Source of the DNA: Vandammella animalimorsus
GTDB taxonomy: Bacteria; Pseudomonadota; Gammaproteobacteria; Burkholderiales; Burkholderiaceae_C
Assembly: GCF_002285265.1 (NCBI RefSeq)
Contig: NZ_NSJB01000001.1
Coordinates: 620,001-684,000 of the forward strand
DNA length: 64,000 bases
Direction: 5' to 3'
Under the pieces are notes generated by a model. It was not told the DNA's origin, made no database searches, and saw only the letters and a program-made list of their open reading frames with translations. A program made the position numbers and the translations under genes. Below, in pieces: positions 1 through 64,000 of the stretch; the stretch's first letter is position 1; every line of letters starts with the position of its first letter.

Positions 1-779
1 TGGCCGTGCTGCTCCAGCGCCTGCAGGGCCTGGGCCAGCGCGGGCAGCGCCCCCCCCTCGCCCCCCGCCTCGCCGCCGTCCAGCGCCTGCCAGGCCAGGG
101 CTGCGGCCTGCTGCAGGTCTTGCATGTGCGTCAGGCGCGTGTGCTGTTGGTTGAGTTGCTCCCACTCGCCTTGGCCTGGCGCGAGCTTTTCGATGCTGTC
201 GAGCTGCCACTGCAGGCGCTCGCGCTCTTGCTGCCATTGGGCCTGGTTGTCCTGCGCCTGCTGCAGCGCCTGCTGGGCCTGGCGCCACTGCGCCCAGGCC
301 GCTTGCACGGGCGCCTCGTCCACGCCGGCAAAGGCGTCGAGCAGGCCGCGCACCGAGTGCGGGCGCATCAGGCTTTGCCAGGCGTGCTGGCCGTGGATGT
401 CCACCAGCGCCTCGCCCAGCGTGCGCAGCTGGCTGGCGGTGGCGGCCGAGCCGTTGATCCAGGCGCGGCTCTTGCCCTGCAGGTCCACGGTGCGGCGCAG
501 CAGCAACGAGCTGCCGGGCTCGAAGCCGTGCTCGTCCAGCCAGGCCAGCAGCGCCGGCTCGCTGGGCAGGTCGAACTCGGCCACCACCTCGGCGCGCTGC
601 GCCCCCTCGCGCACCAGCGCGGCATCGGCGCGTGCGCCCAGCGCGATCTGCATGGCGTCGATCAGGATGGACTTGCCCGCGCCGGTCTCGCCGCTGAGCA
701 CCGTAAAGCCCGGCTGCAGCTCCAGCTCCAGCGCCTGCACCAGCACGAAATCGCGCAGCGCCATGCGTTGCAATGCCAT
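1..779 (-). CDS. recN: DNA repair protein RecN, N-terminal part (cut by window edge)
   Basis: The minus-strand frame entering from the left edge encodes about 259 residues of the N-terminal half of RecN, an SMC-like ATPase that helps repair double-strand breaks by recombination. A Walker A motif GETGAGKS lies at residues 30-37, followed by SILIDAM. Residues beyond about 130 turn into the Gln/Leu/Glu-rich coiled coil typical of this family. The chosen ATG (777-779) overlaps the nadK stop by one base (TGATG), which implies translational coupling; a second ATG five codons later is also possible. nadK-recN adjacency is common in betaproteobacteria. The C-terminal half lies outside the window. Confidence 0.93.
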   Translation of the reverse strand, partial: MALQRMALRDFVLVQALELELQPGFTVLSGETGAGKSILIDAMQIALGARADAALVREGAQRAEVVAEFDLPSEPALLAWLDEHGFEPGSSLLLRRTVDLQGKSRAWINGSAATASQLRTLGEALVDIHGQHAWQSLMRPHSVRGLLDAFAGVDEAPVQAAWAQWRQAQQALQQAQDNQAQWQQERERLQWQLDSIEKLAPGQGEWEQLNQQHTRLTHMQDLQQAAALAWQALDGGEAGGEGGALPALAQALQALEQHG

Positions 780-1675
780 CAGCTGCCCCCTTCGTTCCAG
801 CCCAGCTTGTTGCGCAGCATGGCGAAATAGCTCCAGCCCTTGGGATGCAAAAAGCAGGCGCTGTGCGCCGAGCGGCGCACGCGCAGGCGGTCGCCCACCA
901 GCAAGTCGGGCATGGTCAGCATGTCGAACTTGGCGCTCATGTCGCGCCCGGCCAGCACCTTGACGGTGATCTCGGTATCGCCGGGCAGTACGATGGGTCG
1001 GTTCGAGAGCTTGTGCGGCGCGATCGGCGCGACCACCCAGCCGGAGGTGGCCGGGTGCACGATGGGCCCGCCCACCGACAGCGAATAGGCCGTCGAGCCC
1101 GTGGGCGTGGCGATGATCAGCCCATCGGCGCGCTGGTTGGAGACGAACTGGCCGTTGACCTCCACACGCAGCTCCAGCATGCCCGAGAGCGCGCCGCGCG
1201 AGATCACCACGTCGTTGACGGCGTCGCCCTCGAAGACGCGCATGCCGCCGCGCTCGACCCAGGCGTGGATCAGCGCGCGCTGGTCCTGCTCGTAAATGCC
1301 GTGCAGCATCGGGCCGAGCTGGTCCTTGTAGTGGTTCAGCGGCAGGTCGGTGACAAAGCCCACCCTGCCCTGGTTGATGCCGATCAGCGGCGTGCCGTAG
1401 GGCGCGAGCTCACGCGCGATGCCCAGCATGGTGCCATCGCCGCCGATGGCAATGCACAGATCGCACTGCTGGCCGATCTGCGCCGGGCTCAGGCGCGGGT
1501 AATGCTCGATCTCCAGGTGCTGCGCCGAGTCCTGCTCCAGCGCCACATCGCAGCCGTAGCGCAGCAGGAACTGCACCACGTCCTCCACGACGGTGCGGGC
1601 GGCGTGGCGTGCGTCGCGCGAGGGCGTGATCTGGTACTTGCCCAGCACCGCCACCTTGTGAAAGCGCGTTTGCAT
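779..1675 (-). CDS. nadK: NAD kinase
   Basis: Encodes 298 residues, the usual length for bacterial NAD kinase, which phosphorylates NAD+ to NADP+ in the cytoplasm. The GGDGT motif is at residues 78-82, a NDVVISRG segment carries the conserved Asn-Asp, and the glycine-rich TPTGSTAYSLS segment is intact. The frame is open a further 38 codons upstream, but MQTRFHKVAVLGKYQ is the natural family N-terminus, so the ATG at 1673-1675 is chosen. It is the first gene of a minus-strand pair with recN, overlapping it by one base. Confidence 0.96.
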   Translation of the reverse strand: MQTRFHKVAVLGKYQITPSRDARHAARTVVEDVVQFLLRYGCDVALEQDSAQHLEIEHYPRLSPAQIGQQCDLCIAIGGDGTMLGIARELAPYGTPLIGINQGRVGFVTDLPLNHYKDQLGPMLHGIYEQDQRALIHAWVERGGMRVFEGDAVNDVVISRGALSGMLELRVEVNGQFVSNQRADGLIIATPTGSTAYSLSVGGPIVHPATSGWVVAPIAPHKLSNRPIVLPGDTEITVKVLAGRDMSAKFDMLTMPDLLVGDRLRVRRSAHSACFLHPKGWSYFAMLRNKLGWNEGGS

Positions 1676-2038
1676 GGTGTGTTGGCAATCGAAAGGCAGT
1701 CGAACGGGGCGCCCGGGACGCGCGCCGGGTGCGGCAAGCAAAGAAAAGTGCGCCAGCCCGCCGCTGCGAGCCAGCGCACCCGCCTTCACCCTTCATGAGC
1801 GCGGCAAGTATAGCGGTAGAAACTGCGCTCCCACGCCGCGCCGCCCGTGGCAGAGCCTGTTCAAAATGCCGATGGCGCGGCCGTCGCCGGCCCTTGCCAG
1901 CGGCCGCGGCAAGCTGCGGTATAGTCCCGCCTCCGCAAAACCGGCCCTTTTTTCCGAGACGCGGCGCCGGCCCGCCTGGCCCCATGCCCGCCCCTGCGCA
2001 TGGCCAGCCGCAGCCCTTGCCCTGGAACCACGCCCGAT
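1676..2038. other. Intergenic region between divergent nadK and fis
   Basis: This 363-base stretch has no gene I can support. It contains the possible nadK -10 box, a CCTGTTCAAA repeat end at 1856-1865, a small hairpin (CTTGCC/GGCAAG, 1893-1913), and TATAGT at 1920-1925 that could be a -10 box for fis. In many proteobacteria fis is cotranscribed behind dusB; no dusB is readable here in any frame. Confidence 0.5.
1807..1812 (-). promoter_or_regulatory. Possible -10 box for nadK-recN
   Basis: On the minus strand the hexamer reads TATACT, about 130 bases upstream of the nadK start in an otherwise very GC-rich stretch. No convincing -35 box stands at the right distance, so this is a weak call based on one good hexamer. 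Confidence 0.3.
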
Positions 2039-2287
2039 ATGAAATCCCCCCTGGAAGCCAGCGTGCAGGCCAGCCTGCAGCAGTACTTCAAAGACCTCGA
2101 TGGGCAAGAGCCCAGCAATGTGTACGACATGGTGATCCACCTGGTCGAAAAACCCGTGCTGCGCGAAGTGATGGCGCGCGCCGGCCACAACCAGTCGCGC
2201 GCTGCGCTGTGGCTGGGGCTCAACCGCAATACCTTGCGCAAGAAGCTCAAGATGCACGGCCTGCTCGACGACGGCAGCGCCACCTGA
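2039..2287 (+). CDS. fis: Fis-family DNA-binding regulator
   Basis: Encodes 82 residues, close to the 75-98 residues of Fis proteins. The C-terminal helix-turn-helix is clear (NQSRAALWLGLNRNTLRKK, about residues 50-68), and the N-terminal dimer region contains a YDMVIHLVEKP segment as in Fis. Fis is a small nucleoid protein that bends DNA and modulates rRNA and other promoters. The ATG at 2039 gives the typical length; an in-frame ATG at 2000 would add 13 residues. The usual partners dusB and purH are not adjacent. Confidence 0.88.
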   Translation: MKSPLEASVQASLQQYFKDLDGQEPSNVYDMVIHLVEKPVLREVMARAGHNQSRAALWLGLNRNTLRKKLKMHGLLDDGSAT

Positions 2288-2477
2288 AAGCGCACGGCGC
2301 GCCGGCCCGCACATCCCTCGCTCGGCCCCCCTGCCGCCCCCTGCCCCGTTGGCAGCGGGCGGCAGTGTTTTTTCGGCTTTCGGGCCGCGCGGGCCGGGGC
2401 CTGTGGCCATAATCGCAGGGCCCGGTGCGCGGCGCCATGCGCCTCATGGCCGGGCCTTCGTCAGCATTCCCAACAGC

Positions 2478-2484
2478 AAAGGAG
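2478..2484 (+). promoter_or_regulatory. Ribosome binding site of the acyl-CoA synthetase
   Basis: AAAGGAG lies nine bases upstream of the ATG at 2494. It decides the start over an in-frame ATG 23 codons further upstream. Confidence 0.75.
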
Positions 2485-2493
2485 ATTCCATTC

Positions 2494-4059
2494 ATGAGCA
2501 CCCTGTCCCCCATCGTGCGCCGTCAAAGCGTGGCCGATGTGCTGCGCCGCACCGCACAGCGCCTGCCCGAGAAAACCGCCGTGATCTGCGGCGAGGTGCG
2601 CTGGAGCTATGCCGAGTTCGACGCGCTGGTCACGCGCGTGGCCGCGGGCCTGGCGCAGCGCGGCGTGGCCGCGGGTGACAAGGTGGCCGTGCTGGCGCGC
2701 AACTCGCACGGCTTTGCCGCGCTGCGCTTTGCGCTGGCGCGCCTGGGCGCGGTGCTGGTGCCCATCAACTTCATGCTCACCGCCGATGAGGTGGCCTACA
2801 TCCTGCGCCATGCCCAGGCGCGCTGGCTGGCCACCGACAGCGGCCTGGCCAGCCTGGCCCAGGCGGCGGCCAAGCTCGATACCCAGGTGGCGCACTTCCT
2901 CTGGCTGCCCGCCGAAGACCCGGGCGAGCCTGTGGCCGGCATGACCACGCTGGACGAGCTGGCCGCCTGCACCGCGCCCCTGCCCGAGGGTGCCGGCCCC
3001 AGCAGCGACGGGCTGCTGCAAATCGTCTACACCAGCGGCACGGAGAGCCTGCCCAAGGGCGCCATGCTCACACACGACGCCGTGCTGTGGCAGTACGTCA
3101 GCTGCGTGGTCAATGCCGCCATTGCCGAGGATGACGTGCTGCTGCATGCGCTGCCGCTGTACCACTGCGCGCAGCTGGACGTGTTCCTCGGCCCGGCCAT
3201 CTACATGGGCTGCACCAACCTCATCACCGCCAAGCCCACGCCCGACAACCTGCTGCCCATGATGGCGCGCCACGGCATCACCAGCTTCTTCGCCCCGCCC
3301 ACGGTGTGGATTGCGCTGCTGCGCTCGCCGCTGTTTGACCAAACCGACCTGTCCAAGCTGGCCAAGGGCTATTACGGCGCTTCCATCATGCCGGTGGAGG
3401 TGATGAAGGAAATGGCGCGCCGCCTGCCCGATGTGCGGCTGTGGAACCTGTACGGCCAGACCGAGATCGCGCCGCTGGCCACCATCCTCGGCCCCGATGA
3501 CCAGCTGCGCAAACCCGGCTCCTGCGGCCGCCCGGTGCTGAACGTGGAAACCCGCGTGGTCGATGACGACATGCAGGACGTGGCCGTGGGCGAAGTGGGC
3601 GAGATCGTGCACCGCTCGCCGCACCTGATGCTGGGCTACTTCAAGGACGAGGAGCGCACCGCCGCCGCGTTCGAGGGCGGCTGGTTCCACTCGGGCGATC
3701 TGGCCACCATTGATGAGGAGGGCTACATCAGCGTCGTCGACCGCAAGAAGGACATGATCAAGACCGGCGGCGAAAACGTGGCCAGCCGCGAGGTGGAGGA
3801 AATGATCTACCGCATGCCCGAAGTCAGCGAAGTGGCCGTGATCGGCCTGCCCGACCCGAAATGGGTGGAGGCCGTCACCGCCGTGGTGGTGCGCAAGGAT
3901 GGCGCCGAGCTGAGCGAGCAGCAGGTCATCGACTTCTGCAACGCCCACATGGCGCACTTCAAAACGCCCAAGCGCGTGGTTTTTGCCGACAGCCTGCCCA
4001 AGAACCCCAGCGGCAAGCTGCTCAAGCGCCAGCTGCGCCAGACGATCAAAGCCGATTGA
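2494..4059 (+). CDS. Acyl-CoA synthetase (AMP-dependent synthetase/ligase family)
   Basis: Encodes 521 residues of the ANL superfamily, which activates a carboxylic acid with ATP and then forms the CoA thioester. The nucleotide-binding motif reads YTSGTESLPKGA from residue 179, the LYGQTE motif follows, then GWFHSGDLATIDEEGY with DRKKDMIKTGGENV at the hinge, and the C-terminal lysine motif NPSGKLLKRQ. This layout fits medium- or long-chain fatty acyl-CoA synthetases. The acid substrate cannot be read from sequence. The gene stands alone between fis and a metallophosphoesterase 24 bases downstream, which may be cotranscribed. Confidence 0.9.
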   Translation: MSTLSPIVRRQSVADVLRRTAQRLPEKTAVICGEVRWSYAEFDALVTRVAAGLAQRGVAAGDKVAVLARNSHGFAALRFALARLGAVLVPINFMLTADEVAYILRHAQARWLATDSGLASLAQAAAKLDTQVAHFLWLPAEDPGEPVAGMTTLDELAACTAPLPEGAGPSSDGLLQIVYTSGTESLPKGAMLTHDAVLWQYVSCVVNAAIAEDDVLLHALPLYHCAQLDVFLGPAIYMGCTNLITAKPTPDNLLPMMARHGITSFFAPPTVWIALLRSPLFDQTDLSKLAKGYYGASIMPVEVMKEMARRLPDVRLWNLYGQTEIAPLATILGPDDQLRKPGSCGRPVLNVETRVVDDDMQDVAVGEVGEIVHRSPHLMLGYFKDEERTAAAFEGGWFHSGDLATIDEEGYISVVDRKKDMIKTGGENVASREVEEMIYRMPEVSEVAVIGLPDPKWVEAVTAVVVRKDGAELSEQQVIDFCNAHMAHFKTPKRVVFADSLPKNPSGKLLKRQLRQTIKAD

Positions 4060-4083
4060 GCGCGGCTGCTGCATGGCCCTGCG

Positions 4084-4842
4084 ATGAAGTTCGCCCTGCT
4101 TTCCGACATTCACGGCAATTTGCCGGCGCTGCAAGCCGTGCTGACGTGCTTGCGCGCGCAAGGCATCGCGCAGGTGGTGAATCTGGGCGACAGCCTCTCC
4201 GGCCCCCTGTGGCCGCTGGAGACGGCGCAATGCCTCATGCAGCAAGGCTGGCCCACGCTGGCGGGTAATCACGAGCGGCAACTGCTCAGCCTGCCGCCTG
4301 AGCGCATGGGCGCATCGGACGCATACGCGCACGCACAGCTCAGCCCGGCCGTGTTCGACTGGCTGCGCCAGCTGCCCGCCACCTTGCGCCCCGCGCCCGA
4401 TGTCTTGCTCTGCCACGGCACGCCTGGCAGCGATCGGCATTATTTCTTGCACAGCATGGTGGCGGGCCGCATGCGCCTGGCCACAGCGCAAGAGATCGAC
4501 GAACGGCTGGGCGGCGAACGCGCGCGCCTTGTGGCCTGCGGCCACACCCATTTGCCCGGCGTTCTGCAAACAGCCCACGGCCAGACCCTCGTCAACCCCG
4601 GCAGCGTGGGCCTGCCCGCCTATGACGATGACCGGCCCGAGCCGCATGTGGTCGAAAACGGCTCGCCCCATGCCCGCTACGCCGTGGCAGAGCGCCTGCC
4701 TGCCGCATCGGGCAGCGCCTGGGCCGTGACGCTGCATGCCGTGCCTTACGACCACGAAGCCGCCGCCCGCCAGGCCGAACGCAATGCCCGCCCAGATTGG
4801 GCCCATGCGCTGCGCACCGGGCGCATGCCGGCAGGGGCGTAG
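4084..4842 (+). CDS. Metallophosphoesterase (calcineurin-like)
   Basis: Encodes 252 residues with the ordered metal-binding motifs of the family: SDIHGN (residues 7-12), LGDS, GNHE, CHG, CGHTH and a C-terminal LVNPGSVG. This resembles YfcE/YsnB-type phosphodiesterases, which use two metal ions to cut phosphodiester bonds. The true substrate is unknown. It begins 24 bases after the acyl-CoA synthetase stop and faces the convergent lipoprotein gene. No signal peptide is seen, so it should be cytoplasmic. Confidence 0.88.
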   Translation: MKFALLSDIHGNLPALQAVLTCLRAQGIAQVVNLGDSLSGPLWPLETAQCLMQQGWPTLAGNHERQLLSLPPERMGASDAYAHAQLSPAVFDWLRQLPATLRPAPDVLLCHGTPGSDRHYFLHSMVAGRMRLATAQEIDERLGGERARLVACGHTHLPGVLQTAHGQTLVNPGSVGLPAYDDDRPEPHVVENGSPHARYAVAERLPAASGSAWAVTLHAVPYDHEAAARQAERNARPDWAHALRTGRMPAGA

Positions 4843-4997
4843 GCCGCCAGCGGCAAGGCCGATCCGGCCAGACGTGCGCTGCGCCCTGTTCAGCCGGGGC
4901 TGTTGAAAAAAACAAGCAATAAAGCAATAGGCAATGACGGTGTGCGGCCACTGCGCGCACCGGCTTTTCGGCTTCTGGCAGGCTGTGGCGGGCCCGC

Positions 4998-5243
4998 TCA
5001 GCGCCGGCGGCGCTGGCGGTCGCGGCCGAGCTGGTCGCCGACCACGCCGCCAATGGCTGCGCCGCCTACGGTGCCCAGCACGCCGCCATTGCTGATGGCC
5101 GCGCCGGCCACGCCGCCGATGGCTGCGCCGCCCACGGCGCTGCGTTCGCGCGAGCTCATGTTGTCCCAGGTCGCGCAGGCCGACAGGCCAAAGGCCAGGC
5201 TGGTGACGGCGATGACTTGGATGGCTTTTTCCTTGGGTTGCAT
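4998..5243 (-). CDS. Small glycine-zipper outer-membrane lipoprotein
   Basis: Encodes 81 residues. A short basic N-terminus and hydrophobic stretch end in a lipobox, LSAC, so it is probably lipidated at Cys23. The body is a Gly/Ala-rich zipper (GGAAIGGVAGAAI and a second repeat GGAAIGGVVGD) like the 2TM glycine-zipper domain of OsmB and SlyB, ending in an Arg-rich tail. Such proteins sit in the outer membrane and are often stress induced; the exact role here is unknown. It is a single minus-strand gene between plus-strand neighbours. Confidence 0.8.
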   Translation of the reverse strand: MQPKEKAIQVIAVTSLAFGLSACATWDNMSSRERSAVGGAAIGGVAGAAISNGGVLGTVGGAAIGGVVGDQLGRDRQRRRR

Positions 5244-5623
5244 GACTGCCTCCTGATGCAGATGACTCTGCCCATCGATTCAAGGCCTGAGCCCCGAATC
5301 ACTCTGCGGAAAAGGGCTGCGCAGACAGACTTTGCCGCACGGCCCGGCGGAATGGGCGCAGCCTAACGGCCCCGGCGGCGCGGCGGCGCAAGCGTGGCGT
5401 TGCGGCTGTATCCAAGCGCTTCTGCCCTGTGGGGCCGCATGGCATTTGGTAACACTGCTTGCTTCGTTGTTGGGGGCATGAATCGGCAGTAAAGTCGCGG
5501 CTTTTTGGGAGGTCTGCACGAACCCCAAGGTGCACTCGGTGCATACGATGCACACGGCGCTGTGATTCGTGCAGGCCTTCCTTTGCGCTTTGTTCCCCCC
5601 TGGTGTTTTTCTGGAGATCCATC
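5244..5623. other. Intergenic region between divergent lipoprotein gene and TRAP operon
   Basis: This 380-base stretch shows no gene with a credible start and product. Its main feature is the 15-base palindrome at 5539-5553. The TRAP leader carries a TGGAGA ribosome binding site at about 5612-5617. Confidence 0.5.
5539..5553. promoter_or_regulatory. Palindromic operator candidate upstream of dctP
   Basis: GTGCATACGATGCAC is a perfect inverted repeat (6-base arms, 3-base centre) 70 bases before the dctP start. A third related half-site, GGTGCAC, begins eight bases to its left. The size and symmetry fit dimeric regulators such as GntR or IclR proteins that often control TRAP operons. No regulator gene is adjacent, so the cognate protein is unknown. 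Confidence 0.5.
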
Positions 5624-6625
5624 ATGCACACCACACTTCGCCCCTTGCTGCGCTGGCTGGCCCCGGCGCTGATCGGCACGGCCGCCGCTGCAGCCAGCGT
5701 GCTGCCCAGCGCCGCGCTGGCGCAGACCACCTACAAGATGGCCTATGCGCTCTCGCAGCAATCGCACTACGGCGCAGCAGGCAATGCATTTGCCAAGACC
5801 CTGGAGGAAGGCAGCAGCGGCAAGTACAAGATCCAGCAGTTCGCCAACAGCGCGCTGGGCGGCGAGCGCGAGGTCATCGAGGGCCTGCAGCTGGGCACCA
5901 TCGACATGGCCGTGCTCTCCACCGGCGCAACCATGAACTTCGTACCCGCCGCAGCGGTGTTTGACGTGCCCTTCTTGCTGCGCGATCTGGAGCACGCGCG
6001 CAAGGTGCTCGATGGCCCGATTGGCCAGGAGATGCTGGCCGAGTTCAACAAGCGCGGCCTGGTGGCCCTGGCCTGGGGCGAGCAAGGCTTTCGCCACCTG
6101 ACCAACAACGTGCGCGCCGTGGCCTCGCCGGCCGATGCCAAGGGCCTGAAGATCCGCACCACCGAAAATCAACTGCACATTGCCGCGTTCCGCGCCATCG
6201 GCATCCTGCCCACGCCCATGGCCTGGCCGGAGGTTTCCACCGCGTTGCAGCAGGGCACCATTGACGGGCAGGAAAATCCGCTGTCGGTCATCACCTCGGC
6301 CAAGCTCTCGCAGGTGCAAAAGCACCTCTCGCTGACGGGCCACGTCTATGCGCCGGCGGTGATCATCGTCTCGCCCTCGGTGTATGAAAAGCTCTCCGAT
6401 GCGGACAAGGCCTTGTTCAAGAAAGCGGCGGAAAACGCCGGCCAGGCGATGCGCGATTTCGTCTCCAACATTGAGAAGTCGGGCGTGCAGCAGCTCAAGG
6501 ACGAGGGCATGCAAATCACCGAGGTGGACCGCAGCGCCTTCGAGAAAGCCGTGGAGCCGGCCTACAAGGACTACAACAAGCGCTTTGGCGCCGATCTGCT
6601 GCAGCGCATCCGCGACACCAAGTAA
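5624..6625 (+). CDS. dctP: TRAP transporter substrate-binding protein DctP
   Basis: Encodes 333 residues. An N-terminal signal peptide (about residues 1-34, ending ALAQ) precedes a DctP-family periplasmic binding protein with the typical segments GNAFAKTLEEGSSGKYKI, GLKIRTTENQLH and VSTALQQGTIDGQENP. The Arg in the KIRTTEN segment matches the conserved arginine that binds the substrate carboxylate in this family. It should deliver an organic acid to the DctQM permease. The ATG at 5624 is preceded by TGGAGA and starts the signal peptide; the upstream open frame is not needed. Confidence 0.93.
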   Translation: MHTTLRPLLRWLAPALIGTAAAAASVLPSAALAQTTYKMAYALSQQSHYGAAGNAFAKTLEEGSSGKYKIQQFANSALGGEREVIEGLQLGTIDMAVLSTGATMNFVPAAAVFDVPFLLRDLEHARKVLDGPIGQEMLAEFNKRGLVALAWGEQGFRHLTNNVRAVASPADAKGLKIRTTENQLHIAAFRAIGILPTPMAWPEVSTALQQGTIDGQENPLSVITSAKLSQVQKHLSLTGHVYAPAVIIVSPSVYEKLSDADKALFKKAAENAGQAMRDFVSNIEKSGVQQLKDEGMQITEVDRSAFEKAVEPAYKDYNKRFGADLLQRIRDTK

Positions 6626-6673
6626 TCTTGCTCCTGTCGGCAGCGCTCCATTGCTTGCGTGATAGTGCGTGAT

Positions 6674-6708
6674 GCCATGGCGCGGGCCACCGCTGCCCGC
6701 GCCATGGC
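6674..6708 (+). terminator. Strong intercistronic hairpin between dctP and dctQ
   Basis: GCCATGGCGCGGGC (6674-6687) and its exact reverse complement (6695-6708) flank a 7-base loop. No T-run follows, so it is more likely a partial terminator or an mRNA-stabilising hairpin that lets the binding protein be made in excess over the membrane subunits than a full terminator. Confidence 0.6.
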
Positions 6709-6787
6709 CCGCCGCTGCCGCACGCAGGCTGGGGCGCGTGCCCAGCCAAACCCATCGTCTGCCCCCTACCCCTGTTTGCCTTGCGCA

Positions 6788-7309
6788 ATGCCCGCATCCC
6801 CTGCTGCCATGCCTGCCCTTCAAGCCATTGACCGCGCGCTATTCGGTCTTGTTTCTTTTCTGGCCCAGCTGCTGCTCTGGCTGGCCGTGGCCATGGGATT
6901 TTTCCAGGTCGTGGCGCGCTTTGTGCTGCATTCGCCGCTGGACTGGAGCGAGGTGCTCACGCGCGCGGCCATCATCTGGGTGGTGATGCTGGGCACGGCG
7001 CTGGCCTTTCGCAGCGGCACGGCCATTGCCGTGCAATTCCTGCACAGCCGCCTGCGCGGCCCGGCGCGCCGCTGGCTGGAGCACTTCATCGGCGCCACCT
7101 GCGTGGGCTTTTTGCTGTTTCTGGCCTGGATCGGCGCGCAAATCACCTACCGCGTGCGTTTTCAGAGCCTGGCCGGGCTGGAGATTTCCATCTCCTGGGT
7201 GTATCTGGCCATCCCGGTGGGCGCAGCGCTCTCGGCCCTGGCGGTGCTGCTGCACTGGCTGATGGCGCCGCAGGCCAGCCCAACGCCTGCCGAGCCCGCC
7301 CCGCTCTGA
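6788..7309 (+). CDS. dctQ: TRAP transporter small permease DctQ
   Basis: Encodes about 173 residues with four hydrophobic segments, the normal DctQ layout, and a typical DWSEVLTRAAIIWVVMLG stretch after the second helix. It forms the small membrane subunit that pairs with DctM. The start is uncertain: ATG 6788 or 6809 both place the first helix properly. The frame is open upstream, but that part lies in the intercistronic hairpin and has no family resemblance. dctM follows 53 bases later. Confidence 0.88.
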   Translation: MPASPAAMPALQAIDRALFGLVSFLAQLLLWLAVAMGFFQVVARFVLHSPLDWSEVLTRAAIIWVVMLGTALAFRSGTAIAVQFLHSRLRGPARRWLEHFIGATCVGFLLFLAWIGAQITYRVRFQSLAGLEISISWVYLAIPVGAALSALAVLLHWLMAPQASPTPAEPAPL

Positions 7310-7362
7310 GCGCCTCCAAAGCATCCCCTATATCCCCAAGCCTCCAATCCCGAAAGCGCGCC

Positions 7363-8637
7363 ATGTCGCAGTTGATGATCGTCACGATGCTGATTTTCTT
7401 TGCCCTGTCCCTGCCCGTGGCAGTGGCCATTGGGTTGTCCAGCATCACCGGCATTGCTTACGCCGGGGTCAATTGGCTGGTCATGCCGCAGCAAATCTTT
7501 GCCGCGCTGGACAAATTCCCGCTGATGGCCATCCCGTTCTTCATCCTGGCGGGCAATCTGATGGAGGCCGGCGGCATCTCGCAGCGGCTGGTGGACTTCG
7601 CCAAAAGCCTGGTGGGCCGCGTGCAAGGCGGCATGGCCATCACCTGCGTGCTGACCTGCATGATCTTTGCCGCCGTGGCTGGCTCCAGCGTCGCCACCAC
7701 CTTTGCCGTGGGCAGCATCCTGATTCCTGCGCTGGTGCGCCATGGCTATCCGGCGCCATTCGCCGCCTCGCTGCAGGCCACCTCAGCGGAGCTGGGCGTG
7801 ATCATCCCTCCCTCGGTGCCGATGATTCTGTACGCCGTCTCCACCGAAACCTCCACCGGCGAGGTTTTCATCGCCGGCATCCTGCCCGGCCTGCTGCTGG
7901 GCGCGGCGCTGATTGCCTACGCCTGGTTCTACGCCCGCCGCACCGGCCTGGGCCGCAACGACGGCCAGGGCAGCATGCCCGTCTGGGCCGCGTTGCGCCG
8001 CGCCTGGCTGGCGCTGCTGATGCCCACCATCATCCTCGGCGGCATCTACGGCGGCGTATTCACCCCTACGGAGGCCTCGGTCGTGGCCGTGGTCTATGCG
8101 CTGGTGCTCAGCTTGTTCGTCTACCGCAGCATCGGCCTGCGCGCGCTGGGGCCGGTGTTTCATCGCGCCGTCACCGGCACGGCCGTGATCATGTTCATCA
8201 TCGCCAACGCCGGCGTATTCAGCTTTTTGCTCAACCGCGCCGGCGTGCCCGATATGCTGGGCCGGTGGCTGGGCGGCCTGTTCGAGAGCAAATACCTGTT
8301 CCTGCTGGGCATCAACCTGGCGCTGTTCGTGATTGGCATGTTCATCGAGACCTCGGCCTCCATCGTCGTGCTCGCTCCGCTGCTGCTGCCTGTGGCGGTG
8401 CAGTTCGGCGTCGATCCGGTGCATTTCGGCATCATCATGATCGTCAACCTGGCGCTGGGCATGGTCACGCCGCCCATGGGCGTGAACCTGTTTGCCGCCT
8501 GCGCCATCGCCCGCGTCTCGCTGGAGCAGATCGTGCGCCCGCTGCTGCCGCTGGTGGGCGTGGTGCTGGCCTGCCTGGCCATCATCACCTACGTGCCACA
8601 GCTGTCGCTGCTGCTGCGCGACCTGGCTTATTCATAA
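7363..8637 (+). CDS. dctM: TRAP transporter large permease DctM
   Basis: Encodes 424 residues rich in transmembrane helices, the usual size for DctM. Recognisable family segments include FPLMAIPFFILAGNLM, GVIIPPSVPMILYAV, the loop GGIYGGVFTPTEA and NLALGMVTPPMGVNLF. It is the main ion-coupled channel of the tripartite system and works with the DctP and DctQ encoded just upstream. The acid transported is not predictable from sequence alone. Confidence 0.94.
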   Translation: MSQLMIVTMLIFFALSLPVAVAIGLSSITGIAYAGVNWLVMPQQIFAALDKFPLMAIPFFILAGNLMEAGGISQRLVDFAKSLVGRVQGGMAITCVLTCMIFAAVAGSSVATTFAVGSILIPALVRHGYPAPFAASLQATSAELGVIIPPSVPMILYAVSTETSTGEVFIAGILPGLLLGAALIAYAWFYARRTGLGRNDGQGSMPVWAALRRAWLALLMPTIILGGIYGGVFTPTEASVVAVVYALVLSLFVYRSIGLRALGPVFHRAVTGTAVIMFIIANAGVFSFLLNRAGVPDMLGRWLGGLFESKYLFLLGINLALFVIGMFIETSASIVVLAPLLLPVAVQFGVDPVHFGIIMIVNLALGMVTPPMGVNLFAACAIARVSLEQIVRPLLPLVGVVLACLAIITYVPQLSLLLRDLAYS

Positions 8638-8653
8638 AGTGCAGGCACCCCGT

Positions 8654-9211
8654 ATGAAAACGGCAATTCTTTCCATGTCAGCGGCCTTGATGGCATGCGT
8701 TGCATGGGCACAGCCCGATGGCAATGAATATGCCACGATGGATGAAGGCCTGGCCCGTATTGGCATCACGCCTGAAAAACTCAAAAAAGAAGCTATTGCA
8801 AGCCAAATATTGCTTGCGATGAAGGCGCATATAGAAAATCAAAATCCTGATGCTTATGGTGGCGCATGGGTCGGTCAAGATGAAAACGGAAATCCTTATC
8901 CGATCATTGCCATCAAGCAATCGCTGCGCAAAAATATCGGTCTTAAAAATGAAGAAGGCATTGTCTTCGTAGAAGTCAAATTCAGCTGTAAAGAGCTGCA
9001 AGAAGCACAGCAAAGAATCACGCAAGCCCTAATGCCTGCCGACTACCATCAAGCAGCAGCTCTTAGTGTTGGAATCATGGTCGAATTGAATCGAGTGAAA
9101 ATCACTATCAAACCAGATCATGAAGAAGAAGCCTTGCGCAGACTAGGAAAATTGAGACTCCCTGTTGGCATCTACACGATTGTCATTGCGAATGGCAGCA
9201 TAGATGGTTAA
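8654..9211 (+). CDS. AT-rich orphan secreted protein of unknown function
   Basis: Encodes 185 residues. MKTAILSMSAALMACVAWAQ is a good signal peptide, so the mature protein should be periplasmic or secreted. I do not recognise the rest. It holds two Lys/Glu-rich segments and a C-terminal stretch, LPVGIYTIVIANGS. The gene begins 16 bases after dctM, yet its base use is clearly different: many A/T-ending codons (AAA, GAA, ATT) against the GC-rich neighbours. No good Shine-Dalgarno sequence precedes the ATG. The composition suggests recent horizontal gain. Confidence 0.7.
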   Translation: MKTAILSMSAALMACVAWAQPDGNEYATMDEGLARIGITPEKLKKEAIASQILLAMKAHIENQNPDAYGGAWVGQDENGNPYPIIAIKQSLRKNIGLKNEEGIVFVEVKFSCKELQEAQQRITQALMPADYHQAAALSVGIMVELNRVKITIKPDHEEEALRRLGKLRLPVGIYTIVIANGSIDG

Positions 9212-9240
9212 TAAAAAATTACTCTGGAAGCACTAGGGGT

Positions 9241-9400
9241 TGTTGAGATTTGATTTTGCGAAGCGGCTTTTCGAGACAAACCTCATATGCAAGGCGAAAA
9301 CGCGCGCAAAGCAAGAACACCTGGCAAGCGTTTTCAATGCAGCGACTGCACAGTTTTTGACCGAAAACACCGCAGGAACACTGAGTCTCAACAGTCCCTG
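9241..9400 (-). repeat. Dispersed imperfect-palindrome repeat, copy 1
   Basis: Read on the minus strand this stretch aligns by eye with 25185-25330 (shared core AAACGCTTGC, AGGTGTTC, GCGTTTTCGCCTTGCAT) and more distantly with 21171-21334. Its ends are roughly inverted (GTTGAGATT near 9243, AGTCTCAAC near 9384). It fills the space between the AT-rich orphan gene and aat and carries no gene. Confidence 0.65.
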
Positions 9401-9422
9401 CACCGTGCCGTGAAGGATGCCA

Positions 9423-10181
9423 ATGACAGAACACACGCGCCAAGCCTTTGCATTTTTGCAGCCGGGCGATCCCTTCCCCGCCTATGGCTCGGTCAGTGAG
9501 GAGCTGGGCCCGCTGGCCGTGGGCGGGGATTTGCAGCCCCAGACGCTGCAGGCCGCCTACCGTCAGGGCATCTTCCCGTGGTTTTCCGCGCCGCCCATCC
9601 TGTGGTGGTCGCCCGATCCGCGCATGGTGCTGCAGGTGCAGGACTTTCGGCTGCACACCTCGCTGCGCAAAAGCATTGCCCGGCTGCTGCGCGCGCAGCG
9701 CCTACAGGTGCGTGTGGACAGCGCCTTTGGCACGGTGCTGCGCTGCTGCGCCAATGTGGCGCGGCCCGGCCAGAGCGGCACCTGGATCGTGCCGCAGATG
9801 CAGCAGGCCTATGAGCGGCTGCACCAGGCCGGGCTGGTGCACAGCGTGGAGACCTGGCTGGACGGCGAGCTCGCCGGCGGCCTGTACTTCGTCAACATCG
9901 GTCAGGCGGTGTTTGGCGAATCCATGTTCGCGCTGCGCAGCGATGCCTCGAAAATCGCCCTGGCCGCGCTGGTGGCCATGTGCCGCGCGCACGGCCTGCC
10001 GATGATCGACTGCCAGCAAAACACTGCCCATCTGGCCTCGCTGGGCGCGCGCGAGATGCGCCGCGCGCAGTTTCTTGAGCAGCTCGCACCCCTGGTGCAG
10101 CAGCCCGCGCCGTGCTGGCAGTTCAGCGATGCGCTCTGGGCGCAGCTGCCGCAGTGGCCCCAGCGCGATCTTCTTCAATAG
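9423..10181 (+). CDS. aat: Leucyl/phenylalanyl-tRNA--protein transferase
   Basis: Encodes 252 residues, the normal length. Aat moves Leu or Phe from tRNA to proteins with N-terminal Arg or Lys, marking them for ClpAP. Diagnostic segments are present: [17 protein letters not shown] (with the family FGESMF motif), YRQGIFPWF and [16 protein letters not shown] at about 9412-9417 favours the ATG at 9423 over the overlapping ATG at 9417. It is followed after seven bases by bpt, so the two N-degron transferases form an operon. Confidence 0.95.
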
Positions 10182-10188
10182 GGGCCAG

Positions 10189-10920
10189 ATGAACCAGCGC
10201 CGCCCTGCCCTGCAGCTGTACGCCACGGCACCCTACCCGTGCAGCTATCTGCCTGGGCAGATGGCGCGCTCGCAGGTCGTCAGTCCGGGGGAGTTGGTCG
10301 GCGCGCCGGTGTACGACCAGTTGATCGCCCAGGGCTTTCGCCGCAGCGGCATGTTCACCTACCGCCCGCATTGCGACCATTGCCAGGCCTGCCAGACGCT
10401 GCGCATCCCCGTGGCGCAGTTCCGCCCCAATCGCAGCCAGCGCCGCACCTGGCAGCAGCACCGCCAGCTGTCGGTGCGCGTCATTCCGCCGCTGCTGCAG
10501 CCCGAGCACTTCGCGCTCTACCAGCGCTATCTGCAACAGCGCCACGGCGACGGCCAGATGGAACACGACAGCCCAGCGGACTATGAGCAGTTCCTGCTGC
10601 GCAGCCACGTACACACGCGCTTGCTGGAGTTCTCCAGCATTGATCCGTCCGGGCAAGAGCCGCCGCAACTGCGCATGGTCAGCGTGGTCGATCTGCTCGG
10701 GCACGGCATCTCCGCCGTTTACACCTTCTACGACGCGGCCAGCGCCAAGGGCCTGGGCACCTGGGCCATCCTCTGGCAAATCCAGTGGGCGCGCCAGCTG
10801 GGCCTGCCCTATCTGTACCTGGGATATTGGATTGCCGCCTGCCCCAAGATGGCCTACAAGGCGCGCTTTATGCCCCATGAAGTGCTCATCGCTGGGCGCT
10901 GGCAGCGGGTTGATGGATAA
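10189..10920 (+). CDS. bpt: Aspartate/glutamate leucyltransferase (arginyltransferase family)
   Basis: Encodes 243 residues of the bacterial ATE/Bpt family, which adds Leu to N-terminal Asp or Glu. The N-terminal cysteine cluster (CSYLP, then CDHCQACQTLR around residues 60-70) and the C-terminal YLYLGYWI and MAYKARFMPHE segments are diagnostic. Together with aat just upstream it completes the bacterial leucine N-degron branch. The start follows a GGGGCCAG sequence; the open frame further upstream overlaps aat and is not used. Confidence 0.93.
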   Translation: MNQRRPALQLYATAPYPCSYLPGQMARSQVVSPGELVGAPVYDQLIAQGFRRSGMFTYRPHCDHCQACQTLRIPVAQFRPNRSQRRTWQQHRQLSVRVIPPLLQPEHFALYQRYLQQRHGDGQMEHDSPADYEQFLLRSHVHTRLLEFSSIDPSGQEPPQLRMVSVVDLLGHGISAVYTFYDAASAKGLGTWAILWQIQWARQLGLPYLYLGYWIAACPKMAYKARFMPHEVLIAGRWQRVDG

Positions 10921-10979
10921 AGGGCCGCGAAGGCCCTATCCCTATCGCCTCCTATCGCCTGCGCGCCCGAAAGCGCGCA
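10921..10979. terminator. Convergent hairpin region between bpt and hydrolase gene
   Basis: Two hairpins stand between the convergent stops: AGGGCC/GGCCCT (10921-10937) and TGCGCGC/GCGCGCA (10960-10979). Between them CCTATCGCCT is directly repeated twice (10941-10960). No clear T-run is present, so termination is inferred from position. Confidence 0.4.
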
Positions 10980-10991
10980 CCAACGGCCGGT

Positions 10992-11816
10992 TCAGGGCGC
11001 TTGCAGAAAGCTGCGCATGGCCTGCAGCGTGGCCTCTGGCGCTTCGGTCATCAGGTTGTGGCCCACGTCGATGCTGGCCGTTTGCAGCGCCACGCCCGCT
11101 TGCTGCGCGGCCTGCACCAAGGGCTTGGCCGCGCGCGCCGGGGTCATCTGGTCCTGGCTGCCGCTGAGGATCAGCACCTGGGCCTTGACCTGGGCCATGG
11201 CCTCAGGCCCGCCTTCATAGCTGTCGCAGGCCACGAAGCCTTTGTGGAAGATGTTCTCACGCGGGTTGCTGCGCAGCACGCGTCGGCCCAGCGCCATGCC
11301 CATGCCGTAGGGCCAGGTGCCCGGCCCCAGCGCCGAGGGCGGCGGCGCCAGCGTGCTGCGCGAGAACACGTTGACCAGGTGCATGGCTTTCTCCGGCGCG
11401 TTCTGCGACAGCTCCAGCAGCGCGGGCGAGACGCGCATGGGCGCGGCCGTGCCCAGCAGCAGCAGTTTGCTCACCCGCGCGCCCAGCTGGGCCGCAGCCT
11501 GCAGCGCGATCAGCGAGCCAAAACTGTGCCCAGCCAGCGCCAGTGGCGCATCGTCCAGCGTTTGCACCAGGGCGGCGATGGCGTCGGCGGCTTGCTGTAC
11601 GCTGGCGGGCGCCTCGCTGGCGGCGCTGCGGCCATGGCCGGGCAGGTCGATGGCCAGCACGTTCCAGCCGTGGTGTGCAAACCAGCGACTTTGCAGCGCC
11701 CAGACGCTGTGGTCATTGAGCACGCCGTGGATCAGGATCAGCCAAGGCTGGCCCGGCTTGTGGGTCGTGCCGCCGGTGTAGGCATAGAGCGGATGGCCAT
11801 TGAGGGAGATCTGCAT
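10992..11816 (-). CDS. Alpha/beta-hydrolase
   Basis: Encodes 274 residues. The LILIHG oxyanion segment, the nucleophile elbow GHSFG (about residues 95-99), an acidic residue in LSGSQDQMTP, and a late His in DVGHNLM give a complete Ser-Asp-His set. Substrate is unknown; esterase or C-C hydrolase roles are both possible. It lies 27 bases downstream of metY on the same strand and may be cotranscribed with it. Confidence 0.88.
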   Translation of the reverse strand: MQISLNGHPLYAYTGGTTHKPGQPWLILIHGVLNDHSVWALQSRWFAHHGWNVLAIDLPGHGRSAASEAPASVQQAADAIAALVQTLDDAPLALAGHSFGSLIALQAAAQLGARVSKLLLLGTAAPMRVSPALLELSQNAPEKAMHLVNVFSRSTLAPPPSALGPGTWPYGMGMALGRRVLRSNPRENIFHKGFVACDSYEGGPEAMAQVKAQVLILSGSQDQMTPARAAKPLVQAAQQAGVALQTASIDVGHNLMTEAPEATLQAMRSFLQAP

Positions 11817-11843
11817 TTGTATCGCTCCTTGTCCTGGTTTTTC

Positions 11844-13145
11844 TTATGCAGCGGCTTTCTCCGCCGCTTTCAGGGCGCGCTTGAGGTCGTCGATCAGGTC
11901 ATCGGCCTCCTCCAGCCCGATGGACAGGCGGATGGTGCCCTGGGTGATGCCCGCGCCGGCCAGGGCGGCATCGTCCATGCGGAAGTGGGTGGTGCTGGCC
12001 GGGTGGATGACCAGCGAGCGGCAATCGCCCACGTTGGCCAGGTGGCTGAAGATTTTGAGCGCATCGACGAACGCCTTGCCCTGGGCGCGGCTGCCTTTGA
12101 GATCGAAGCTGAACACCGAGGCCACGCCACGGGGCAGCAGCTTTTGCGCCAGCGCATGGCTGGGGTGGCTCTCCAGCAGCGGGTGGCCCACGCGCTCGAC
12201 CATGGGGTGGCTGGCCAGGAACTGAACCACTTTTTCCGTGTTGGCGATGTGGCGCTGCATGCGCAGCGACAGGGTTTCGATGCCTTGCAAAATCGTCCAG
12301 GCGCTGTGTGGGCTCAGCGCCGCGCCAAAGTCGCGCAGGCCCTCGCGGCGCGCGCGCAGCAAGAAGGCGCCGGCGGTGGCCTCCTCGCTGAAGACCATGC
12401 CGTGAAAGCCCTCGTAGGGCTGGGTCAGCTCAGGGAACAGGCCGCTGCCATCCCAATCGAAAGCGCCGCCATCGACGATCACGCCGCCCACCACGGTGCC
12501 GTGGCCGCAGAGGAATTTGGTGGCCGAGTGGTAAACCAGATCGGCCCCCAGCGCCAGCGGCTGCATCAGATACGGCGTGGTGAAGGTCGAATCCACCAGC
12601 AGCGGCAGGCGCGCGGCGCGGGCGATCTCGGCCACGGCGGGCACGTCCAATACGTCCAGGCCGGGGTTGCCCACGGTTTCGCCAAACAGCAGCCGGGTGT
12701 TGGGGCGGATGGCGGCGCGCCAGGCGTCCAGATCGCCCGGATGCACGAAGGTGGTTTCAATGCCAAAACGGCGCAGCGTGTAATTCAGCAGGTTTTGCGA
12801 GCCGCCGTAGATGGCGCTGCTGGCCACGATGTGCCCGCCCGCACCCATCAGCGTGGCAATGGCCAGGTGCAGCGCGGCCTGGCCGCTGGCCGTGGCGATG
12901 GCGCCCGCGCCGCCTTCGAGCGCGGCCATGCGCTGCTCCAGCACTGCCGTGGTGGGGTTGCTGATGCGCGAATAGACGTGGCCGGCGCGCTCCATGTTGA
13001 ACAGCGAGGCGGCGTGCTCGGAGGATTCAAAGACGAACGAGGTGCTCAGGTGCAGAGGCACGGCGCGCGCGCCAGTGCTCGCATCGGGCGCGGCGCCTGC
13101 GTGCAATGCCAGGGTGTCAAAGCCGGGATCGCTGTAGCCTGCCAT
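11844..13145 (-). CDS. metY: O-acetylhomoserine aminocarboxypropyltransferase (direct sulfhydrylation)
   Basis: Encodes 433 residues of the Cys/Met-metabolism PLP enzyme family. The substrate segment YSRISNPT, the GETVGNPGLDVLD active-site region and the PLP lysine motif HSATKFLCGHG are intact. The length and the phrase FDTLALHAG at the N-terminus match MetY rather than the shorter MetB/MetZ group. It would make homocysteine from O-acetylhomoserine and sulfide in methionine synthesis. AGGAGA at 13154-13159 supports the start. Confidence 0.93.
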   Translation of the reverse strand: MAGYSDPGFDTLALHAGAAPDASTGARAVPLHLSTSFVFESSEHAASLFNMERAGHVYSRISNPTTAVLEQRMAALEGGAGAIATASGQAALHLAIATLMGAGGHIVASSAIYGGSQNLLNYTLRRFGIETTFVHPGDLDAWRAAIRPNTRLLFGETVGNPGLDVLDVPAVAEIARAARLPLLVDSTFTTPYLMQPLALGADLVYHSATKFLCGHGTVVGGVIVDGGAFDWDGSGLFPELTQPYEGFHGMVFSEEATAGAFLLRARREGLRDFGAALSPHSAWTILQGIETLSLRMQRHIANTEKVVQFLASHPMVERVGHPLLESHPSHALAQKLLPRGVASVFSFDLKGSRAQGKAFVDALKIFSHLANVGDCRSLVIHPASTTHFRMDDAALAGAGITQGTIRLSIGLEEADDLIDDLKRALKAAEKAAA

Positions 13146-13153
13146 GGGGTTGG

Positions 13154-13159
13154 TCTCCT
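13154..13159 (-). promoter_or_regulatory. Ribosome binding site of metY
   Basis: The minus strand reads AGGAGA eight bases before the metY ATG, confirming the start. Confidence 0.7.
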
Positions 13160-13362
13160 GTTATTGGTTAAGAACCTGCTCAAAGGAAGGGTTGCGGGCA
13201 GCGCACCAGAAGCGCCCGCCAAGGGCGGCCCTTGGGCTGCGAGGGCGCTATTGTGGGCTATATTCCACGCCTGATTGGCGCAGGCCGGGCGCTTGTTGTC
13301 GCCCATGCCGCAGCTTGGCAGGCCGCAGCGCCCAGCACGACAAAACCCAGGAGACCCCGCGC

Positions 13363-13812
13363 ATGAAAGTCAGCGATATTCTCAGAGTCAAAGGCAATAC
13401 CCTGTACACCGTGCGCGCCGATGAAGCCTTGAGCGTGGCCGTCGAGACCATGGCCGAGCGCGACATCGGCTCCCTGGTAGTGGTCGAGCACGGCGAGGTG
13501 GTCGGCATTCTGACCTTCCGGGAGGTCATCCTGGCCATGGTGCAACACCGTGGCGCGCTGGACAAGGTGACGGTGCGCGCGCACATGGACGAGTCGCCCA
13601 TGAGCTGCACGCAACAGACTTCACTGGACGAAGTGCGGCGCATGATGCTTGACCGCCATGCGCGCTATATGCCGGTGATCGACAACCGCATGCTGATGGG
13701 CGTGATCAGCCTCTACGACGTGGCCAAGACCGTGGTCGACAGCCAGAACCTGGAGAACAAGCTGCTCAAGGCCTACATCCGCGATTGGCCTGAGGAGGAC
13801 GCCAGCGCCTGA
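13363..13812 (+). CDS. Tandem CBS-domain protein
   Basis: Encodes 149 residues made of two CBS domains (about residues 1-65 and 70-130) and nothing else. Typical strings are ERDIGSLVVVEHGEVVGILTF and RHARYMPVIDNRMLMGVIS. Such stand-alone pairs bind adenosine nucleotides and regulate partners, but the partner is unknown. CAGGAGA just upstream supports the ATG at 13363. It is monocistronic: a good intrinsic terminator follows its stop. Confidence 0.88.
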   Translation: MKVSDILRVKGNTLYTVRADEALSVAVETMAERDIGSLVVVEHGEVVGILTFREVILAMVQHRGALDKVTVRAHMDESPMSCTQQTSLDEVRRMMLDRHARYMPVIDNRMLMGVISLYDVAKTVVDSQNLENKLLKAYIRDWPEEDASA

Positions 13813-13868
13813 TCGACTGCATTGCCTACACGCCTTGCCCGCTGCGGCCAGGCGCCTTTTGCCCCATA

Positions 13869-13897
13869 CCCGCGCCATGAGCAGCGCGGGTTTTTTT
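13869..13897 (+). terminator. Rho-independent terminator after the CBS gene
   Basis: A perfect 7-base stem CCCGCGC/GCGCGGG with an 8-base loop is followed directly by seven T residues (13891-13897). It separates the CBS gene from ugpA, so ugpA needs its own promoter within the short remaining space. Confidence 0.85.
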
Positions 13898-13916
13898 GAA
13901 CGTTTGATCGCTTCGC

Positions 13917-14798
13917 ATGGAAAAACGGGTTTTGTTCCGCTCGACCTGGTTGCCCTGGGTCCTGCTGGCGCCGCAGATGGCGGTGATTCTGATCTTTTTC
14001 TTCTGGCCTGCCGGGCAGGCGCTGGTGCAGTCCTTCCAGATGGAGGACGCCTTTGGCTTCTCACGCGAATGGGTTGGGCTGGAGAACTTCCGCCGCCTGT
14101 TCAATGATTCGAACTACCTGGCCTCGTTCCGCATCACGGCGGTGTTTTCTGTGCTGGTGGCCGTCACTGGCATCGGCCTGTCGCTGCTGCTGGCCGTTTT
14201 TGCCGACCGCATCATCAAAGGCGCACTGGTTTACAAAACAGCGCTGTTGCTGCCCTACGCCGTCGCGCCGGCCGTGGCCGGCGTGCTGTGGCTGTTCATG
14301 TTCTCGCCCAGCCTGGGGGTGGTGGCCTACCTGCTGGAGCAGGCCGGCATGCGCTGGAACCACCTGCTCAATGCCAACCACGCCATGGCGCTGATCGTCA
14401 TGGCCGCAGTCTGGAAGCAAATCTCCTACAACTTCCTGTTCTTCCTGGCCGGGCTGCAGGCCATCCCCAAATCGCTGCTCGAAGCGGCCGCCATCGACGG
14501 CGCCGGCCCGCTCAAGCGTTTTCTGTCCGTGCAGTTCCCGCTGCTCTCGCCCACCACCTTCTTCCTGCTGGTGATGAACGTGGTCTATGCCTTCTTCGAC
14601 ACCTTCGCCATCGTCGATGCCACCACAGAGGGCGGCCCCGGGCGCGAAACCGCCATCCTGGTCTACAAGGTCTATTACGACGGCTTCAAGGCGCTGGACA
14701 TGGGCAGCTCGGCTGCGCAATCGGTGGTGCTGATGGTCATCGTCATCGCGCTGACCGTGATCCAGTTCCGCTACGTCGAGAAAAAAGTGCAGTACTGA
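13917..14798 (+). CDS. ugpA: sn-glycerol-3-phosphate ABC transporter permease UgpA
   Basis: Encodes 293 residues with six hydrophobic segments and the MalF/UgpA-type cytoplasmic loop [14 protein letters not shown] that docks on the ATPase. Long stretches ([33 protein letters not shown]) match UgpA. It transports glycerol-3-phosphate or its diesters with UgpE. The binding protein ugpB is not upstream as usual; instead a terminator and a CBS gene stand there. Confidence 0.92.
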
Positions 14799-14799
14799 T

Positions 14800-15660
14800 A
14801 TGTTGACCATCGTTGAACGCCGCCCGATGCTGACCATCCTGGCCCATGCAGTGATGCTGCTGGGCATTGCCGTGGTGGGCTTTCCGCTGTATCTGGCCTT
14901 CGTCGCCTCGACCCACACGGCGCAAGACATCGTGCAGGCGCCCATGCCGCTGCTGCCCGGCGGCAATTTCTGGGAAACCTACAAAACCGCCCTGCTCGGC
15001 GGCGGCGAGGGCGCTGGCTCGACCGCGCCGGTAGCGCGCATGATGTGGATCAGCTTCGTCACCGCCATGGTCATCGCCGTGGGCAAGATCGCCATCTCGC
15101 TGCTCTCGGCCTTTGCCATCGTGTATTTCCGCTTCCCGCTCAAGGGGCTGTTCTTCTGGCTGATCTTCGTCACGCTGATGCTGCCGGTGGAAGTGCGCAT
15201 TGGCCCGACTTACCAGGTCATCTCCGACCTGGGCATGCTCAACAGCTACGCCGGCCTGACCATCCCGCTGATTGCCTCGGCCACGGCCACCTTCCTGTTC
15301 CGCCAGTTCTTCCTGACCGTGCCCGATGAGCTGGTCGAGGCCGCGCGCGTCGATGGCGCCGGGCCGATGCGCTTTTTCAAGGACGTGCTGCTGCCTCTGT
15401 CAAAGACCAGCATTGCCGCGCTGTTCGTGATCCAGTTCATCTACGGTTGGAACCAATACCTCTGGCCCCTGCTGGTGACCACCTCCGAAGACATGTACCC
15501 CGTGGTCATTGGCATCAAGCGCATGATCGCTGGCGGCGATTCGGGCAACCAGTGGAACGTGGTCATGGCCACCGCCATTCTGGCTATGCTGCCGCCTGCG
15601 CTGGTGGTGGTGCTGATGCAGCGCTGGTTCGTCAAAGGCCTGGTGGATACGGAAAAATAA
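14800..15660 (+). CDS. ugpE: sn-glycerol-3-phosphate ABC transporter permease UgpE
   Basis: Encodes 286 residues with the UgpE/MalG layout and the loop [17 protein letters not shown]. It starts two bases after ugpA stops. The C-terminal segment [17 protein letters not shown] is typical of UgpE. No ugpC ATPase follows; the next gene is a glutathione transferase. The last codons and stop lie in a 13-base tandem duplication (AAAAATAACGCGC, 15653-15678). Confidence 0.92.
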
Positions 15661-15678
15661 CGCGCAAAAATAACGCGC
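15653..15678. repeat. 13-base tandem duplication over the ugpE stop
   Basis: AAAAATAACGCGC occurs twice head to tail at 15653-15665 and 15666-15678, the first copy containing the ugpE stop codon TAA. Confidence 0.85.
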
Positions 15679-15717
15679 GCCCACGGCCTTGCCGCCCCCA
15701 TTCTTGCTGGAGCCCCC

Positions 15718-16368
15718 ATGAGCACCCTGACCCTGTACTCCGCCCCTGGCACCTGCGCTCAGGCCACGCACATCGCCTTGCTCGAGGCGGGCGCACCCTT
15801 TGAGCTGGTGCAACTGGACTTCACCCAGCAAGCCCAGCGCAGCGCTGCCTATCTGGCCCTCAACCCCAAAGGCCGCGTGCCCGCGCTGCAAACCGAGCAA
15901 GGCCTGCTGACCGAAACCCCGGCGCTGCTGGCCTACATCGCGCAGCGCTTTCCTGCCGCGCGTCTGGCGCCGCTGGGCGACGCCTTCGCCTTTGCCCGGC
16001 TGCAGGAGTTCAACAGCTACCTGGCCAGCACCGTGCATGTGGCCCACGCCCACGGCCGACGCGGCGCGCGCTGGAGCGACGATGCCGCCGCCCACGACAG
16101 CATGCGCGCCAAGGTGCCGCAGAACATGCGCGAGGCCTTTGCCTACATCGAGGCGCACTACCTGCCAGAGGGCAGCGACTGGGCGCTGGGGCAGGACTAC
16201 AGCGTGGCCGATGCCTACCTTTACACCGTCACCGGCTGGCTGCCCAGCGACGACGTGGCCATCGAGGAATTTCCCAAAGTCGCCGCCCACTACGCGCGCA
16301 TGAGCGCCCGCCCGGCCGTGCAGCAAGCCCTGGCCCAGGCCAAGGCCTGCACGCCCCGGCTGCTTTGA
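15718..16368 (+). CDS. Glutathione S-transferase family protein
   Basis: Encodes 216 residues. The N-terminal thioredoxin-like domain starts LYSAPGTCAQATHIALLEAG, close to beta-class bacterial GSTs (Cys near residue 13), with NPKGRVPALQTEQG and LLTETPALLAYIA for the glutathione site; the C-terminal half is helical. It is not of the zeta class used as maleylpyruvate isomerase, despite an FAH-family gene downstream. Physiological substrate unknown. Confidence 0.9.
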   Translation: MSTLTLYSAPGTCAQATHIALLEAGAPFELVQLDFTQQAQRSAAYLALNPKGRVPALQTEQGLLTETPALLAYIAQRFPAARLAPLGDAFAFARLQEFNSYLASTVHVAHAHGRRGARWSDDAAAHDSMRAKVPQNMREAFAYIEAHYLPEGSDWALGQDYSVADAYLYTVTGWLPSDDVAIEEFPKVAAHYARMSARPAVQQALAQAKACTPRLL

Positions 16369-16400
16369 GCCTTTCGTCCCTGCCCTGCCCCAAAGCCACC

Positions 16401-17099
16401 ATGAGCTTTCTCTTCCCCGCCCCGGCCACCCCCAGCGTGGCCATCCTCGGCCAGGCCGAGCGCTTTCCCGTGCACCGCATCTACTGCGTGGGCCAGAACT
16501 ACGCCAAGCACGCCCAGGAAATGGGCGCCAGCGGCCGCAAGCCGCCGTTCTTCTTCCTCAAGCCCGCCGATGCCATCCTCAGCGTGGCCGAAGGCGGCCT
16601 GGTGGGCCAAATGCCCTACCCCAGCCTGACCGAAGACCTGCACCACGAGGTCGAGCTGGTCGCCGCCCTGCACCGAGGCGGGCGCGACATCCCCGTGGCC
16701 CAGGCGCTGGAGCACGTCTGGGGCTACGCCGTGGGCCTGGACATGACGCGCCGCGACCTGCAGGCGCAGCAGAAAAAAGCCGGCCGCGCCTGGTCCATCG
16801 CCAAGGGCTTCGAGCACAGCGCGCCCATCGGCCCCATCGTGCCCAAGGCCCAGGTCGGCGCCATCGAGCAGGCCAGCATCGAACTGGACGTGGACGGCCA
16901 GCCGCGCCAGAGCGGCAACACCACCGAGATGATCTGGAGCGTGGCCGAAGTCATCGCCACCCTCTCCAAGGCCTGGGAGCTGCAACCGGGCGACCTGATC
17001 TTCACCGGCACGCCCGCCGGCGTCGGCCCCGTGCTGCCTGGCCAGCAGATGCAGGCGCGCATCGCCGGCCTGCCCGAGCTGCGCGTGATGGTGCTTTAA
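16401..17099 (+). CDS. Fumarylacetoacetate hydrolase family protein
   Basis: Encodes 232 residues of the FAH fold. The family opening CVGQNYAKHAQEMG, the metal ligands in DLHHEVELV and the segment GYAVGLDMTRRDLQ are intact, as is LIFTGTPAGVGPV near the end. It resembles fumarylpyruvate hydrolases such as NagK, which finish gentisate degradation, but no other gentisate genes are visible. It lies between a GST and a Nudix gene in the same direction with short gaps, so cotranscription is likely. Confidence 0.88.
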   Translation: MSFLFPAPATPSVAILGQAERFPVHRIYCVGQNYAKHAQEMGASGRKPPFFFLKPADAILSVAEGGLVGQMPYPSLTEDLHHEVELVAALHRGGRDIPVAQALEHVWGYAVGLDMTRRDLQAQQKKAGRAWSIAKGFEHSAPIGPIVPKAQVGAIEQASIELDVDGQPRQSGNTTEMIWSVAEVIATLSKAWELQPGDLIFTGTPAGVGPVLPGQQMQARIAGLPELRVMVL

Positions 17100-17107
17100 A
17101 TACCGCC

Positions 17108-17659
17108 ATGACGACACCGCGCCACCTGATCCGCTTCTGCCGCGCCTGCGGCCAGCCTGTAGAGCACCGCGTGCCCGACGATGGCGACACCCGGGTGCGC
17201 GCCGTCTGCCCGGCGTGCCACACCATCCACTACCTGAATCCGCTGAACGTGGTCGGCACCATCCCCGTCTGGCAGGGCAAGGTGTTGCTGTGCCTGCGCA
17301 ATATCGAGCCGCGCCGTGGCAAGTGGACGCTGCCGGCCGGCTTCATGGAGCTGGACGAAACCACCGCCCAGGGCGCGGCGCGCGAAACCCGCGAGGAAGC
17401 GGGTATTGAAGTCGCGCTGGGCCCACTGTTTTCCATCATCAGCGTGCCACGCGTGGGCCAGGTACACCTGTTCTACCAGGCCGCCATGCACGGGCCCGAA
17501 GTCGCCCCCGGCCCGGAAACCCAGTGCGCGCAGCTGTTCGCCGAGGACGAAATCCCCTGGGATGAGCTGGCCTTTCACACCACGCGCCTGACCCTGCAGC
17601 GCTTCTTCGCCGACCGCCAGGGCGGCCGCTTCGGCCTGCACGACCTGGTGATCGAATAG
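17108..17659 (+). CDS. Nudix hydrolase with N-terminal zinc ribbon
   Basis: Encodes 183 residues. Two Cys pairs (CRAC near residue 13 and CPAC near residue 37) form a zinc ribbon like that of NudC-related proteins. The Nudix box starts at GFMELDE and ends REEAGI, with all conserved Gly, Glu and Arg in place. It should hydrolyse a nucleotide-type diphosphate; ADP-ribose or NAD(H) are possible substrates. It begins eight bases after the FAH gene. Confidence 0.9.
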   Translation: MTTPRHLIRFCRACGQPVEHRVPDDGDTRVRAVCPACHTIHYLNPLNVVGTIPVWQGKVLLCLRNIEPRRGKWTLPAGFMELDETTAQGAARETREEAGIEVALGPLFSIISVPRVGQVHLFYQAAMHGPEVAPGPETQCAQLFAEDEIPWDELAFHTTRLTLQRFFADRQGGRFGLHDLVIE

Positions 17660-17734
17660 CCCGCCTTGCAGCGTTCAAGCGCCCGAGGCTGCAGATGCAC
17701 TGGGCGCGGCGCTGCGACGCGTGCCGGGCATCCA

Positions 17735-18589
17735 TCACGCTGGCGGTTTGCCAATGCGGCGCTTGGGCGGCTGCCACTGGCGCTCGGTCATGGCCTGCAC
17801 CCGCGCGCCAGCCTGGCCAATCAGCTGGGGCAAGAGCTGCGCCTCGGGCAGCAAATGCCAGTATTTCTGCGGCATCTCCTGGCGCATCATGCGCGGGTTC
17901 AGGCGCGCGGGGTTGAAGATGTGCGCGTAATAGGTCTGCCACAGCGCCTCGCCCGGATCCTCGCCGGGCGCGGCCGCGCGCTGCGCGCCGGGGCCGTATT
18001 GCAGCTGCGCGCCATCCCAGGCGGCGCTGCGGTACGGGGTCAGCAGGCACCAGCGCATGCCGGCAAAGCGCCGGGCAAAGAATGGCGCCACCCGATCGAC
18101 GATCCAGTGCTCGGGCTCGAACCAGGCCACAAAGGCATCGGCCTGCCCGGGCAGCTCGCGAAAGCGCACAAAGGCCTTCATCTTGTGCACATCGCGGCGC
18201 ACCGCCTGCGCCAGCCGCAGGGCGCGATGCACGTCCGGGTCCGTCACTCTGCCGAGCAAGCCACGCTCGCCCGAGGCCAGCCGCCACAGCAGCCGGTACA
18301 GCAGCGCAAAGCGCTGCGGCTCGCGGTGGCACAGCACCTGCATGGCCAGTGCCAAAAAGCCCTTGGGCACATGGGGCGCAGGCCGCTGCGCGGGGGCTTG
18401 CTCCACCGCCGGGGCGGCGATCAGGCTGGCTTCATCGCCGGCCAGCCAATCCAGCGCCTCGGGCGCGATGGCCGCGCACCAGGCCTGGCGGGCCTGGGCG
18501 CGCCAGGCATCAAGCGACCATGGCGGCGCCACCCGCGCCTGCCAGTGGCCCATGCCATGCCCTATGCCATGGCCCATGTCATGGCTCAT
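17735..18589 (-). CDS. DUF4130 protein, partner of the radical-SAM DNA repair/modification protein
   Basis: Encodes 284 residues of the family known as 'probable DNA metabolism protein' (DUF4130, TIGR03915 type). Recognisable segments are KGFLALAMQVLCH, RRDVHKMKAFVRFRE, WFEPEHWIVDRVAPFFARRF and TYYAHIFNPARLNPRMMRQEMPQKYW. In some bacteria this domain is fused to a uracil-DNA glycosylase-like domain; here it is alone. Its start overlaps the stop of the radical-SAM gene by four bases (ATGA). A His/Gly/Met-rich N-terminus (MSHDMGHGIGHGMGH) is unusual and might bind metal. The function is not established. Confidence 0.85.
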   Translation of the reverse strand: MSHDMGHGIGHGMGHWQARVAPPWSLDAWRAQARQAWCAAIAPEALDWLAGDEASLIAAPAVEQAPAQRPAPHVPKGFLALAMQVLCHREPQRFALLYRLLWRLASGERGLLGRVTDPDVHRALRLAQAVRRDVHKMKAFVRFRELPGQADAFVAWFEPEHWIVDRVAPFFARRFAGMRWCLLTPYRSAAWDGAQLQYGPGAQRAAAPGEDPGEALWQTYYAHIFNPARLNPRMMRQEMPQKYWHLLPEAQLLPQLIGQAGARVQAMTERQWQPPKRRIGKPPA

Positions 18590-19848
18590 GCGAACAACTC
18601 CCCCTGCCGGGGCTTGGGCGTGAGCCACTGCCGCAGCGCCGCAGGATCGTCCAACTGCCGCCGCGGATGGTGGTCGGGCAGCAGGATGAAGGGCAGCATT
18701 TTCTTCATCGGCGCGCGCAGCCGGGCGATGTCGGCCAGCCGCAAGGCGCCGCTGCGGCGGCTGGCGATGATGCGTTGCACATTGCGCACGCCCAGGCCGG
18801 GCACGCGCAGCAGCATCTCCTTGGGCGCGCGGTTCAGATCGACCGGAAAGCGCTCGGGATGGCGCAGCGCCCAGGCCAGCTTGGGGTCGATGTCCAGATC
18901 GAGCATGCCATCGCTGCGGGCATCGGCAATTTCGTCGACCTCGTACTGGTAAAAGCGCAGCAGCCAATCGGCCTGGTACAGGCGGTGCTCGCGCAGCAAG
19001 GGCGGGGCCTTGGCTGGCAGGCGGCGCGAGGCATCCGGGATCGGGCTGAAGGCCGAGTAATACACCCGGCGCAACTGGTAATCGCCATACAGCCGCGCGC
19101 TGGTGCGCAGGATCTGCGCGTCGTTGGCCGCATCGGCGCCCACGATCATCTGCGTGCTCTGCCCGCCCGGCGCAAAACGCGGCGCGCGCACCCCGGCCGG
19201 CCGGCCGGCCATGGCCCGCGCCTTGGGCGAGCGCGCCTGGCGCGCCTCATCAATGCGCCACTTCACCGCCCCCATGGCCTCGTGGATGCCGGCATGGGTT
19301 TTCTCCGGCGCCAGCTCGGCCAGCCCGGCCTCGGTGGGCAGCTCAATGTTGACGCTGAGCCGGTCGGCGTAGCGCCCGGCCTCGGCCAGCAGCGCATCGG
19401 AGCATCCGGGGATGGTCTTCAGATGGATGTAGCCGGCAAAGCGATGCTGCAGGCGCAGCCGCCGCGCAACTTCAATCATCTGCTCCATGGTGTAGTCACC
19501 TGAGCGGATGATGCCGCTGGAGAGAAACAGCCCTTCGATGTAGTTGCGCTTGTAGAAATCCAGCGTCAGCTTCACCAGCTCATCAATGGCAAAGCGCGCC
19601 CTGGGCACATTGCTGGAGACGCGGTTGACGCAGTAGGCGCAGTCGTAGATGCAGAAATTGGTCAGCAGCAGCTTGAGCAGCGAGACGCAGCGCCCGTCCG
19701 GGGTGTAACTGTGGCAGATGCCCATGCCCTCGGTGCTGCCGATGCCGCCGCTTTTGGCCGAATTGCGCTTGCCTGCCCCGCTGGATGCGCACGAAGCGTC
19801 GTACTTGGCCGCATCGGCAAGGATGGCGATTTTTTTGATGGTCTCCAT
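18586..19848 (-). CDS. Putative DNA modification/repair radical SAM protein
   Basis: Encodes 420 residues. The radical-SAM cluster motif is CIYDCAYC (about residues 67-74, spacing C-x3-C-x2-C). A C-terminal helix-hairpin-helix region (PKEMLLRVPGLGVRNVQRI) suggests DNA binding. The start KKIAILADAAKYDASCASSG is typical of the TIGR03916 family, which nearly always travels with a DUF4130 gene as here. It is thought to act in DNA repair or modification, but no reaction is proven. Confidence 0.9.
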   Translation of the reverse strand: METIKKIAILADAAKYDASCASSGAGKRNSAKSGGIGSTEGMGICHSYTPDGRCVSLLKLLLTNFCIYDCAYCVNRVSSNVPRARFAIDELVKLTLDFYKRNYIEGLFLSSGIIRSGDYTMEQMIEVARRLRLQHRFAGYIHLKTIPGCSDALLAEAGRYADRLSVNIELPTEAGLAELAPEKTHAGIHEAMGAVKWRIDEARQARSPKARAMAGRPAGVRAPRFAPGGQSTQMIVGADAANDAQILRTSARLYGDYQLRRVYYSAFSPIPDASRRLPAKAPPLLREHRLYQADWLLRFYQYEVDEIADARSDGMLDLDIDPKLAWALRHPERFPVDLNRAPKEMLLRVPGLGVRNVQRIIASRRSGALRLADIARLRAPMKKMLPFILLPDHHPRRQLDDPAALRQWLTPKPRQGELFA

Positions 19849-19917
19849 GCGGGGATGTTAAGAAATAACTGCCCGGGGCGCAGCGCCGTGTGCCTCTGCG
19901 GATTTGTGCCCAGCTCC

Positions 19918-20418
19918 TCAAGCCAAGCCATCCCCCAGGGTTGCGCGGGCCTGCTGCAGCCAGCCCGGCGCCCAGGCGGCGGCCTGCTCCTCGGGGTCGG
20001 CCGGATCGCTGGCGTCGAGCACCAGTAGCTGGCCGATGCGCTGCGCGCCCAAATCCTGCAGACGCGCGTCGAACAGACGCCCACCGGCGGCAAAGGTCTC
20101 GCCGTAGAACTGGTCGCCCAGCGCAATCACGCCATAGCGCAGCGCCCCCAGGTAGCGCGGCCGCATGTCCAGATCGGCGTACAGCGGCTGCAGGTTCTCC
20201 GGCACCTCGCCACTGCCGTGGGTGGAGGTACACACCAGCAGCAGCCCTTGGGCGCTGATTTGCTCCAGCAGCTCGCCCGTGCATTGCGCGTCGGCCAGCA
20301 GCAGCTCGATCTCCAGCGCATGGCCAGGGGCGGCCGTGCTGCGCAGGGCCTGCTCCACGGCTTGGGCCACGTACCAGGCCGTGTCGCTGACCGTGCCTAC
20401 GAGGATGGTGAGTTTCAT
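19918..20418 (-). CDS. Flavodoxin-like protein
   Basis: Encodes 166 residues. The opening MKLTILVGTVSDTAW and the FMN phosphate-binding area (CTSTHGSGEVPENLQP) match MioC/flavodoxin-type domains, and ALGDQFYGETFAAGG is the second FMN loop. It probably carries electrons to an unknown partner; the neighbouring radical-SAM enzyme would need a reductant, but this link is inference. The open frame extends 29 codons upstream without family similarity, so the ATG at 20416-20418 is used. Confidence 0.85.
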   Translation of the reverse strand: MKLTILVGTVSDTAWYVAQAVEQALRSTAAPGHALEIELLLADAQCTGELLEQISAQGLLLVCTSTHGSGEVPENLQPLYADLDMRPRYLGALRYGVIALGDQFYGETFAAGGRLFDARLQDLGAQRIGQLLVLDASDPADPEEQAAAWAPGWLQQARATLGDGLA

Positions 20419-20503
20419 AGATCGTGTGTGTCGTGCAAAGCCTGTGGATGCCGCGCTGCGCGGGGCAAGGGCGGGGGCATGCGCCTGTGCCAGGGCAGGC
20501 TTC

Positions 20504-20522
20504 AAGAACGATTTTCATTCCC
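20504..20522. promoter_or_regulatory. Weak Fur-box-like sequence upstream of the aryl carrier gene
   Basis: AAGAACGATTTTCATTCCC matches the 19-base Fur consensus at about 12 positions, including the central GAT and CATT parts. It stands about 75 bases before the aryl carrier gene, where iron control would make sense for a siderophore gene. The match is only moderate. Confidence 0.3.
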
Positions 20523-20597
20523 CAGGCTCTGGCACAATCGCGGATTGTCCCTGTTTTCGGCCTGGCGATCGCTGCAAAGGCCCTGTTACCTTTCCCC

Positions 20598-20849
20598 ATG
20601 CCCCAAGAACTGCTCACTCTGGAGCGCATGCGCGCCGACATCGCCCGCATGCTGCACGAAAGCCCGGACGCCATCGCGCTGGACGACAACCTGATCGACT
20701 GGGGGTTGGACTCCATGCGCGTGCTCAATCTGCTGCTGGCCTGGAACGAAACCGGCATCGGCCTGGATTTCTCCGAGATCGCCGAGCACACCACGCTGCG
20801 CGGCTGGTGGCAGGTGGTGCAGCAGCGCCTGGCGCAAATGGGCCGCTGA
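20598..20849 (+). CDS. Free-standing aryl carrier protein
   Basis: Encodes 83 residues of the phosphopantetheine carrier fold. The attachment serine is Ser39 in LIDWGLDSMRV, and the sequence from LIDWGLDS to the end (TTLRGWW) resembles the ArCP domain of EntB and related catechol siderophore systems rather than ordinary fatty-acid ACP. It ends 12 bases before the peptide synthetase, so the two should be cotranscribed and work together: the carrier would present an aryl acid to the condensation domain. The isochorismatase part found in EntB is absent. Confidence 0.85.
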   Translation: MPQELLTLERMRADIARMLHESPDAIALDDNLIDWGLDSMRVLNLLLAWNETGIGLDFSEIAEHTTLRGWWQVVQQRLAQMGR

Positions 20850-20861
20850 AGCCCCCGCGCC

Positions 20862-23800
20862 ATGTCCGCCCCGACGCCTTCCGATGCGGCGCAAGCCGAG
20901 ATTGCATCCAGTGGCCCCTGGCCGCTGACGCCCGCCCAAACCGGGCTGTGGTATGCCCAGCAGCTCGACCCTGGCAACCCCAGCTTCAACACCGGCCATG
21001 CACTGTGGCTGCAAGGCCCGCTGGACGTGGCGGCCTTTGCAGAGGCGGCCAACCAGGCCGCGCGCGAGGCCCAGGCGCTGTGCCTGCGCTTTGGCCTGCG
21101 CGCAGACGGCCAGGGCGTGCAGCAGTGGCTGGATGCGGCGCACGCGCCCGAGCTGGAAATCATCGACCTGAGAACCTGTTCAAAGTCCCTGCGCGGCGAG
21201 CACTCAAGCGGATTGGGGCGGTCTGCGGCGTTGCAAAACTTGCCAATAGCACGCGCCATTGGCGGCGCTTTGCGCCTTGCATCCCATCCCAAACCGCTTG
21301 CTGCCCACTCGCGCCGAGACTTTGAACAGACTCTGAGCGCCCAGCCAGACTCCAGCCAGTGCGCAGAGCACGCAGAGCAGACCAAGCAGGTCGCACAAGA
21401 GGCCATGCAGGCCGACATGGCCCGCCCGCTCGATCCCACGCGCGATCGACTGGCGCGCCAATGCCTGTTCGTACTCGGCCCCGAACGCTATTGTTGGTAC
21501 CAGCGCGCCCACCATTTGTTGTGCGATGGCTACGGCATGGCGCTGTGGGAAGGCCGCGTCACTGCGCTGTACAGCGCCGCTCTGGAGGCCCGGCGGGCCC
21601 TGCCGGATGCGGATGCGACAGCGGGTGCCTCCTCGCAGCGCCCGCTGGGGCCGCTGCAGCCCGTCATCGACGAGGCCCTGTCCTACCTGGGCAGCGCGCC
21701 CTGCCAGGCCGATGCGACCTATTGGCGCGAGCTGTTCACGCCCGCGATCGAGGTGGCCAGCCTCTCGGCCCAGCCGCACGCCAAGGCCCAGGCCGCGCAC
21801 CACTGCCTGCGCCTGAGCATCGCACTGCCGCAGGCCTGGCGCGAGGCCCTGCTGGCCTTTGCCCAGCAGCAGGCCATCCCCTGGCCCGATGTGCTCACGG
21901 CATTGGCGGCGCTGTACTGCCAGCGCATGGCCGCCGCTGCGCAAACCGTGGTGGGCATCCCCTTCATGGGACGGCTGGGCAGCGCCAGCGCCCGCGTGCC
22001 TGCCATGGTGATGAATGTGCTGCCCCTGCCCGTGGCCGCCAGCGACGAGCAGGCCATGGCCCCCTGGCTGCAGACCATGGCCCGCGCGCAACTGCAGGCG
22101 CGCCGCCATGGCCGCTACCGCAGCGAGCAGCTGCGCCGCGACCTGGGCCTGCTGGGCGGGCAGCGCCGCCTGTATGGCGCGCTGATCAACGTCCAACCCT
22201 TTTACCAGCCCGTGCGCCTGCCAGGCCTGCAGACGGAGCTGGAAATCCTGGGCACCGGCCCCATCGACGATCTGACCATCGGCTTTCGCGGCGACGCCCG
22301 CCAGGCGCTGGAGCTGGAGCTGGAGGCCAACCCCAATCTCTACACGCCAGAACAATTGCAGGCCCACTTGCTGCGCCTGCCCGAGTTCATCGCTCAGGCG
22401 TGGCTGGCCAATACCCTGGGCGAGCTGCGCCTGGCCAGCCAGGCCGAGGCCCAGCGCTGCCTGTTCGACTTCAACGCCACCGCGCACCCGGTGCCACAGA
22501 CCACGCTGGCTGCGTTGATCGAAGCGCAAATGCAGCGCAGCCCCCAGGCCACGGCCTTGGAGTACGAAGGCCAAAGCCTGAGCTACGCCGAGTTGGATGC
22601 GCGCACCAGCGCCCTGGCCCAGGCGCTGGTTGCCCAGGGCGTGGGGCCCGACGCCCTGGTGGCCGTGGCGCTGCCGCGCTCGCTGGAGCTGCTCATCGCC
22701 CTGGTGGCCGTGCTGCGCGCCGGCGGCGCGTATCTGCCGCTGGATTTGCAACACCCCAGCGAGCGGCTGGCGCGCATCGTGCAATTGGCCCGTCCCATCT
22801 GCGCCTTGGCGCAACAGGCCGATGCCGCGCGGCTGCCCGCCGGGCTGCCTTGCCTGCCGCCAGCGGCCTGGCCCACTGCGCCGGCCGCGCCCGATGCAGC
22901 CCAGCCACTGCCCGCGCCCCAGCCCCAGCACCTGGCCTACGTGATCTACACCTCCGGCTCCACCGGCGAGCCCAAGGGCGTGATGATCGAGCACCAGGCC
23001 ATCGTCAACCGGCTGGAATGGATGCGCCAGCACTACGGCTTCGACGCCAGCGACCGCATCCTGCAAAAAACCCCGGCGACCTTCGACGTCTCCGTCTGGG
23101 AGTTCTTCCTGCCGCTGCTGTGCGGCGGCACGCTGGTCATCGCCCCGCCCGAGGCGCACCGCGACCCGGCCTGGCTGGCGCGCATCATCCGCCAGCAGCG
23201 CATCGGCACCTGCCACTTCGTGCCCTCCATGCTGGCGGCCTTTCTGGCCGAGCCGCAAGCGCGCGGCATCCAGATGCGGCGCATCTTCACCAGCGGCGAG
23301 GAGCTGCCCGCCGCGCTGCGCCAGCGCCTGCACGCCACGCTGCACAGCCAGCTGCACAACCTCTACGGCCCCACCGAGGCCGCCGTGGACGTGAGCCACT
23401 GGGACGCCGGGCCGGGCGACCACACCCAGCCCGTGCCCATTGGCCGCCCGGTCTGGAACACCTGGCTGTACGTGCTCGACGCCCAGCTGCGCCCGCTGCC
23501 GCCGGGCGTGGCCGGTGATCTGTACCTGGGCGGCGTGCAACTGGCGCGCGGCTATCTGGGGCGCGAGGACCTCACGCGCGCGGCCTTTGTGCCCGACCCG
23601 CACCGCCCTGGCCAGCGCATCTACAAAAGCGGCGATCTGGCGCGCTGGCGCGCCGACGGCGCGCTCGAATACCTGGGCCGCAGCGACCAGCAAATCAAGC
23701 TGCGCGGCCTGCGCATCGAGCTGGGCGAGATCGACGCGGCCCTGCTGCGCAGCGGCATGCTCGAGCGCGCCAGCGTCATCGTGCACACGGACGAGCGCGG

Positions 23801-25163
23801 CGAGAAAAAACTCGTGGCCTATGTACAGCCCAAGGCCGGGCACAGCCCACTGAACAGCGCCGCGCTGCTGCGCAGCGTGGCCAGCCAGCTGCCCGACTAC
23901 ATGGTGCCCGCCGCGGCCGTGGCGCTTCAGCACTGGCCCGTCACGGCCAACGGCAAGCTCGACCGCCGCGCCCTGCCCGCGCCGGACTTTGGCCGCCCTG
24001 GCCAGGGCGCAGCGCCGCAGCCGCTGCAAACGGCCACGCAGCGTCAGCTGGCCCAGCTCTTTGCCGACATCCTGCAGCAGCCGCTGGCGCACATCGGCGC
24101 CGACAGCGACTTCTTCAGTCTGGGCGGCGACTCTCTGAGCGCCGTGCAGCTGCTGCTGGCCGTGCAACAGCACTGGCAGCGCAACCCGGGGCTGGGCGGC
24201 GTCTTCGCCCAGCCCAGCGTGCAGGGTCTGGCGGCGCTGATCGATGACGAGCGCGTCTCCTTCGACGACGGCCTGGCGCCGCTGATCGCCCTGGCCACGC
24301 CCAGCGCCGCCGAGACGGCCGAAACCACCGCCACTGCCACTGTCACTGCCCCGGCGCCCCGGCAGGCCCAGCCCAGCGGCAGCCTGAGCGGCGACGCCGC
24401 GCCGCTGTTCGTCATCCACCCCGCTGGCGGCATCGGTTGGGGCTACCGGCACCTGGCGCGCGCCCTGGCGCACCCGCAGCGCACGCCAGGCATGCCGCCC
24501 CAGGCCCTGCCGCGCGCCGTCTACGCGCTGCAATCGCCCGCGCTGGCGCCCGATCAACCGCTGCCGCACAGCATCGACGCGCTGGCCGCGCAGTACGTGC
24601 AGCGCGCGCGCCAGATCCAGCCCCAAGGGCCGCTGCACCTGCTGGGCTGGTCGGTGGGCGGCATCATCGCCCAGGCCATGGCCGCGCACGTGCAGGCCAG
24701 CGGCGGCAGCGTCGGCCTGCTGGCGCTGCTGGACGCCTACCCGGCCGACGCCTGGCGCGCCGAGCCCGAGCCCAGCCCCATCCAGGCCCTGCGCGCCCTG
24801 CTGGCCGTGGCCGGCCACGACCCCGAAGGCCACCCCGAGCTGGACACCCAGGACAAGGTGATTGCCTTTTTGCGCCAGGGCGACACCGCCCTGGGCCACT
24901 TGCCCGATGCCGCGCTGGCCGGCGTGGTGCGCGTGGTCACCGACACCAACCGCCTGATCCGCCAGCACCAGCACCGCCGCTACGAGGGCCTGCTCACCCA
25001 CGTGCGCGCCGGGCGCGACCACCAGCACAAGCCGCACCTGCAGGCCCAGCTCTGGGCCCCCTACGCCGCGCAGCTGCGCACGTTGCAAGTGCCTTTTTTG
25101 CACGCCGAGCTCACCGGCCCCGAGGCCACGGCCGCCATCGCGCCGCAGCTGTTTGGGCCTTGA
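20862..25163 (+). CDS. EntF-like non-ribosomal peptide synthetase (C-A-T-TE, predicted serine)
   Basis: Encodes 1433 residues. Condensation domain about residues 20-500 with the HHLLCDG active site (217-223); adenylation domain about 535-1035 with YTSGSTGEPKG from residue 696; carrier Ser1091 in LGGDSL; thioesterase about 1180-1430 with nucleophile Ser1264 in GWSVGG and a likely catalytic His1414. Reading the ten specificity positions gives D-V-W-H-F-S-L-V-D-K, the code I know for serine in EntF. It should couple an aryl acid to Ser and release the product. Anomaly: about 54 residues (105-158) derive from a palindromic repeat inserted in frame. No entA/B/C/E or PPTase gene is in the window. 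Confidence 0.93.
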   Translation: MSAPTPSDAAQAEIASSGPWPLTPAQTGLWYAQQLDPGNPSFNTGHALWLQGPLDVAAFAEAANQAAREAQALCLRFGLRADGQGVQQWLDAAHAPELEIIDLRTCSKSLRGEHSSGLGRSAALQNLPIARAIGGALRLASHPKPLAAHSRRDFEQTLSAQPDSSQCAEHAEQTKQVAQEAMQADMARPLDPTRDRLARQCLFVLGPERYCWYQRAHHLLCDGYGMALWEGRVTALYSAALEARRALPDADATAGASSQRPLGPLQPVIDEALSYLGSAPCQADATYWRELFTPAIEVASLSAQPHAKAQAAHHCLRLSIALPQAWREALLAFAQQQAIPWPDVLTALAALYCQRMAAAAQTVVGIPFMGRLGSASARVPAMVMNVLPLPVAASDEQAMAPWLQTMARAQLQARRHGRYRSEQLRRDLGLLGGQRRLYGALINVQPFYQPVRLPGLQTELEILGTGPIDDLTIGFRGDARQALELELEANPNLYTPEQLQAHLLRLPEFIAQAWLANTLGELRLASQAEAQRCLFDFNATAHPVPQTTLAALIEAQMQRSPQATALEYEGQSLSYAELDARTSALAQALVAQGVGPDALVAVALPRSLELLIALVAVLRAGGAYLPLDLQHPSERLARIVQLARPICALAQQADAARLPAGLPCLPPAAWPTAPAAPDAAQPLPAPQPQHLAYVIYTSGSTGEPKGVMIEHQAIVNRLEWMRQHYGFDASDRILQKTPATFDVSVWEFFLPLLCGGTLVIAPPEAHRDPAWLARIIRQQRIGTCHFVPSMLAAFLAEPQARGIQMRRIFTSGEELPAALRQRLHATLHSQLHNLYGPTEAAVDVSHWDAGPGDHTQPVPIGRPVWNTWLYVLDAQLRPLPPGVAGDLYLGGVQLARGYLGREDLTRAAFVPDPHRPGQRIYKSGDLARWRADGALEYLGRSDQQIKLRGLRIELGEIDAALLRSGMLERASVIVHTDERGEKKLVAYVQPKAGHSPLNSAALLRSVASQLPDYMVPAAAVALQHWPVTANGKLDRRALPAPDFGRPGQGAAPQPLQTATQRQLAQLFADILQQPLAHIGADSDFFSLGGDSLSAVQLLLAVQQHWQRNPGLGGVFAQPSVQGLAALIDDERVSFDDGLAPLIALATPSAAETAETTATATVTAPAPRQAQPSGSLSGDAAPLFVIHPAGGIGWGYRHLARALAHPQRTPGMPPQALPRAVYALQSPALAPDQPLPHSIDALAAQYVQRARQIQPQGPLHLLGWSVGGIIAQAMAAHVQASGGSVGLLALLDAYPADAWRAEPEPSPIQALRALLAVAGHDPEGHPELDTQDKVIAFLRQGDTALGHLPDAALAGVVRVVTDTNRLIRQHQHRRYEGLLTHVRAGRDHQHKPHLQAQLWAPYAAQLRTLQVPFLHAELTGPEATAAIAPQLFGP
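21171..21334 (+). repeat. Dispersed imperfect-palindrome repeat, copy 2, inside the NRPS gene
   Basis: Terminal inverted repeats CCTGTTCAAAGTC (21175-21187) and GACTTTGAACAG (21318-21329) enclose an imperfect palindrome (AAGCGGATTGGGGCGG near 21206 against CCCATCCCAAACCGCTTG near 21283). The core (GCGTTGCAAAACTTGCCA, GCGCCTTGCAT) resembles the repeats at 9241-9400 and 25185-25330. It lies wholly within coding sequence, keeps the frame and adds no stop codon. Confidence 0.8.
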
Positions 25164-25184
25164 ATCGCCGCAGCGGCCTTGAAG

Positions 25185-25330
25185 GCTTGTTGGGATTGGG
25201 TATTGCGGCGGCGCTTTCGCTCAAAACTGCGCAACTGCCGCGTTGGAAACGCTTGCAAGGTGTTCACAGGCCTTGCAAGCGTTTTCGCCTTGCATCTGCG
25301 GCTTTGGGGCGTGTTCTGCTCAAACGTTGA
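25185..25330 (+). repeat. Dispersed imperfect-palindrome repeat, copy 3
   Basis: Aligns by eye with the reverse complement of 9241-9400 along most of its length, with shared blocks GAAACGCTTGC, AGGTGTTC and GCGTTTTCGCCTTGCAT. It lies just behind the NRPS stop codon. Confidence 0.65.
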
Positions 25331-25379
25331 CAAACCCAAGACCAGGGCGCTGGCTGGCACCGCCATCTCGCAGGCAGCT

Positions 25380-25516
25380 CTCGTCATGCCCGCGAAGGTG
25401 GGCATCCAGCGCCTCCTTGCGCGCGAGAGGGGGATTGGCCAACGGCAGCGCCGCCCCTGCCAGCGCCGCTCCTGTCAGCACCGCGACTGGACACCCGCCT
25501 TGTGCGGGTGTGACGA
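25380..25516. repeat. REP-like inverted repeat pair
   Basis: CTCGTCATGCCCGCGAAGG begins at 25380; its near reverse complement runs from CTGGACACCCGCC (25487) to GTGTGACGAG (25516). About 77 bases lie between the 30-base arms. This CGTCATxCCCGCGAA type of palindrome is a familiar extragenic repeat in proteobacteria and may act at the 3' ends of transcripts. Confidence 0.6.
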
Positions 25517-25564
25517 GAACCAGCGGCGCTTGCAGGAAATGCCTTCATGAGAATCGAAACCGCT

Positions 25565-25945
25565 CTAGCAATAGCGCCGCACCTCTTGGCGCAGCCGCTG
25601 GAGCCTGTCCTTGTCGGGCCTGGCGCTGTCTTGCTGGATGCGCAGGCTGCGCCGGGCCATGTCGCAGGCCTGCTGGTTTTTGTGTCGGCCGCTGCGCCTG
25701 GCGCTGCCGGCTTGGCGCTGTGGTTGTTGATTGGCCCTTTGCTGGCGCAGCTGCCGTTTGCGCTCCGCGCTGGCGCGTGGCGCGCCCTGCCAGTGCCGGT
25801 TGGCGTCGTTGCCTTGCTGCAGCGCCGCCCCGCTGGCCAGCGGCGCGGGCTGCGCCTGCAGGCCCTGCCCTGCCTGGGCCGCCAGCAGGGCCAGCCACAG
25901 CAGGCCTTGCCGCGGCCATCTCCATGGCCATTTCGTCCATCTCAT
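25565..25945 (-). CDS. Small secreted protein of unknown function
   Basis: Encodes 126 residues. MRWTKWPWRWPRQGLLWLALLAAQAGQGLQAQ looks like a signal peptide (cleavage near residue 32), followed by a Gln/Arg/Ala-rich, highly basic region. Two cysteines lie in the C-terminal half, in NQQACDMARRSLRI and as the last residue. The end resembles C-termini of small DUF4124-like periplasmic proteins, but I cannot place it firmly. It is divergent from rlmJ, 78 bases apart. Confidence 0.55.
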   Translation of the reverse strand: MRWTKWPWRWPRQGLLWLALLAAQAGQGLQAQPAPLASGAALQQGNDANRHWQGAPRASAERKRQLRQQRANQQPQRQAGSARRSGRHKNQQACDMARRSLRIQQDSARPDKDRLQRLRQEVRRYC

Positions 25946-26023
25946 CGTCTTGCCCTTCCCGAACCCTTCCCAAACGGCCTGCCTGCTCTTGGAGCGGGCC
26001 GCTCTTTGCCATAATCGCCGCCC

Positions 26024-26974
26024 ATGTTCAGCTACCGCCACGCCTTCCACGCCGGCAACCATGCCGATGTGCTCAAGCACACCGTGCTGCTTGCCGCGCT
26101 CGACCACCTTCTGCAGAAAGACACGGCGCTGGCCTTGCTGGACACCCACGCCGGCAACGGGCTGTACCGGCTCGATGGGGATTTTGCCCAGACCAGCGGC
26201 GAAAGCCAGCACGGCATCCAAAAACTGCTCTGGGCCTACCAGCATGGCGAGGCTGGCGAAGGCGGCGCCGACTGGCCCGAGGCGCTGCGGCGCTACGTGC
26301 AGGCGGTGCTGGCGCACAACGGCGCAGCCGCCGCTGCCACCGCAGCGGGCGCTGGCGGCCAGCGCCTGGTGTACCCGGGCTCACCCGCGCTGCTGCAGCA
26401 GCACATGCGCGCGCAGGATCAGCTGCACGTGTTCGAGCTGCAACCGGCCGACATGCGCGCGCTGCAGGGCAATCTGCAGCAAGGCCCACACGCGGCGCGC
26501 TGCCACGTCTGGCACGAGGACGGCTGGCAAGGCAGCCTGCGCCTGCTGCCGCCGCCTTCGCGGCGCGCGCTGCTGCTGTGCGACCCCAGCTATGAGATGA
26601 AAAGCGACTACGCCCAGGCCGCGCAATGGCTGGGCCAGGCGCTGCGCAAATTCGCCACCGGCTGCTACATCGTCTGGTATCCCGTCATCCCGCGCCCCGA
26701 GGCGCACGCCCTGCCGCGCAAGCTCAAGAGCCTGGCCCAGCAGGCCGGCAAGCCCTGGCTGCATGCCACGCTGGCGGTGCGCAGCGGCCAGGGCAGCGGC
26801 CTGCGCCTGCCCGGCCAGCAGGCCCAGCGCCCGGGCATGGTTTGCAGCGGGGTGCTGGTCGTCAACCCGCCCTATACGCTGCAGCCGCAATTGCAACAGG
26901 CCCTGCCAGTGCTGGCGCGCCTGCTGGCGCAGGATGTGCACGCGGCCTACACGCTGCAGAGCAGCGCGCGCTGA
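26024..26974 (+). CDS. rlmJ: 23S rRNA (adenine(2030)-N6)-methyltransferase RlmJ
   Basis: Encodes 316 residues. The N-terminus MFSYRHAFHAGNHADVLKH is the RlmJ signature, LLDTHAGNGLYRL forms the SAM-binding loop, and the catalytic motif is DPSYE from residue 187 (DPPY-type variant of N6-adenine methylases). YPVIPRPEAHALPRKL is also typical. It is longer than the E. coli enzyme (about 280 residues), with an Ala-rich insertion around residues 100-115. It modifies A2030 of 23S rRNA in the cytoplasm. Confidence 0.93.
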   Translation: MFSYRHAFHAGNHADVLKHTVLLAALDHLLQKDTALALLDTHAGNGLYRLDGDFAQTSGESQHGIQKLLWAYQHGEAGEGGADWPEALRRYVQAVLAHNGAAAAATAAGAGGQRLVYPGSPALLQQHMRAQDQLHVFELQPADMRALQGNLQQGPHAARCHVWHEDGWQGSLRLLPPPSRRALLLCDPSYEMKSDYAQAAQWLGQALRKFATGCYIVWYPVIPRPEAHALPRKLKSLAQQAGKPWLHATLAVRSGQGSGLRLPGQQAQRPGMVCSGVLVVNPPYTLQPQLQQALPVLARLLAQDVHAAYTLQSSAR

Positions 26975-27098
26975 GAGAAAGCGCGCCGCCAGCGCCCTGG
27001 ACTGCCGCGCCACCGGCCATCGCCCAGTTGCCGCCCTGCCCCAAGACCACGCCCTTTTGTCTGCCCTTTCGCCTGCCCTTTTGCCTGCCCCTTCAACC

Positions 27099-29081
27099 AT
27101 GCGCGCTGCCCTTTCCGCTGTCCTTCCCGCCGCTCTGACCCTGTCTGCGCTCAGCCTGCTTTGGGGCCTGCAAGGCATGCCCCGGCACTGGCCCGAGGCC
27201 GCGCCGCAGGCCCTGCCCCAGTTGCAGCAGCCCGTGCGCGAGCTGCTGCGCGCGCCGCGCACGCAGCCCATGTATTTGCTGCTCACGGTCGAGGGCCTGG
27301 CCTACTGCGCCGAGGGCGAGAGCGCGCCCGAGGTGGTGGACAACGACACGCTGGAGCGCTACTGCGCGCGCCACGGCCTGGACAATGCCCAGCGCCTGGG
27401 CGAGTTGCTCCAGCGCATCGAGCCCGGCGGCGCAGCCGGGAAAATCCAGGTCGGCTACGTCATCACCACCAAGCTGCTGAGCCAGTTCCAGCGCGCGGCC
27501 GATGGCCAATGGCAGTTCGACCCCGCGCCGCTGGCGCGCCAGCTGCGGCTGGTGGAAAAGCTCGACCGGCCCGTGGCGCTGTACCTGTCCTCGACCCACT
27601 TCGACACGCTGGGGCCGCTGCCGGCCGAGCTGGCCAGGGACGCGGCCAACCTGGCCCTGTTTGCCGACCGCCAGCCGCGCACGCTGGACTATTTCAGCTA
27701 CCCCATCGTGCCCTACACGCTCGATCCCAACCCCGAGTTGGCCGTCAACCGCTACAAGCGCCAGGCGCTGCAGCAGGTGCATGCCATGCTGGCGGCCATG
27801 GCGCCGCAGCACCGCCAGAAAATCGTCGCCATCTTCCTGGGCGGGGAGACGCACCATTTCTACCAAAACTTTGCCGACGGCATGGGCGAGTTCGAGCGCC
27901 CGGCCGTCACCGACCACGGCCCGGCCTCGGTGCAGGCCTTTCGCCGCTGGCTGCAGCAGCGCTACGGCAGCATCGAGGCGCTCAACGCCGCCTATCTGGG
28001 CGAGCAGGGCCAGGCCGGCAGCGCCGCGCCCGGCTACGCGCACTTCGATCAGATCGAGCCGCCTGCGGGCAACTTCCGCGACGACCCGCAAACGCCCTAC
28101 CTGCAGCACTACGATGGCCACAGCCACGGTCAGCTGGCCGTGCACGGTTGGTACTGGGATGCGCAGCACAACACCCAGGCCCTGCGCGTGTACCTGGACG
28201 GCCAGCTCGTCGGCCCGGCCCAGCAGGGTCTGAACCGGCTGGACGTGTATCGCCAGCTCGACGAGGTGGGCACGCCGGCCAGCGGCTTTCGCCTGGAGCT
28301 GCCCTTTGACGCCCTGCCCGCCGGGCGGCACATGGTCAGCGTCAGCGCAGTGCGCGGCCAGCGCGAATGCCTGCTGGACGAGCGCGTGGTCAACATCCTC
28401 GGGCGCGATGGCGCGCGCTTTGACTGGCGCGACCAGCACCGCGTCTTCACCAGTTTGCAGGACAAGCTGCCGCGCTGCGTGGACCAGGGCCGCGAATCGC
28501 AGGCGCTGCGCTTTCACCTCGACGCCCCAGGCTGGGACTTGCCGCTGGGCTACAACCCGCTGGCGCGCGACTGGAACGAGTTCCGCCAGGCCCAGGTGCT
28601 GCACTACATGCAGGCCTTGTTCGACTGGGCCGTGCAGATCGGCTTTGCGCCCGAGCTGCTGTTCTCACACCAGATCCTGCCGCAGCTCAATTCCAGCTGG
28701 AACGCGAATTTGTTTGCCACGCAGCGCAGCGTGGCGCCCGGCCTGCCCTGGAAGCCGGGCTTCAACCTCTACGGCGGCGGCGTCTGGTCGGCGCCCACCC
28801 AGGCGCTGATCGGCCAGCTGCAGGCCGGCCCATCGGGCTATGGCGTGCCCGAGTTCCACCCCCAGCAGTGGAAGGACCGCCGCGCCGTCGCGCAGGCCCT
28901 GGCGGCGCACTACAACGCCGGCGCGCACTTCATCAGCCCCTATTACTTCTCGATCGCGCCGCAAAAGCACCTGCAGGCGCCCGAGTCCAACGCCGTGAGC
29001 CGCATGCGGCTGGAGCCTGGCAACAGCGCCGATGGCTCGGACCTGTTCTACGAGGCGCTGCGGCAGTTTGCCGCGCAGTAA
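27099..29081 (+). CDS. Membrane-anchored glycoside-hydrolase-like protein
   Basis: Encodes 660 residues. Residues 1-30 form a hydrophobic signal anchor or signal peptide. The rest looks like a TIM-barrel glycosidase of the beta-galactosidase superfamily: FLGGETHHFY, then FRRWLQQRYGSIEALNAAYL (a hallmark of GH42-like proteins), a mid-protein beta-rich segment (HGWYWDAQHN to VVNILGR), and conserved Trp and His late on. I cannot name the substrate or confirm catalytic acids by eye. The frame is open far upstream through rlmJ, but the ATG at 27099 begins the signal. It may act on a polysaccharide in the periplasm. Confidence 0.65.
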   Translation: MRAALSAVLPAALTLSALSLLWGLQGMPRHWPEAAPQALPQLQQPVRELLRAPRTQPMYLLLTVEGLAYCAEGESAPEVVDNDTLERYCARHGLDNAQRLGELLQRIEPGGAAGKIQVGYVITTKLLSQFQRAADGQWQFDPAPLARQLRLVEKLDRPVALYLSSTHFDTLGPLPAELARDAANLALFADRQPRTLDYFSYPIVPYTLDPNPELAVNRYKRQALQQVHAMLAAMAPQHRQKIVAIFLGGETHHFYQNFADGMGEFERPAVTDHGPASVQAFRRWLQQRYGSIEALNAAYLGEQGQAGSAAPGYAHFDQIEPPAGNFRDDPQTPYLQHYDGHSHGQLAVHGWYWDAQHNTQALRVYLDGQLVGPAQQGLNRLDVYRQLDEVGTPASGFRLELPFDALPAGRHMVSVSAVRGQRECLLDERVVNILGRDGARFDWRDQHRVFTSLQDKLPRCVDQGRESQALRFHLDAPGWDLPLGYNPLARDWNEFRQAQVLHYMQALFDWAVQIGFAPELLFSHQILPQLNSSWNANLFATQRSVAPGLPWKPGFNLYGGGVWSAPTQALIGQLQAGPSGYGVPEFHPQQWKDRRAVAQALAAHYNAGAHFISPYYFSIAPQKHLQAPESNAVSRMRLEPGNSADGSDLFYEALRQFAAQ

Positions 29082-29163
29082 AGAATAGGCAACAAGGAAT
29101 AAGGCGCTTTGTCGAGCGCGCTGTGCCGCCAAACCCTGCGCGCCCTGCACTGCTGCGCGCTAT

Positions 29164-29207
29164 GGCACAGGGCACAGGGCACAGGCGGCAGTGCGGCCAC
29201 TGCCGCC
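29164..29207. terminator. Tandem GGCACAG repeats and bidirectional hairpin
   Basis: GGCACAG occurs three times in tandem (29164-29184), followed by a perfect 9-base stem GGCGGCAGT/ACTGCCGCC (29184-29192 and 29199-29207). It stands between the convergent stops of the glycosidase-like gene and the lipoprotein gene and likely ends both transcripts. Confidence 0.55.
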
Positions 29208-29208
29208 T

Positions 29209-29946
29209 TCAGGGCGTTTGTGGCATTTGACTCAGCCAGCTGTCGATGGCGGCCACCGCCGCTTGCGCGGCCTGCGCCAGCGCCCAGGCGCCGCCTGCGG
29301 CATCGGGCGTGGGCGCCGGGCGCTGGTATTCGAAGGTGCGCTGCCCCAGCAGGCGGTCACCCTGGGGCTGCGGCGCCCACAGCGTGGCGCGCAGGCGCAC
29401 CTGCGCATGGCTTTGCGTCTGGCTGGTGAAGACCTGCTCGAACTGCAGCACATCGACCTGCAGGGCCAGCGGCGCTTGCTGCTCCTGGCGCAAGCGCGCC
29501 GGGCTGAAGCCCTCCTCCAGCACGGGGCGGCGCAGCTCCAGCTGCTGGCGCAGTTGCTGGCCCAGCAGTTGCGGCACCGGCTGGCTCCAGCGCGCCTGCT
29601 GGTAGGCGCGCAGCTGCTGGGCGTCGGCATAGGCATAGCGGTAGAGCACGGCCTGGCTGTTGGCCGGCAGGCCATGGGCGCTGACCTTGCCCAGCAGCAG
29701 CGGCGCAGCCGCTGGGGCGGGCTGCTGCGGCGTGCCCGATTGCGCCGCTGGCGCGCTGGCGGCCATGGCGGCGCCCTTGGCGCCATCGACCTGCTGGTCG
29801 GTGGCCACGCTGAAGTCGTACAGCGCGGGCGCGGCCGTGGGCGTGGGCAAGGCCGAGCAGGCGCCCAGCAGCGCGGCGCTCAGGCCCAGCGCCGCCAGGG
29901 CCAGGCGGCGGGGCTGTGCATGGGGGGGCATGGTGGTAGAAGTCAT
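29209..29946 (-). CDS. ABC-type transport auxiliary lipoprotein (PqiC/MlaB-position partner)
   Basis: Encodes 245 residues. A hydrophobic signal ends in LLGACS, a lipobox, so it is an anchored lipoprotein. Downstream residues (ALYDFSVAT, then VLYRYAYADAQQLRAYQQARW) match the ABC-transporter auxiliary component family that accompanies Mce/MlaD operons. It is the last gene of the four-gene minus-strand cassette and probably anchors the Mce protein to the outer membrane. The ATG at 29944-29946 is preferred over one 30 codons upstream. Confidence 0.85.
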   Translation of the reverse strand: MTSTTMPPHAQPRRLALAALGLSAALLGACSALPTPTAAPALYDFSVATDQQVDGAKGAAMAASAPAAQSGTPQQPAPAAAPLLLGKVSAHGLPANSQAVLYRYAYADAQQLRAYQQARWSQPVPQLLGQQLRQQLELRRPVLEEGFSPARLRQEQQAPLALQVDVLQFEQVFTSQTQSHAQVRLRATLWAPQPQGDRLLGQRTFEYQRPAPTPDAAGGAWALAQAAQAAVAAIDSWLSQMPQTP

Positions 29947-30045
29947 GGTTTGCAATCTTGCTTGAGATGCGGGAGGCAGGCCGCGCGCGGCGGGCTGCTG
30001 CGCACGGTCAATGCTGCGCACAGCAGCGGCCATCAACGGCGGCCA

Positions 30046-31014
30046 TCAACGGCGGCGCGGCGCCACGTGGCCTTGCTCGCCCGGGCCGGGCTGGGCCATG
30101 TTGGGGCCATAGATCAGGGCCTGGGGGTTGTCGGCCACTTCGCGCGCCAGCAGGCTGATCTCGCGCATGGCGGCGCTGACCTCGCCCAGCGTGCGCAGGA
30201 TGCGCGGCAGCGTGGCGCTGTTGACCTCGTCGGCCACGCCGGCAAAAGACTGCATGGACTGGCCCAGCTGGTCGAGCACGCCGCCCTTGCGGCCCAGGCT
30301 GGCCACGGCCTTGGTGATCTCCTGGCTCATGGCGTTGATGCTGGCGGCCGTCTTGTTCAGTGCCTGCATGTTGCTGCCAATGCCCTGGCCCAGGTTGGCT
30401 ACGGCCGGGGCGATGTCCTGCGACCAGCTGGCCTGCATCTGGCCCAGCAGCTGCGTCGCGCCCTGCGCGGCCTGGCCGAACTGGGCGATGGTGTCGATCA
30501 GCACGCGCTGGTTGTCGTCGCTGAGCAGGCGGTTGATGCGCGCCATGGTCTCGCGCACGTCTCCGATCACCTCGGGCCCCATGGCGGCCAGCTGGCTCAG
30601 GTTGGAGGGGCGCATGGGCAGGCGCTTGTAGCCTCTGGAGGACACCAGCGGCTCGGCAGCAAAGGCCGTGGCCGCGTCGTCCAGGTCGATGTAGGCCAGG
30701 CCCGTCACGCCCTGGTAGCCCAGCGAGGCAAAGGTGTTTTGCGTCACCGGGGCGTTTTCGTCCACCTCGATGCGGATCAGCACATTGCCTTCGACCTCGC
30801 GGTCAAAACCGATGTAGGCCACCTTGCCCACGGACACGCCCTTGTAGCGCACCGCGGCCTGGGGCTGCAGGCCGGTGACGGCCTGGGGGGTGGAGAGCTC
30901 GTAGGTCTCGTAGCTGCCCTGATCGCGCGTGAGCCACAGCGCCAGGCCAGCCAACAGCGCCAGCAGCGTCAGCACGAACACCCCAGCGGCAATGGCATGT
31001 GATTTGTTTTCCAT
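30046..31014 (-). CDS. MlaD/Mce-family lipid-binding protein
   Basis: Encodes 322 residues. One N-terminal transmembrane helix (about residues 8-28) is followed by a single Mce domain (AVTGLQPQAAVRYKGVSVGKV to TGLAYIDL), then a long helical C-terminal part with many Ala and Gln. This matches MlaD-like proteins that form hexameric rings on an MlaE-MlaF transporter and carry phospholipids across the periplasm. It is longer than E. coli MlaD (183 residues) because of the helical tail, so it may make a needle-like extension. Confidence 0.92.
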   Translation of the reverse strand: MENKSHAIAAGVFVLTLLALLAGLALWLTRDQGSYETYELSTPQAVTGLQPQAAVRYKGVSVGKVAYIGFDREVEGNVLIRIEVDENAPVTQNTFASLGYQGVTGLAYIDLDDAATAFAAEPLVSSRGYKRLPMRPSNLSQLAAMGPEVIGDVRETMARINRLLSDDNQRVLIDTIAQFGQAAQGATQLLGQMQASWSQDIAPAVANLGQGIGSNMQALNKTAASINAMSQEITKAVASLGRKGGVLDQLGQSMQSFAGVADEVNSATLPRILRTLGEVSAAMREISLLAREVADNPQALIYGPNMAQPGPGEQGHVAPRRR

Positions 31015-31025
31015 AACGATCTCTT

Positions 31026-31886
31026 CTACGCCTTGGCGGCTGCGCCGGCGCCTGCGGCCGGGCCCGCGGGCGCTGGCTCCAGGGCGCGGCGGCCGCGCTC
31101 GCCAAGAAAAAATTGTTCGATGAAGGGGTGCTCGAAGGCCACCACCTGCTGAGGCGTGCCGGCGATGATGACGCGCTTTTGCGCCAGCACGGCCACGCGC
31201 GTGCTCAGGGCGTAGAGCGTGTCCAGATCGTGCGTGACCATCACCACCGTCAGGCCCAGCTCCTGGTGCAGGCGCAGCAGCAGCTCGCAAAACTCGTCCG
31301 AGCCGCGCGGATCCAGCCCGGCCGTGGGCTCGTCCAGCAGCAGCAGCGGCGGATCCATGATGAGCGCGCGCGCCAGCGCCACGCGCTTGATCATGCCGCC
31401 GGACAGATCCGAAGGCATGCGCGTGGCGTGCTCGGGCTTGAGGCCCACCATTTGCAGCTTGACCAGCGCCGCATCGCGCACCACCTGCTCGGGCAGGCTG
31501 CCCTGCTCGCGCAACGGGAAGGCGATGTTGTCCAGCACGCTGAAAGCCGAGAACAGCGCCCCGTGCTGAAACAGCATGCCCATGCGCGCCGAGGCGCCCT
31601 GCGCCGGCAGCTCGGCCGCCGGCAGACCGTCGATCTTCACCGTGCCCTTGCTCGGCCGCGTCAGGCCCAGGATGTGGCGCAGCAGCACCGTCTTGCCCGT
31701 GCCCGAGCCGCCGACGATGGTCAGGATCTCGCCGCGGCGCACCTGCAGATCCAGATCCTGGTGCACGCAAAAGGCATTGGCGCCCTGGCCGAACACCGTC
31801 CACAGCTTGTCGATCTGCACCAGCGCCTTGGCGTCGGTGCCTGCGCCGGTGTCGGCCTTGGCGACAGCTTGCATGCCCGTGCGCAT
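31026..31886 (-). CDS. MlaF-type ABC transporter ATP-binding protein
   Basis: Encodes 286 residues. Walker A GGSGTGKT, signature LSGGM, Walker B LLLLDEPTAG and the switch His in MVTHD are all intact. The MLFQHGALFSAFSVLDNIAFPL segment is diagnostic of MlaF/Ttg2A. Its ATG overlaps the permease stop by one base (TGATG). An alternative ATG lies four codons downstream. It powers the MlaE-like permease encoded before it. Confidence 0.95.
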   Translation of the reverse strand: MRTGMQAVAKADTGAGTDAKALVQIDKLWTVFGQGANAFCVHQDLDLQVRRGEILTIVGGSGTGKTVLLRHILGLTRPSKGTVKIDGLPAAELPAQGASARMGMLFQHGALFSAFSVLDNIAFPLREQGSLPEQVVRDAALVKLQMVGLKPEHATRMPSDLSGGMIKRVALARALIMDPPLLLLDEPTAGLDPRGSDEFCELLLRLHQELGLTVVMVTHDLDTLYALSTRVAVLAQKRVIIAGTPQQVVAFEHPFIEQFFLGERGRRALEPAPAGPAAGAGAAAKA

Positions 31887-33118
31887 CAAAACCCCACGTT
31901 GCGGAAGATGATGGCGAACACCGCATCGATGACGATGACCGCCGTGATGGCCGTGACCACCGAGGCCGTCGTGCCATTGCCCAGGCTTTCGGTATTGGGC
32001 TTGACCCACAGGCCCCAGTGGCAGCCAATCAGGGCGATTGCCAGACCGAACACCACCGACTTGCTCAGCCCCAGCCACAGATTGGCAATGGGCACGGCGC
32101 TGGGCAGGGTCTGGAAGAAATAGGCCGGCGAGACGCCCAGCGAGAAATCCGACGCCCAGATGCCGCCCAGCAGGGCCGCCAGGGTCGTCCACAGGCTGAC
32201 CAGCGGCATGGCCAGCGCCAGCGCCATGGCGCGCGGCAGCACCAGCCTGAAGCCGTGCGAGATGCCCATCACGCGCATGGCGTCAAGCTCCTCATTGACG
32301 CGCATCACGCCAATCTGCGCCGTGATGGCCGAGCCCGAGCGCCCGGCCACCAAAATGGCCGCCAGCAAGGGGCCCAGCTCGCGCGTCAGCGAGATGCCCA
32401 GGATGTTGACGATGAAGGCATCGGCGCCAAATTGCCGCAGCTGCAGAGCCAGCAGGTAGGCGATCACCACACCGATCAGAAAACCCACCAGCGCCGTGAT
32501 GGGCAGGGCCTGCGCGCCCATGCGAAACAAATGGGCCGAGACATCGTGCCAGGGCCCGCGCAGAGGCCGGCGCAGCAGGCGCAGCGCATCGATCAGCAAC
32601 TGCCCCACCAGCTGCACCATGCCCACGGCATGGCCCCAGGCGCCCAGGCTGATTTGGCCGATGTGCTCAAAGCCCGCCAGCCAGCTAGCGCCTTCGAGGG
32701 GGGCTGCCGGCACGGCGCTGAGCTCGGCCACGCGCTGCAAAATGGCGCGCTGCTGCGGCAGCGCCTGCAACTGCGCAGGCATTTGCCGGCCCCAACAATC
32801 CCACAGCAATTGCGCCGTGACGTAGTCAAAGCCCTGCATCTGGCGCAAATCCCAGTGCGCCACGCCCTGGCGCTGCGCGCGCTGCAATTGGCCGATCAAG
32901 GCCTTGGCGCGGCGGCGCTCGGACAATGCCGCAGCCCCCCATCGCCCCAGCAGCAAAGCCTGGGCCGGCTGATGCTCAGCCGTCGATTGGAGATGGAGCT
33001 GGGGGTGCGTCACAGCAGGTGCAGAACGAGGAGGCAAAGGGAGCAAACAGGCGAAAAAAACTGCAAGCCACAGGCCCGGGCTTGCAGCGTCGGGCGTGGC
33101 GCGGAAAAACCGCTGCAT
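31886..33118 (-). CDS. MlaE-type permease with N-terminal STAS domain
   Basis: Encodes about 410 residues. The C-terminal 260 residues are the MlaE permease (ALVGFLIGVVIAYL, GRSGSAITAQIGVMRVNEELDAM, RVMGISHGFRLVLPR). Before it, about residues 55-130 look like an STAS domain, so the MlaB function appears fused. The true N-terminus is unclear: the ATG at 33118 starts a hydrophobic MQRFF segment with no clear ribosome site, and a GTG about 35 codons later would remove it. It is the first gene of the four-gene lipid-transport operon. Confidence 0.88.
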   Translation of the reverse strand: MQRFFRATPDAASPGLWLAVFFACLLPLPPRSAPAVTHPQLHLQSTAEHQPAQALLLGRWGAAALSERRRAKALIGQLQRAQRQGVAHWDLRQMQGFDYVTAQLLWDCWGRQMPAQLQALPQQRAILQRVAELSAVPAAPLEGASWLAGFEHIGQISLGAWGHAVGMVQLVGQLLIDALRLLRRPLRGPWHDVSAHLFRMGAQALPITALVGFLIGVVIAYLLALQLRQFGADAFIVNILGISLTRELGPLLAAILVAGRSGSAITAQIGVMRVNEELDAMRVMGISHGFRLVLPRAMALALAMPLVSLWTTLAALLGGIWASDFSLGVSPAYFFQTLPSAVPIANLWLGLSKSVVFGLAIALIGCHWGLWVKPNTESLGNGTTASVVTAITAVIVIDAVFAIIFRNVGF

Positions 33119-33454
33119 TGTGCCCTGCAAATGCCGGCCCTGCAGCCAGCGGCTGTCAAAAGCCTGCCAAAGCTGCGCGCCAGCTCCGCTGCCTGCCTGC
33201 GCGCTGGCAGGGAAAGCCCCGAAAGGGAAAGCCCCAATACCCCCGCTGGCCGGCCGCCCCTATAGTGCAGCCACTCACAGCGCGGGCTTGCAGGCCTTGG
33301 CAAAAGCCTTTGACCCCCCGCTGCATGAGAGGCCGAGGAGACAAACAGGCGGCAGCGCCCCGGCGCCAGCAGCCATCATCAACACCATCGAAGCCAAGCA
33401 ACGGAAAGGCGCCTCAAGGCGCCTTTTCCTTTGGCCTGCAGCGCGGCGCCGGCG
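33119..33454. other. Region between the lipid transport operon and the propeller lipoprotein
   Basis: I see no gene in these 336 bases. They hold a hairpin terminator (33403-33429) and a short direct repeat of GGGAAAGCCCC near 33210-33235. A promoter for the lipid-transport operon must lie here but no clear -35/-10 pair stands out. Confidence 0.45.
33403..33429 (-). terminator. Hairpin terminator after the propeller lipoprotein
   Basis: The stem GGAAAGGCGCC pairs with GGCGCCTTTTCC around a 4-base loop (TCAA). It sits 26 bases beyond the lipoprotein stop at 33455 on the minus strand and can end the long minus-strand array. Confidence 0.7.
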
Positions 33455-35323
33455 CTACTTGTCAAACCAACTGGGCAGGCCGATGACGTAGCTCTCGGGC
33501 TGGCCGCTGCCAAAGTTGCTGGCGAAGATGATGCGGCTCAAGTCCCGTGAGGCGCTGGCCTGCGGCTCCAGGAAGTAGGCCTGTGCGCCGGGCAGCTGGT
33601 GGAAGTCGTTGGAGTTGCGAATGTGCGCCACGTTCAGCACCCGGCCGCCGGGCTTGAGCTCGGCCAGGATCACCTTCTGGTACTGCGCGCGCCGGTGGCG
33701 CGAGGGGAACTCGGTAACCTCGTTGCCCGAGCCGGGCGGGTCCTCGTACCTGCGGCCGTCCTTGTAGGTGGAAATCACCACCCAGCCGGGCTTGTCAAAG
33801 GCCTGCCCGCTGATGTGCAGGGCGTAGAACTCGCCGCGCGCCGGGTAGATCTCCAGCAGAGGGAAGCGCTGCATCGTGTCGATGTTGATGGCCTGCACGT
33901 GGCCCAGCGTGGCCGGGTCGCTGCCGTCGTCGGCCCAGACGAAGAAATCCTCGCCATTCGGGCCAAAGGCCAGGTCCGAATGCCCGGAGTACTTGGCCAG
34001 CTGCTTGACCTGGCTGAAATCGCGCGTGTAGGCATAGGCGCTGCCCCAGGATGGCACGACGTACTTGCCGCTGGCGGAAATGCTGACGTGGTCTGGCCGC
34101 GCGCCCGGCACAGGAAAGCGATCGGCATCGAGCGTGCCGACGATTTTCTTTTCCACCAGATCCAGCGTCAGCAGCCCATAGACCTTGACGCGCTGGCTGG
34201 CGCTGTCGTAGCGCGTGGCCATCAGGCCCATGTAACGGCCATCGGCGCTGGTCGTGCCTTCGTTGTAGGTCCAGTAATCGCTGGCCTCGGGCCAGGGGGT
34301 CTTGCCGGTGAAGTCAAACAGCACCTGCTTGTTCTCGGTCTCCACGTCCAGCACCCACCAGACCATGCGCTGGCCGTTGGAGGTCATGAACAGCTTGCGC
34401 GGATCGCTGGGGTGCCAGATCGGCTCGGCCGCGCCGCCCAGCGCGCCGATCTTCTTGATCTTCTGGAACGTCTTGGCGTCGTACAGATACCAGGCGCCAT
34501 TGCCGCCCCAGGCCAGATAGCGGCTGTTGTCGGCATTGAAGGCCTGGCGGCGGCTGTAGAAATGGCGCACGCGGCGCAGGCCGCTGCCATCGGGCTCGGC
34601 CTCGCTGGCGGCCGTGGCCCGGTAGATGCGCACGCCGTAGGCCGGATCGATGAAGGCATCGTCTAGCCCTTGCGCGCGCGGCGGCCTGGGCGCCGGCGCG
34701 ATCGGATCCAGCGACAAGGGGCGCAGGCGGAAGTCGCGCGCGTACAGCCCGTCGAATGGATTTTGCGCAACGGGCGCAGGGGCCGGAGCTGACGGCTGCG
34801 GCGCAGGCGGTTGAGGTGCAGGCGGCTGCGGAGCCGGCGCCGGAGGTTGAGGCGCGGGCGGTTGTGGGGCTGGAGGCTGTGGCGCAGGCGGTTGCGGCGC
34901 TGGTGGTTGAGGTGCGGGCGGCTGCGGAGCCGGTGCCGGTGCCGGTGCGGGAGGTTGAGGCGCGGGCGGTTGCGGCGCTGGCGATGGCGGCTGAGGCGCC
35001 GGCGGCTGCGGAACAGGTGCCGGGGGTTCAGGCGCAGGCGCAGGCGGTTGTGGTGCCGGCTGCGGTGCCGGAGGCTGTGGCGCAGGTGGCTGCGGTGCAG
35101 GTGGTCGCGGCGCAGGCCCTGGCGCAGGAGGGGCGATGGGCCCGCCAGGCGTGCCGGGCGCGGGTGTCGGCGCAGGTGTTGGCGCCGGGGCTGGCGAATC
35201 CACGGGCGGTGGCGGGGGCGGGTTCAATGGCCCGTCGCCATCGCCACCGCCACAGGCGGAGACGGACAGGGCCACGGCCGTGCACAGGGCGCAGATGCGC
35301 ATCAGTTGTTGGTGGTGCCTCAT
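33455..35323 (-). CDS. Proline-rich beta-propeller-like lipoprotein
   Basis: Encodes 622 residues. A signal peptide ends in a lipobox with Cys24 (SVSAC followed by GGG). Residues 35-185 are almost only Pro, Ala, Gln in repeats of PPAPQ, a rigid spacer likely holding the rest away from the membrane. Residues from about 190 on contain repeated DLAFGPNGEDFF, YLAWGGNGAWYLYD, KLFMTSNGQRMVWWVLD units that suggest a WD40/TolB-like propeller. AGGAGA at 35331-35336 supports the ATG at 35323. It lies 66 bases behind the last DUF1501 gene and shares the array's anchoring style. Function unknown. Confidence 0.75.
   Translation of the reverse strand: MRHHQQLMRICALCTAVALSVSACGGGDGDGPLNPPPPPPVDSPAPAPTPAPTPAPGTPGGPIAPPAPGPAPRPPAPQPPAPQPPAPQPAPQPPAPAPEPPAPVPQPPAPQPPSPAPQPPAPQPPAPAPAPAPQPPAPQPPAPQPPAPQPPAPQPPAPQPPAPAPQPPAPQPPAPQPSAPAPAPVAQNPFDGLYARDFRLRPLSLDPIAPAPRPPRAQGLDDAFIDPAYGVRIYRATAASEAEPDGSGLRRVRHFYSRRQAFNADNSRYLAWGGNGAWYLYDAKTFQKIKKIGALGGAAEPIWHPSDPRKLFMTSNGQRMVWWVLDVETENKQVLFDFTGKTPWPEASDYWTYNEGTTSADGRYMGLMATRYDSASQRVKVYGLLTLDLVEKKIVGTLDADRFPVPGARPDHVSISASGKYVVPSWGSAYAYTRDFSQVKQLAKYSGHSDLAFGPNGEDFFVWADDGSDPATLGHVQAINIDTMQRFPLLEIYPARGEFYALHISGQAFDKPGWVVISTYKDGRRYEDPPGSGNEVTEFPSRHRRAQYQKVILAELKPGGRVLNVAHIRNSNDFHQLPGAQAYFLEPQASASRDLSRIIFASNFGSGQPESYVIGLPSWFDK
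34769..35221 (-). repeat. Proline-rich coding repeat (PPAPQ units)
   Basis: About 450 bases encode degenerate PPAPQ and PAPAP repeats within the propeller lipoprotein. The DNA is a low-complexity mix of GGCGCAGGCGGTT-type units, prone to slippage and length change. Confidence 0.85.
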
Positions 35324-35389
35324 GAAACTCTCTCCTGAACGCTTGCAATGCCAAGGCCGCTGCGCCAAGCGCCGCGCGCGCGGCCATGC

Positions 35390-36805
35390 TCAGTGGAAAA
35401 ACCCCAGATCGCGCTGCGAGAAGCGGCCGATGTTGGGCACCACCAGCGGCAAATCCGAGTCGGGCACGCCAAACCATTTGGCCAGGGTGGCCGCGTACTG
35501 GTCCACCGAAGTGGTGGGCAGCAGGCGGCCCTGGCCGATGTCATGGCCTGTGGCCGGATCGAACTCGGCGTCCTGCTCGTACACGGGCGTGCTGCCGTAC
35601 AAGTCCCGGCCCTTGACGGCGTCGCCGACGATGAAGTGCGTGCCGCCCCAGCCGTGGTCGGAGCCATCGCCGTTGGCCACCATGCAGCGGCCAAATTCCG
35701 AGGCCGTGAAGGCCGTCACGCTCTGGCCCAGGTCGAGCTTTTTCATGGTCTCGTAAAAGCCCACCAGCGCGTTGTTGAGCTCGGTCAACAGCGGCGGGTG
35801 CAGCTTGCGCAGGTCGCTGTGGTTGTCAAATCCGCCCAGGGAGACGAGAAACACCTGGCGGCGCACGCCAATGGTGTTGCGCCCGGCAATCAGCCTGGCC
35901 ACCATGGCCAGCTGCTTGCCCAGTGTGCTTTTGGGGATGGCCGCCGCCAGGCTGTCAGGCGCAGTGCTCAGCGCGTTCTGCACCACGTCGCTGGCCTGCA
36001 GCGAGCGGCGCATCAAGCGGTTGAGCTCGTTTTCCAGCATGTGCTGGCGCGATTGGGTGATCAGCGTGCGCAAGGCGCTGATGCAGGTGGCGTTGTTGCT
36101 GCACGCGCCCCACAGGCCGTTGAAGTCGCGCAGCTGCTCGCTGCCGTCCACGCCGATGCGGTAGGCCAGCGCGCTGTCGCCGGCGAGAAACACCGCATTG
36201 CCCGATGCGTTGATGCAGGCAAAGGTGGCGTTGCTCGCGCCGCTGGAGAGCGCCAGATCGCCCAGCGTGCCGCCCCAGCCCTTGACCGAGCCCTCGGGCT
36301 TGGTGCTTTGCCAGACGGATTGCTGGTCGTTGTGCGAGAACAGCTTGGGCGGCAGTGGCATGGCCCCTTGCTTGTACTGCGGCAGGCTCATGGGGCTGAG
36401 CAGCGGGCCGACGTTTTGCTGAATGGCCAGGGCCCCGGCATCGAACAGCTGCCCCAACCCGGCCAGCTGCGGCGCCAGGGCAAATTGCCGGCCTGCGGCC
36501 TGCGCGCTGGCCGGCGCCAGCGTGGTGGCCGCCAGGCTTGAGCGCCCCAGCGCCAGCGACTGGCGCATCCGGGCGTAGGCGGCATAGCCGGCATCGTCCA
36601 CGCGCACCAGGGTGTTGCCGTGGTCGTTGCCGCCGTAGAGGAAGACGCACACCAGCGCCTTGTAGTCGCCGCTGGGAGCGTTGAAGGCCGCGGCCTCGCC
36701 CATGGCCGCCAGGTTCACGGCCCAGGGCGCGGCCACGCCGGCCAGGCCCAGCTGGCCAAAGCGCCGCAAAAAAGCGCGCCGCGAAGTGGTATTGAAATCA
36801 TCCAT
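35390..36805 (-). CDS. DUF1501 protein, array pair 1 (twin-arginine exported, alkaline-phosphatase-like)
   Basis: Encodes 471 residues. The N-terminus holds a Tat motif SRRAFLRRFG (residues 8-17) and a hydrophobic stretch. Metal-site-like motifs of the DUF1501/sulfatase-like fold are present: YGGNDHGN (57-64), SHNDQQSVW, GGFDNH, SEFGR and DHGWGGTHF. The fold belongs to the alkaline phosphatase superfamily, but no substrate is known. It starts 15 bases after DUF1800 copy 1 with GAGG upstream. It is about the same length as the other two array copies and more diverged at the C-terminus. Confidence 0.88.
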   Translation of the reverse strand: MDDFNTTSRRAFLRRFGQLGLAGVAAPWAVNLAAMGEAAAFNAPSGDYKALVCVFLYGGNDHGNTLVRVDDAGYAAYARMRQSLALGRSSLAATTLAPASAQAAGRQFALAPQLAGLGQLFDAGALAIQQNVGPLLSPMSLPQYKQGAMPLPPKLFSHNDQQSVWQSTKPEGSVKGWGGTLGDLALSSGASNATFACINASGNAVFLAGDSALAYRIGVDGSEQLRDFNGLWGACSNNATCISALRTLITQSRQHMLENELNRLMRRSLQASDVVQNALSTAPDSLAAAIPKSTLGKQLAMVARLIAGRNTIGVRRQVFLVSLGGFDNHSDLRKLHPPLLTELNNALVGFYETMKKLDLGQSVTAFTASEFGRCMVANGDGSDHGWGGTHFIVGDAVKGRDLYGSTPVYEQDAEFDPATGHDIGQGRLLPTTSVDQYAATLAKWFGVPDSDLPLVVPNIGRFSQRDLGFFH

Positions 36806-36820
36806 GGCTGGGCCTCTTCC

Positions 36821-38965
36821 TCACTTCTGAACAATGTATTCAGGGCAGCTCATCACCAGCAGGATGGCGGCGCAAACCCGGTTCTTGTCGCCCTCCTGCC
36901 AGTCCAGCGGCACGGCCTGCACGGCCTGCACGATGGTTTGCACCGTCTCTGGCGAGAGCTGCCCGCCGGCCAGCAGCAGGTTCATGCGCTCGACCAGCTG
37001 CTGCGGCTTCGTGGCCAGCGCCAGCTCTGCGGTATAGACCCCGGCCACGGGGTACCAGTCGCGCACCAGCGCCGTCATCAGGTTGATGTAGCGCACCACC
37101 GTGTACTCATCCATGATCTGGAACTCCGGCGCGGTGGCGCCCTGCGTGGCCATTTCGGTGTGCGGCGGCACGAAGCCGGGGCGAAAGAAGTTGAACACCG
37201 AGGCGCTGTCGAACGGGCTTTGCCCCAGGTCTTCGGCCAGGCTCCACAGCGGGAACGTGCCGCTGGCGGCCACTTTGGGGTTTTTGCGCGCCTTGAAGGT
37301 CGCGCCCCATTGCGCCACGCGCAGCATGGGCTCGCGCAGCTTGCCAAACGTGCGCCCTGCCCTGCCCGGCCCGGCGGCGATGGCCTCGGGGTCGAGCAAG
37401 ATGGCCTTGAGCACGGCCTTCATGTCGCCGCGCTGGCCTGCGCCATTGTTGGCAAAGGCCGCCGCCACGCGCGCCACGTACTGCGCGCTGGGGTGGCTGG
37501 TGACCAGGCGCTGGATCAGCTGGCGGCCGATGAAGGGCCCGACGTTGGGGTGGTTGAACAGCAAATCCAGCGCCCAGTCCAGCTTGCGCCGCGCCGGCTC
37601 GGAGCCCGCCATGGTCTGGCCAAACAGCGTCACGTCCTCGGTGGCGTGCCAGTCGGGCCTGAGGGCCATGGGGTTGCGCACGCGCTGCGGGTTCGTGGCG
37701 CGCACATGGCCTCTCTCGTCGTAGTCCCAACCGGTGAAGATGCGCGCCATGTTGGTGACGGTCTCCTGCGTGTAGGTCTCAATCGGCTTGCCGCCTGCCA
37801 TTTTCAGGCTACCGTCCTGGTTGAGCTCATGCAGACCAATGGAGAACAGCTGCATGACCTCGCGCGCGTAGTTCTCATCGGGGATGCGACCGGTCTGCGG
37901 ATCGCCACGGCGGTTGCCGCGGCTGCTCAGGTACGCGCCCATGGCCGGGCTGAGCGAGACATCGCCCAGCAGCGTGCGGTAGTTGCCAAAGGCATTGCGC
38001 ATCAGCATGTCCCAATAGGCGGCCACGGCAAACGAAGGCGACTCGATGGGCAGCCCGGTGTTGGAGATGACGAAGATCTCCGACAGCGCCAGCGCCACCC
38101 GCTTGCGCAGCCCATCGACAGGGTTCATCAGCAGCGCCCACATCATGTGGGTGGCGAACTCGTGCGAGTACAGGGCCGCTATGCGGTTGGCCCCCTCGCG
38201 CAGCAGCCAGTCCCAGCCCGTCATCTCCGACTGCGCCGCCCCCAGCTTGCCATCCAGCCAGGGCTCATAGCCCTGGCGCTGGATGTCGGCGATGTCCTGC
38301 TCGGTGACGTAGTACTGCGCGCGCAGGATGAAGGTCGCCGCCTCGGCGGGCGTTTGTGGCCGGGGCAAGCCCGGTGCTGGCGCCGGGCTGGGGGCTGGCG
38401 CAGGCGCTGGGCTGGGCGTTGGCGTGGGGGCCGGGGCAGGTGTCGGGCTTGGCGCCGGCGTGGGCGATGGCGTCGGGCCAGGCGGCGCGGGCGTTGGTGC
38501 CGGGCCAGGGGTTGGCGCGGGCGAAGGCGAAGGCGTGGGCGTAGGTGCCGGCGGCGGTGTCGGCACGGGCGCGGGCGCCGGGGCCGGAATGGGCGCTGGC
38601 GGGCGGTTCGGGTCTGGCGGCGGGCCAGCCACTGGCGGGTTTTGCGGCGCGCCGCCCGGTGTGGGCGCCGGGCTCGGGCCGGGGTTGGGCCCGGGCGCAG
38701 GCGGCATGCCCGGCGCGGGCGGGGCCGCACCATCGCCCCCGCCGCCGCAAGCTGCCAGGGTAAAGGCCAGCATGGTCGACAGACTGCCGACATTGCGCAG
38801 CGCTGGCGAACCCAGCGCCGCGCCAACACCCAGCAGGCTGCCCAGCAAGTGCCTGCCTTGCGGTGCCGTAGCAGGCAAGGCAGCTGGCTGGGCCTGTTCT
38901 GGCTTGCTCTGCCCAGCCAGCGGGCCTGGTGCATCACCCAGCGGGCGAGAGGATGAACTCGACAT
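36821..38965 (-). CDS. DUF1800 protein, array pair 1
   Basis: Encodes 714 residues. Residues 1-72 are a long extension ending in a hydrophobic segment and lipobox-like LAAC with Cys73; residues 81-204 are Pro/Ala/Thr-rich; from 205 the DUF1800 domain begins (RPQTPAEAA). Typical strings: NAFGNYRTLLGDVSLSPAMG, RIPDENYAREVMQLFSIGLHELN, IFTGWDYD, FIGRQLIQRLVTSHPS, SVFNFFRPG. AGGGGG before the ATG at 38965 supports the start. It is followed directly by its DUF1501 partner. The role of DUF1800 is not known. Confidence 0.88.
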   Translation of the reverse strand: MSSSSSRPLGDAPGPLAGQSKPEQAQPAALPATAPQGRHLLGSLLGVGAALGSPALRNVGSLSTMLAFTLAACGGGGDGAAPPAPGMPPAPGPNPGPSPAPTPGGAPQNPPVAGPPPDPNRPPAPIPAPAPAPVPTPPPAPTPTPSPSPAPTPGPAPTPAPPGPTPSPTPAPSPTPAPAPTPTPSPAPAPAPSPAPAPGLPRPQTPAEAATFILRAQYYVTEQDIADIQRQGYEPWLDGKLGAAQSEMTGWDWLLREGANRIAALYSHEFATHMMWALLMNPVDGLRKRVALALSEIFVISNTGLPIESPSFAVAAYWDMLMRNAFGNYRTLLGDVSLSPAMGAYLSSRGNRRGDPQTGRIPDENYAREVMQLFSIGLHELNQDGSLKMAGGKPIETYTQETVTNMARIFTGWDYDERGHVRATNPQRVRNPMALRPDWHATEDVTLFGQTMAGSEPARRKLDWALDLLFNHPNVGPFIGRQLIQRLVTSHPSAQYVARVAAAFANNGAGQRGDMKAVLKAILLDPEAIAAGPGRAGRTFGKLREPMLRVAQWGATFKARKNPKVAASGTFPLWSLAEDLGQSPFDSASVFNFFRPGFVPPHTEMATQGATAPEFQIMDEYTVVRYINLMTALVRDWYPVAGVYTAELALATKPQQLVERMNLLLAGGQLSPETVQTIVQAVQAVPLDWQEGDKNRVCAAILLVMSCPEYIVQK

Positions 38966-39097
38966 CGCGTACCCCCTATGACGACTCAAGGTGTCGCAGA
39001 CCATGAAAAGGCGCTGCAGCCTAGCCTGGCGGCAAGGCCAGGCCCCAGCGCAACGCCCAATCGCCCCAAGCCCACAAGGCGCTTGAGACCTGTGCGG

Positions 39098-40507
39098 TTA
39101 GCCAAAGAATCCCAGGTTGGAGCTGGCAAAGTTGCCGATATTGGGCACGACCAGGCGCATCTCCGAATCGCTCACGCCGAACCAGCGCGCCAGCGTGGCG
39201 GCGTATTCGTCCACCGAGGCGGTGGGGATCATGCGCCCCTGGCCCACGTCCAGGCCAGTGCTGGGGTCGTAGTCCGCATCGACGTGGTAGATCGGCGTCT
39301 TGCCGTAAATGCCACCCTTGACCGCACCGCCCAGCACCATGTGGGTGCTGCCCCAGCCGTGGTCGGAGCCATTGCCGTTGGTGACCATGCAGCGCCCGAA
39401 CTCCGAGGCGGTGAAGGCTGTGACCTGCTCGGCCATGTTCAGCTTGCGCATGCTTTCGTAGAAGCCATAGAGCGCGTCGTTGAGCTCGGTGAGCTTTTCC
39501 GGGTGGCGCGTGGCGAGCAGGGCGTGGTCGTCAAAACCCGACAGCGAGACGAAGAACACCTGGCGGCGCACGCCAATGGCGCGGTTGCCGGCGATGAGCC
39601 GGGCCACGATGGCCAGCTGCTTGCCCAAATTGGTATCGGGGATGTCCGAGACCTTGTCCTCCGTGCCAATGGCCAGCATGGCATCGACCTGGTCGCTGGC
39701 GGCCATGGAGCGGCGCATCATGCGGTTGAGTTCTTCTTCGAGCATGTGCGGGCGCGCCTCGGTCACCAACTCGTGCAGCACGTCCTGGCATTGCCTGGTG
39801 CCGATGCAGCCGCCGGACTGGTTGTTGAAATCGCGCACCCGCGCCGCGCCCTGGGTACTGATGCGGTAGGTCAGCGCGCTCTGGCCGGAGATGAACACCG
39901 CCTGGCCTGCGGCCGAGATGCAGGCAAAGGTGGAGTTGGTCGCGCCGCTGGCCAGCGCCAAATCGCCCATGGCCCCGCCCCAGCCCTTGACCGAGCCTTC
40001 GGCGTGCGAGCTTTGCCAGACGGACTGCTGGTCGTTGTGCGAGAACAGCTTGGGCGGCAGCGGCACCGAGCGTCTGCGGTATTGCTCCAGCGTCGTGGGC
40101 ACGATCAGCGGGCCGACGTTTTGTTGGATGGCCAGTACCCCCTGGTCGTAGAGCTTTTTCAGCTTGCCCAGCTGCGGCGCCAGCGCAAAGCGCTGGCCGC
40201 TGGGCTGGCCTGCGCTGGCTGCCAGCGTGGTGGCCGCCAGGCTGGCGCGCGCGGTGGCAAAGCCCGCACGCATCTTCGCGTAGGAGGCGTAGCCGGCATC
40301 ATCGACGCGGATCAGCGTGTTGCCGTTGTCGTTGCCGCCGTAGAGGAACACGCACACCAAGGCCTTGTAATCGCCGCCGGCATTGAAGGCGGCGGCCTCG
40401 CTGATGGCTGCCAGATTCATCGCCCAGGGCGCAGCCGCACCGGCCAGCCCCAGTTGCCCGAAACGGCGCAGGAAGGCGCGGCGCGAAGTGGTATTGAAAT
40501 CGTCCAT
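39098..40507 (-). CDS. DUF1501 protein, array pair 2
   Basis: Encodes 469 residues closely related to the pair 1 and pair 3 copies. Tat motif SRRAFLRRFG near the N-terminus; YGGNDNGNTL, SHNDQQSVW, GFDDHALL, SEFGR and DHGWGSTHM at the conserved places. The second metal-type segment reads DDH rather than DNH, a small change between paralogues. The ATG at 40505-40507 is used; a GTG three codons upstream is possible. It lies 19 bases after DUF1800 copy 2. Confidence 0.9.
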   Translation of the reverse strand: MDDFNTTSRRAFLRRFGQLGLAGAAAPWAMNLAAISEAAAFNAGGDYKALVCVFLYGGNDNGNTLIRVDDAGYASYAKMRAGFATARASLAATTLAASAGQPSGQRFALAPQLGKLKKLYDQGVLAIQQNVGPLIVPTTLEQYRRRSVPLPPKLFSHNDQQSVWQSSHAEGSVKGWGGAMGDLALASGATNSTFACISAAGQAVFISGQSALTYRISTQGAARVRDFNNQSGGCIGTRQCQDVLHELVTEARPHMLEEELNRMMRRSMAASDQVDAMLAIGTEDKVSDIPDTNLGKQLAIVARLIAGNRAIGVRRQVFFVSLSGFDDHALLATRHPEKLTELNDALYGFYESMRKLNMAEQVTAFTASEFGRCMVTNGNGSDHGWGSTHMVLGGAVKGGIYGKTPIYHVDADYDPSTGLDVGQGRMIPTASVDEYAATLARWFGVSDSEMRLVVPNIGNFASSNLGFFG

Positions 40508-40526
40508 GATTGGCACCTTTTCTTTG

Positions 40527-42650
40527 TTATTTCTGCACGATGTACTCGGGGCAGCACATCACCATGAAGATGGCTGCGCGCACGCGGTTGGTGCGTGACT
40601 CATCGCCGCCGCCAATCCAGACGGATTCGGCCGCCTGGGCAATGCGCTCGACCGTGCGCTGCGACAGCTGGCCACCGGCCAGTATCAGGTTCAGGTAGCG
40701 CACCAGCCGCAGGGGCTCATCCACCATCGTCAGCTCATGGCGGTAGTCGCCCTCCACCTGGTGCCAGCTGCGCAGCAGCGCATTCATGGTGTTGATGTAA
40801 CCCACGACCGTGTATTCATCGAGGATCTGGAACTCCGGCGCCGTGGCCCCCTTGGCCGCCATGGCCGTCTGCGGCGGGATGTAGCCAGGGCGGAAGAAGT
40901 TGAACACCGACATGCTGTTGAGCGGCGTCTGGCCTACGTATTCCGTCAGGTCGTACATGGGAAAGGAGGCCCTGTTGGGCGCGCCGGGCCTTTTGCGCGC
41001 CTTGAAGGTCGCGCCCCATTGGGCAATGCGCAGCATGGGCTCGCGCAGCTTGCCAAAGTCGCTGGGGGCTTGGCCCTCGGTGGCGGCCATCACTTCCGGG
41101 TCCAGCAGCACAGCCTTGATCACGGCCTTGAGGTCGCCGCGCTGGCCGCGGCCGTTGTTGGCAAAGGCCGCCGCCACGCGCGCCACGTACTGCGCGCTGG
41201 GGTGGCTGGTGACCAGGCGCTGGATCAGCTGGCGGCCGATGAAGGGTCCGACGTTGGGGTGGTTGAACAGCAGATCCAGCGCCCAGTCCAGCTTGCGCCG
41301 CGCCGGCTCGGAGCCCGCCATGGTCTGGCCAAACAGCGTCACGTCCTCGGTGGCGTGCCAGTCGGGCTTGAGGGCCATGGGGTTGCGCACGCGCTGCGGG
41401 TTCGTGGCGCGCACGTGGCCTCTCTCGTCGTAGTCCCAGCCGGTGAAGATGCGCGCCATGTTGGTCACGGTCTCCTGCGTGTAGGTCTCGATCGGCTTGC
41501 CGCCTGCCAGCTTCAGGCTGCCGTCCTGGTTGAGCTCATGCAGGCCGATGGAGAACAGCTGCATCACCTCGCGCGCGTAGTTCTCATCGGGGATGCGGCC
41601 CGTGCGCGGATTGGCGCGGCGGTTGCCGCGGCTGCTCAGGTACGCGCCCATGGCCGGGTTGAGCGAAATCTCGCCCAGCAGCGTGCGGTAGTTGCCAAAG
41701 GCATTGCGCATCAGCAAGTCCCAATACGCCGCCATGGCAAAGGTGGGGGACTCGATCAATACCTCACGGCTGGCCACCACGAGGATTTCCGACCAGGCCA
41801 GCGCCACCCGCTTGCGCATGCCATCGACGGGGTTCATCAGCATGAACCACGACATATAGCCCGTGTGCTGCGTGTTGAGGTGCTCCTCGGTGTTCAGGCC
41901 TTCGCGCATGGCCCATTGCCAGCCGGTCATCTCGCGCTGCGGCGCGGCCAGCTGCGCATCCAGCCAGGGCTCATAGCCCATGCGCTGGATGTCCTCGATG
42001 TCCTTTGGCGTCACGAAATGCTGGCAGCGCAGAATGAACGAGGCCGCCTGCTCGGGCGTTTGAGGCCGCCGCACGGATGGCGACGGTGAGGGCGATGGAC
42101 TGGGCGCTGGCGAAGGCACCGGGCCTGGAGCTGGCGCCGGGCCTGGAGCCGGCGCTGGTGTTGGCGCGGGCGAAGGTGTGGGCGCGGGTGAAGGTGTGGG
42201 CGCGGGCGTGGGTGCCGGCGGCGGTGTGGGCACAGGCGCGGGCGCCGGGGCCGGCGGAATGGGCGCGGGCGGGCGGTTCGGGTCTGGCGGTGGGCCGGCC
42301 ACTGGCGGGTTTTGCGGCGCGCCACCCGGCGCGGGCGCCGGTGTTGGGCCCGGGTTGGGGCCGGGCGCTGGCGGCATGCCTGGCGCAGGCGGGGCCGCAT
42401 CGTCGCCCCCGCCGCCGCAGGCGGCCAGGGTAAAGGCCACCATGGCCGCCAGGCCGCTGGAGCTGCGCAGCGCCGATCCAGCCAGGGCGGAGCCCACGCC
42501 CAGCAGGCTGCCCAGCGAAATCTGCGCGGCATCGGCAGGCGGCGCAGGCACCGCCTGGGCCGTGCTCGCCGCAGGCTCGCGCTGCGGCATTGGCTGGCCC
42601 GGCTGCTCAGGCCGTGGCTCTTGCTCGGTTTGTGGTGATTCAATCTTCAT
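40527..42650 (-). CDS. DUF1800 protein, array pair 2
   Basis: Encodes 707 residues with the same layout as copy 1: N-terminal extension, lipobox-like LAAC with Cys78, Pro-rich linker (86-192), then the DUF1800 domain. AAAGGG eight bases before the ATG supports the start at 42650. Its middle coding stretch (about 41150-41515) is nearly identical in DNA to 37430-37800 of copy 1, far closer than the flanks, a sign of gene conversion. Confidence 0.88.
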   Translation of the reverse strand: MKIESPQTEQEPRPEQPGQPMPQREPAASTAQAVPAPPADAAQISLGSLLGVGSALAGSALRSSSGLAAMVAFTLAACGGGGDDAAPPAPGMPPAPGPNPGPTPAPAPGGAPQNPPVAGPPPDPNRPPAPIPPAPAPAPVPTPPPAPTPAPTPSPAPTPSPAPTPAPAPGPAPAPGPVPSPAPSPSPSPSPSVRRPQTPEQAASFILRCQHFVTPKDIEDIQRMGYEPWLDAQLAAPQREMTGWQWAMREGLNTEEHLNTQHTGYMSWFMLMNPVDGMRKRVALAWSEILVVASREVLIESPTFAMAAYWDLLMRNAFGNYRTLLGEISLNPAMGAYLSSRGNRRANPRTGRIPDENYAREVMQLFSIGLHELNQDGSLKLAGGKPIETYTQETVTNMARIFTGWDYDERGHVRATNPQRVRNPMALKPDWHATEDVTLFGQTMAGSEPARRKLDWALDLLFNHPNVGPFIGRQLIQRLVTSHPSAQYVARVAAAFANNGRGQRGDLKAVIKAVLLDPEVMAATEGQAPSDFGKLREPMLRIAQWGATFKARKRPGAPNRASFPMYDLTEYVGQTPLNSMSVFNFFRPGYIPPQTAMAAKGATAPEFQILDEYTVVGYINTMNALLRSWHQVEGDYRHELTMVDEPLRLVRYLNLILAGGQLSQRTVERIAQAAESVWIGGGDESRTNRVRAAIFMVMCCPEYIVQK

Positions 42651-42876
42651 GGCAACAGCCCTTTTACTGTCAATTTCAAACCCGCAGCTGTGCTGCATGC
42701 GGCTGGCTCAAGCCAACACCGCCACATGGCCTGCGGGCAGTTCATCGATCATTGCGGCTTGGACGCCTTGGGCAAAACAGCGCTGCTTGGGGGCCAGGCT
42801 GCAAACCGCAGCCCGCGCCCAGTCGGCATCGGTTTTGGCCCAGGGCCTCAGGCCTGTTCAAAATCTCAGCGCGGCC

Positions 42877-44295
42877 TCATCGGAAAAAGCCCAGGTTGGA
42901 GCTGGCAAAGTTGCCGATATTGGGCACCACCAGGCGCATCTCCGAATCGCTCACGCCGAACCAGCGCGCCAGGGTGGCGGCGTATTCGTCCACCGAGGTG
43001 GTGGGAATGGCGCGGCCCTGGCCTATGTCGTGGCCGGTTTCCTCGTTGAAGTCCTTATCAGTGAGGTAGCTGGGCGTCGTGCCATAGATCTTGCCGCCCT
43101 TGACCGCGCCGCCGATGATGAAGTGCGTGCCCGCCCAGCCGTGGTCGGAGCCATTGCCGTTGGTGACCATGCAGCGCCCGAACTCCGAGGCGGTGAAGGC
43201 CGTGACCTTGTCGGCCATGTTCATGTCGCTCATGTGTTCGTAGAACTGCACGAGCGCGTCGTTGACTTCCTTGAGCTTGCCCCGGTGCGTGGTGTTCAGG
43301 CCCACGTGGTGGTCGAAGCCGCCCAGGGAGACGAAGAACACCTGCCGGCGCACGCCCAGCGAGGTGTGGCCAGCAATCAGGCGAGCTACGATCTTCAATT
43401 GCTTGCCCAAGGTGGTATTGGGCATGCGGCTGAACCTGTCGGCGCCGTGCTGCTGCAAGGCCGCGTCGACCTTGTCGCTGGCATCGATCGAGCGCCGCAT
43501 CATGCGGTTGACCTCATCTTCCAGGATGTGCGCGCGCGTCTCGGTGATCATTTCGCGCAAGATGTCCGAACACTCCTGCACATTCCTGCAAACACCAGCG
43601 CGGCTGCCGATCAAGTCCCTGACCTGAGCGGCACCGTCGGTGCTGATGCGGTAAGTCAGCGCGGCCTGGCCAGCGAGGAACACGGCCTTGCCATCCGCCG
43701 AAATGCAGGCAAAAGTGGCATTGGTGGCGCCGCTGGAGAGCGCCAGATCACCCAACGTCCCGCCCCAGCCCCTGACGGCCCCTTCCGGGTTGGAGGCCTG
43801 CCAGATCGACCTCTGGTCGTTGTGCGAGAACAGTTTGGGCGGCAGCGGCACCCTGCGCGCTTTGTAATCGGCCAACGTGGTAGGCACAATCAGCGGGCCA
43901 ACGTTTTGCTGAATGGCCAGCACCCCCTGGTCGTAGAGTTTTTTCAGGCCGCTCAGTTGCGGCGCCAGCGCAAAGCGTTGGTCACCAGCTTGCCCCGTGT
44001 TGGCCGCCAGCGTGGTGGCGCCAAGCTCGGCGCGCGGGATGGCAAACTCCTCGGTGCGCATGGTCTCGTAAGACGCATAGCCATCGTTATCGACGCGAAT
44101 CAGCGTATTGCCGTTGTCGTTGCCGCCGACCAAAAAAACACACACCAGGGCCTTGTAATCGTTGCCGGCATTGAAGGCTGCGGCCTCTCCGATAGCAGCC
44201 AGGTTCAAGGCCCAGGGCGCAGCGCTGCCAACCACCCCCAAGTGCCCCAGGCGGCGCAGGAAGGCACGGCGCGAAGTCTTGTTGAAATCATCCAT
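42877..44295 (-). CDS. DUF1501 protein, array pair 3
   Basis: Encodes 472 residues. Tat motif SRRAFLRRLG, then VGGNDNGNTL, SHNDQRSIW, GGFDHHVGL, SEFGR and DHGWAGTHF. It shares the CGSDSEMRLVV-like C-terminal region (FGVSDSEMRLVVPNIGNFASSNLGFF) with pair 2, while pair 1 differs there. The ATG at 44293-44295 is chosen; a GTG three codons upstream is possible. It starts 15 bases after DUF1800 copy 3. Confidence 0.9.
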   Translation of the reverse strand: MDDFNKTSRRAFLRRLGHLGVVGSAAPWALNLAAIGEAAAFNAGNDYKALVCVFLVGGNDNGNTLIRVDNDGYASYETMRTEEFAIPRAELGATTLAANTGQAGDQRFALAPQLSGLKKLYDQGVLAIQQNVGPLIVPTTLADYKARRVPLPPKLFSHNDQRSIWQASNPEGAVRGWGGTLGDLALSSGATNATFACISADGKAVFLAGQAALTYRISTDGAAQVRDLIGSRAGVCRNVQECSDILREMITETRAHILEDEVNRMMRRSIDASDKVDAALQQHGADRFSRMPNTTLGKQLKIVARLIAGHTSLGVRRQVFFVSLGGFDHHVGLNTTHRGKLKEVNDALVQFYEHMSDMNMADKVTAFTASEFGRCMVTNGNGSDHGWAGTHFIIGGAVKGGKIYGTTPSYLTDKDFNEETGHDIGQGRAIPTTSVDEYAATLARWFGVSDSEMRLVVPNIGNFASSNLGFFR

Positions 44296-44310
44296 GACTG
44301 ACACCCTTTC

Positions 44311-46398
44311 TTATTTCTGAACGATGTACTCGGGGCAGCACATCACCATGAAGATGGCTGTGCGCACACGGTTTTTCCGGCTTGCTTCATCCTTGACGGC
44401 AATGGCCTCGGCGGCCCGGACGATGCGCTCGAAGTTGCGCTGCGAGAGCTGGCCGCCTGTGAGCATGAGGTTCAGGTGCGCCACCAGGCGCGAGGGCTCG
44501 TCGGCCATGGGCATCTCGCGGCTGTAGTCGCCCACCACCTGCCGGTCATCGCGCACCAACTCGGCCACCACATTGATGTAGCTGGCCACGGTGTATTCAT
44601 CGAGGATCTGGAACTCCGGCGCCGTCATACCCCGCGCTGCCATGGCCGTTTGCGGCGGCACATAGCCAGGGCGGAAGAAGTTGAACACCGTCGGGCTGTT
44701 GAGCGGGTGCTGGCCAATCTCCTCCATGAACAAGGGCAATGGGAAAGACAGCCGCGATGTCGAGCTGGCCTTCTTGCGCGCCTTGAAAGTCGCGCCCCAT
44801 TGGGCGATGCGCAGCATGGGCTCGCGCAGCTTGCCAAAGTCGTTGGGCAACGCCTGCCCTTGCGTGACGGCCATGACCTCCGGATCCAGCCAGATGGCCT
44901 TGAGCACGGCCTTCATGTCGCCGCGCTCGCCGCGGCCATTGTTGGCAAAGGCCGCAGCCACGCGCGCCACGTACTGCGGGCTGGGATGGCTGGTCACCAG
45001 CCGCTGAATCAGCTGGCGGCCGATGAAGGGCCCGACGTTGGGGTGGTTGAAGAGCAGATCCAGCGCCCAGTCGAGCTTGCGCCGCGCCGGCTCGGAGCCA
45101 GCCATGGTCTGGCCAAACAGCGTCACGTCCTCGGGCGAGTGCAAATCGGGCCTGAGGGCCATGGGGTTGCGCTCGCGCATCGGGTTCGTGCCCTTTGTGT
45201 GGCCCGTCATGTCGTAGTCCCAGCCGGTGAAGATGCGCGCCATGTTGCTCACGGTCTCTTGCGTGTAGGTCTCAATCGGTTTGCCACCGGCCATCTTCAG
45301 GCTGCCGTCCTGGTTGAGCTCGTACAGGCCGATGGAAAACAGCTGCATCACCTCGCGCGCGTAGTTCTCATCGGGGATGCGGCCCGTGCGCGGATTGGCG
45401 CGGCGGTTGCCACGGCTGCTCAGGTACGAGCCCATGGCCGGGCTGAGCGAGACATCGGTCAACAGCGTGCGGTAGTTGCCAAAGGCATTGCGCATCAGCA
45501 AATCCCAATACGCCGCCACTTTGAACTGGGACGACTCGCCCCGCAGCTCCACCGTGGAAACCACGAAGATCTCCGACAAGGCCAGCGCCACCCGCTTGCG
45601 CACCCCGTCGATGGGGTTCATCAGCAGGTACCACATCATGTAGGGCACATCCTGGTAGTTGATGGTCTCCAGGGTGTTGAGCTTCTCTCGCAGGCTCCAG
45701 TCCCAGCCAGTGATCTCTTTTTGCGGCGCGGCCAGCTTCGCATCCAGCCAGGGCTCGTAACCCATGCGCTGGATGTCCTCGATGTCCTCTTCCGTCACGT
45801 AATGCTGGCAGCGCAGAATGAACGAGGCCGCCTGGGCAGGCGTCTGGGGCCGCAGCACGGATGGTGACGGAGATGGCGCTGGCGAAGGCACCGGGCCTGG
45901 GGCTGGGGCCGGGCCAGGGGTCGGCGCTGGTGCAGGCGCTGGGCCTGGGGTTGGCGATGGCGTAGGCGCGGGCGAAGGCGTGGGTGCCGGGGCCGGGGGA
46001 ATGGGTGCGGGCGGGCGGTTCGGGTCTGGCGGCGGGCCGGGCACCGGCGGGTTTTGCGGAGAGCCGCCTGGCACCGGAGCGGGCGTGGGCCCAGGGTTGG
46101 GGCCAGGCGCAGGCGGTATGCCTGGCGCGGGCGGGGCCGCATCGTCGCCCCCGCCGCCGCAGGCGGCCAGCGTAAAGGCCACCATGGCAGCCAGGCCGCT
46201 GGAGCTGCGCAGGGTGTGCGAAGCTACGGCCGAGCCCAGGCCCAGCAGCGCGCCCAGCGAAGGCAGGGCTTGGGATGGAGGCTGTGGCGCCGGCGGCAGT
46301 GCTCTGGCCTGCGCCGCTGCGGCATCGGGCGCGCTGTGCGGCGCGGCAGGCGCGGCTTGCGCCTCTTTTTCCGGCGGTGGGGACGATGCAATAGTCAT
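44311..46398 (-). CDS. DUF1800 protein, array pair 3 (first gene of the array)
   Basis: Encodes 695 residues. N-terminal extension of 79 residues, lipobox-like LAAC with Cys80, Pro-rich linker (88-180), then DUF1800 with the same motif order as copies 1 and 2. AGAGGG before the ATG at 46398 supports the start; the frame is open upstream but shows no family resemblance. As the most upstream gene it probably sets expression of the array from the AT-rich promoter island at 46560-46680. Confidence 0.88.
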   Translation of the reverse strand: MTIASSPPPEKEAQAAPAAPHSAPDAAAAQARALPPAPQPPSQALPSLGALLGLGSAVASHTLRSSSGLAAMVAFTLAACGGGGDDAAPPAPGIPPAPGPNPGPTPAPVPGGSPQNPPVPGPPPDPNRPPAPIPPAPAPTPSPAPTPSPTPGPAPAPAPTPGPAPAPGPVPSPAPSPSPSVLRPQTPAQAASFILRCQHYVTEEDIEDIQRMGYEPWLDAKLAAPQKEITGWDWSLREKLNTLETINYQDVPYMMWYLLMNPIDGVRKRVALALSEIFVVSTVELRGESSQFKVAAYWDLLMRNAFGNYRTLLTDVSLSPAMGSYLSSRGNRRANPRTGRIPDENYAREVMQLFSIGLYELNQDGSLKMAGGKPIETYTQETVSNMARIFTGWDYDMTGHTKGTNPMRERNPMALRPDLHSPEDVTLFGQTMAGSEPARRKLDWALDLLFNHPNVGPFIGRQLIQRLVTSHPSPQYVARVAAAFANNGRGERGDMKAVLKAIWLDPEVMAVTQGQALPNDFGKLREPMLRIAQWGATFKARKKASSTSRLSFPLPLFMEEIGQHPLNSPTVFNFFRPGYVPPQTAMAARGMTAPEFQILDEYTVASYINVVAELVRDDRQVVGDYSREMPMADEPSRLVAHLNLMLTGGQLSQRNFERIVRAAEAIAVKDEASRKNRVRTAIFMVMCCPEYIVQK

Positions 46399-46726
46399 GA
46401 CAAACCCTCTTCTTCTTGACGGTACGGCCGCAGGCGCTGCCTGCAAACCATCCACAACGGCCGGCGGGCACGGGCGGGCACACAAAGATTGCAAAGCGCA
46501 ACCACCCCGCCGCCGGGCCGGGCCTTGGGCTTTCGGATTTTTTTCAGAGCTCGGCGCAAAACGGCATGCCGACCTTGCTCGCATTTCTCACTGGAAAGCC
46601 CAGCAGATTTGTAACAGAAGCAAGCAAGTCAAATGTCAATCAATGCTTGAATTTGAACTTTTTCTTGCACTGGGGTTTTCCCTGGCTTGCCCGCCGGGCG
46701 CCGCCGGTCTTTGCGGCCGCAGGCGC
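46399..46726. other. AT-rich promoter island upstream of the DUF1800/DUF1501 array
   Basis: These 328 bases carry no gene. The part 46560-46680 is notably AT-rich for this genome and holds the promoter candidate at 46611-46639. Confidence 0.5.
46611..46639 (-). promoter_or_regulatory. Promoter candidate for the DUF1800/DUF1501 array
   Basis: On the minus strand a perfect -35 box TTGACA (46639-46634) is followed after 17 bases by TGTTAC (46616-46611), a poor but correctly spaced -10. It points at the first DUF1800 gene about 210 bases away. Confidence 0.4.
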
Positions 46727-47752
46727 TCACTCCAGCGCATCGGCAATGGGCTGCGTGGGCACGTTGCTGACGTCGTAGTGCAAGAAGGCAATCAGGCATT
46801 GCACGCCCACCATCACCGTCAGGCCGGCCAGCATCACTGTGCCGCTGCTGGCCGGCACGTCGGTGGCAATGCTGTGCTGCCAGTGGTAGATGCCAAAGGG
46901 CAAACCAAAGCCCAGCAGCAGCAAGGCCATGGCGCTGTAGAGCGAGCCCAGGTTGAAGTCGCGCACCCAGTAGCTGTAGGCATAGCGCTTGAGCGCGCGC
47001 GAGAGGTTGCCCAGCAGGAACTGCGGCAGCACCTGGCGGATTTTCAAATTCGAGACCTCCTGCGCATACACCGCGTCCATGGGCACGTCGCGCACCACGG
47101 CGCGCAGCGTGCCCAGGCGAAACAGCATGTCCGTCTCGAAAAAGTAGCGCCGGGCGATGCGCTGCAGCGGCAGCGCCCTGAGCACCTTGGCCGAGATGGC
47201 GGTGTAGCCATTGGTCGGATCCATGTTGGGCCAGTAGCCGCTGCTGAGCTTGGTGAGAAAGGACAGCACCAGATTGCCCAGCAGGCGCACGCCGGGCATG
47301 CTGCGCAGCGACTCGGGGCGGTAGAAGCGGTTGCCCTTGGTGTAGTCGGCCTGGCCGCGCACGATGGGCTGCACGAACCGGGGGATCAGCGCCGGGTCCA
47401 TCTGGCCATCGCCATCGACCTTGACCACCACTTGCGCGCCCAGCTCCAGCGCGCGCGCGTAGCCGCTCATCACAGCCGCGCCCACGCCCTGGTTCTCGGT
47501 GTGAAACAGCACCTGCACGCGCGCATCGCGCACCTGCTGCTGCACCAGCTGGCCGCTGCCCTGCGGGCAGGCGTCGTCCACCACCAGCACGTGGCGCACG
47601 CCCGCAGGCATGGCCTGCAGCACCTCCAAAATGTGCGCGCTGACCTTGTAGCAGGGAATGACCACCGCCACAGCCGCCTGCGCCAGGCAGGCATCGCGCT
47701 CGGCTTGGGCCGGCGTTGGCGGGGCGACTTCGGTGCAGTGGGCGGCAGGCAT
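46727..47752 (-). CDS. Family 2 glycosyltransferase with C-terminal membrane helices
   Basis: Encodes 341 residues. A GT2 domain ([28 protein letters not shown] as the metal-binding acidic motif) is followed by about two C-terminal transmembrane helices. This fits dolichyl/polyprenyl-phosphate sugar synthases or related bactoprenol glucosyltransferases. It is on the same strand and just upstream of the DUF array, 328 bases away, but probably has its own promoter. A TTG six codons upstream of the chosen ATG is an alternative start. Confidence 0.88.
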
Positions 47753-47911
47753 GGGGGGCAACACGGGCAAGGGGCAAACAAAAGGGTCGCAAACGCGCCG
47801 ATACTAACCGCCAGCAGGCGCGGCGACGGCCATGGCATGGCGCACAATCGCCCCCTGCGCCGAGATCTTCAACGGCGTTGAGCGCCTGCCACACCATCGA
47901 CACCGACAGCC

Positions 47912-48460
47912 ATGACCTTGCCCTTGCCCCTGCTTGCCCCCTGCTGCCCCCCACGCAACCCAAAGCGCCTGCGCCGCCAGGCGCTGCTGGCCTGGCTGGC
48001 CGCCTGCCTGGCATGGCCGGCGGGCGCGGTGCTGGCTGCAGGGCCAACGACCATTGGCACGGTCGATACAGCCTTCAAGCTCATCGGTCGCGACCACGAC
48101 ATCATCGTCGAGGCCTACGACGACCCGGCCGTGCAGGGCGTGACTTGTTATGTCTCGCGCGCGCGCACCGGCGGCATCAAGGGCTCGCTGGGCCTGGCCG
48201 AGGACCGCTCCGAGGCCTCCATCAGCTGCCACCAGGTCGGCCCGGTGCAGTTTGCCCAGCCGCTGCGCCAGCAGGAGCAGGTGTTCAGCGAGCGCACCTC
48301 GCTGGTCTTCAAGCGCCTGCGCGTGGTGCGCATGGTGGATGCGCCGCGCAACACGCTGGTGTATCTGACGTACTCGGATCGGCTGATCGACGGCTCGCCG
48401 CAAAACAGCGTCGCGGCCGTGCCAGTGGAGCGCGCCACGCCCATCCCGCTCAAGCAATAA
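47912..48460 (+). CDS. creA: CreA family protein
   Basis: Encodes 182 residues. A signal peptide (about residues 1-43, ending VLAAG) precedes the CreA core: [32 protein letters not shown] and CHQVGPVQF. Two conserved cysteines remain in the mature part. CreA is a small periplasmic protein of unknown molecular function found widely in proteobacteria. It is divergent from the glycosyltransferase and precedes glpK. Confidence 0.9.
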
Positions 48461-48522
48461 TCGGCCGCGCCCTGCCGGCTGCCCTGCGCCGCCGGCCTCA
48501 TCCGCCCTCCCCTCGCCTTGCC

Positions 48523-50019
48523 ATGACCTATCTTCTCGCCCTGGACCAGGGCACCTCCAGCTCGCGCAGCATCGTCTTCGACGCCCAGGGGCGCATCCAC
48601 GCCATGGCGCAGCAGGAGCTGCCGCAGATCTACCCGCGCCCGGGCTGGGTCGAGCACGACCCGCTGCAGATCTGGCACAGCCAGCTGGCCACGGCGCGCC
48701 AGGCGCTCAAGCAGGCCGGCATCCAGGCGCGGCAGGTGCGCGCCATGGGCATCACCAACCAGCGCGAGACCACCGTGCTGTGGCATCGCAGCAGCGGCAA
48801 GCCGCTGCACCATGCCATCGTCTGGCAGGATCGGCGCGCCGAGCCGGCCTGCGCGGCGCTGCGCCAGGGCGGGCATGAGGCGCGCATCCAGCGCAGCACC
48901 GGCCTGCGCGTGGATGCCTACTTCTCGGCCACCAAGCTGCAATGGCTGCTGGACAACATCCCCGGCGCACGCGCGCAGGCCGAGCGCGGCGAGCTGGCCT
49001 TCGGCACCGTGGACAGCTGGCTGATCTGGAACCTCACGCGCGGCGCGGCGCACGTCACCGACGTCAGCAACGCCGCGCGCACCATGCTGTTTGACGTGCA
49101 GCGCAACCAGTGGGACCAAGAGCTGCTGGAGCTGCTGCGCATCCCGCCGGCCATCTTGCCCACGGTGCAGCCCTCGGCCAGCGCCTTCGGCCAGGCGCAC
49201 GCCGACTGGCTGGGCCAGGCCCTGCCCATCTGCGGCGTGGCCGGCGACCAGCAGGCGGCCCTGTTCGGCCAGGCCTGCTTTGACAGCGGCATGAGCAAGA
49301 ACACCTACGGCACGGGCTGCTTCATGCTGATGCACACCGGCGGGGAGTTCCAGCTCTCGGGCAATGGCCTGCTGACCACCAGCGCCGCGCAGACCGCCGC
49401 CGGCGCGCCGCAGTTCGCGCTGGAAGGCAGCGTGTTCGTCGGCGGCGCCGTGGTGCAGTGGCTGCGCGATGGCCTCAAGGCCATCAGCCACAGCAGCCAG
49501 GTGCAGGACCTGGCCGCCACCGTGCCCGACAGCGGCGGCGTGATGCTGGTGCCGGCCTTCACCGGCCTGGGCGCGCCCTACTGGCAGCCCGATGCGCGCG
49601 GCACCATCACCGGCATCACGCGCGGCACCAGCATCGCCCACATCGCCCGCGCCGCGCTGGAGAGCATCGCCTACCAGAGCACGGCCTTGCTGCAGGCCAT
49701 GCAGCGCGATGCCCAGGCCGCTGGCGCCGCGCCGGTGACTGCCTTGCGCGTGGACGGCGGCGCCTGCGTCAATGACTTGCTGATGCAGTTCCAGGCCGAC
49801 TTGCTGGGCGTGCCCGTGCTGCGCCCGCAGGTGGTGGAGACCACGGCCCTGGGCGCGGCCTGGCTGGCCGGGCTGGGCGCGGGGCTGTACGCAGGCACGG
49901 ACGAGCTGGCCAGCCTCTGGCAGGCCGAGCGCCAGTTCCTGCCGACCATGAGCGCCGAGCGCGCTGCCGAATCCATGCAGGCCTGGGAGCACGCCGTGCG
50001 CCAGGCCACGGCGGCCTGA
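48523..50019 (+). CDS. glpK: Glycerol kinase
   Basis: Encodes 498 residues, the usual length. The FGGY-family motifs are complete: [12 protein letters not shown] at the N-terminus, [45 protein letters not shown] and the ATP-binding [15 protein letters not shown]. It phosphorylates glycerol to glycerol-3-phosphate. No glpD or glpF lies next to it. The long open frame upstream overlaps creA and is not used. Confidence 0.96.
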
Positions 50020-50134
50020 AAGCCCACGCCGCCATCCACCCCGCCACGCGCCGACACAAGGCTTGACAGCGCGCGGCGCCACAGCACGGCGCACTGCCGC
50101 CCCTCGTCGCCTTTGCCCTGACCTTGCTTGCACC

Positions 50135-51541
50135 ATGAAAAATTTCAACCACATCATCGAACGCGAATCGGGCCTGCAGCGCCACCTCAGCGCCGGGCAA
50201 ATGGCCATGATCGCCATTGGCGGGGCCATCGGCACCGGCCTGTTTCTGGGCAGCGGCTTTGCCATCGGCTTTGCCGGCCCCAGCGTCATCCTCAGCTACG
50301 CCATTGGCGCGCTGGTGGCGCTGCTGCTGATGGGCTGCCTGGCGGAGATGACCGTGGCCCACCCCACGGCCGGCTCCTTCGGGGCCTATGCCGAGCACTT
50401 CATCTCGCCGCTGGCGGGCTTTCTGGTGCGCTATGCCTACTGGGCCGCAGTGGTGCTGGCTGTGGGCACCGAGGTCACGGCCGTGGGCCTGTACATGGCC
50501 TATTGGTTCCCGGATGTGCCGCAGTGGTGGTGGGTGCTGCTGTTCTCGGCGCTGCTCATCGCCATCAACGCCACCAGCGTCAAAGCCTTTGGCGCGATGG
50601 AGTACGCACTCTCTAGCATCAAGGTCATCGCCATCGTGGCCTTCATTCTGGTGGGCTGCTGGGTGGTGTTTGGCGCGCAGCGCCCGGAGATCGGGCTGCA
50701 CAACTACACCGCGCACGGCGGCTTCTTCCCCAAGGGCGCCTGGGGCATGTGGGTGGCGGTGATCATCTCCATCTTCAGCTACCTGAGCATCGAGATGATC
50801 GCCGTGGCCGCCGGCGAGGCGCGCGATCCGCAAAGCGCCATCCGCACGGCGTTTCGCTCCAGCGTGCTGCGCCTGGTGGTGTTCTACCTGCTGACGCTGG
50901 CGCTGATGCTGGCCATCGTGCCCTGGAGCAGCGCCGGCACCGACAAGAGCCCGTTCGTCAAGGTCATGGAGATCATCGGCATCCCGCACGCCGCGGCGGT
51001 GCTGAACTTCGTCGTGCTGGTGGCCGCGCTCTCGGCCATGAACAGCCAGCTCTACATCACCACGCGCATGATGTTCAGCCTGGCGCGCGCCGGCCACGCC
51101 CCGGCGGCGATGGGCCGGCTCAATGCGCGCGGCATCCCGCTGGCGGCGCTGGCCATCTCCTGCATGGGCATTGCCGTGGCCATGGTGCTCAACCTCTGGA
51201 AGCCCGAGCAGGCCTTCTTGCTGATGATGGCCATCTCCATGTTCGGCGCCATGTTCACCTGGTTCATGGTGTTCGTCACGCACTGGTTCTTCCGCCGCCA
51301 GCGCCAGCGCAGCCAGGCGCCGGCGCTGCCGTTTCAGATGTGGGGCTTTCCCTGGCTCACGCTGCTGGGCGCGGCGCTCATGCTGGCCATCTTGCTGACC
51401 ACGCTGTTCGTGCCGCAATTTCGCATGACCCTGCTCGTGGGCCTGCCCTTTTTGCTGGCGCTGACCCTGGCCTACCAATTGCACTACCGCCACCGCACGC
51501 CAGCCGCCGTGACCGCGACGGCAGCGCCGGCACAGGAATGA
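50135..51541 (+). CDS. Amino acid permease (APC family)
   Basis: Encodes 468 residues with about 12 transmembrane segments. The opening [31 protein letters not shown], shown here in parts ([17 protein letters not shown]), is the hallmark of AroP/GABA-type amino acid transporters. It is directly followed by kynU and kynA, so tryptophan or kynurenine is a likely substrate (inference). Its stop is 25 bases before kynU. Confidence 0.9.
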
Positions 51542-51566
51542 GTCTCTGACCGACAACTCTCTTGCC

Positions 51567-52901
51567 ATGAGCACACCCACCCGCATCACCCAAGCCGATT
51601 GCCGCGCGCTGGACGCGCAAGACCCGCTGGCGCCGCTGCGCGCGCACTTTCACCTGCCCGAGGGCCTGATCTACCTGGACGGCAACTCCCTGGGCGCGCA
51701 GCCCAAGGCCGCGCTGGCGCGCGCGCAGCAGGTCGTCGGCCAGGAGTGGGGCCAGCAGCTGATCCGCGCCTGGAACTCGGCCAGCTGGATCGACCTGCCC
51801 CAGCGCCTGGGCGCGCAGCTGGCGCCACTGATCGGCGCCGGCGCCGATGAGGTCGTGGTCACCGACACCACCTCCATCAACCTCTACAAGGTGCTGCACG
51901 CGGCGCTGCACATTGCCCGCAGCGAGCGCCCGCAGGCCAGGACCATCGTCTCCGAGCGCAGCAACTTCCCCACCGATCTGTACATCGCCCAGTCGCTGTG
52001 CCAGCAGCTGGGCTTTGAGCTGGCGCTGATCGAGCCCGACGAGCTGCCCGCCTGGCTGCAGCCCGAGCGCGCCGCCAGCGTGGCCGTGCTGATGCTCACG
52101 CACGTCAACTACCGCACCGGCGCCATGCACGACATGGCCGCCATCACCGCCGCCGCCCACGCCCAGGGCCTGCTGACCATCTGGGATCTGTGCCACAGCG
52201 CCGGGGCCGTGCCGGTGGATTTGAGCGGCAGCGGGGCCGATTTCGCCGTGGGCTGCAGCTACAAATACCTCAACGGCGGGCCGGGCGCGCCGGCCTTCGT
52301 CTGGGTCAGCCCGCGCCACGCCGACCGCTTCTGGCAGCCGCTGTCGGGCTGGTTCGGCCACGCCGCGCCGTTCCAGTTCGACCCGCAGTACCGCCCCGCC
52401 AGCGGCATTGCCCGCTACCTGTGCGGCACCCAGCCCATCGTCAGCCTGTCGCTGCTGCAATGCGGGCTGGACGTGTTCGACCAGGCCCAGGCGCTGGGCG
52501 GCATGGCCGCGCTGCGCAAGAAGTCGCTGGCCCTGACGGACTTGTTCATCGCCCTGGTCGAGCAGGAATGCGCCGGCCACGATCTGGGCCTGGCCACGCC
52601 GCGCGAGCACGCGCAGCGCGGCTCGCAGGTCAGCCTCACGCGCCCCTGGGGCGCCGGCGCCGATGGCCAGGACAGCGGCGCCTACGCCATCATGCAGGCA
52701 CTGATCGCGCGCGGCGTGATCGGCGACTTCCGCGCCGGCGGCGGCCCCGGCAGCGCGCACCTGGACATCCTGCGCTTTGGCTTCACGCCGCTGTACGTCG
52801 GCTTCGAGGACGTCTGGCAGGCCGTGGCCCAGCTGCGCGAAGTGCTGGACTCGGGCCAGTGGCGCCAGCCGCGCTTCAACCAGCGCCAGGCCGTGACCTG
52901 A
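51567..52901 (+). CDS. kynU: Kynureninase
   Basis: Encodes 444 residues. [12 protein letters not shown] near the N-terminus, the [17 protein letters not shown] region and the PLP lysine in [12 protein letters not shown] are diagnostic, with GWFGHAAPF near the active site. It cleaves kynurenine to anthranilate and alanine. Together with kynA downstream it covers two of the three steps from Trp to anthranilate. Confidence 0.96.
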
Positions 52902-52945
52902 GCGCCTGTTCAAAGCCTCACATCACCCCACGAGCCACACACACC

Positions 52946-53824
52946 ATGAGCACCGCCCACGACCCCCGCCAGCCCGCCGCGGCCCCGGCCAGCGCCGAGG
53001 CCATCGTCCGCCAGGAAGGCGCGCAGCTGGACTTCAGCCGCGACATGAGCTATGGCGACTACCTGCAGCTGGACACCATCCTCAGCGCGCAGCAGCCGCT
53101 CTCGCCCGAGCACGATGAGCTGCTGTTCATCATCCAGCACCAGACCAGCGAGTTGTGGATGAAGCTCATGCTGCACGAGCTGGGCGCGGCCATGCAGGAC
53201 GTGGCCGCGCGCCAGCTGCCCAGCGCCTTCAAGAAACTGGCGCGCGCCTCGCGCATCATGGAGCAGCTCGTGGCCGCCTGGGACGTGCTCTCGACCATGA
53301 CGCCGCCCGAGTACACCGCCATCCGCCCCTACCTGGGGCACTCCAGCGGCTTCCAGAGCTACCAGTACCGCTGCATCGAGTTCCGCCTGGGCAACAAGAA
53401 CGCCGCCATGCTCGGCCCGCACGCGCACCGCCCCGACCTGCTGGCGCTGGTGCAGGCCGCCTACGAGGCGCCCTCGCTGTACGACCTGGCCTTGCAACTG
53501 CTGGCCGAGCAAGGCCTGGCCGTGCCGACCAGCCATTTGCAGCGCGACTGGCGCCAGCCCTACAGCGCCAACGCCCAGGTCGAGGCCGCCTGGCTGCAGG
53601 TCTACCGCAACCCGCAGCAGTACTGGGACCTGTACCAGCTGGGCGAGAAGCTCGTCGATCTGGAAGACGCCTTTCGCCTCTGGCGCTTTCGCCACGTCAC
53701 CACCGTCGAGCGCGTCATCGGCTTTCGCCGCGGCACCGGCGGCACCGGCGGCGTGAGCTACCTGCGCAAGATGCTGGACGTGGTGCTGTTTCCCGAGCTG
53801 TGGAGCCTGCGCACCAGCCAGTGA
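52946..53824 (+). CDS. kynA: Tryptophan 2,3-dioxygenase
   Basis: Encodes 292 residues. The [16 protein letters not shown] start, the active-site His in [12 protein letters not shown] and the haem ligand region [14 protein letters not shown] with GTGGTGG are all present. It opens the indole ring of Trp to N-formylkynurenine. It lies 44 bases after kynU; the gap contains a CCTGTTCAAA repeat end. The formamidase kynB is not in the window. Confidence 0.96.
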
Positions 53825-53912
53825 CGGGCGGCCCCACACAAGCCACAGCACCGCCACACCTGCACCGCCACAGCAGCAACGCCCGATTGCCCGCCCAAGT
53901 GCCCCGCCCGCC

Positions 53913-55235
53913 ATGCCCGCCGCCACGCCGCCCTCTGCCCAGCCCGGCCCGCCCCAGCTGCCGCTGCGCAGCGCCTGGCTGATGCTGCTGACGCTCATTG
54001 GCGGCTTTGCCCTCAGCCAGGCCTATCGCACGCTGGCGGGCATTCTCTCCGTGCCGCTGACCGAGCACTTTCAGCTCAGCCCGCAGACCATGGGCCTGAT
54101 TGCCGCCACCTTTCACTATGCCTTCGGCGGCATGCAGCTGCTCATGGGCATCGGCATCGACGTGTTCGGCATCCGCCGCACCATCTTGCTGGCCTTCCCG
54201 CTGACCATCGCCGGCGCTGCGCTCTCGGCCCTGGCCGGCTCGGCCGCGCAGCTGGTGCTGGGCCAGGCGCTGATCGGCATTGGCTGCGCACCGGCCTTTC
54301 TGGTCTGCACCGTGTTCATCGCGCGCTACTTCCCCGCGCAGCGCTTTGCCGCCATCTCCGGCCTGGCCCTGGGCATTGGCAGCCTGGGCATGATCTTCAC
54401 CGGCACGCCGCTGGCCTGGCTGGTCGAGCGCTTTGGCTGGCAAACCGGCTTTGGCCTGCTGGCCGCCCTGAGCCTGCTGGCCTGGCTGCTGATTTACTGG
54501 CGCGTGTTCGAGCCCAGCGCCCCGGCCAACGATCCGACCAGCGCCAACGCCAACACCGACACCAACGACCGCCAGAGCGCGGCCAACGCCCCAGCAGCCC
54601 AGCGCGAATCGCCCTGGCAGGCCCTCAAGGGCTACGGCCTGCTGCTGCGCATGCCGCACACCGCCGGCATTCTGGCGCTGGTGTTCGTCGGCTACGCGGC
54701 CTTCATCGCGCTGCGCGGCCTGTGGCTGGCCCCCTACCTGGGCCAACGCTTCGGCCAGGATTTGATCTTCAGCGGCAACGTTGCGCTGGCGCTGTCGGTC
54801 ATCTCGCTGTTCTCGCCCTCGCTGTTTGGCCGCCTCGACCCTGGCAGCAACCAGCGCCGGCGCTGGCTGCTGATGCGCCTGCCCTGGCTGATCGTGGCGC
54901 TTTTTTTGCTGCTGGCGGCCACGCAGCAGCTGTGGCTGGCCGTGGCCGCCATCCTGGCCATCGCCGTGCTGGGCGGCTACGGCGTGTGGCAATACGCCGA
55001 CGTGCGCGCCGCCTACCCCAGCCACATGACGGGCCGGGCCATGGCCTTGTTCACCATGTCCATGTTCCTGGGCGTGGCCGTCATGCAAACCCTCACCGGC
55101 GCGGCCGCCGGCTGGGCCCTGGCGCACGGGCGCGAGCCCTTTTTCACCGTGTTTGCCTGCATCGCCCTGGTGATGGCCCTGGGCGTGGGCGCCTACGCCC
55201 TGCTGCCCAAGCCCGCCGCGCAATCGCAGGGCTGA
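53913..55235 (+). CDS. Major facilitator superfamily transporter
   Basis: Encodes 440 residues with about 12 hydrophobic segments and a polar central loop (around residues 205-235, Asn/Ala/Thr-rich). The segment GIDVFGIRRTIL is a cytoplasmic MFS loop motif. It follows kynA by 88 bases in the same direction, so it might export or import an aromatic metabolite, but no specific substrate is visible. Confidence 0.88.
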   Translation: MPAATPPSAQPGPPQLPLRSAWLMLLTLIGGFALSQAYRTLAGILSVPLTEHFQLSPQTMGLIAATFHYAFGGMQLLMGIGIDVFGIRRTILLAFPLTIAGAALSALAGSAAQLVLGQALIGIGCAPAFLVCTVFIARYFPAQRFAAISGLALGIGSLGMIFTGTPLAWLVERFGWQTGFGLLAALSLLAWLLIYWRVFEPSAPANDPTSANANTDTNDRQSAANAPAAQRESPWQALKGYGLLLRMPHTAGILALVFVGYAAFIALRGLWLAPYLGQRFGQDLIFSGNVALALSVISLFSPSLFGRLDPGSNQRRRWLLMRLPWLIVALFLLLAATQQLWLAVAAILAIAVLGGYGVWQYADVRAAYPSHMTGRAMALFTMSMFLGVAVMQTLTGAAAGWALAHGREPFFTVFACIALVMALGVGAYALLPKPAAQSQG

Positions 55236-55353
55236 TGCACCGCACCGGCCGCTGGCAGAGCCTGCCTTGCGGCACAATCGCGGGCTTGCTCAGCGCCGCC
55301 ACAGGCCCGGCAGCCGCCCTGCGCCGAGCACCCTGTTTGCGCCGCGCCCTGCC

Positions 55354-56835
55354 ATGTCCACGCCCTCTTCCCTGACCCATCGCCTGCACCAACTGCTGCT
55401 CGACCTGCGCCCGGCCCCCACGGGCATTGCCCTCAAGGAGTGTTTGCGCATCATGGGCGGCTGCGCCCTCTCGGTGGGCATTGTCGCCACGCTGGCGCAG
55501 TGGCTGGCGCAAAGCCAGCTGGAGCTGTTCTGGCATGGCGCGACGCTGGCCTCCTCGGCGCTGCTGGTGTTCGCGCTGCCCTTCAGCCCCATGGCCCAGC
55601 CCTGGGCCGTGCTGATGGGCAGCCTGCTGTGCACGGCTGTGGGCATGGCCTGCTCCTGGCTGCTGGGGCACAACACCGTGCTGGCCGCCAGCCTGGCCGT
55701 GCCGCTGGCCATCGTGGCCATGATTTACCTGCGCGCCGTGCATCCGCCGGCCACCTCGCTGGCCTTGTACGCCGTGCTGCAGCACATCCAGGCGCCCAGC
55801 GTGCTGCTGTTTCCGATCGGCTTCAACCTGCTGCTGCTCATCGCCATTGCCATGGCCTACAACCACGCCACTGGGCGGCGCTATCCCCACCGGCAGATCA
55901 GCACTGCCGCGCCGGACGAAGCCAGCGCGCAGGGCAAGCAATTGCTGACCCAGACCGATGTGGACCAGGTGCTGGCGCGGCACAACGAGCTGCTGGCCAT
56001 CAGCCGCAACGACCTGACGAAAATGCTGCAAAAAGCCAGCGGCGCAGCCTATGAGCGCACCTTTGGCGAGCTGCGCTGCGCCGACGTCATGACCACCCAG
56101 GTGCACAGCGTGCAGGCCGACATGGGCATCGAAGAATTCGAGGCCTACATGCGCCAGTACCGCCACCGCGAGCTGCCCGTGCTCGATGCCCAAGGGCACT
56201 TGCTGGGCACCGTCGGCCTGGCGCAATGGATGGACCTGCAAGACCAGCCGCCTGCCGCCCCAGCCGCCGCTGCCGACAGCGCCAGCCAGCCAGCCCAGGG
56301 CAGCCGCTGGCGCCAGTGGATGCGCCTGCCCTGGAAAGCCCTGGCCGCCCCGCCCGAGCCGCCAGCGGCCCAGCCCGCGCCCGCCGCGCCGCAGCGCGTG
56401 CGCGACATCATGGTGCCCTCGGTGGCCGTGGCCCACGGCGAGCAGCCCGTGCTGGAGCTGCTGGGCCTGCTGTGCCAGGGCGGGCTCTACCACCTGCCTG
56501 TGGTGGGCGAAAACCAGCGCCTGCTGGGCATCATCACCCAGACCGACGTACTGCGCGCCCTGAACCAGGCCCTGCCCGAGGCCTCCCCGCGCAGCGACGC
56601 CGCCGCAAGCGAGCCAGAAGCCCAAGGCCCGAGCCATGCAGACGAAGCCTCAGTCCCTTGCCTGCCAGCGCCAGCGCAACCCCAGGCCCAGGCCGACAGC
56701 GCCCCAGGCGATGCCCCCAATACGGCGGCCATCGCGCCAGCGCCTGCCGCCTCGTCAGAAGGTATTGCATCCAACCCTGCAGAAGCCAGCGCCAGTCCAG
56801 CCCCCTCCAGCAGCGCCCAAGCACGCAGCGATTGA
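55354..56835 (+). CDS. HPP-family membrane protein with C-terminal CBS pair
   Basis: Encodes 493 residues. The N-terminal half is the HPP domain: several membrane helices and the conserved HPPATSLAL. Two CBS domains follow (about residues 235-290 with ADVMTTQVHSV, and 350-410 with VRDIMVPSV and HLPVVGENQRLLG), separated by a Pro/Ala-rich linker. The last 85 residues are a low-complexity Ala/Pro/Ser tail. HPP proteins are linked to nitrite transport in some organisms; the CBS pair suggests nucleotide control. Exact role unknown. Confidence 0.85.
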   Translation: MSTPSSLTHRLHQLLLDLRPAPTGIALKECLRIMGGCALSVGIVATLAQWLAQSQLELFWHGATLASSALLVFALPFSPMAQPWAVLMGSLLCTAVGMACSWLLGHNTVLAASLAVPLAIVAMIYLRAVHPPATSLALYAVLQHIQAPSVLLFPIGFNLLLLIAIAMAYNHATGRRYPHRQISTAAPDEASAQGKQLLTQTDVDQVLARHNELLAISRNDLTKMLQKASGAAYERTFGELRCADVMTTQVHSVQADMGIEEFEAYMRQYRHRELPVLDAQGHLLGTVGLAQWMDLQDQPPAAPAAAADSASQPAQGSRWRQWMRLPWKALAAPPEPPAAQPAPAAPQRVRDIMVPSVAVAHGEQPVLELLGLLCQGGLYHLPVVGENQRLLGIITQTDVLRALNQALPEASPRSDAAASEPEAQGPSHADEASVPCLPAPAQPQAQADSAPGDAPNTAAIAPAPAASSEGIASNPAEASASPAPSSSAQARSD

Positions 56836-56848
56836 TCTTCGCCGCGCC

Positions 56849-57679
56849 TCACCGCAGCCACTGCCGCCGCAGGATCTTGCCCAGCCTGTCGATCGGCAGG
56901 CGCAGCTCCTGTGGCCCATCGGTGAAGGGCCCCAGCCCGTAGGGACTGTAGAGAAACACCAGCTCGCCGCCATCCTCGGAGAAGTGAAAGCAGGGACTGA
57001 TGAAGGTGGCGAACTGCGCGCGCAGCTGCGCATAGTGCTGCGCCGGGCCGTCAAAGGCCGCCTGGCGCGCTTGCTCCAGCAAGGCCAGCAAGGCCGCTTG
57101 CTGGCCTGGCCGCAGCAGCCCCTGCACATCCAGGGCCTGGCCCTGGCCGTCGATCAGATAACTGCACTGCGCGTATTCCGGATGGGCCTTGCCTTCGAAG
57201 TAATGACCAGACTGCAGCTCAAATTGCTGCCAGCCACGGTAAGCGCCCAGGTAGCTGACCTCCAACGAGAGGCTGCTGTTGCCCGGCATGGCCTCGTCAA
57301 AGGCCGCCCAGATCGGCGCAAAGTCGCGCGGAATTCCATGTTCGTCGAGCCCGGCCTGGCGCAAGGCCGCCGCGCCCAGGTGCGCCTGCAATTGCCGGTT
57401 GATCTCGGCATTGATGCGGCGGTTGATGGCCGCCTGCGGCGTGGCCGCGTAGCGCAGTTGCAGCTGCGGGCAGGCCCGATCGCAATCGCGCAGCCGCGCC
57501 CGCAGCGCCGCTGGCGCCTGGCTCAGCGGCGGCGTGAACGTGGCCTGCATGCCGCCGCCCTGCCCCGGCCGCGTTGCGGGGCTGGCCTCAGCGGCCAGGG
57601 CTGCGCCGGCGCACAGCCAGGCGCAAACGCATAAGAGAGTTGCTCTGAACAAGGTTTTCTCCTTTTTCTTGTCAATCAT
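56849..57679 (-). CDS. Secreted DUF3298/RsiV-type protein
   Basis: Encodes 276 residues. After MIDKKKEK a signal peptide ends near ALAAEA. The C-terminal part ([31 protein letters not shown]) matches DUF3298 domains, found in RsiV-like anti-sigma factors and periplasmic proteins. A Cys pair lies in DCDRACPQ. It is convergent with the HPP gene and divergent from lysS, so it is a single transcription unit. Function unknown. Confidence 0.75.
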
Positions 57680-57849
57680 GCGCGCAGCGCCCAAGCCTGC
57701 CCGCCACCGGGCGATGCACCGCATCGCGCTTGGCCATTCTGGCATGGGCCAGGGCAGTGACCTGCTGGGCCTGGCAGGCCGGTGCAAGCCGCCAACAGGT
57801 TCTAAAATGCGCGGTTTTTTGCAACTGCCCGCTACGCCGGGCCTTTGGC

Positions 57850-59418
57850 ATGTCCGAGTCCACCCCCACCTCTTCGAGCCAAGCTCCGCACCAGGCCGAT
57901 GCGGCCCCTGCGGTCGATGAAAACCAGCTGTTGGCCGAGCGCCGCGAAAAGCTGCAGCAGCTGCGCGAGGCCGCCCAGGCCAGCGGCGCGCCGGTCTTCC
58001 CCAACGATTTCCAGCCCAGCCACCGCGCCCAGCCGCTGCAGGACGCGCACGGCCTGCGCACGGCCGAGGAGCTTCAGGCCCAGGGCGAGCGCGTGCGCGT
58101 GGCCGGGCGCATGATGCTCAAGCGCGTCATGGGCAAGGCCAGCTTTGCCACCATCCAGGATGCCACGGGCCGCATCCAGCTCTACATCACACGCGATGGC
58201 GTGGGCGAGGAGCTCTACGCCCAGTTCAAGCGCTGGGATCTGGGCGACATCATTGCCGCCGAGGGGGCGCTGTTCAAGACCAAGACCGGCGAGCTGTCCA
58301 TCCAGGCCGAGCAACTGCGCATGCTCACCAAAAGCCTGCGTCCCCTGCCGGACAAGTTCCACGGCGTGGCCGATCAGGAGCTCAAGTACCGCCAGCGTTA
58401 TGTGGATCTCATCAGCGACGCCAGCACGCGCCAGCGCTTCGTGCAGCGCAGCCAGGCCATTGCCGGCATGCGCGCCTTCATGGTCGAGCACGGCTTTCTG
58501 GAGGTGGAAACGCCGATGCTGCATCCCATCCCCGGCGGGGCCAACGCGCGCCCTTTCGTGACGCACCACAACGCGCTGGAGCAGGACATGTTCCTGCGCA
58601 TCGCCCCTGAGCTCTACCTCAAGCGCCTGATCGTCGGCGGGTTCGAGCGCGTGTTCGAGATCAACCGCAACTTCCGCAACGAAGGCATCTCGGTGCGCCA
58701 CAACCCCGAGTTCACGATGATGGAGTTCTACGCCGCGTACTGGAACTACCGCGATCTGATGGACTTCACCGAGGCGCTGATCCGCCACACCGCCTTGCAG
58801 GCCACGGGCAGCCTGAAGCTGAGCTACCAGGGCCAGGCCGTGGATCTGGCCCAGCCCTTTGCGCGCATGACCATCCGCGAGGCCATCATGCAGCACTGCG
58901 AAGGCGGCAGCGCCGTGGACGATCGCCAGTGGCTGCTGCAGGCGCTGGCGCGCGCGGGCATCGACGCGCAGGAGCAGCAGCTCGAGCGCCGCAGCCTGGC
59001 CGGCCTGCAGGTGCTGCTGTTCGAGGAAGTGGTCGAGGCCAAGCTCTGGCAGCCCACTTTCATCATGGAACACCCCACGGAGATCTCACCGCTGGCGCGC
59101 GCCAACGACCAACGCCCGGAGGTGACCGAGCGCTTTGAGCTCTACATCACCGGGCGCGAAATGGCCAATGGCTTTTCCGAGCTCAACGACGCGCAGGATC
59201 AGGCCGCGCGCTTCAACGCCCAGGTGCAGGCCAAGGACAGCGGCGATGACGAGGCCATGTACTTCGACCACGACTTCATCCGCGCGCTGGAATACGGCAT
59301 GCCGCCCGCGGGCGGCTGCGGCATCGGCATCGACCGGCTGATGATGCTGCTGACCGACAGCGCCAGCATCCGCGACGTGATCCTGTTTCCTGCCCTGCGC
59401 CACCGGCAGGAGGCCTGA
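57850..59418 (+). CDS. lysS: Lysyl-tRNA synthetase (class II)
   Basis: Encodes 522 residues. The OB-fold anticodon domain ([19 protein letters not shown]) is followed by the class II core with motif 2 [20 protein letters not shown], given here as RNFRNEGIS, and motif 3 [12 protein letters not shown]. It charges tRNA-Lys. The start [11 protein letters not shown] gives a short Ser/Ala-rich N-terminal tail; the upstream open frame is not used. Confidence 0.97.
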
Positions 59419-59520
59419 AAGGCCCGAAACACCTGAAAGCCTGCCCTGCCATCGCGCCTGTGCCATCTGTGCAATGGCAGGCGCGCTGCATGTGTGCAGC
59501 AGCCCTGGCCTGGGTCAGTC

Positions 59521-59555
59521 GGCCACGCCGGGCGCAATGCGCCTCTGGCGTGGCC
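59521..59555. terminator. Convergent hairpin between lysS and upp
   Basis: GGCCACGCC (59521-59529) pairs exactly with GGCGTGGCC (59547-59555), with an inner GGCGC/GCGCC stem. It sits ten bases beyond the upp stop and can end both convergent transcripts, though no T-run is present. Confidence 0.55.
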
Positions 59556-59564
59556 TGCGGGCGC

Positions 59565-60206
59565 TTACTTGGTGCCGAAGATGCGGTCGCCAGCGTCGCC
59601 CAGGCCGGGCAGGATGTAGCCGTGCTCGTTGAGCTCGCGGTCCAGCGCGGCGGTGTAGATGTGCACGTCCGGGTGGGCCTTTTGCAGCAGTTGCACCCCC
59701 TCGGGCGCGGCCAGCAGGCACAGGAACTTGATCGAGCGCGGCCCCAGCGACTTGACGCGATCGACGGCGGCCACCACCGAGTTGCCCGTGGCCAGCATGG
59801 GATCGACCAGGATGACGTCGCGCTCGGCCACTTCCGAGGGCATCTTGAAGTAGTACTCCACGGCCTGCAGCGTCTTGGGGTCACGGTACAGGCCGATGTG
59901 GCCCACGCGCGCGCCCGGCACCACGTCGAGCACGCCTTCGAGGATGCCGCCGCCGGCGCGCAGGATGGACACCAGCACCAGCTTCTTGCCGTCGATCATC
60001 GGCGCCTGCATGGTCTCCAGCGGGGTTTCGATCTGCACCATGTGCACCGGCATGTCGCGCGTGACCTCATAGGCCATGAGCGTGCTGAGCTCGTGCAGCA
60101 GGCGGCGAAAGCTGCTGGTGCTGGCGGTCTTGACGCGCATCAGCGTGAGTTTGTGCTGCACCAGCGGGTGATCGACGATGTGCAGCGTGTCGTGGTTGAT
60201 GCTCAT
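59565..60206 (-). CDS. upp: Uracil phosphoribosyltransferase
   Basis: Encodes 213 residues, close to the family size. The N-terminus [12 protein letters not shown], the [11 protein letters not shown] segment and the PRPP-binding motif [13 protein letters not shown] are intact, as is the C-terminal uracil-site region [18 protein letters not shown]. It salvages uracil to UMP in the cytoplasm. It lies 73 bases downstream of pit on the same strand. Confidence 0.96.
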
Positions 60207-60279
60207 GGGGCAATCCTGATCGGTGGTTTCAAAGCGCCTGCGTGCAGAGCATGGCTCGCGGGCGGGCGCTTGATGGGTT

Positions 60280-61299
60280 TCAGTAAATCAGCAGGCTGAG
60301 CCAGTAGGCCAGCGCCGCCACCAGGGCGCTGGCGGGGATGGTGAAGATCCAGGCCCAGACGATGTTGCCGGCCACGCCCCAGCGCACGGCGCTGGCGCGC
60401 TGGGTGGAGCCCACGCCCACGATGGCGCCGGTGATGGTGTGCGTGGTGGAGACAGGTATGCCGATGATGGTGGCCAGAAACAGCGTCAGCGCGCCGCCGG
60501 TCTCGGCGCAAAAGCCGCCCACGGGCTTGAGCTTGGTGATCTTCTGGCCCATGGTCTTGACGATGCGCCAGCCGCCAAACATGGTGCCCAGCGCAATGGC
60601 CGCATAGCACGAGAGGATCACCCACAGCGGCGGGGCGCTGGCCTCCTGGCCCATGTAGCCGGTGCCGATCAGCAGCAGCCAGATGATGCCGATGGTCTTT
60701 TGCGCATCGTTGCCGCCGTGGCCCAGGCTGTAGGCCCCGGCCGAGACCAGTTGCAGGCGGCGAAACCACTTGTCCACATGGCCGGGCCGGGTGCGCCGAA
60801 ACAGCCAGGCCACGGCCACCATCATCAGCGAGCCCAGCAGATAGCCCAGCAGCGGCGAGACGAAGATGAACAGCACCACCTTGGCCACGCCCAGCAACTC
60901 CAGCGCGCCAGGGCCGGACTTGGCGATGACCGCGCCGACGATGCCCCCAATCAGCGCGTGTGAGGAGCTGCTGGGGATGCCGTAGTACCAGGTCAGCAGA
61001 TTCCAGCTGATGGCCCCCACCAGCGCGCCGAAGACCACGTGGGTGTCAACGAACTGCGGCGCGACGATGCCCTTGCCCACGGTGGCGGCCACGCTCAGGT
61101 GGAAGACGAAGATGGCGATGAAGTTGAAAAAGGCGGCAAACAGCACGGCCTGCGTGGGCTTGAGCACGCCTGTGGAGACCACGGTGGCAATCGAGTTGGC
61201 GGCATCGTGAAAGCCGTTCATGAAGTCGAACACCAGGGCCAAGACCACCAGCAAGACCACCACCCACAGGGCGGCCTGCGTCACTGCCATCACTTCCAT
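60280..61299 (-). CDS. pit: Inorganic phosphate transporter (PiT family)
   Basis: Encodes 339 residues with many membrane helices. The duplicated PiT signatures are present: [13 protein letters not shown] near the N-terminus and [11 protein letters not shown] later, plus [13 protein letters not shown] and [14 protein letters not shown]. It moves phosphate (or metal-phosphate) coupled to protons. It follows the DUF47 gene by 88 bases, the usual partner. An ATG three codons downstream is an alternative start. Confidence 0.95.
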
Positions 61300-61387
61300 C
61301 GTTCAATCCTGCAAAACGGGTTTAGGGGCATTGCCAAGGCCCGCGGCAGGCCAGCGGCCGCCGCGCGCCCCGGCCAGGGCTGTGTGC

Positions 61388-62038
61388 TCAGGAGTTCTCC
61401 AGCACGATGCCTTCGACGATGTTGGCCACGTCCTCGCAGCGATCGCTGATGGTCTCCAGCAATTCGTAGATGGCCTTGAGCTTGATGAGCTCGCGCACGT
61501 CGTAGAGCTCCTCGCGAAACAGCGCGCTCATGGCCGTGCGCAGCACACGGTCGGCATCGCTTTCGAGCTGGTCGATCTCCTCGCAGGTCTTCAGGGCCGC
61601 CTCGGCCACGCTGGCGTCGGCGATCTTGTCGAGCATGGCGATGGCGCTGTGCAGGCGCTCGCAGCAGCGCAGGTCCAGCTCGGCCAGGTTGCGCATGGCC
61701 GGCGTGAGCTTTTGCACGTCGTAGAGCACCAGCGCCTCGGCCACGTCCTGGATCAGGTCGGCCACATCGTCCAGCGCGTTGATCAGGCTGTGGATCTGCT
61801 CGCGGTCGATGGGGGTGATGAAGGTCTGGTGAATGGCCCTGTTGACCTGGTTGGTGATGGCATCGGCCTCGTGCTCGGCATCGTCGATGGCGCGGTTGTG
61901 GCGCTCGCGCGCGGCCGGGTCGCTGTAGTTGTCCACCAGCTCGATCAGCGCCTGGGCTGCGCGCATGACGTAGTCGGCGTGCTGGTTGAACAGCGCAAAA
62001 AAATTGCCCTCACGAGGCAACAGCTTCCCGAACAGCAT
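61388..62038 (-). CDS. DUF47/PhoU-like Pit accessory protein
   Basis: Encodes 216 residues, all helical, with PhoU-like repeats (LIELVDNYSD, ALDDVADLIQDVAEALVLYDV, LETISDRCEDVANIVEGI). DUF47 proteins sit next to PiT transporters and regulate them. It is the first gene of the minus-strand unit DUF47-pit, possibly running on to upp. Confidence 0.92.
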   Translation of the reverse strand: MLFGKLLPREGNFFALFNQHADYVMRAAQALIELVDNYSDPAARERHNRAIDDAEHEADAITNQVNRAIHQTFITPIDREQIHSLINALDDVADLIQDVAEALVLYDVQKLTPAMRNLAELDLRCCERLHSAIAMLDKIADASVAEAALKTCEEIDQLESDADRVLRTAMSALFREELYDVRELIKLKAIYELLETISDRCEDVANIVEGIVLENS

Positions 62039-62515
62039 GGCAACTCCCTTGAAAAACTGGTCTGGCCGTCATGGCGGAGCCAACCACCGGCACGCTGCCA
62101 GGCGGCTGGAAACATTGATACAAAATTGTAAACGAAGCCTTGCCGGGCACCTGCACTCAGCCTGTCTGGCATGCGGCACGCCCCCAGGCACAGGTCTTGT
62201 GGCATTGCCTTGCAGCGCCGGCAGCTTCACTCTGGCGATACTATCGCACAGCTTGGCTATCACAATTTCAAAAGCCCTGCAAGGCAGGGCACATAAGGCA
62301 AACGGATTATTCCTTTTTGTGCCGGTTTGTATTCAAATGTAGCAATCGCTGCCAGGGGTGCATTGCACACATCCGACGGCCCGGTGAGCGCCGCGTGATT
62401 CGTGCAGGGCATCCCTTGAGCCCATGGCCACCCGGCCAGCAGCGGCGCAGGGCGACTGCGCCGCTGCTGGCTGGTCTGGCGCCGGGCATTCAATCTGAAG
62501 AAGAAGGGACTGACC
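62039..62515. other. Divergent intergenic region with palindromes
   Basis: No gene is supported in these 477 bases between DUF47 and the roadblock gene. They hold a palindrome GCGATACTATCGC (62235-62247), a hairpin GCCCTGC/GCAGGGC (62274-62290), an AT-rich stretch (62255-62345) likely to contain promoters, and a 16-base perfect hairpin (62435-62471). Confidence 0.55.
62435..62471 (+). repeat. 16-base perfect hairpin in the leader of the roadblock operon
   Basis: GCCAGCAGCGGCGCAG (62435-62450) and its exact reverse complement (62456-62471) enclose a 5-base loop. It stands 44 bases before the roadblock start. It may be an mRNA structure or a protein site; no T-run follows. Confidence 0.75.
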
Positions 62516-62878
62516 ATGCGTACCGACATGCTCCAGCAGGTGCTGGAAGAACTCAAGGGCTCCTCGGCCGATGTGGAGGCTTCCGCGCTGATCTCCACCG
62601 ACGGGCTGATGATTGCCTCCGCGCTGCCCAATGGCATGGACGAGGACCGCGTGGGCGCGATGTCTGCGGCGCTGCTCTCGCTGGGCGACCGCGCCGTGCG
62701 CGAGCTGGCGCGCGGCACGCTCGAGCGCGTGCTGCTGCAGGGCGATCGCGGCTACGTGATCATGAGCTCCTCGGGCACGGAGGCGGTGCTGACCGTGCTG
62801 GCCAAGCACAACGCCAAGCTCGGCCTGCTGTTTCTGGACATCAAGCGCGCAGCCGAAGCGCTGTCCAAGCTGGTTTGA
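62516..62878 (+). CDS. Roadblock/LC7 domain protein
   Basis: Encodes 120 residues of the roadblock/LC7 fold (ASALISTDGLMIASALPNGMDEDRVGAM, seen in parts as STDGLMIASAL; VLLQGDRGYVIMSS; LLFLDIKRAAEAL). Such proteins act as small dimeric regulators, often of GTPases such as MglA. AAGGGA precedes the ATG. It is the first gene of a tight three-gene group with a PAS protein and a PhnD-like protein. Confidence 0.9.
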   Translation: MRTDMLQQVLEELKGSSADVEASALISTDGLMIASALPNGMDEDRVGAMSAALLSLGDRAVRELARGTLERVLLQGDRGYVIMSSSGTEAVLTVLAKHNAKLGLLFLDIKRAAEALSKLV

Positions 62879-62896
62879 CGCAAGGAGGGCCGGCCA

Positions 62897-63391
62897 ATGG
62901 CATTTCCCCCCATGCAGCCCGCTGCCGATGCGCAGCAAACGCATACGCTGCACTTTCATGACGGCAGCAGCCGCACCGTGCAGGTCAGCCAGCGCGAAAT
63001 CCCCTACCCGGACGGGCGGCTGATCATCTCCCGCACCGACTTGCAGGGCATCATCACCCACGCCAACGAGGCCTTCGTCGAGCTCTCGGGCTACACGCGC
63101 GAGGAGCTCATCGGCCAGCCGCACTGCGTGCTGCGCCACCCGGACATGCCCCGCGCGGCCTTCAAGGATTTGTGGGACACCGTCGCCGCCGGCAAGAAGT
63201 GGCACGGCTACGTGAAGAACCTGCGCAAGGACGGCGCGCACTACTGGGTCTACGCCACGGCCGTGCCCAATGTGCGCAACGGCCAGATCGTGGGCTACAC
63301 CTCGGTGCGCCGCAAGCCATCGCGCAAGAAGATTGCCGAGATGAGCGCCTTGTACCAGCAATGGCTGGCCGCCGAAGGGAGCGCGTCATGA
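62897..63391 (+). CDS. PAS-domain sensor protein (Aer-like PAS)
   Basis: Encodes 164 residues, mainly one PAS domain (about residues 38-140). RTDLQGIITHANEAFVELSGY and HYWVYATAVPNVRNG are close to the FAD-binding PAS domain of the aerotaxis receptor Aer, with HPDMPRAAFKDLW between. No membrane or signalling domain follows, so it must act with partners. AAGGAGG at about 62882-62888 is a strong ribosome site. Its stop overlaps the next start by four bases (ATGA). Confidence 0.9.
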   Translation: MAFPPMQPAADAQQTHTLHFHDGSSRTVQVSQREIPYPDGRLIISRTDLQGIITHANEAFVELSGYTREELIGQPHCVLRHPDMPRAAFKDLWDTVAAGKKWHGYVKNLRKDGAHYWVYATAVPNVRNGQIVGYTSVRRKPSRKKIAEMSALYQQWLAAEGSAS

Positions 63392-64000
63392 CACTGAATC
63401 TGCTGATCGCGCCCGATTTCGCCCCCGAGCGCTTTGCCGGCTGGCACATGCTCAACACCTTGCTGCAGAAGAAATCGGGCCTGCAGCTGCACCTGCTGAC
63501 CCCGGCCTCGGCGGCCGAGCAGGCCGAGCTCATCGCCCAGGGCCAGGTGCACCTGGTCTATGCCAACCCGTTCGATGCCGCCTCGATGGTGCGCCAGGCC
63601 GGCTACCGCGCCATTGCGCGGCCCGTGGGCAAATCCGACGAAATGGTCATCGCCACCAGCGCCGGCTCGGCGCTGAACAGCGTGGAAGACCTGCAGCCCG
63701 GCGCGCGCATCGCGCTGACCGACAACAAGGACGTCAAGCTCATCGGCCTGCGCCTGCTCGAGCCTGCCGACCTGCTCGAGCCCGACGTGCAATGGCAGCT
63801 GGTGGACAACTACCAGGCCGCCGCGCGCCTGGCCATCAAGGGCGAGGTCGATGCCAGCTTCTTCCTGGCCGAGGCCTACCACTCGCTCTCGCGCCTGACG
63901 CGCTCGCAGCTCAAGCCGCTGATCGAAAGCAAGCTGGCCGACATCACCCATGTGCTGCTGGTGCAAGGCGGCATCGAGCCGGATGCGGCCCAGCGCATCA
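63388..64000 (+). CDS. PhnD-like phosphate/phosphonate-binding-protein homologue (cut by window edge)
   Basis: About 204 residues are visible. The sequence from MTLNLLIAPDFAPERFAGW resembles PhnD-type binding proteins (QGQVHLVYANPFDAASMVRQAGYRAIARP, IKGEVDASFFLAEAYHSLSR). There is no signal peptide: the fold starts at residue 3. So it is probably a cytoplasmic ligand sensor or the N-terminus of a larger signalling protein. GAAGGGAG before the ATG and a four-base overlap with the PAS gene support the start. The C-terminus lies outside the window. Confidence 0.85.
   Translation, partial: MTLNLLIAPDFAPERFAGWHMLNTLLQKKSGLQLHLLTPASAAEQAELIAQGQVHLVYANPFDAASMVRQAGYRAIARPVGKSDEMVIATSAGSALNSVEDLQPGARIALTDNKDVKLIGLRLLEPADLLEPDVQWQLVDNYQAAARLAIKGEVDASFFLAEAYHSLSRLTRSQLKPLIESKLADITHVLLVQGGIEPDAAQRI

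What the first reader, a model, noticed from the sequence alone, without database searches (positions are those of the whole stretch)
35390..46398. Three tandem DUF1800-DUF1501 gene pairs
Six genes on one strand are arranged as 1800-1501, three times over, with 15-19 bases inside each pair and 130-230 bases between pairs. DUF1800-DUF1501 pairing is known in several phyla, but three paralogous pairs in a row with matched proline spacers is striking. The DUF1501 members have twin-arginine signals and alkaline-phosphatase-superfamily metal motifs; the DUF1800 members look lipid-anchored. I infer three variants of one exported two-part machine, possibly with different targets. This is the best candidate for an undescribed system in the window.
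Basis: partly seen in the sequence, partly recalled or inferred. Interest (0 to 1): 0.82.

Follow-up and report, generated by a model that had tools for sequence, protein, structure and literature searches.

The report
Tripled DUF1800–DUF1501 gene pair array
A common but functionally uncharacterised bacterial gene pair (a probable exported enzyme and a probable lipid-anchored partner) has been copied three times in a row in a few related bacteria, and the copies keep exchanging the middle of the partner gene; the pair and its doubling were already known, the function is not.

Summary
Six minus-strand genes form three DUF1800→DUF1501 pairs (Pfam scores far over cut-off), the genome's only copies. 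The genus is Vandammella (inferred from a matching named contig). It is not a misassembly: V. animalimorsus and one MAG carry the same three copies, each orthologous across the three species (SH-aLRT 98–99) and under purifying selection (dN/dS 0.13–0.22).

It is not an undescribed system. The pair is widespread (DUF1800 in 286 of 399 family genomes), published as one operon, with a two-pair tandem in print (PMC5122149). I also found an independent triple array in another family (L209), plus doubles.

New here: the middle of the three DUF1800 genes is homogenised by gene conversion (A–B 97.5% nucleotide identity, against 75.8% for A with its own ortholog), while residues 60–120 and 360–510 diverge about as in single-copy relatives. 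So diversification towards different targets is not supported. DUF1501 is predicted AlkP-fold with a Tat motif; DUF1800 a lipoprotein whose confident model matches no PDB fold.

Most likely: a lipoprotein plus exported AlkP-type enzyme acting on envelope glycans, in three retained copies. Substrate unknown.

The parts
44311..46398 (-). DUF1800 copy C (first of array; ATG of MTIASS; lipobox Cys codon 46159-46161; Pro-rich spacer; domain from about 45855 down)
   Evidence: Pfam 281.0 bits; lipobox and 102 aa linker
42877..44295 (-). DUF1501 copy C (ATG of MDDFN; twin-arginine signal; AlkP-like motifs)
   Evidence: Pfam 130.5 bits; motifs intact
40527..42650 (-). DUF1800 copy B (ATG of MKIESP; lipobox Cys codon 42417-42419)
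   Evidence: Pfam 283.5 bits; 116 aa linker; structure model pLDDT 88.6
39098..40507 (-). DUF1501 copy B
   Evidence: Pfam 131.8 bits; structure model pLDDT 74.8
36821..38965 (-). DUF1800 copy A (ATG of MSSSSS; lipobox Cys codon 38747-38749)
   Evidence: Pfam 284.8 bits; 128 aa linker
35390..36805 (-). DUF1501 copy A (last of array)
   Evidence: Pfam 127.6 bits
37522..37762 (-). gene-conversion tract in DUF1800 copy A (about domain residues 202-282)
   Evidence: 97.5% nucleotide identity to copy B (234/240) versus 75.8% (182/240) to its own ortholog in V. animalimorsus and 81.7% (196/240) to that in the MAG
41231..41471 (-). matching tract in DUF1800 copy B
33455..35323 (-). Pro-rich lipoprotein gene 66 bases downstream of copy A, C-terminal ~420 aa without a Pfam match; possible seventh member
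   Evidence: present in exactly the 3 of 10 genus genomes that have the array; same place in V. animalimorsus; 10 of 399 family genomes have it at E<=1e-10. The three genomes are close relatives, so the link may be lineage chance
46727..47770 (-). GT2 glycosyltransferase upstream of the array on the same strand; probably context only
   Evidence: Pfam PF00535; matches at 69% identity or more in 8 of 10 genus genomes, five of them without the array

Best explanation
Each pair makes a two-part envelope enzyme. DUF1501 is a Tat-exported, metal-dependent hydrolase or transferase of the alkaline-phosphatase fold (phospho- or sulfo-ester chemistry). DUF1800 is a lipoprotein, probably of the outer membrane, that holds or presents it through a long proline-rich spacer, most likely to tailor a cell-surface or envelope glycan. 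In the common ancestor of three Vandammella species one pair was copied twice (order of splits A,(B,C)), and all three copies have been kept under purifying selection. Gene conversion keeps the DUF1800 middle alike in all copies, consistent with a shared interface or active centre. SHOWN: pairing, the copies, orthology, purifying selection, conversion, lipobox and RR motifs. PREDICTED: the AlkP fold. INFERRED: metal use, membrane location, physical partnership, substrate, and why three copies are kept.
For: All 62 DUF1501 matches in 60 loci fetched by DUF1501 alone have a DUF1800 directly upstream on the same strand, median gap between matched domains 16 bases. DUF1501 model: 14 PDB matches at E<=1e-3, all choline sulfatase, then other sulfatases, YejM and LtaS. 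R12 R13, D63, SHND 159-162, D329, H331, S-x-F-G-R and D385 H386 invariant in 58 sequences. Lipobox in 79 of 87 untruncated DUF1800s by pattern, 7 of them Vandammella, mostly followed by Gly. Nine Vandammella DUF1501s form one clade, with A, B and C each orthologous over three species. dN/dS 0.13-0.22 between orthologs of all six genes. Conversion. Published operon link of DUF1800/DUF1501 with chitin synthase and a sugar epimerase, i.e. glycan genes, in other bacteria (PMC5122149).
Against: The DUF1501 fold matches are weak (TM about 0.3, rmsd over 13, model pLDDT 74.8). No solved structure matches either family by sequence at E<=1. In the ten single-pair loci whose gene calls I printed, neighbours are mostly housekeeping or unrelated genes, so they say nothing of the substrate. 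No chitin synthase sits next to this array; the one PF03142 hit elsewhere in the genome is weak, and that family also rings in E. coli. No complex could be predicted. A structural, non-enzymatic role is not excluded.
Confidence: 0.45

Rival explanations
1. Scavenging enzyme: the DUF1501s strip phosphate or sulfate from external organic esters for nutrition, and the triple copy simply raises dose.
For: AlkP/sulfatase-like fold; gene conversion and purifying selection on all copies suit dosage.
Against: No Pho-box-like site in the array: 4 window matches at up to 3 mismatches, 3.7 expected, none between 35390 and 46398 (consensus recalled). A fixed partner gene in all 62 cases is unusual for a plain scavenging hydrolase.
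Confidence: 0.2
2. Three specificity variants of one machine, each with its own target.
For: 100 of 469 DUF1501 and 90 of 516 DUF1800 columns are fixed within each ortholog set but differ between copies, densest at DUF1501 about 205-290 and DUF1800 60-120 and 360-510. All nine Vandammella values for DUF1800 360-510 (1.27-1.59) lie above the single-copy median of 1.23, one above the 95% bound of 1.48 (the nine are not independent). The L212 double exceeds the range at DUF1501 205-290 (2.15).
Against: In Vandammella these regions diverge about as in single-copy relatives: DUF1501 205-290 relative divergence 1.46-1.63 versus a 5-95% range of 1.22-1.71; DUF1800 60-120 scaled to the partner 1.14-1.50 versus 1.01-1.80, and eight of nine values at 360-510 inside 0.95-1.48. 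They look like the variable parts of the families.
Confidence: 0.2
3. Neutral lineage-specific tandem amplification with no special purpose.
For: Doubles and another triple occur sporadically in other genera; 7 of 10 genus genomes have no DUF1800 match.
Against: Three copies kept intact in three species with dN/dS 0.13-0.22.
Confidence: 0.15

Closest known systems
DUF1800-DUF1501 operon linked to bacterial chitin synthase genes (PMC5122149; passages read)
   Same: Same two families side by side; Tat motif on DUF1501; a tandem double in Agrobacterium vitis.
   Different: Three pairs rather than two; no chitin synthase or epimerase beside it; long Pro-rich spacers; converted middle of DUF1800.
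Alkaline phosphatase superfamily (sulfatases, LtaS, YejM/PbgA periplasmic domains)
   Same: Predicted fold and conserved D/H motifs of DUF1501.
   Different: No sequence match to any solved chain at E<=1; Tat motif; fixed DUF1800 partner; the nucleophile was not identified.
DUF1501 module of Planctomycetes/Verrucomicrobia (PMC4452313, PMC4960237; passages read)
   Same: Same DUF1501 family in genomic clusters, several of whose proteins have signal peptides.
   Different: The partner there is, by recall, a PSCyt/PSD protein; no PSD or PSCyt match in 58 DUF1800 sequences at E<=10.
Independent tandem arrays found here (L209 triple; L155, L156, L157, L212 doubles; L210+L211 four pairs in about 25 kb)
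   Same: Whole pairs copied on one strand (L210/L211: spaced several kb apart).
   Different: L209 copies are 33-38% identical to Vandammella DUF1501s and form their own clade; in L155, L156, L157 and L209 the DUF1800 240-308 region is not homogenised as in Vandammella; L212 is slightly low (0.53).

Membership tests
DUF1501 (PF07394) | Pfam score over the curated cut-off across the domain | tested here: met
   127.6, 131.8 and 130.5 bits versus 27, covering profile 2-381 or 2-383 of 390
DUF1800 (PF08811) | Pfam score over the curated cut-off across the domain | tested here: met
   284.8, 283.5 and 281.0 bits versus 26.1, profile 4-418 or 10-418 of 419
Alkaline phosphatase superfamily | AlkP fold | tested here: inconclusive
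   Top 14 Foldseek matches at E 1.1e-4 to 4.7e-4, probability 0.95-0.99, are all choline sulfatase, followed by other AlkP members; TM about 0.3
Alkaline phosphatase superfamily | two-metal site residues (D, D/H, DH) and nucleophile | tested here: inconclusive
   D63, D329, H331, D385, H386 and SHND 159-162 invariant in 58 sequences; assignment to metal sites is by recall and inference, geometry not measured
Alkaline phosphatase superfamily | phospho-/sulfo-ester activity | not testable with these tools
   needs protein
Tat substrate | S/T-R-R-x-F-L motif at the N-terminus (consensus recalled) | tested here: met
   TSRRAFLRR in all three copies; R12 R13 F15 L16 invariant in 58; export itself not tested
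Bacterial lipoprotein | lipobox ending in Cys after a hydrophobic stretch | tested here: met
   TLAAC|GGGG in A, B and C; 79 of 87 untruncated rows by pattern; the n-region before it looks unusually long
Chitin-synthase-linked DUF1800/1501 operon | chs gene adjacent | tested here: not met
   neighbours are GT2 (PF00535), CreA, the Pro-rich lipoprotein and MlaE; the only PF03142 hit in the genome is 33.8 bits on another contig
PVC DUF1501 module | PSCyt/PSD partner protein (recalled) | tested here: not met
   no PSD/PSCyt match for 58 DUF1800s at E<=10; PF07587 rang in 0 of 200 phylum genomes and in no control, so that search alone shows nothing
Anti-phage defence system | PADLOC model match | tested here: not met
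   0 families for 4 proteins (copy B of each, the lipoprotein, GT2) at E<=0.01

The most novel reading that the evidence does not exclude
DUF1800 has a fold not yet in the PDB and is the constant half of a surface machine whose enzyme half is DUF1501. Bacteria repeatedly build tandem sets of whole pairs, and in Vandammella gene conversion keeps the docking core of the scaffold alike while three enzyme-scaffold faces stay distinct, so that three envelope esterases or transferases share one assembly interface, perhaps with the downstream Pro-rich, propeller-like lipoprotein as a third part.
Probability: 0.2. Interest if true: 0.65.

Novelty: new variant of a known kind. Interest (0 to 1): 0.42.

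Why it matters
DUF1800 and DUF1501 are each found in about seven in ten of the 399 family genomes examined, and no paper passage I saw gives them a function. A tandem set in which gene conversion separates the constant from the variable parts of DUF1800 points to where a shared interface may lie, and the single-pair relatives give a simple deletion test. If DUF1800 really is a new fold, it is also a structural-biology target.

Tried and rejected
Misassembly or single-copy collapse: rejected, the same three orthologous copies occur in two other species. Inactivated copies: rejected. Uniqueness of the triple array: my first view, from 56 of 56 loci outside Vandammella with one pair (many cut by contig ends), was overturned by the order-wide search that led to L209. 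Accelerated divergence of variable regions: looked real in raw windows and for DUF1800, but that measure is biased by the converted middle; scaled to the partner gene it is mostly within the single-copy range. Permutation test as proof of conversion: not specific, since 6 of 36 sequence pairs reached 0 of 2000, one of them an ortholog pair; the ortholog comparison is the real evidence. Conversion of the same middle in other arrays: not seen in L155, L156, L157 or L209, slight in L212. Chitin synthase link: none here. PVC PSD1 homology of DUF1800: no support, and no PVC sequences were at hand for a profile comparison. Defence and phage families: none. Promoter scan: 1 site found, 1.4 expected, on the other strand; terminator-like sites 16 versus 9.1 expected (sd 3.4), both strands, not followed. 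Pho box: chance level. Neighbour clustering in single-pair loci: dominated by shadow frames. Complex prediction: not possible with a single-chain tool.

Selection and dropped rows: loci were found with DUF1501 patterns of this subfamily. The 32 loci were picked by me from the listing, two of them because they looked tandem, so 5 of 32 with tandem pairs is not a frequency. One 10-base region (L184) was fetched by a placeholder entry and not used. One search dropped six short rows; A3 and A4 then each used 3 window rows and 55 of the 59 listed relatives. The tree is the quick tree because the careful search did not finish. In one search the linker values for G002 copy B (502) and probably L141 (264) come from wrong anchors and are not used. 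Family searches score at most 4 or 5 candidates per genome and list a capped number of places, so array counts elsewhere are lower bounds. Of the ten papers that hold DUF1501, three (PMC5418858, PMC5587647, PMC5888151) were seen in the listing only.
Full report
OBSERVATION. The window lies in a draft genome of 3.10 Mb in 22 contigs. The genus is inferred: the same-genus genome G002 carries the locus on a contig of 792,788 bases, the length of the named V. animalimorsus contig NZ_NSJF01000001.1 that matches at 94%. Six genes run on the minus strand as DUF1800-DUF1501, three times. In order of transcription: copy C (44311-46398 and 42877-44295), B (40527-42650 and 39098-40507), A (36821-38965 and 35390-36805). 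All pass the Pfam cut-offs by a wide margin, and whole-genome searches found three matches of each family, all here.

DISTRIBUTION. DUF1800 is over cut-off in 286 of 399 genomes drawn from the family and DUF1501 in 287 of 399, so the families are ordinary there. In the genus 3 of 10 genomes have DUF1800: this one, V. animalimorsus (G002) and MAG S17M_Sa_16 (G009), each with three matches. A collection scan with the DUF1501 alignment gave 60 loci. In 59 there is one pair and in one, V. animalimorsus, three; all 62 DUF1501 matches have a DUF1800 directly upstream, median gap 16 bases. Three of the 59 are single-pair contigs of the MAG; the other 56 lie outside Vandammella, many cut by contig ends. 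So the pair is a fixed two-gene unit, and within this scan the triplication is confined to Vandammella.

ARRAYS ELSEWHERE. The triple is not unique as an arrangement. Among 32 family loci that I chose, L155, L156 and L157 hold two tandem pairs, and L174 and L176 more than one, cut by contig ends. A search of 280 genomes of the order led to L209, a triple array in another family with paralogs 53-64% identical; L212, a double at 83%; and four pairs in about 25 kb in G717 (L210+L211; DUF1501s 34-50% identical). The L209 DUF1501s form their own clade (support 1.0, FastTree) and are 33-38% identical to the Vandammella ones, so that array arose independently. A tandem double in Agrobacterium vitis is in print (PMC5122149, passages seen). 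PMC6946804 names COG4102 and COG5267 among uncharacterised families linked to paralog expansions in SAR202 (passage seen; that these COGs are DUF1501 and DUF1800 is partly recalled, DUF1501 = COG4102 being shown in the table passage of PMC6329079).

HISTORY OF THE THREE COPIES. In a tree of 84 DUF1501s (quick method) the nine Vandammella sequences form one clade with support 100; A, B and C each unite the three species (99, 98, 99), and B and C are sisters (99). The nearest others are single pairs at 54-56% identity from the MAG S5R_St_7 and Comamonadaceae bacterium OH2545_COT-014. Orthologs show dN/dS of 0.13-0.22 in all six genes, so no copy is decaying. In two of five array-less genus members fetched, the GT2 and MlaE genes lie under 3 kb apart with what appears to be one oppositely oriented gene between them, which reads like a TonB-dependent receptor (by eye); in the other three MlaE was not in the 20 kb fetched. 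GC of the array (0.671) equals that of the window (0.677).

GENE CONVERSION. The three DUF1800 genes are alike in the middle and different elsewhere. That this is exchange and not only constraint is shown by silent sites and by orthologs. In the 80-codon tract ending near domain residue 282, own copy A is 97.5% identical to own copy B (234 of 240 bases) but 75.8% to its own ortholog in V. animalimorsus (182 of 240) and 81.7% to that in the MAG (196 of 240). A run of identical polymorphic sites as long as the A-B one was reached in 0 of 2000 permutations, but so it was for 6 of 36 pairs, one of them an ortholog pair, so this test alone is not specific. The MAG shows a separate B-C exchange of 240 identical bases; the MAG is fragmented, so that one could be an assembly effect. 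As control I scaled DUF1800 divergence to the partner DUF1501 in 1,194 pairs among 51 single-copy loci. For the nine Vandammella paralog pairs, residues 121-239 (0.20-0.65; single-copy 5-95% range 0.87-1.44) and 309-359 (0.31-0.70; 0.78-1.39) are below the range in all nine, residues 240-308 (0.00-0.65; 0.58-1.22) in eight of nine, and residues 1-59 (0.74-1.22; 1.09-2.07) in eight of nine. Residues 60-120 (1.14-1.50; 1.01-1.80) are inside it, and 360-510 (1.27-1.59; 0.95-1.48) inside it in eight of nine, though all nine exceed the median of 1.23. So the two variable stretches are close to ordinary and the rest is held together. The other arrays do not show it at 240-308 (0.89-1.21; L212 0.53).

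PROTEINS. DUF1501: the N-terminal SRRAFLR motif is invariant in its R, R, F and L over 58 sequences. The model (pLDDT 74.8, pTM 0.80) has 14 PDB matches at E<=1e-3, all choline sulfatase, then other sulfatases, YejM and LtaS. TM-scores are only about 0.3, so the AlkP call rests on consistency of matches and conserved D/H motifs rather than on a close superposition. DUF1800: a mostly helical model at pLDDT 88.6 and pTM 0.90 has no PDB match at E<=1e-3 among 350,542 chains. The same method finds a phage-labelled DUF1800 in the viral library at E 5e-20, a positive control. Profile searches find no solved relative of either family at E<=1. A lipobox is present in all three DUF1800s and in 79 of 87 untruncated rows by pattern; several misses visibly have it. 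The Pro-rich linker is 84-132 aa (45-48% Pro) in the six Vandammella copies measured, against a median of 29 aa in 45 single-pair relatives; of these, L101 and L107 (Polaromonas, 183 and 148 aa, 43% Pro) and L102 (112 aa, 17% Pro) are also long.

NEIGHBOURS. The GT2 gene upstream of the array is found at 69% identity or more in 8 of 10 genus genomes, five of them without the array, so it is context. The Pro-rich lipoprotein downstream occurs in exactly the three genomes with the array, but these are close relatives, and in the 17 loci of its homologs elsewhere (8 other genomes) no DUF1800 or DUF1501 was found in the roughly 1.5 kb flanks fetched, so a functional link is only possible. In the ten single-pair relatives whose gene calls I printed, neighbours are mostly housekeeping or unrelated genes such as tsaB, rimI and pyrF (names by eye). 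Nothing around this array reveals the substrate. The only published hint I saw is the chitin-synthase operon link in other bacteria (PMC5122149).

LITERATURE. Searches for DUF1501 (10 papers), DUF1800 (4), both (2), accession and COG names (4), DUF1800 protein names (0) and PSCyt/PSD names (2) gave no function in the passages I saw (passages; one search showed none). Three of the ten DUF1501 papers were seen in the listing only. PMC4452313 states that DUF1501 lacks biochemical characterisation. The library holds open-licence papers only, so other work may exist.

VERDICT. A real, intact, lineage-specific triple array of a known gene pair of unknown function. The likely mechanism is an exported AlkP-type enzyme with a lipoprotein partner that acts on envelope glycans, at confidence 0.45. 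What is new is the conversion pattern and the recurrence of arrays, not the pair. The claim of an undescribed system with three targets is not supported.

Noticed in passing
window 33455-35323 (-): Lipoprotein with a ~170 aa Pro-rich spacer and a ~420 aa C-terminal part without Pfam, PADLOC or PHROG match and no PDB match better than E 0.4; looks like a beta-propeller by eye. In 3 of 10 genus genomes, the same three that have the array.
   Followed up: partly
window 20862-25163 (+): 1433 aa single-module NRPS-like protein (condensation, AMP-binding, carrier, thioesterase).
   Followed up: no
window 26934-29081 (+): 715 aa frame with only a weak, partial Glyco_hydro_42 match.
   Followed up: no
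G009 contigs C114, C287, C314 (L075-L077): The MAG's three pairs sit on three separate contigs, which break in or beside the array, as expected for near-identical repeat middles.
   Followed up: partly
L209 5120-15263: Independent triple DUF1800-DUF1501 array in another family of the same order.
   Followed up: partly
L210-L211 (G717 contig 22): Four DUF1800-DUF1501 pairs within about 25 kb, spaced several kb apart, DUF1501s 34-50% identical.
   Followed up: partly
BFVD A0A6J5M749: A DUF1800 protein labelled as from an uncultured Caudovirales phage; could be a true phage gene or a mislabelled contig.
   Followed up: no
window 35390-44295, DUF1501 residues 237 and 243 (copy B numbering): Two cysteines in the variable helical insert are kept in all three copies, though the residues around them differ; possible disulfide.
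   Followed up: no
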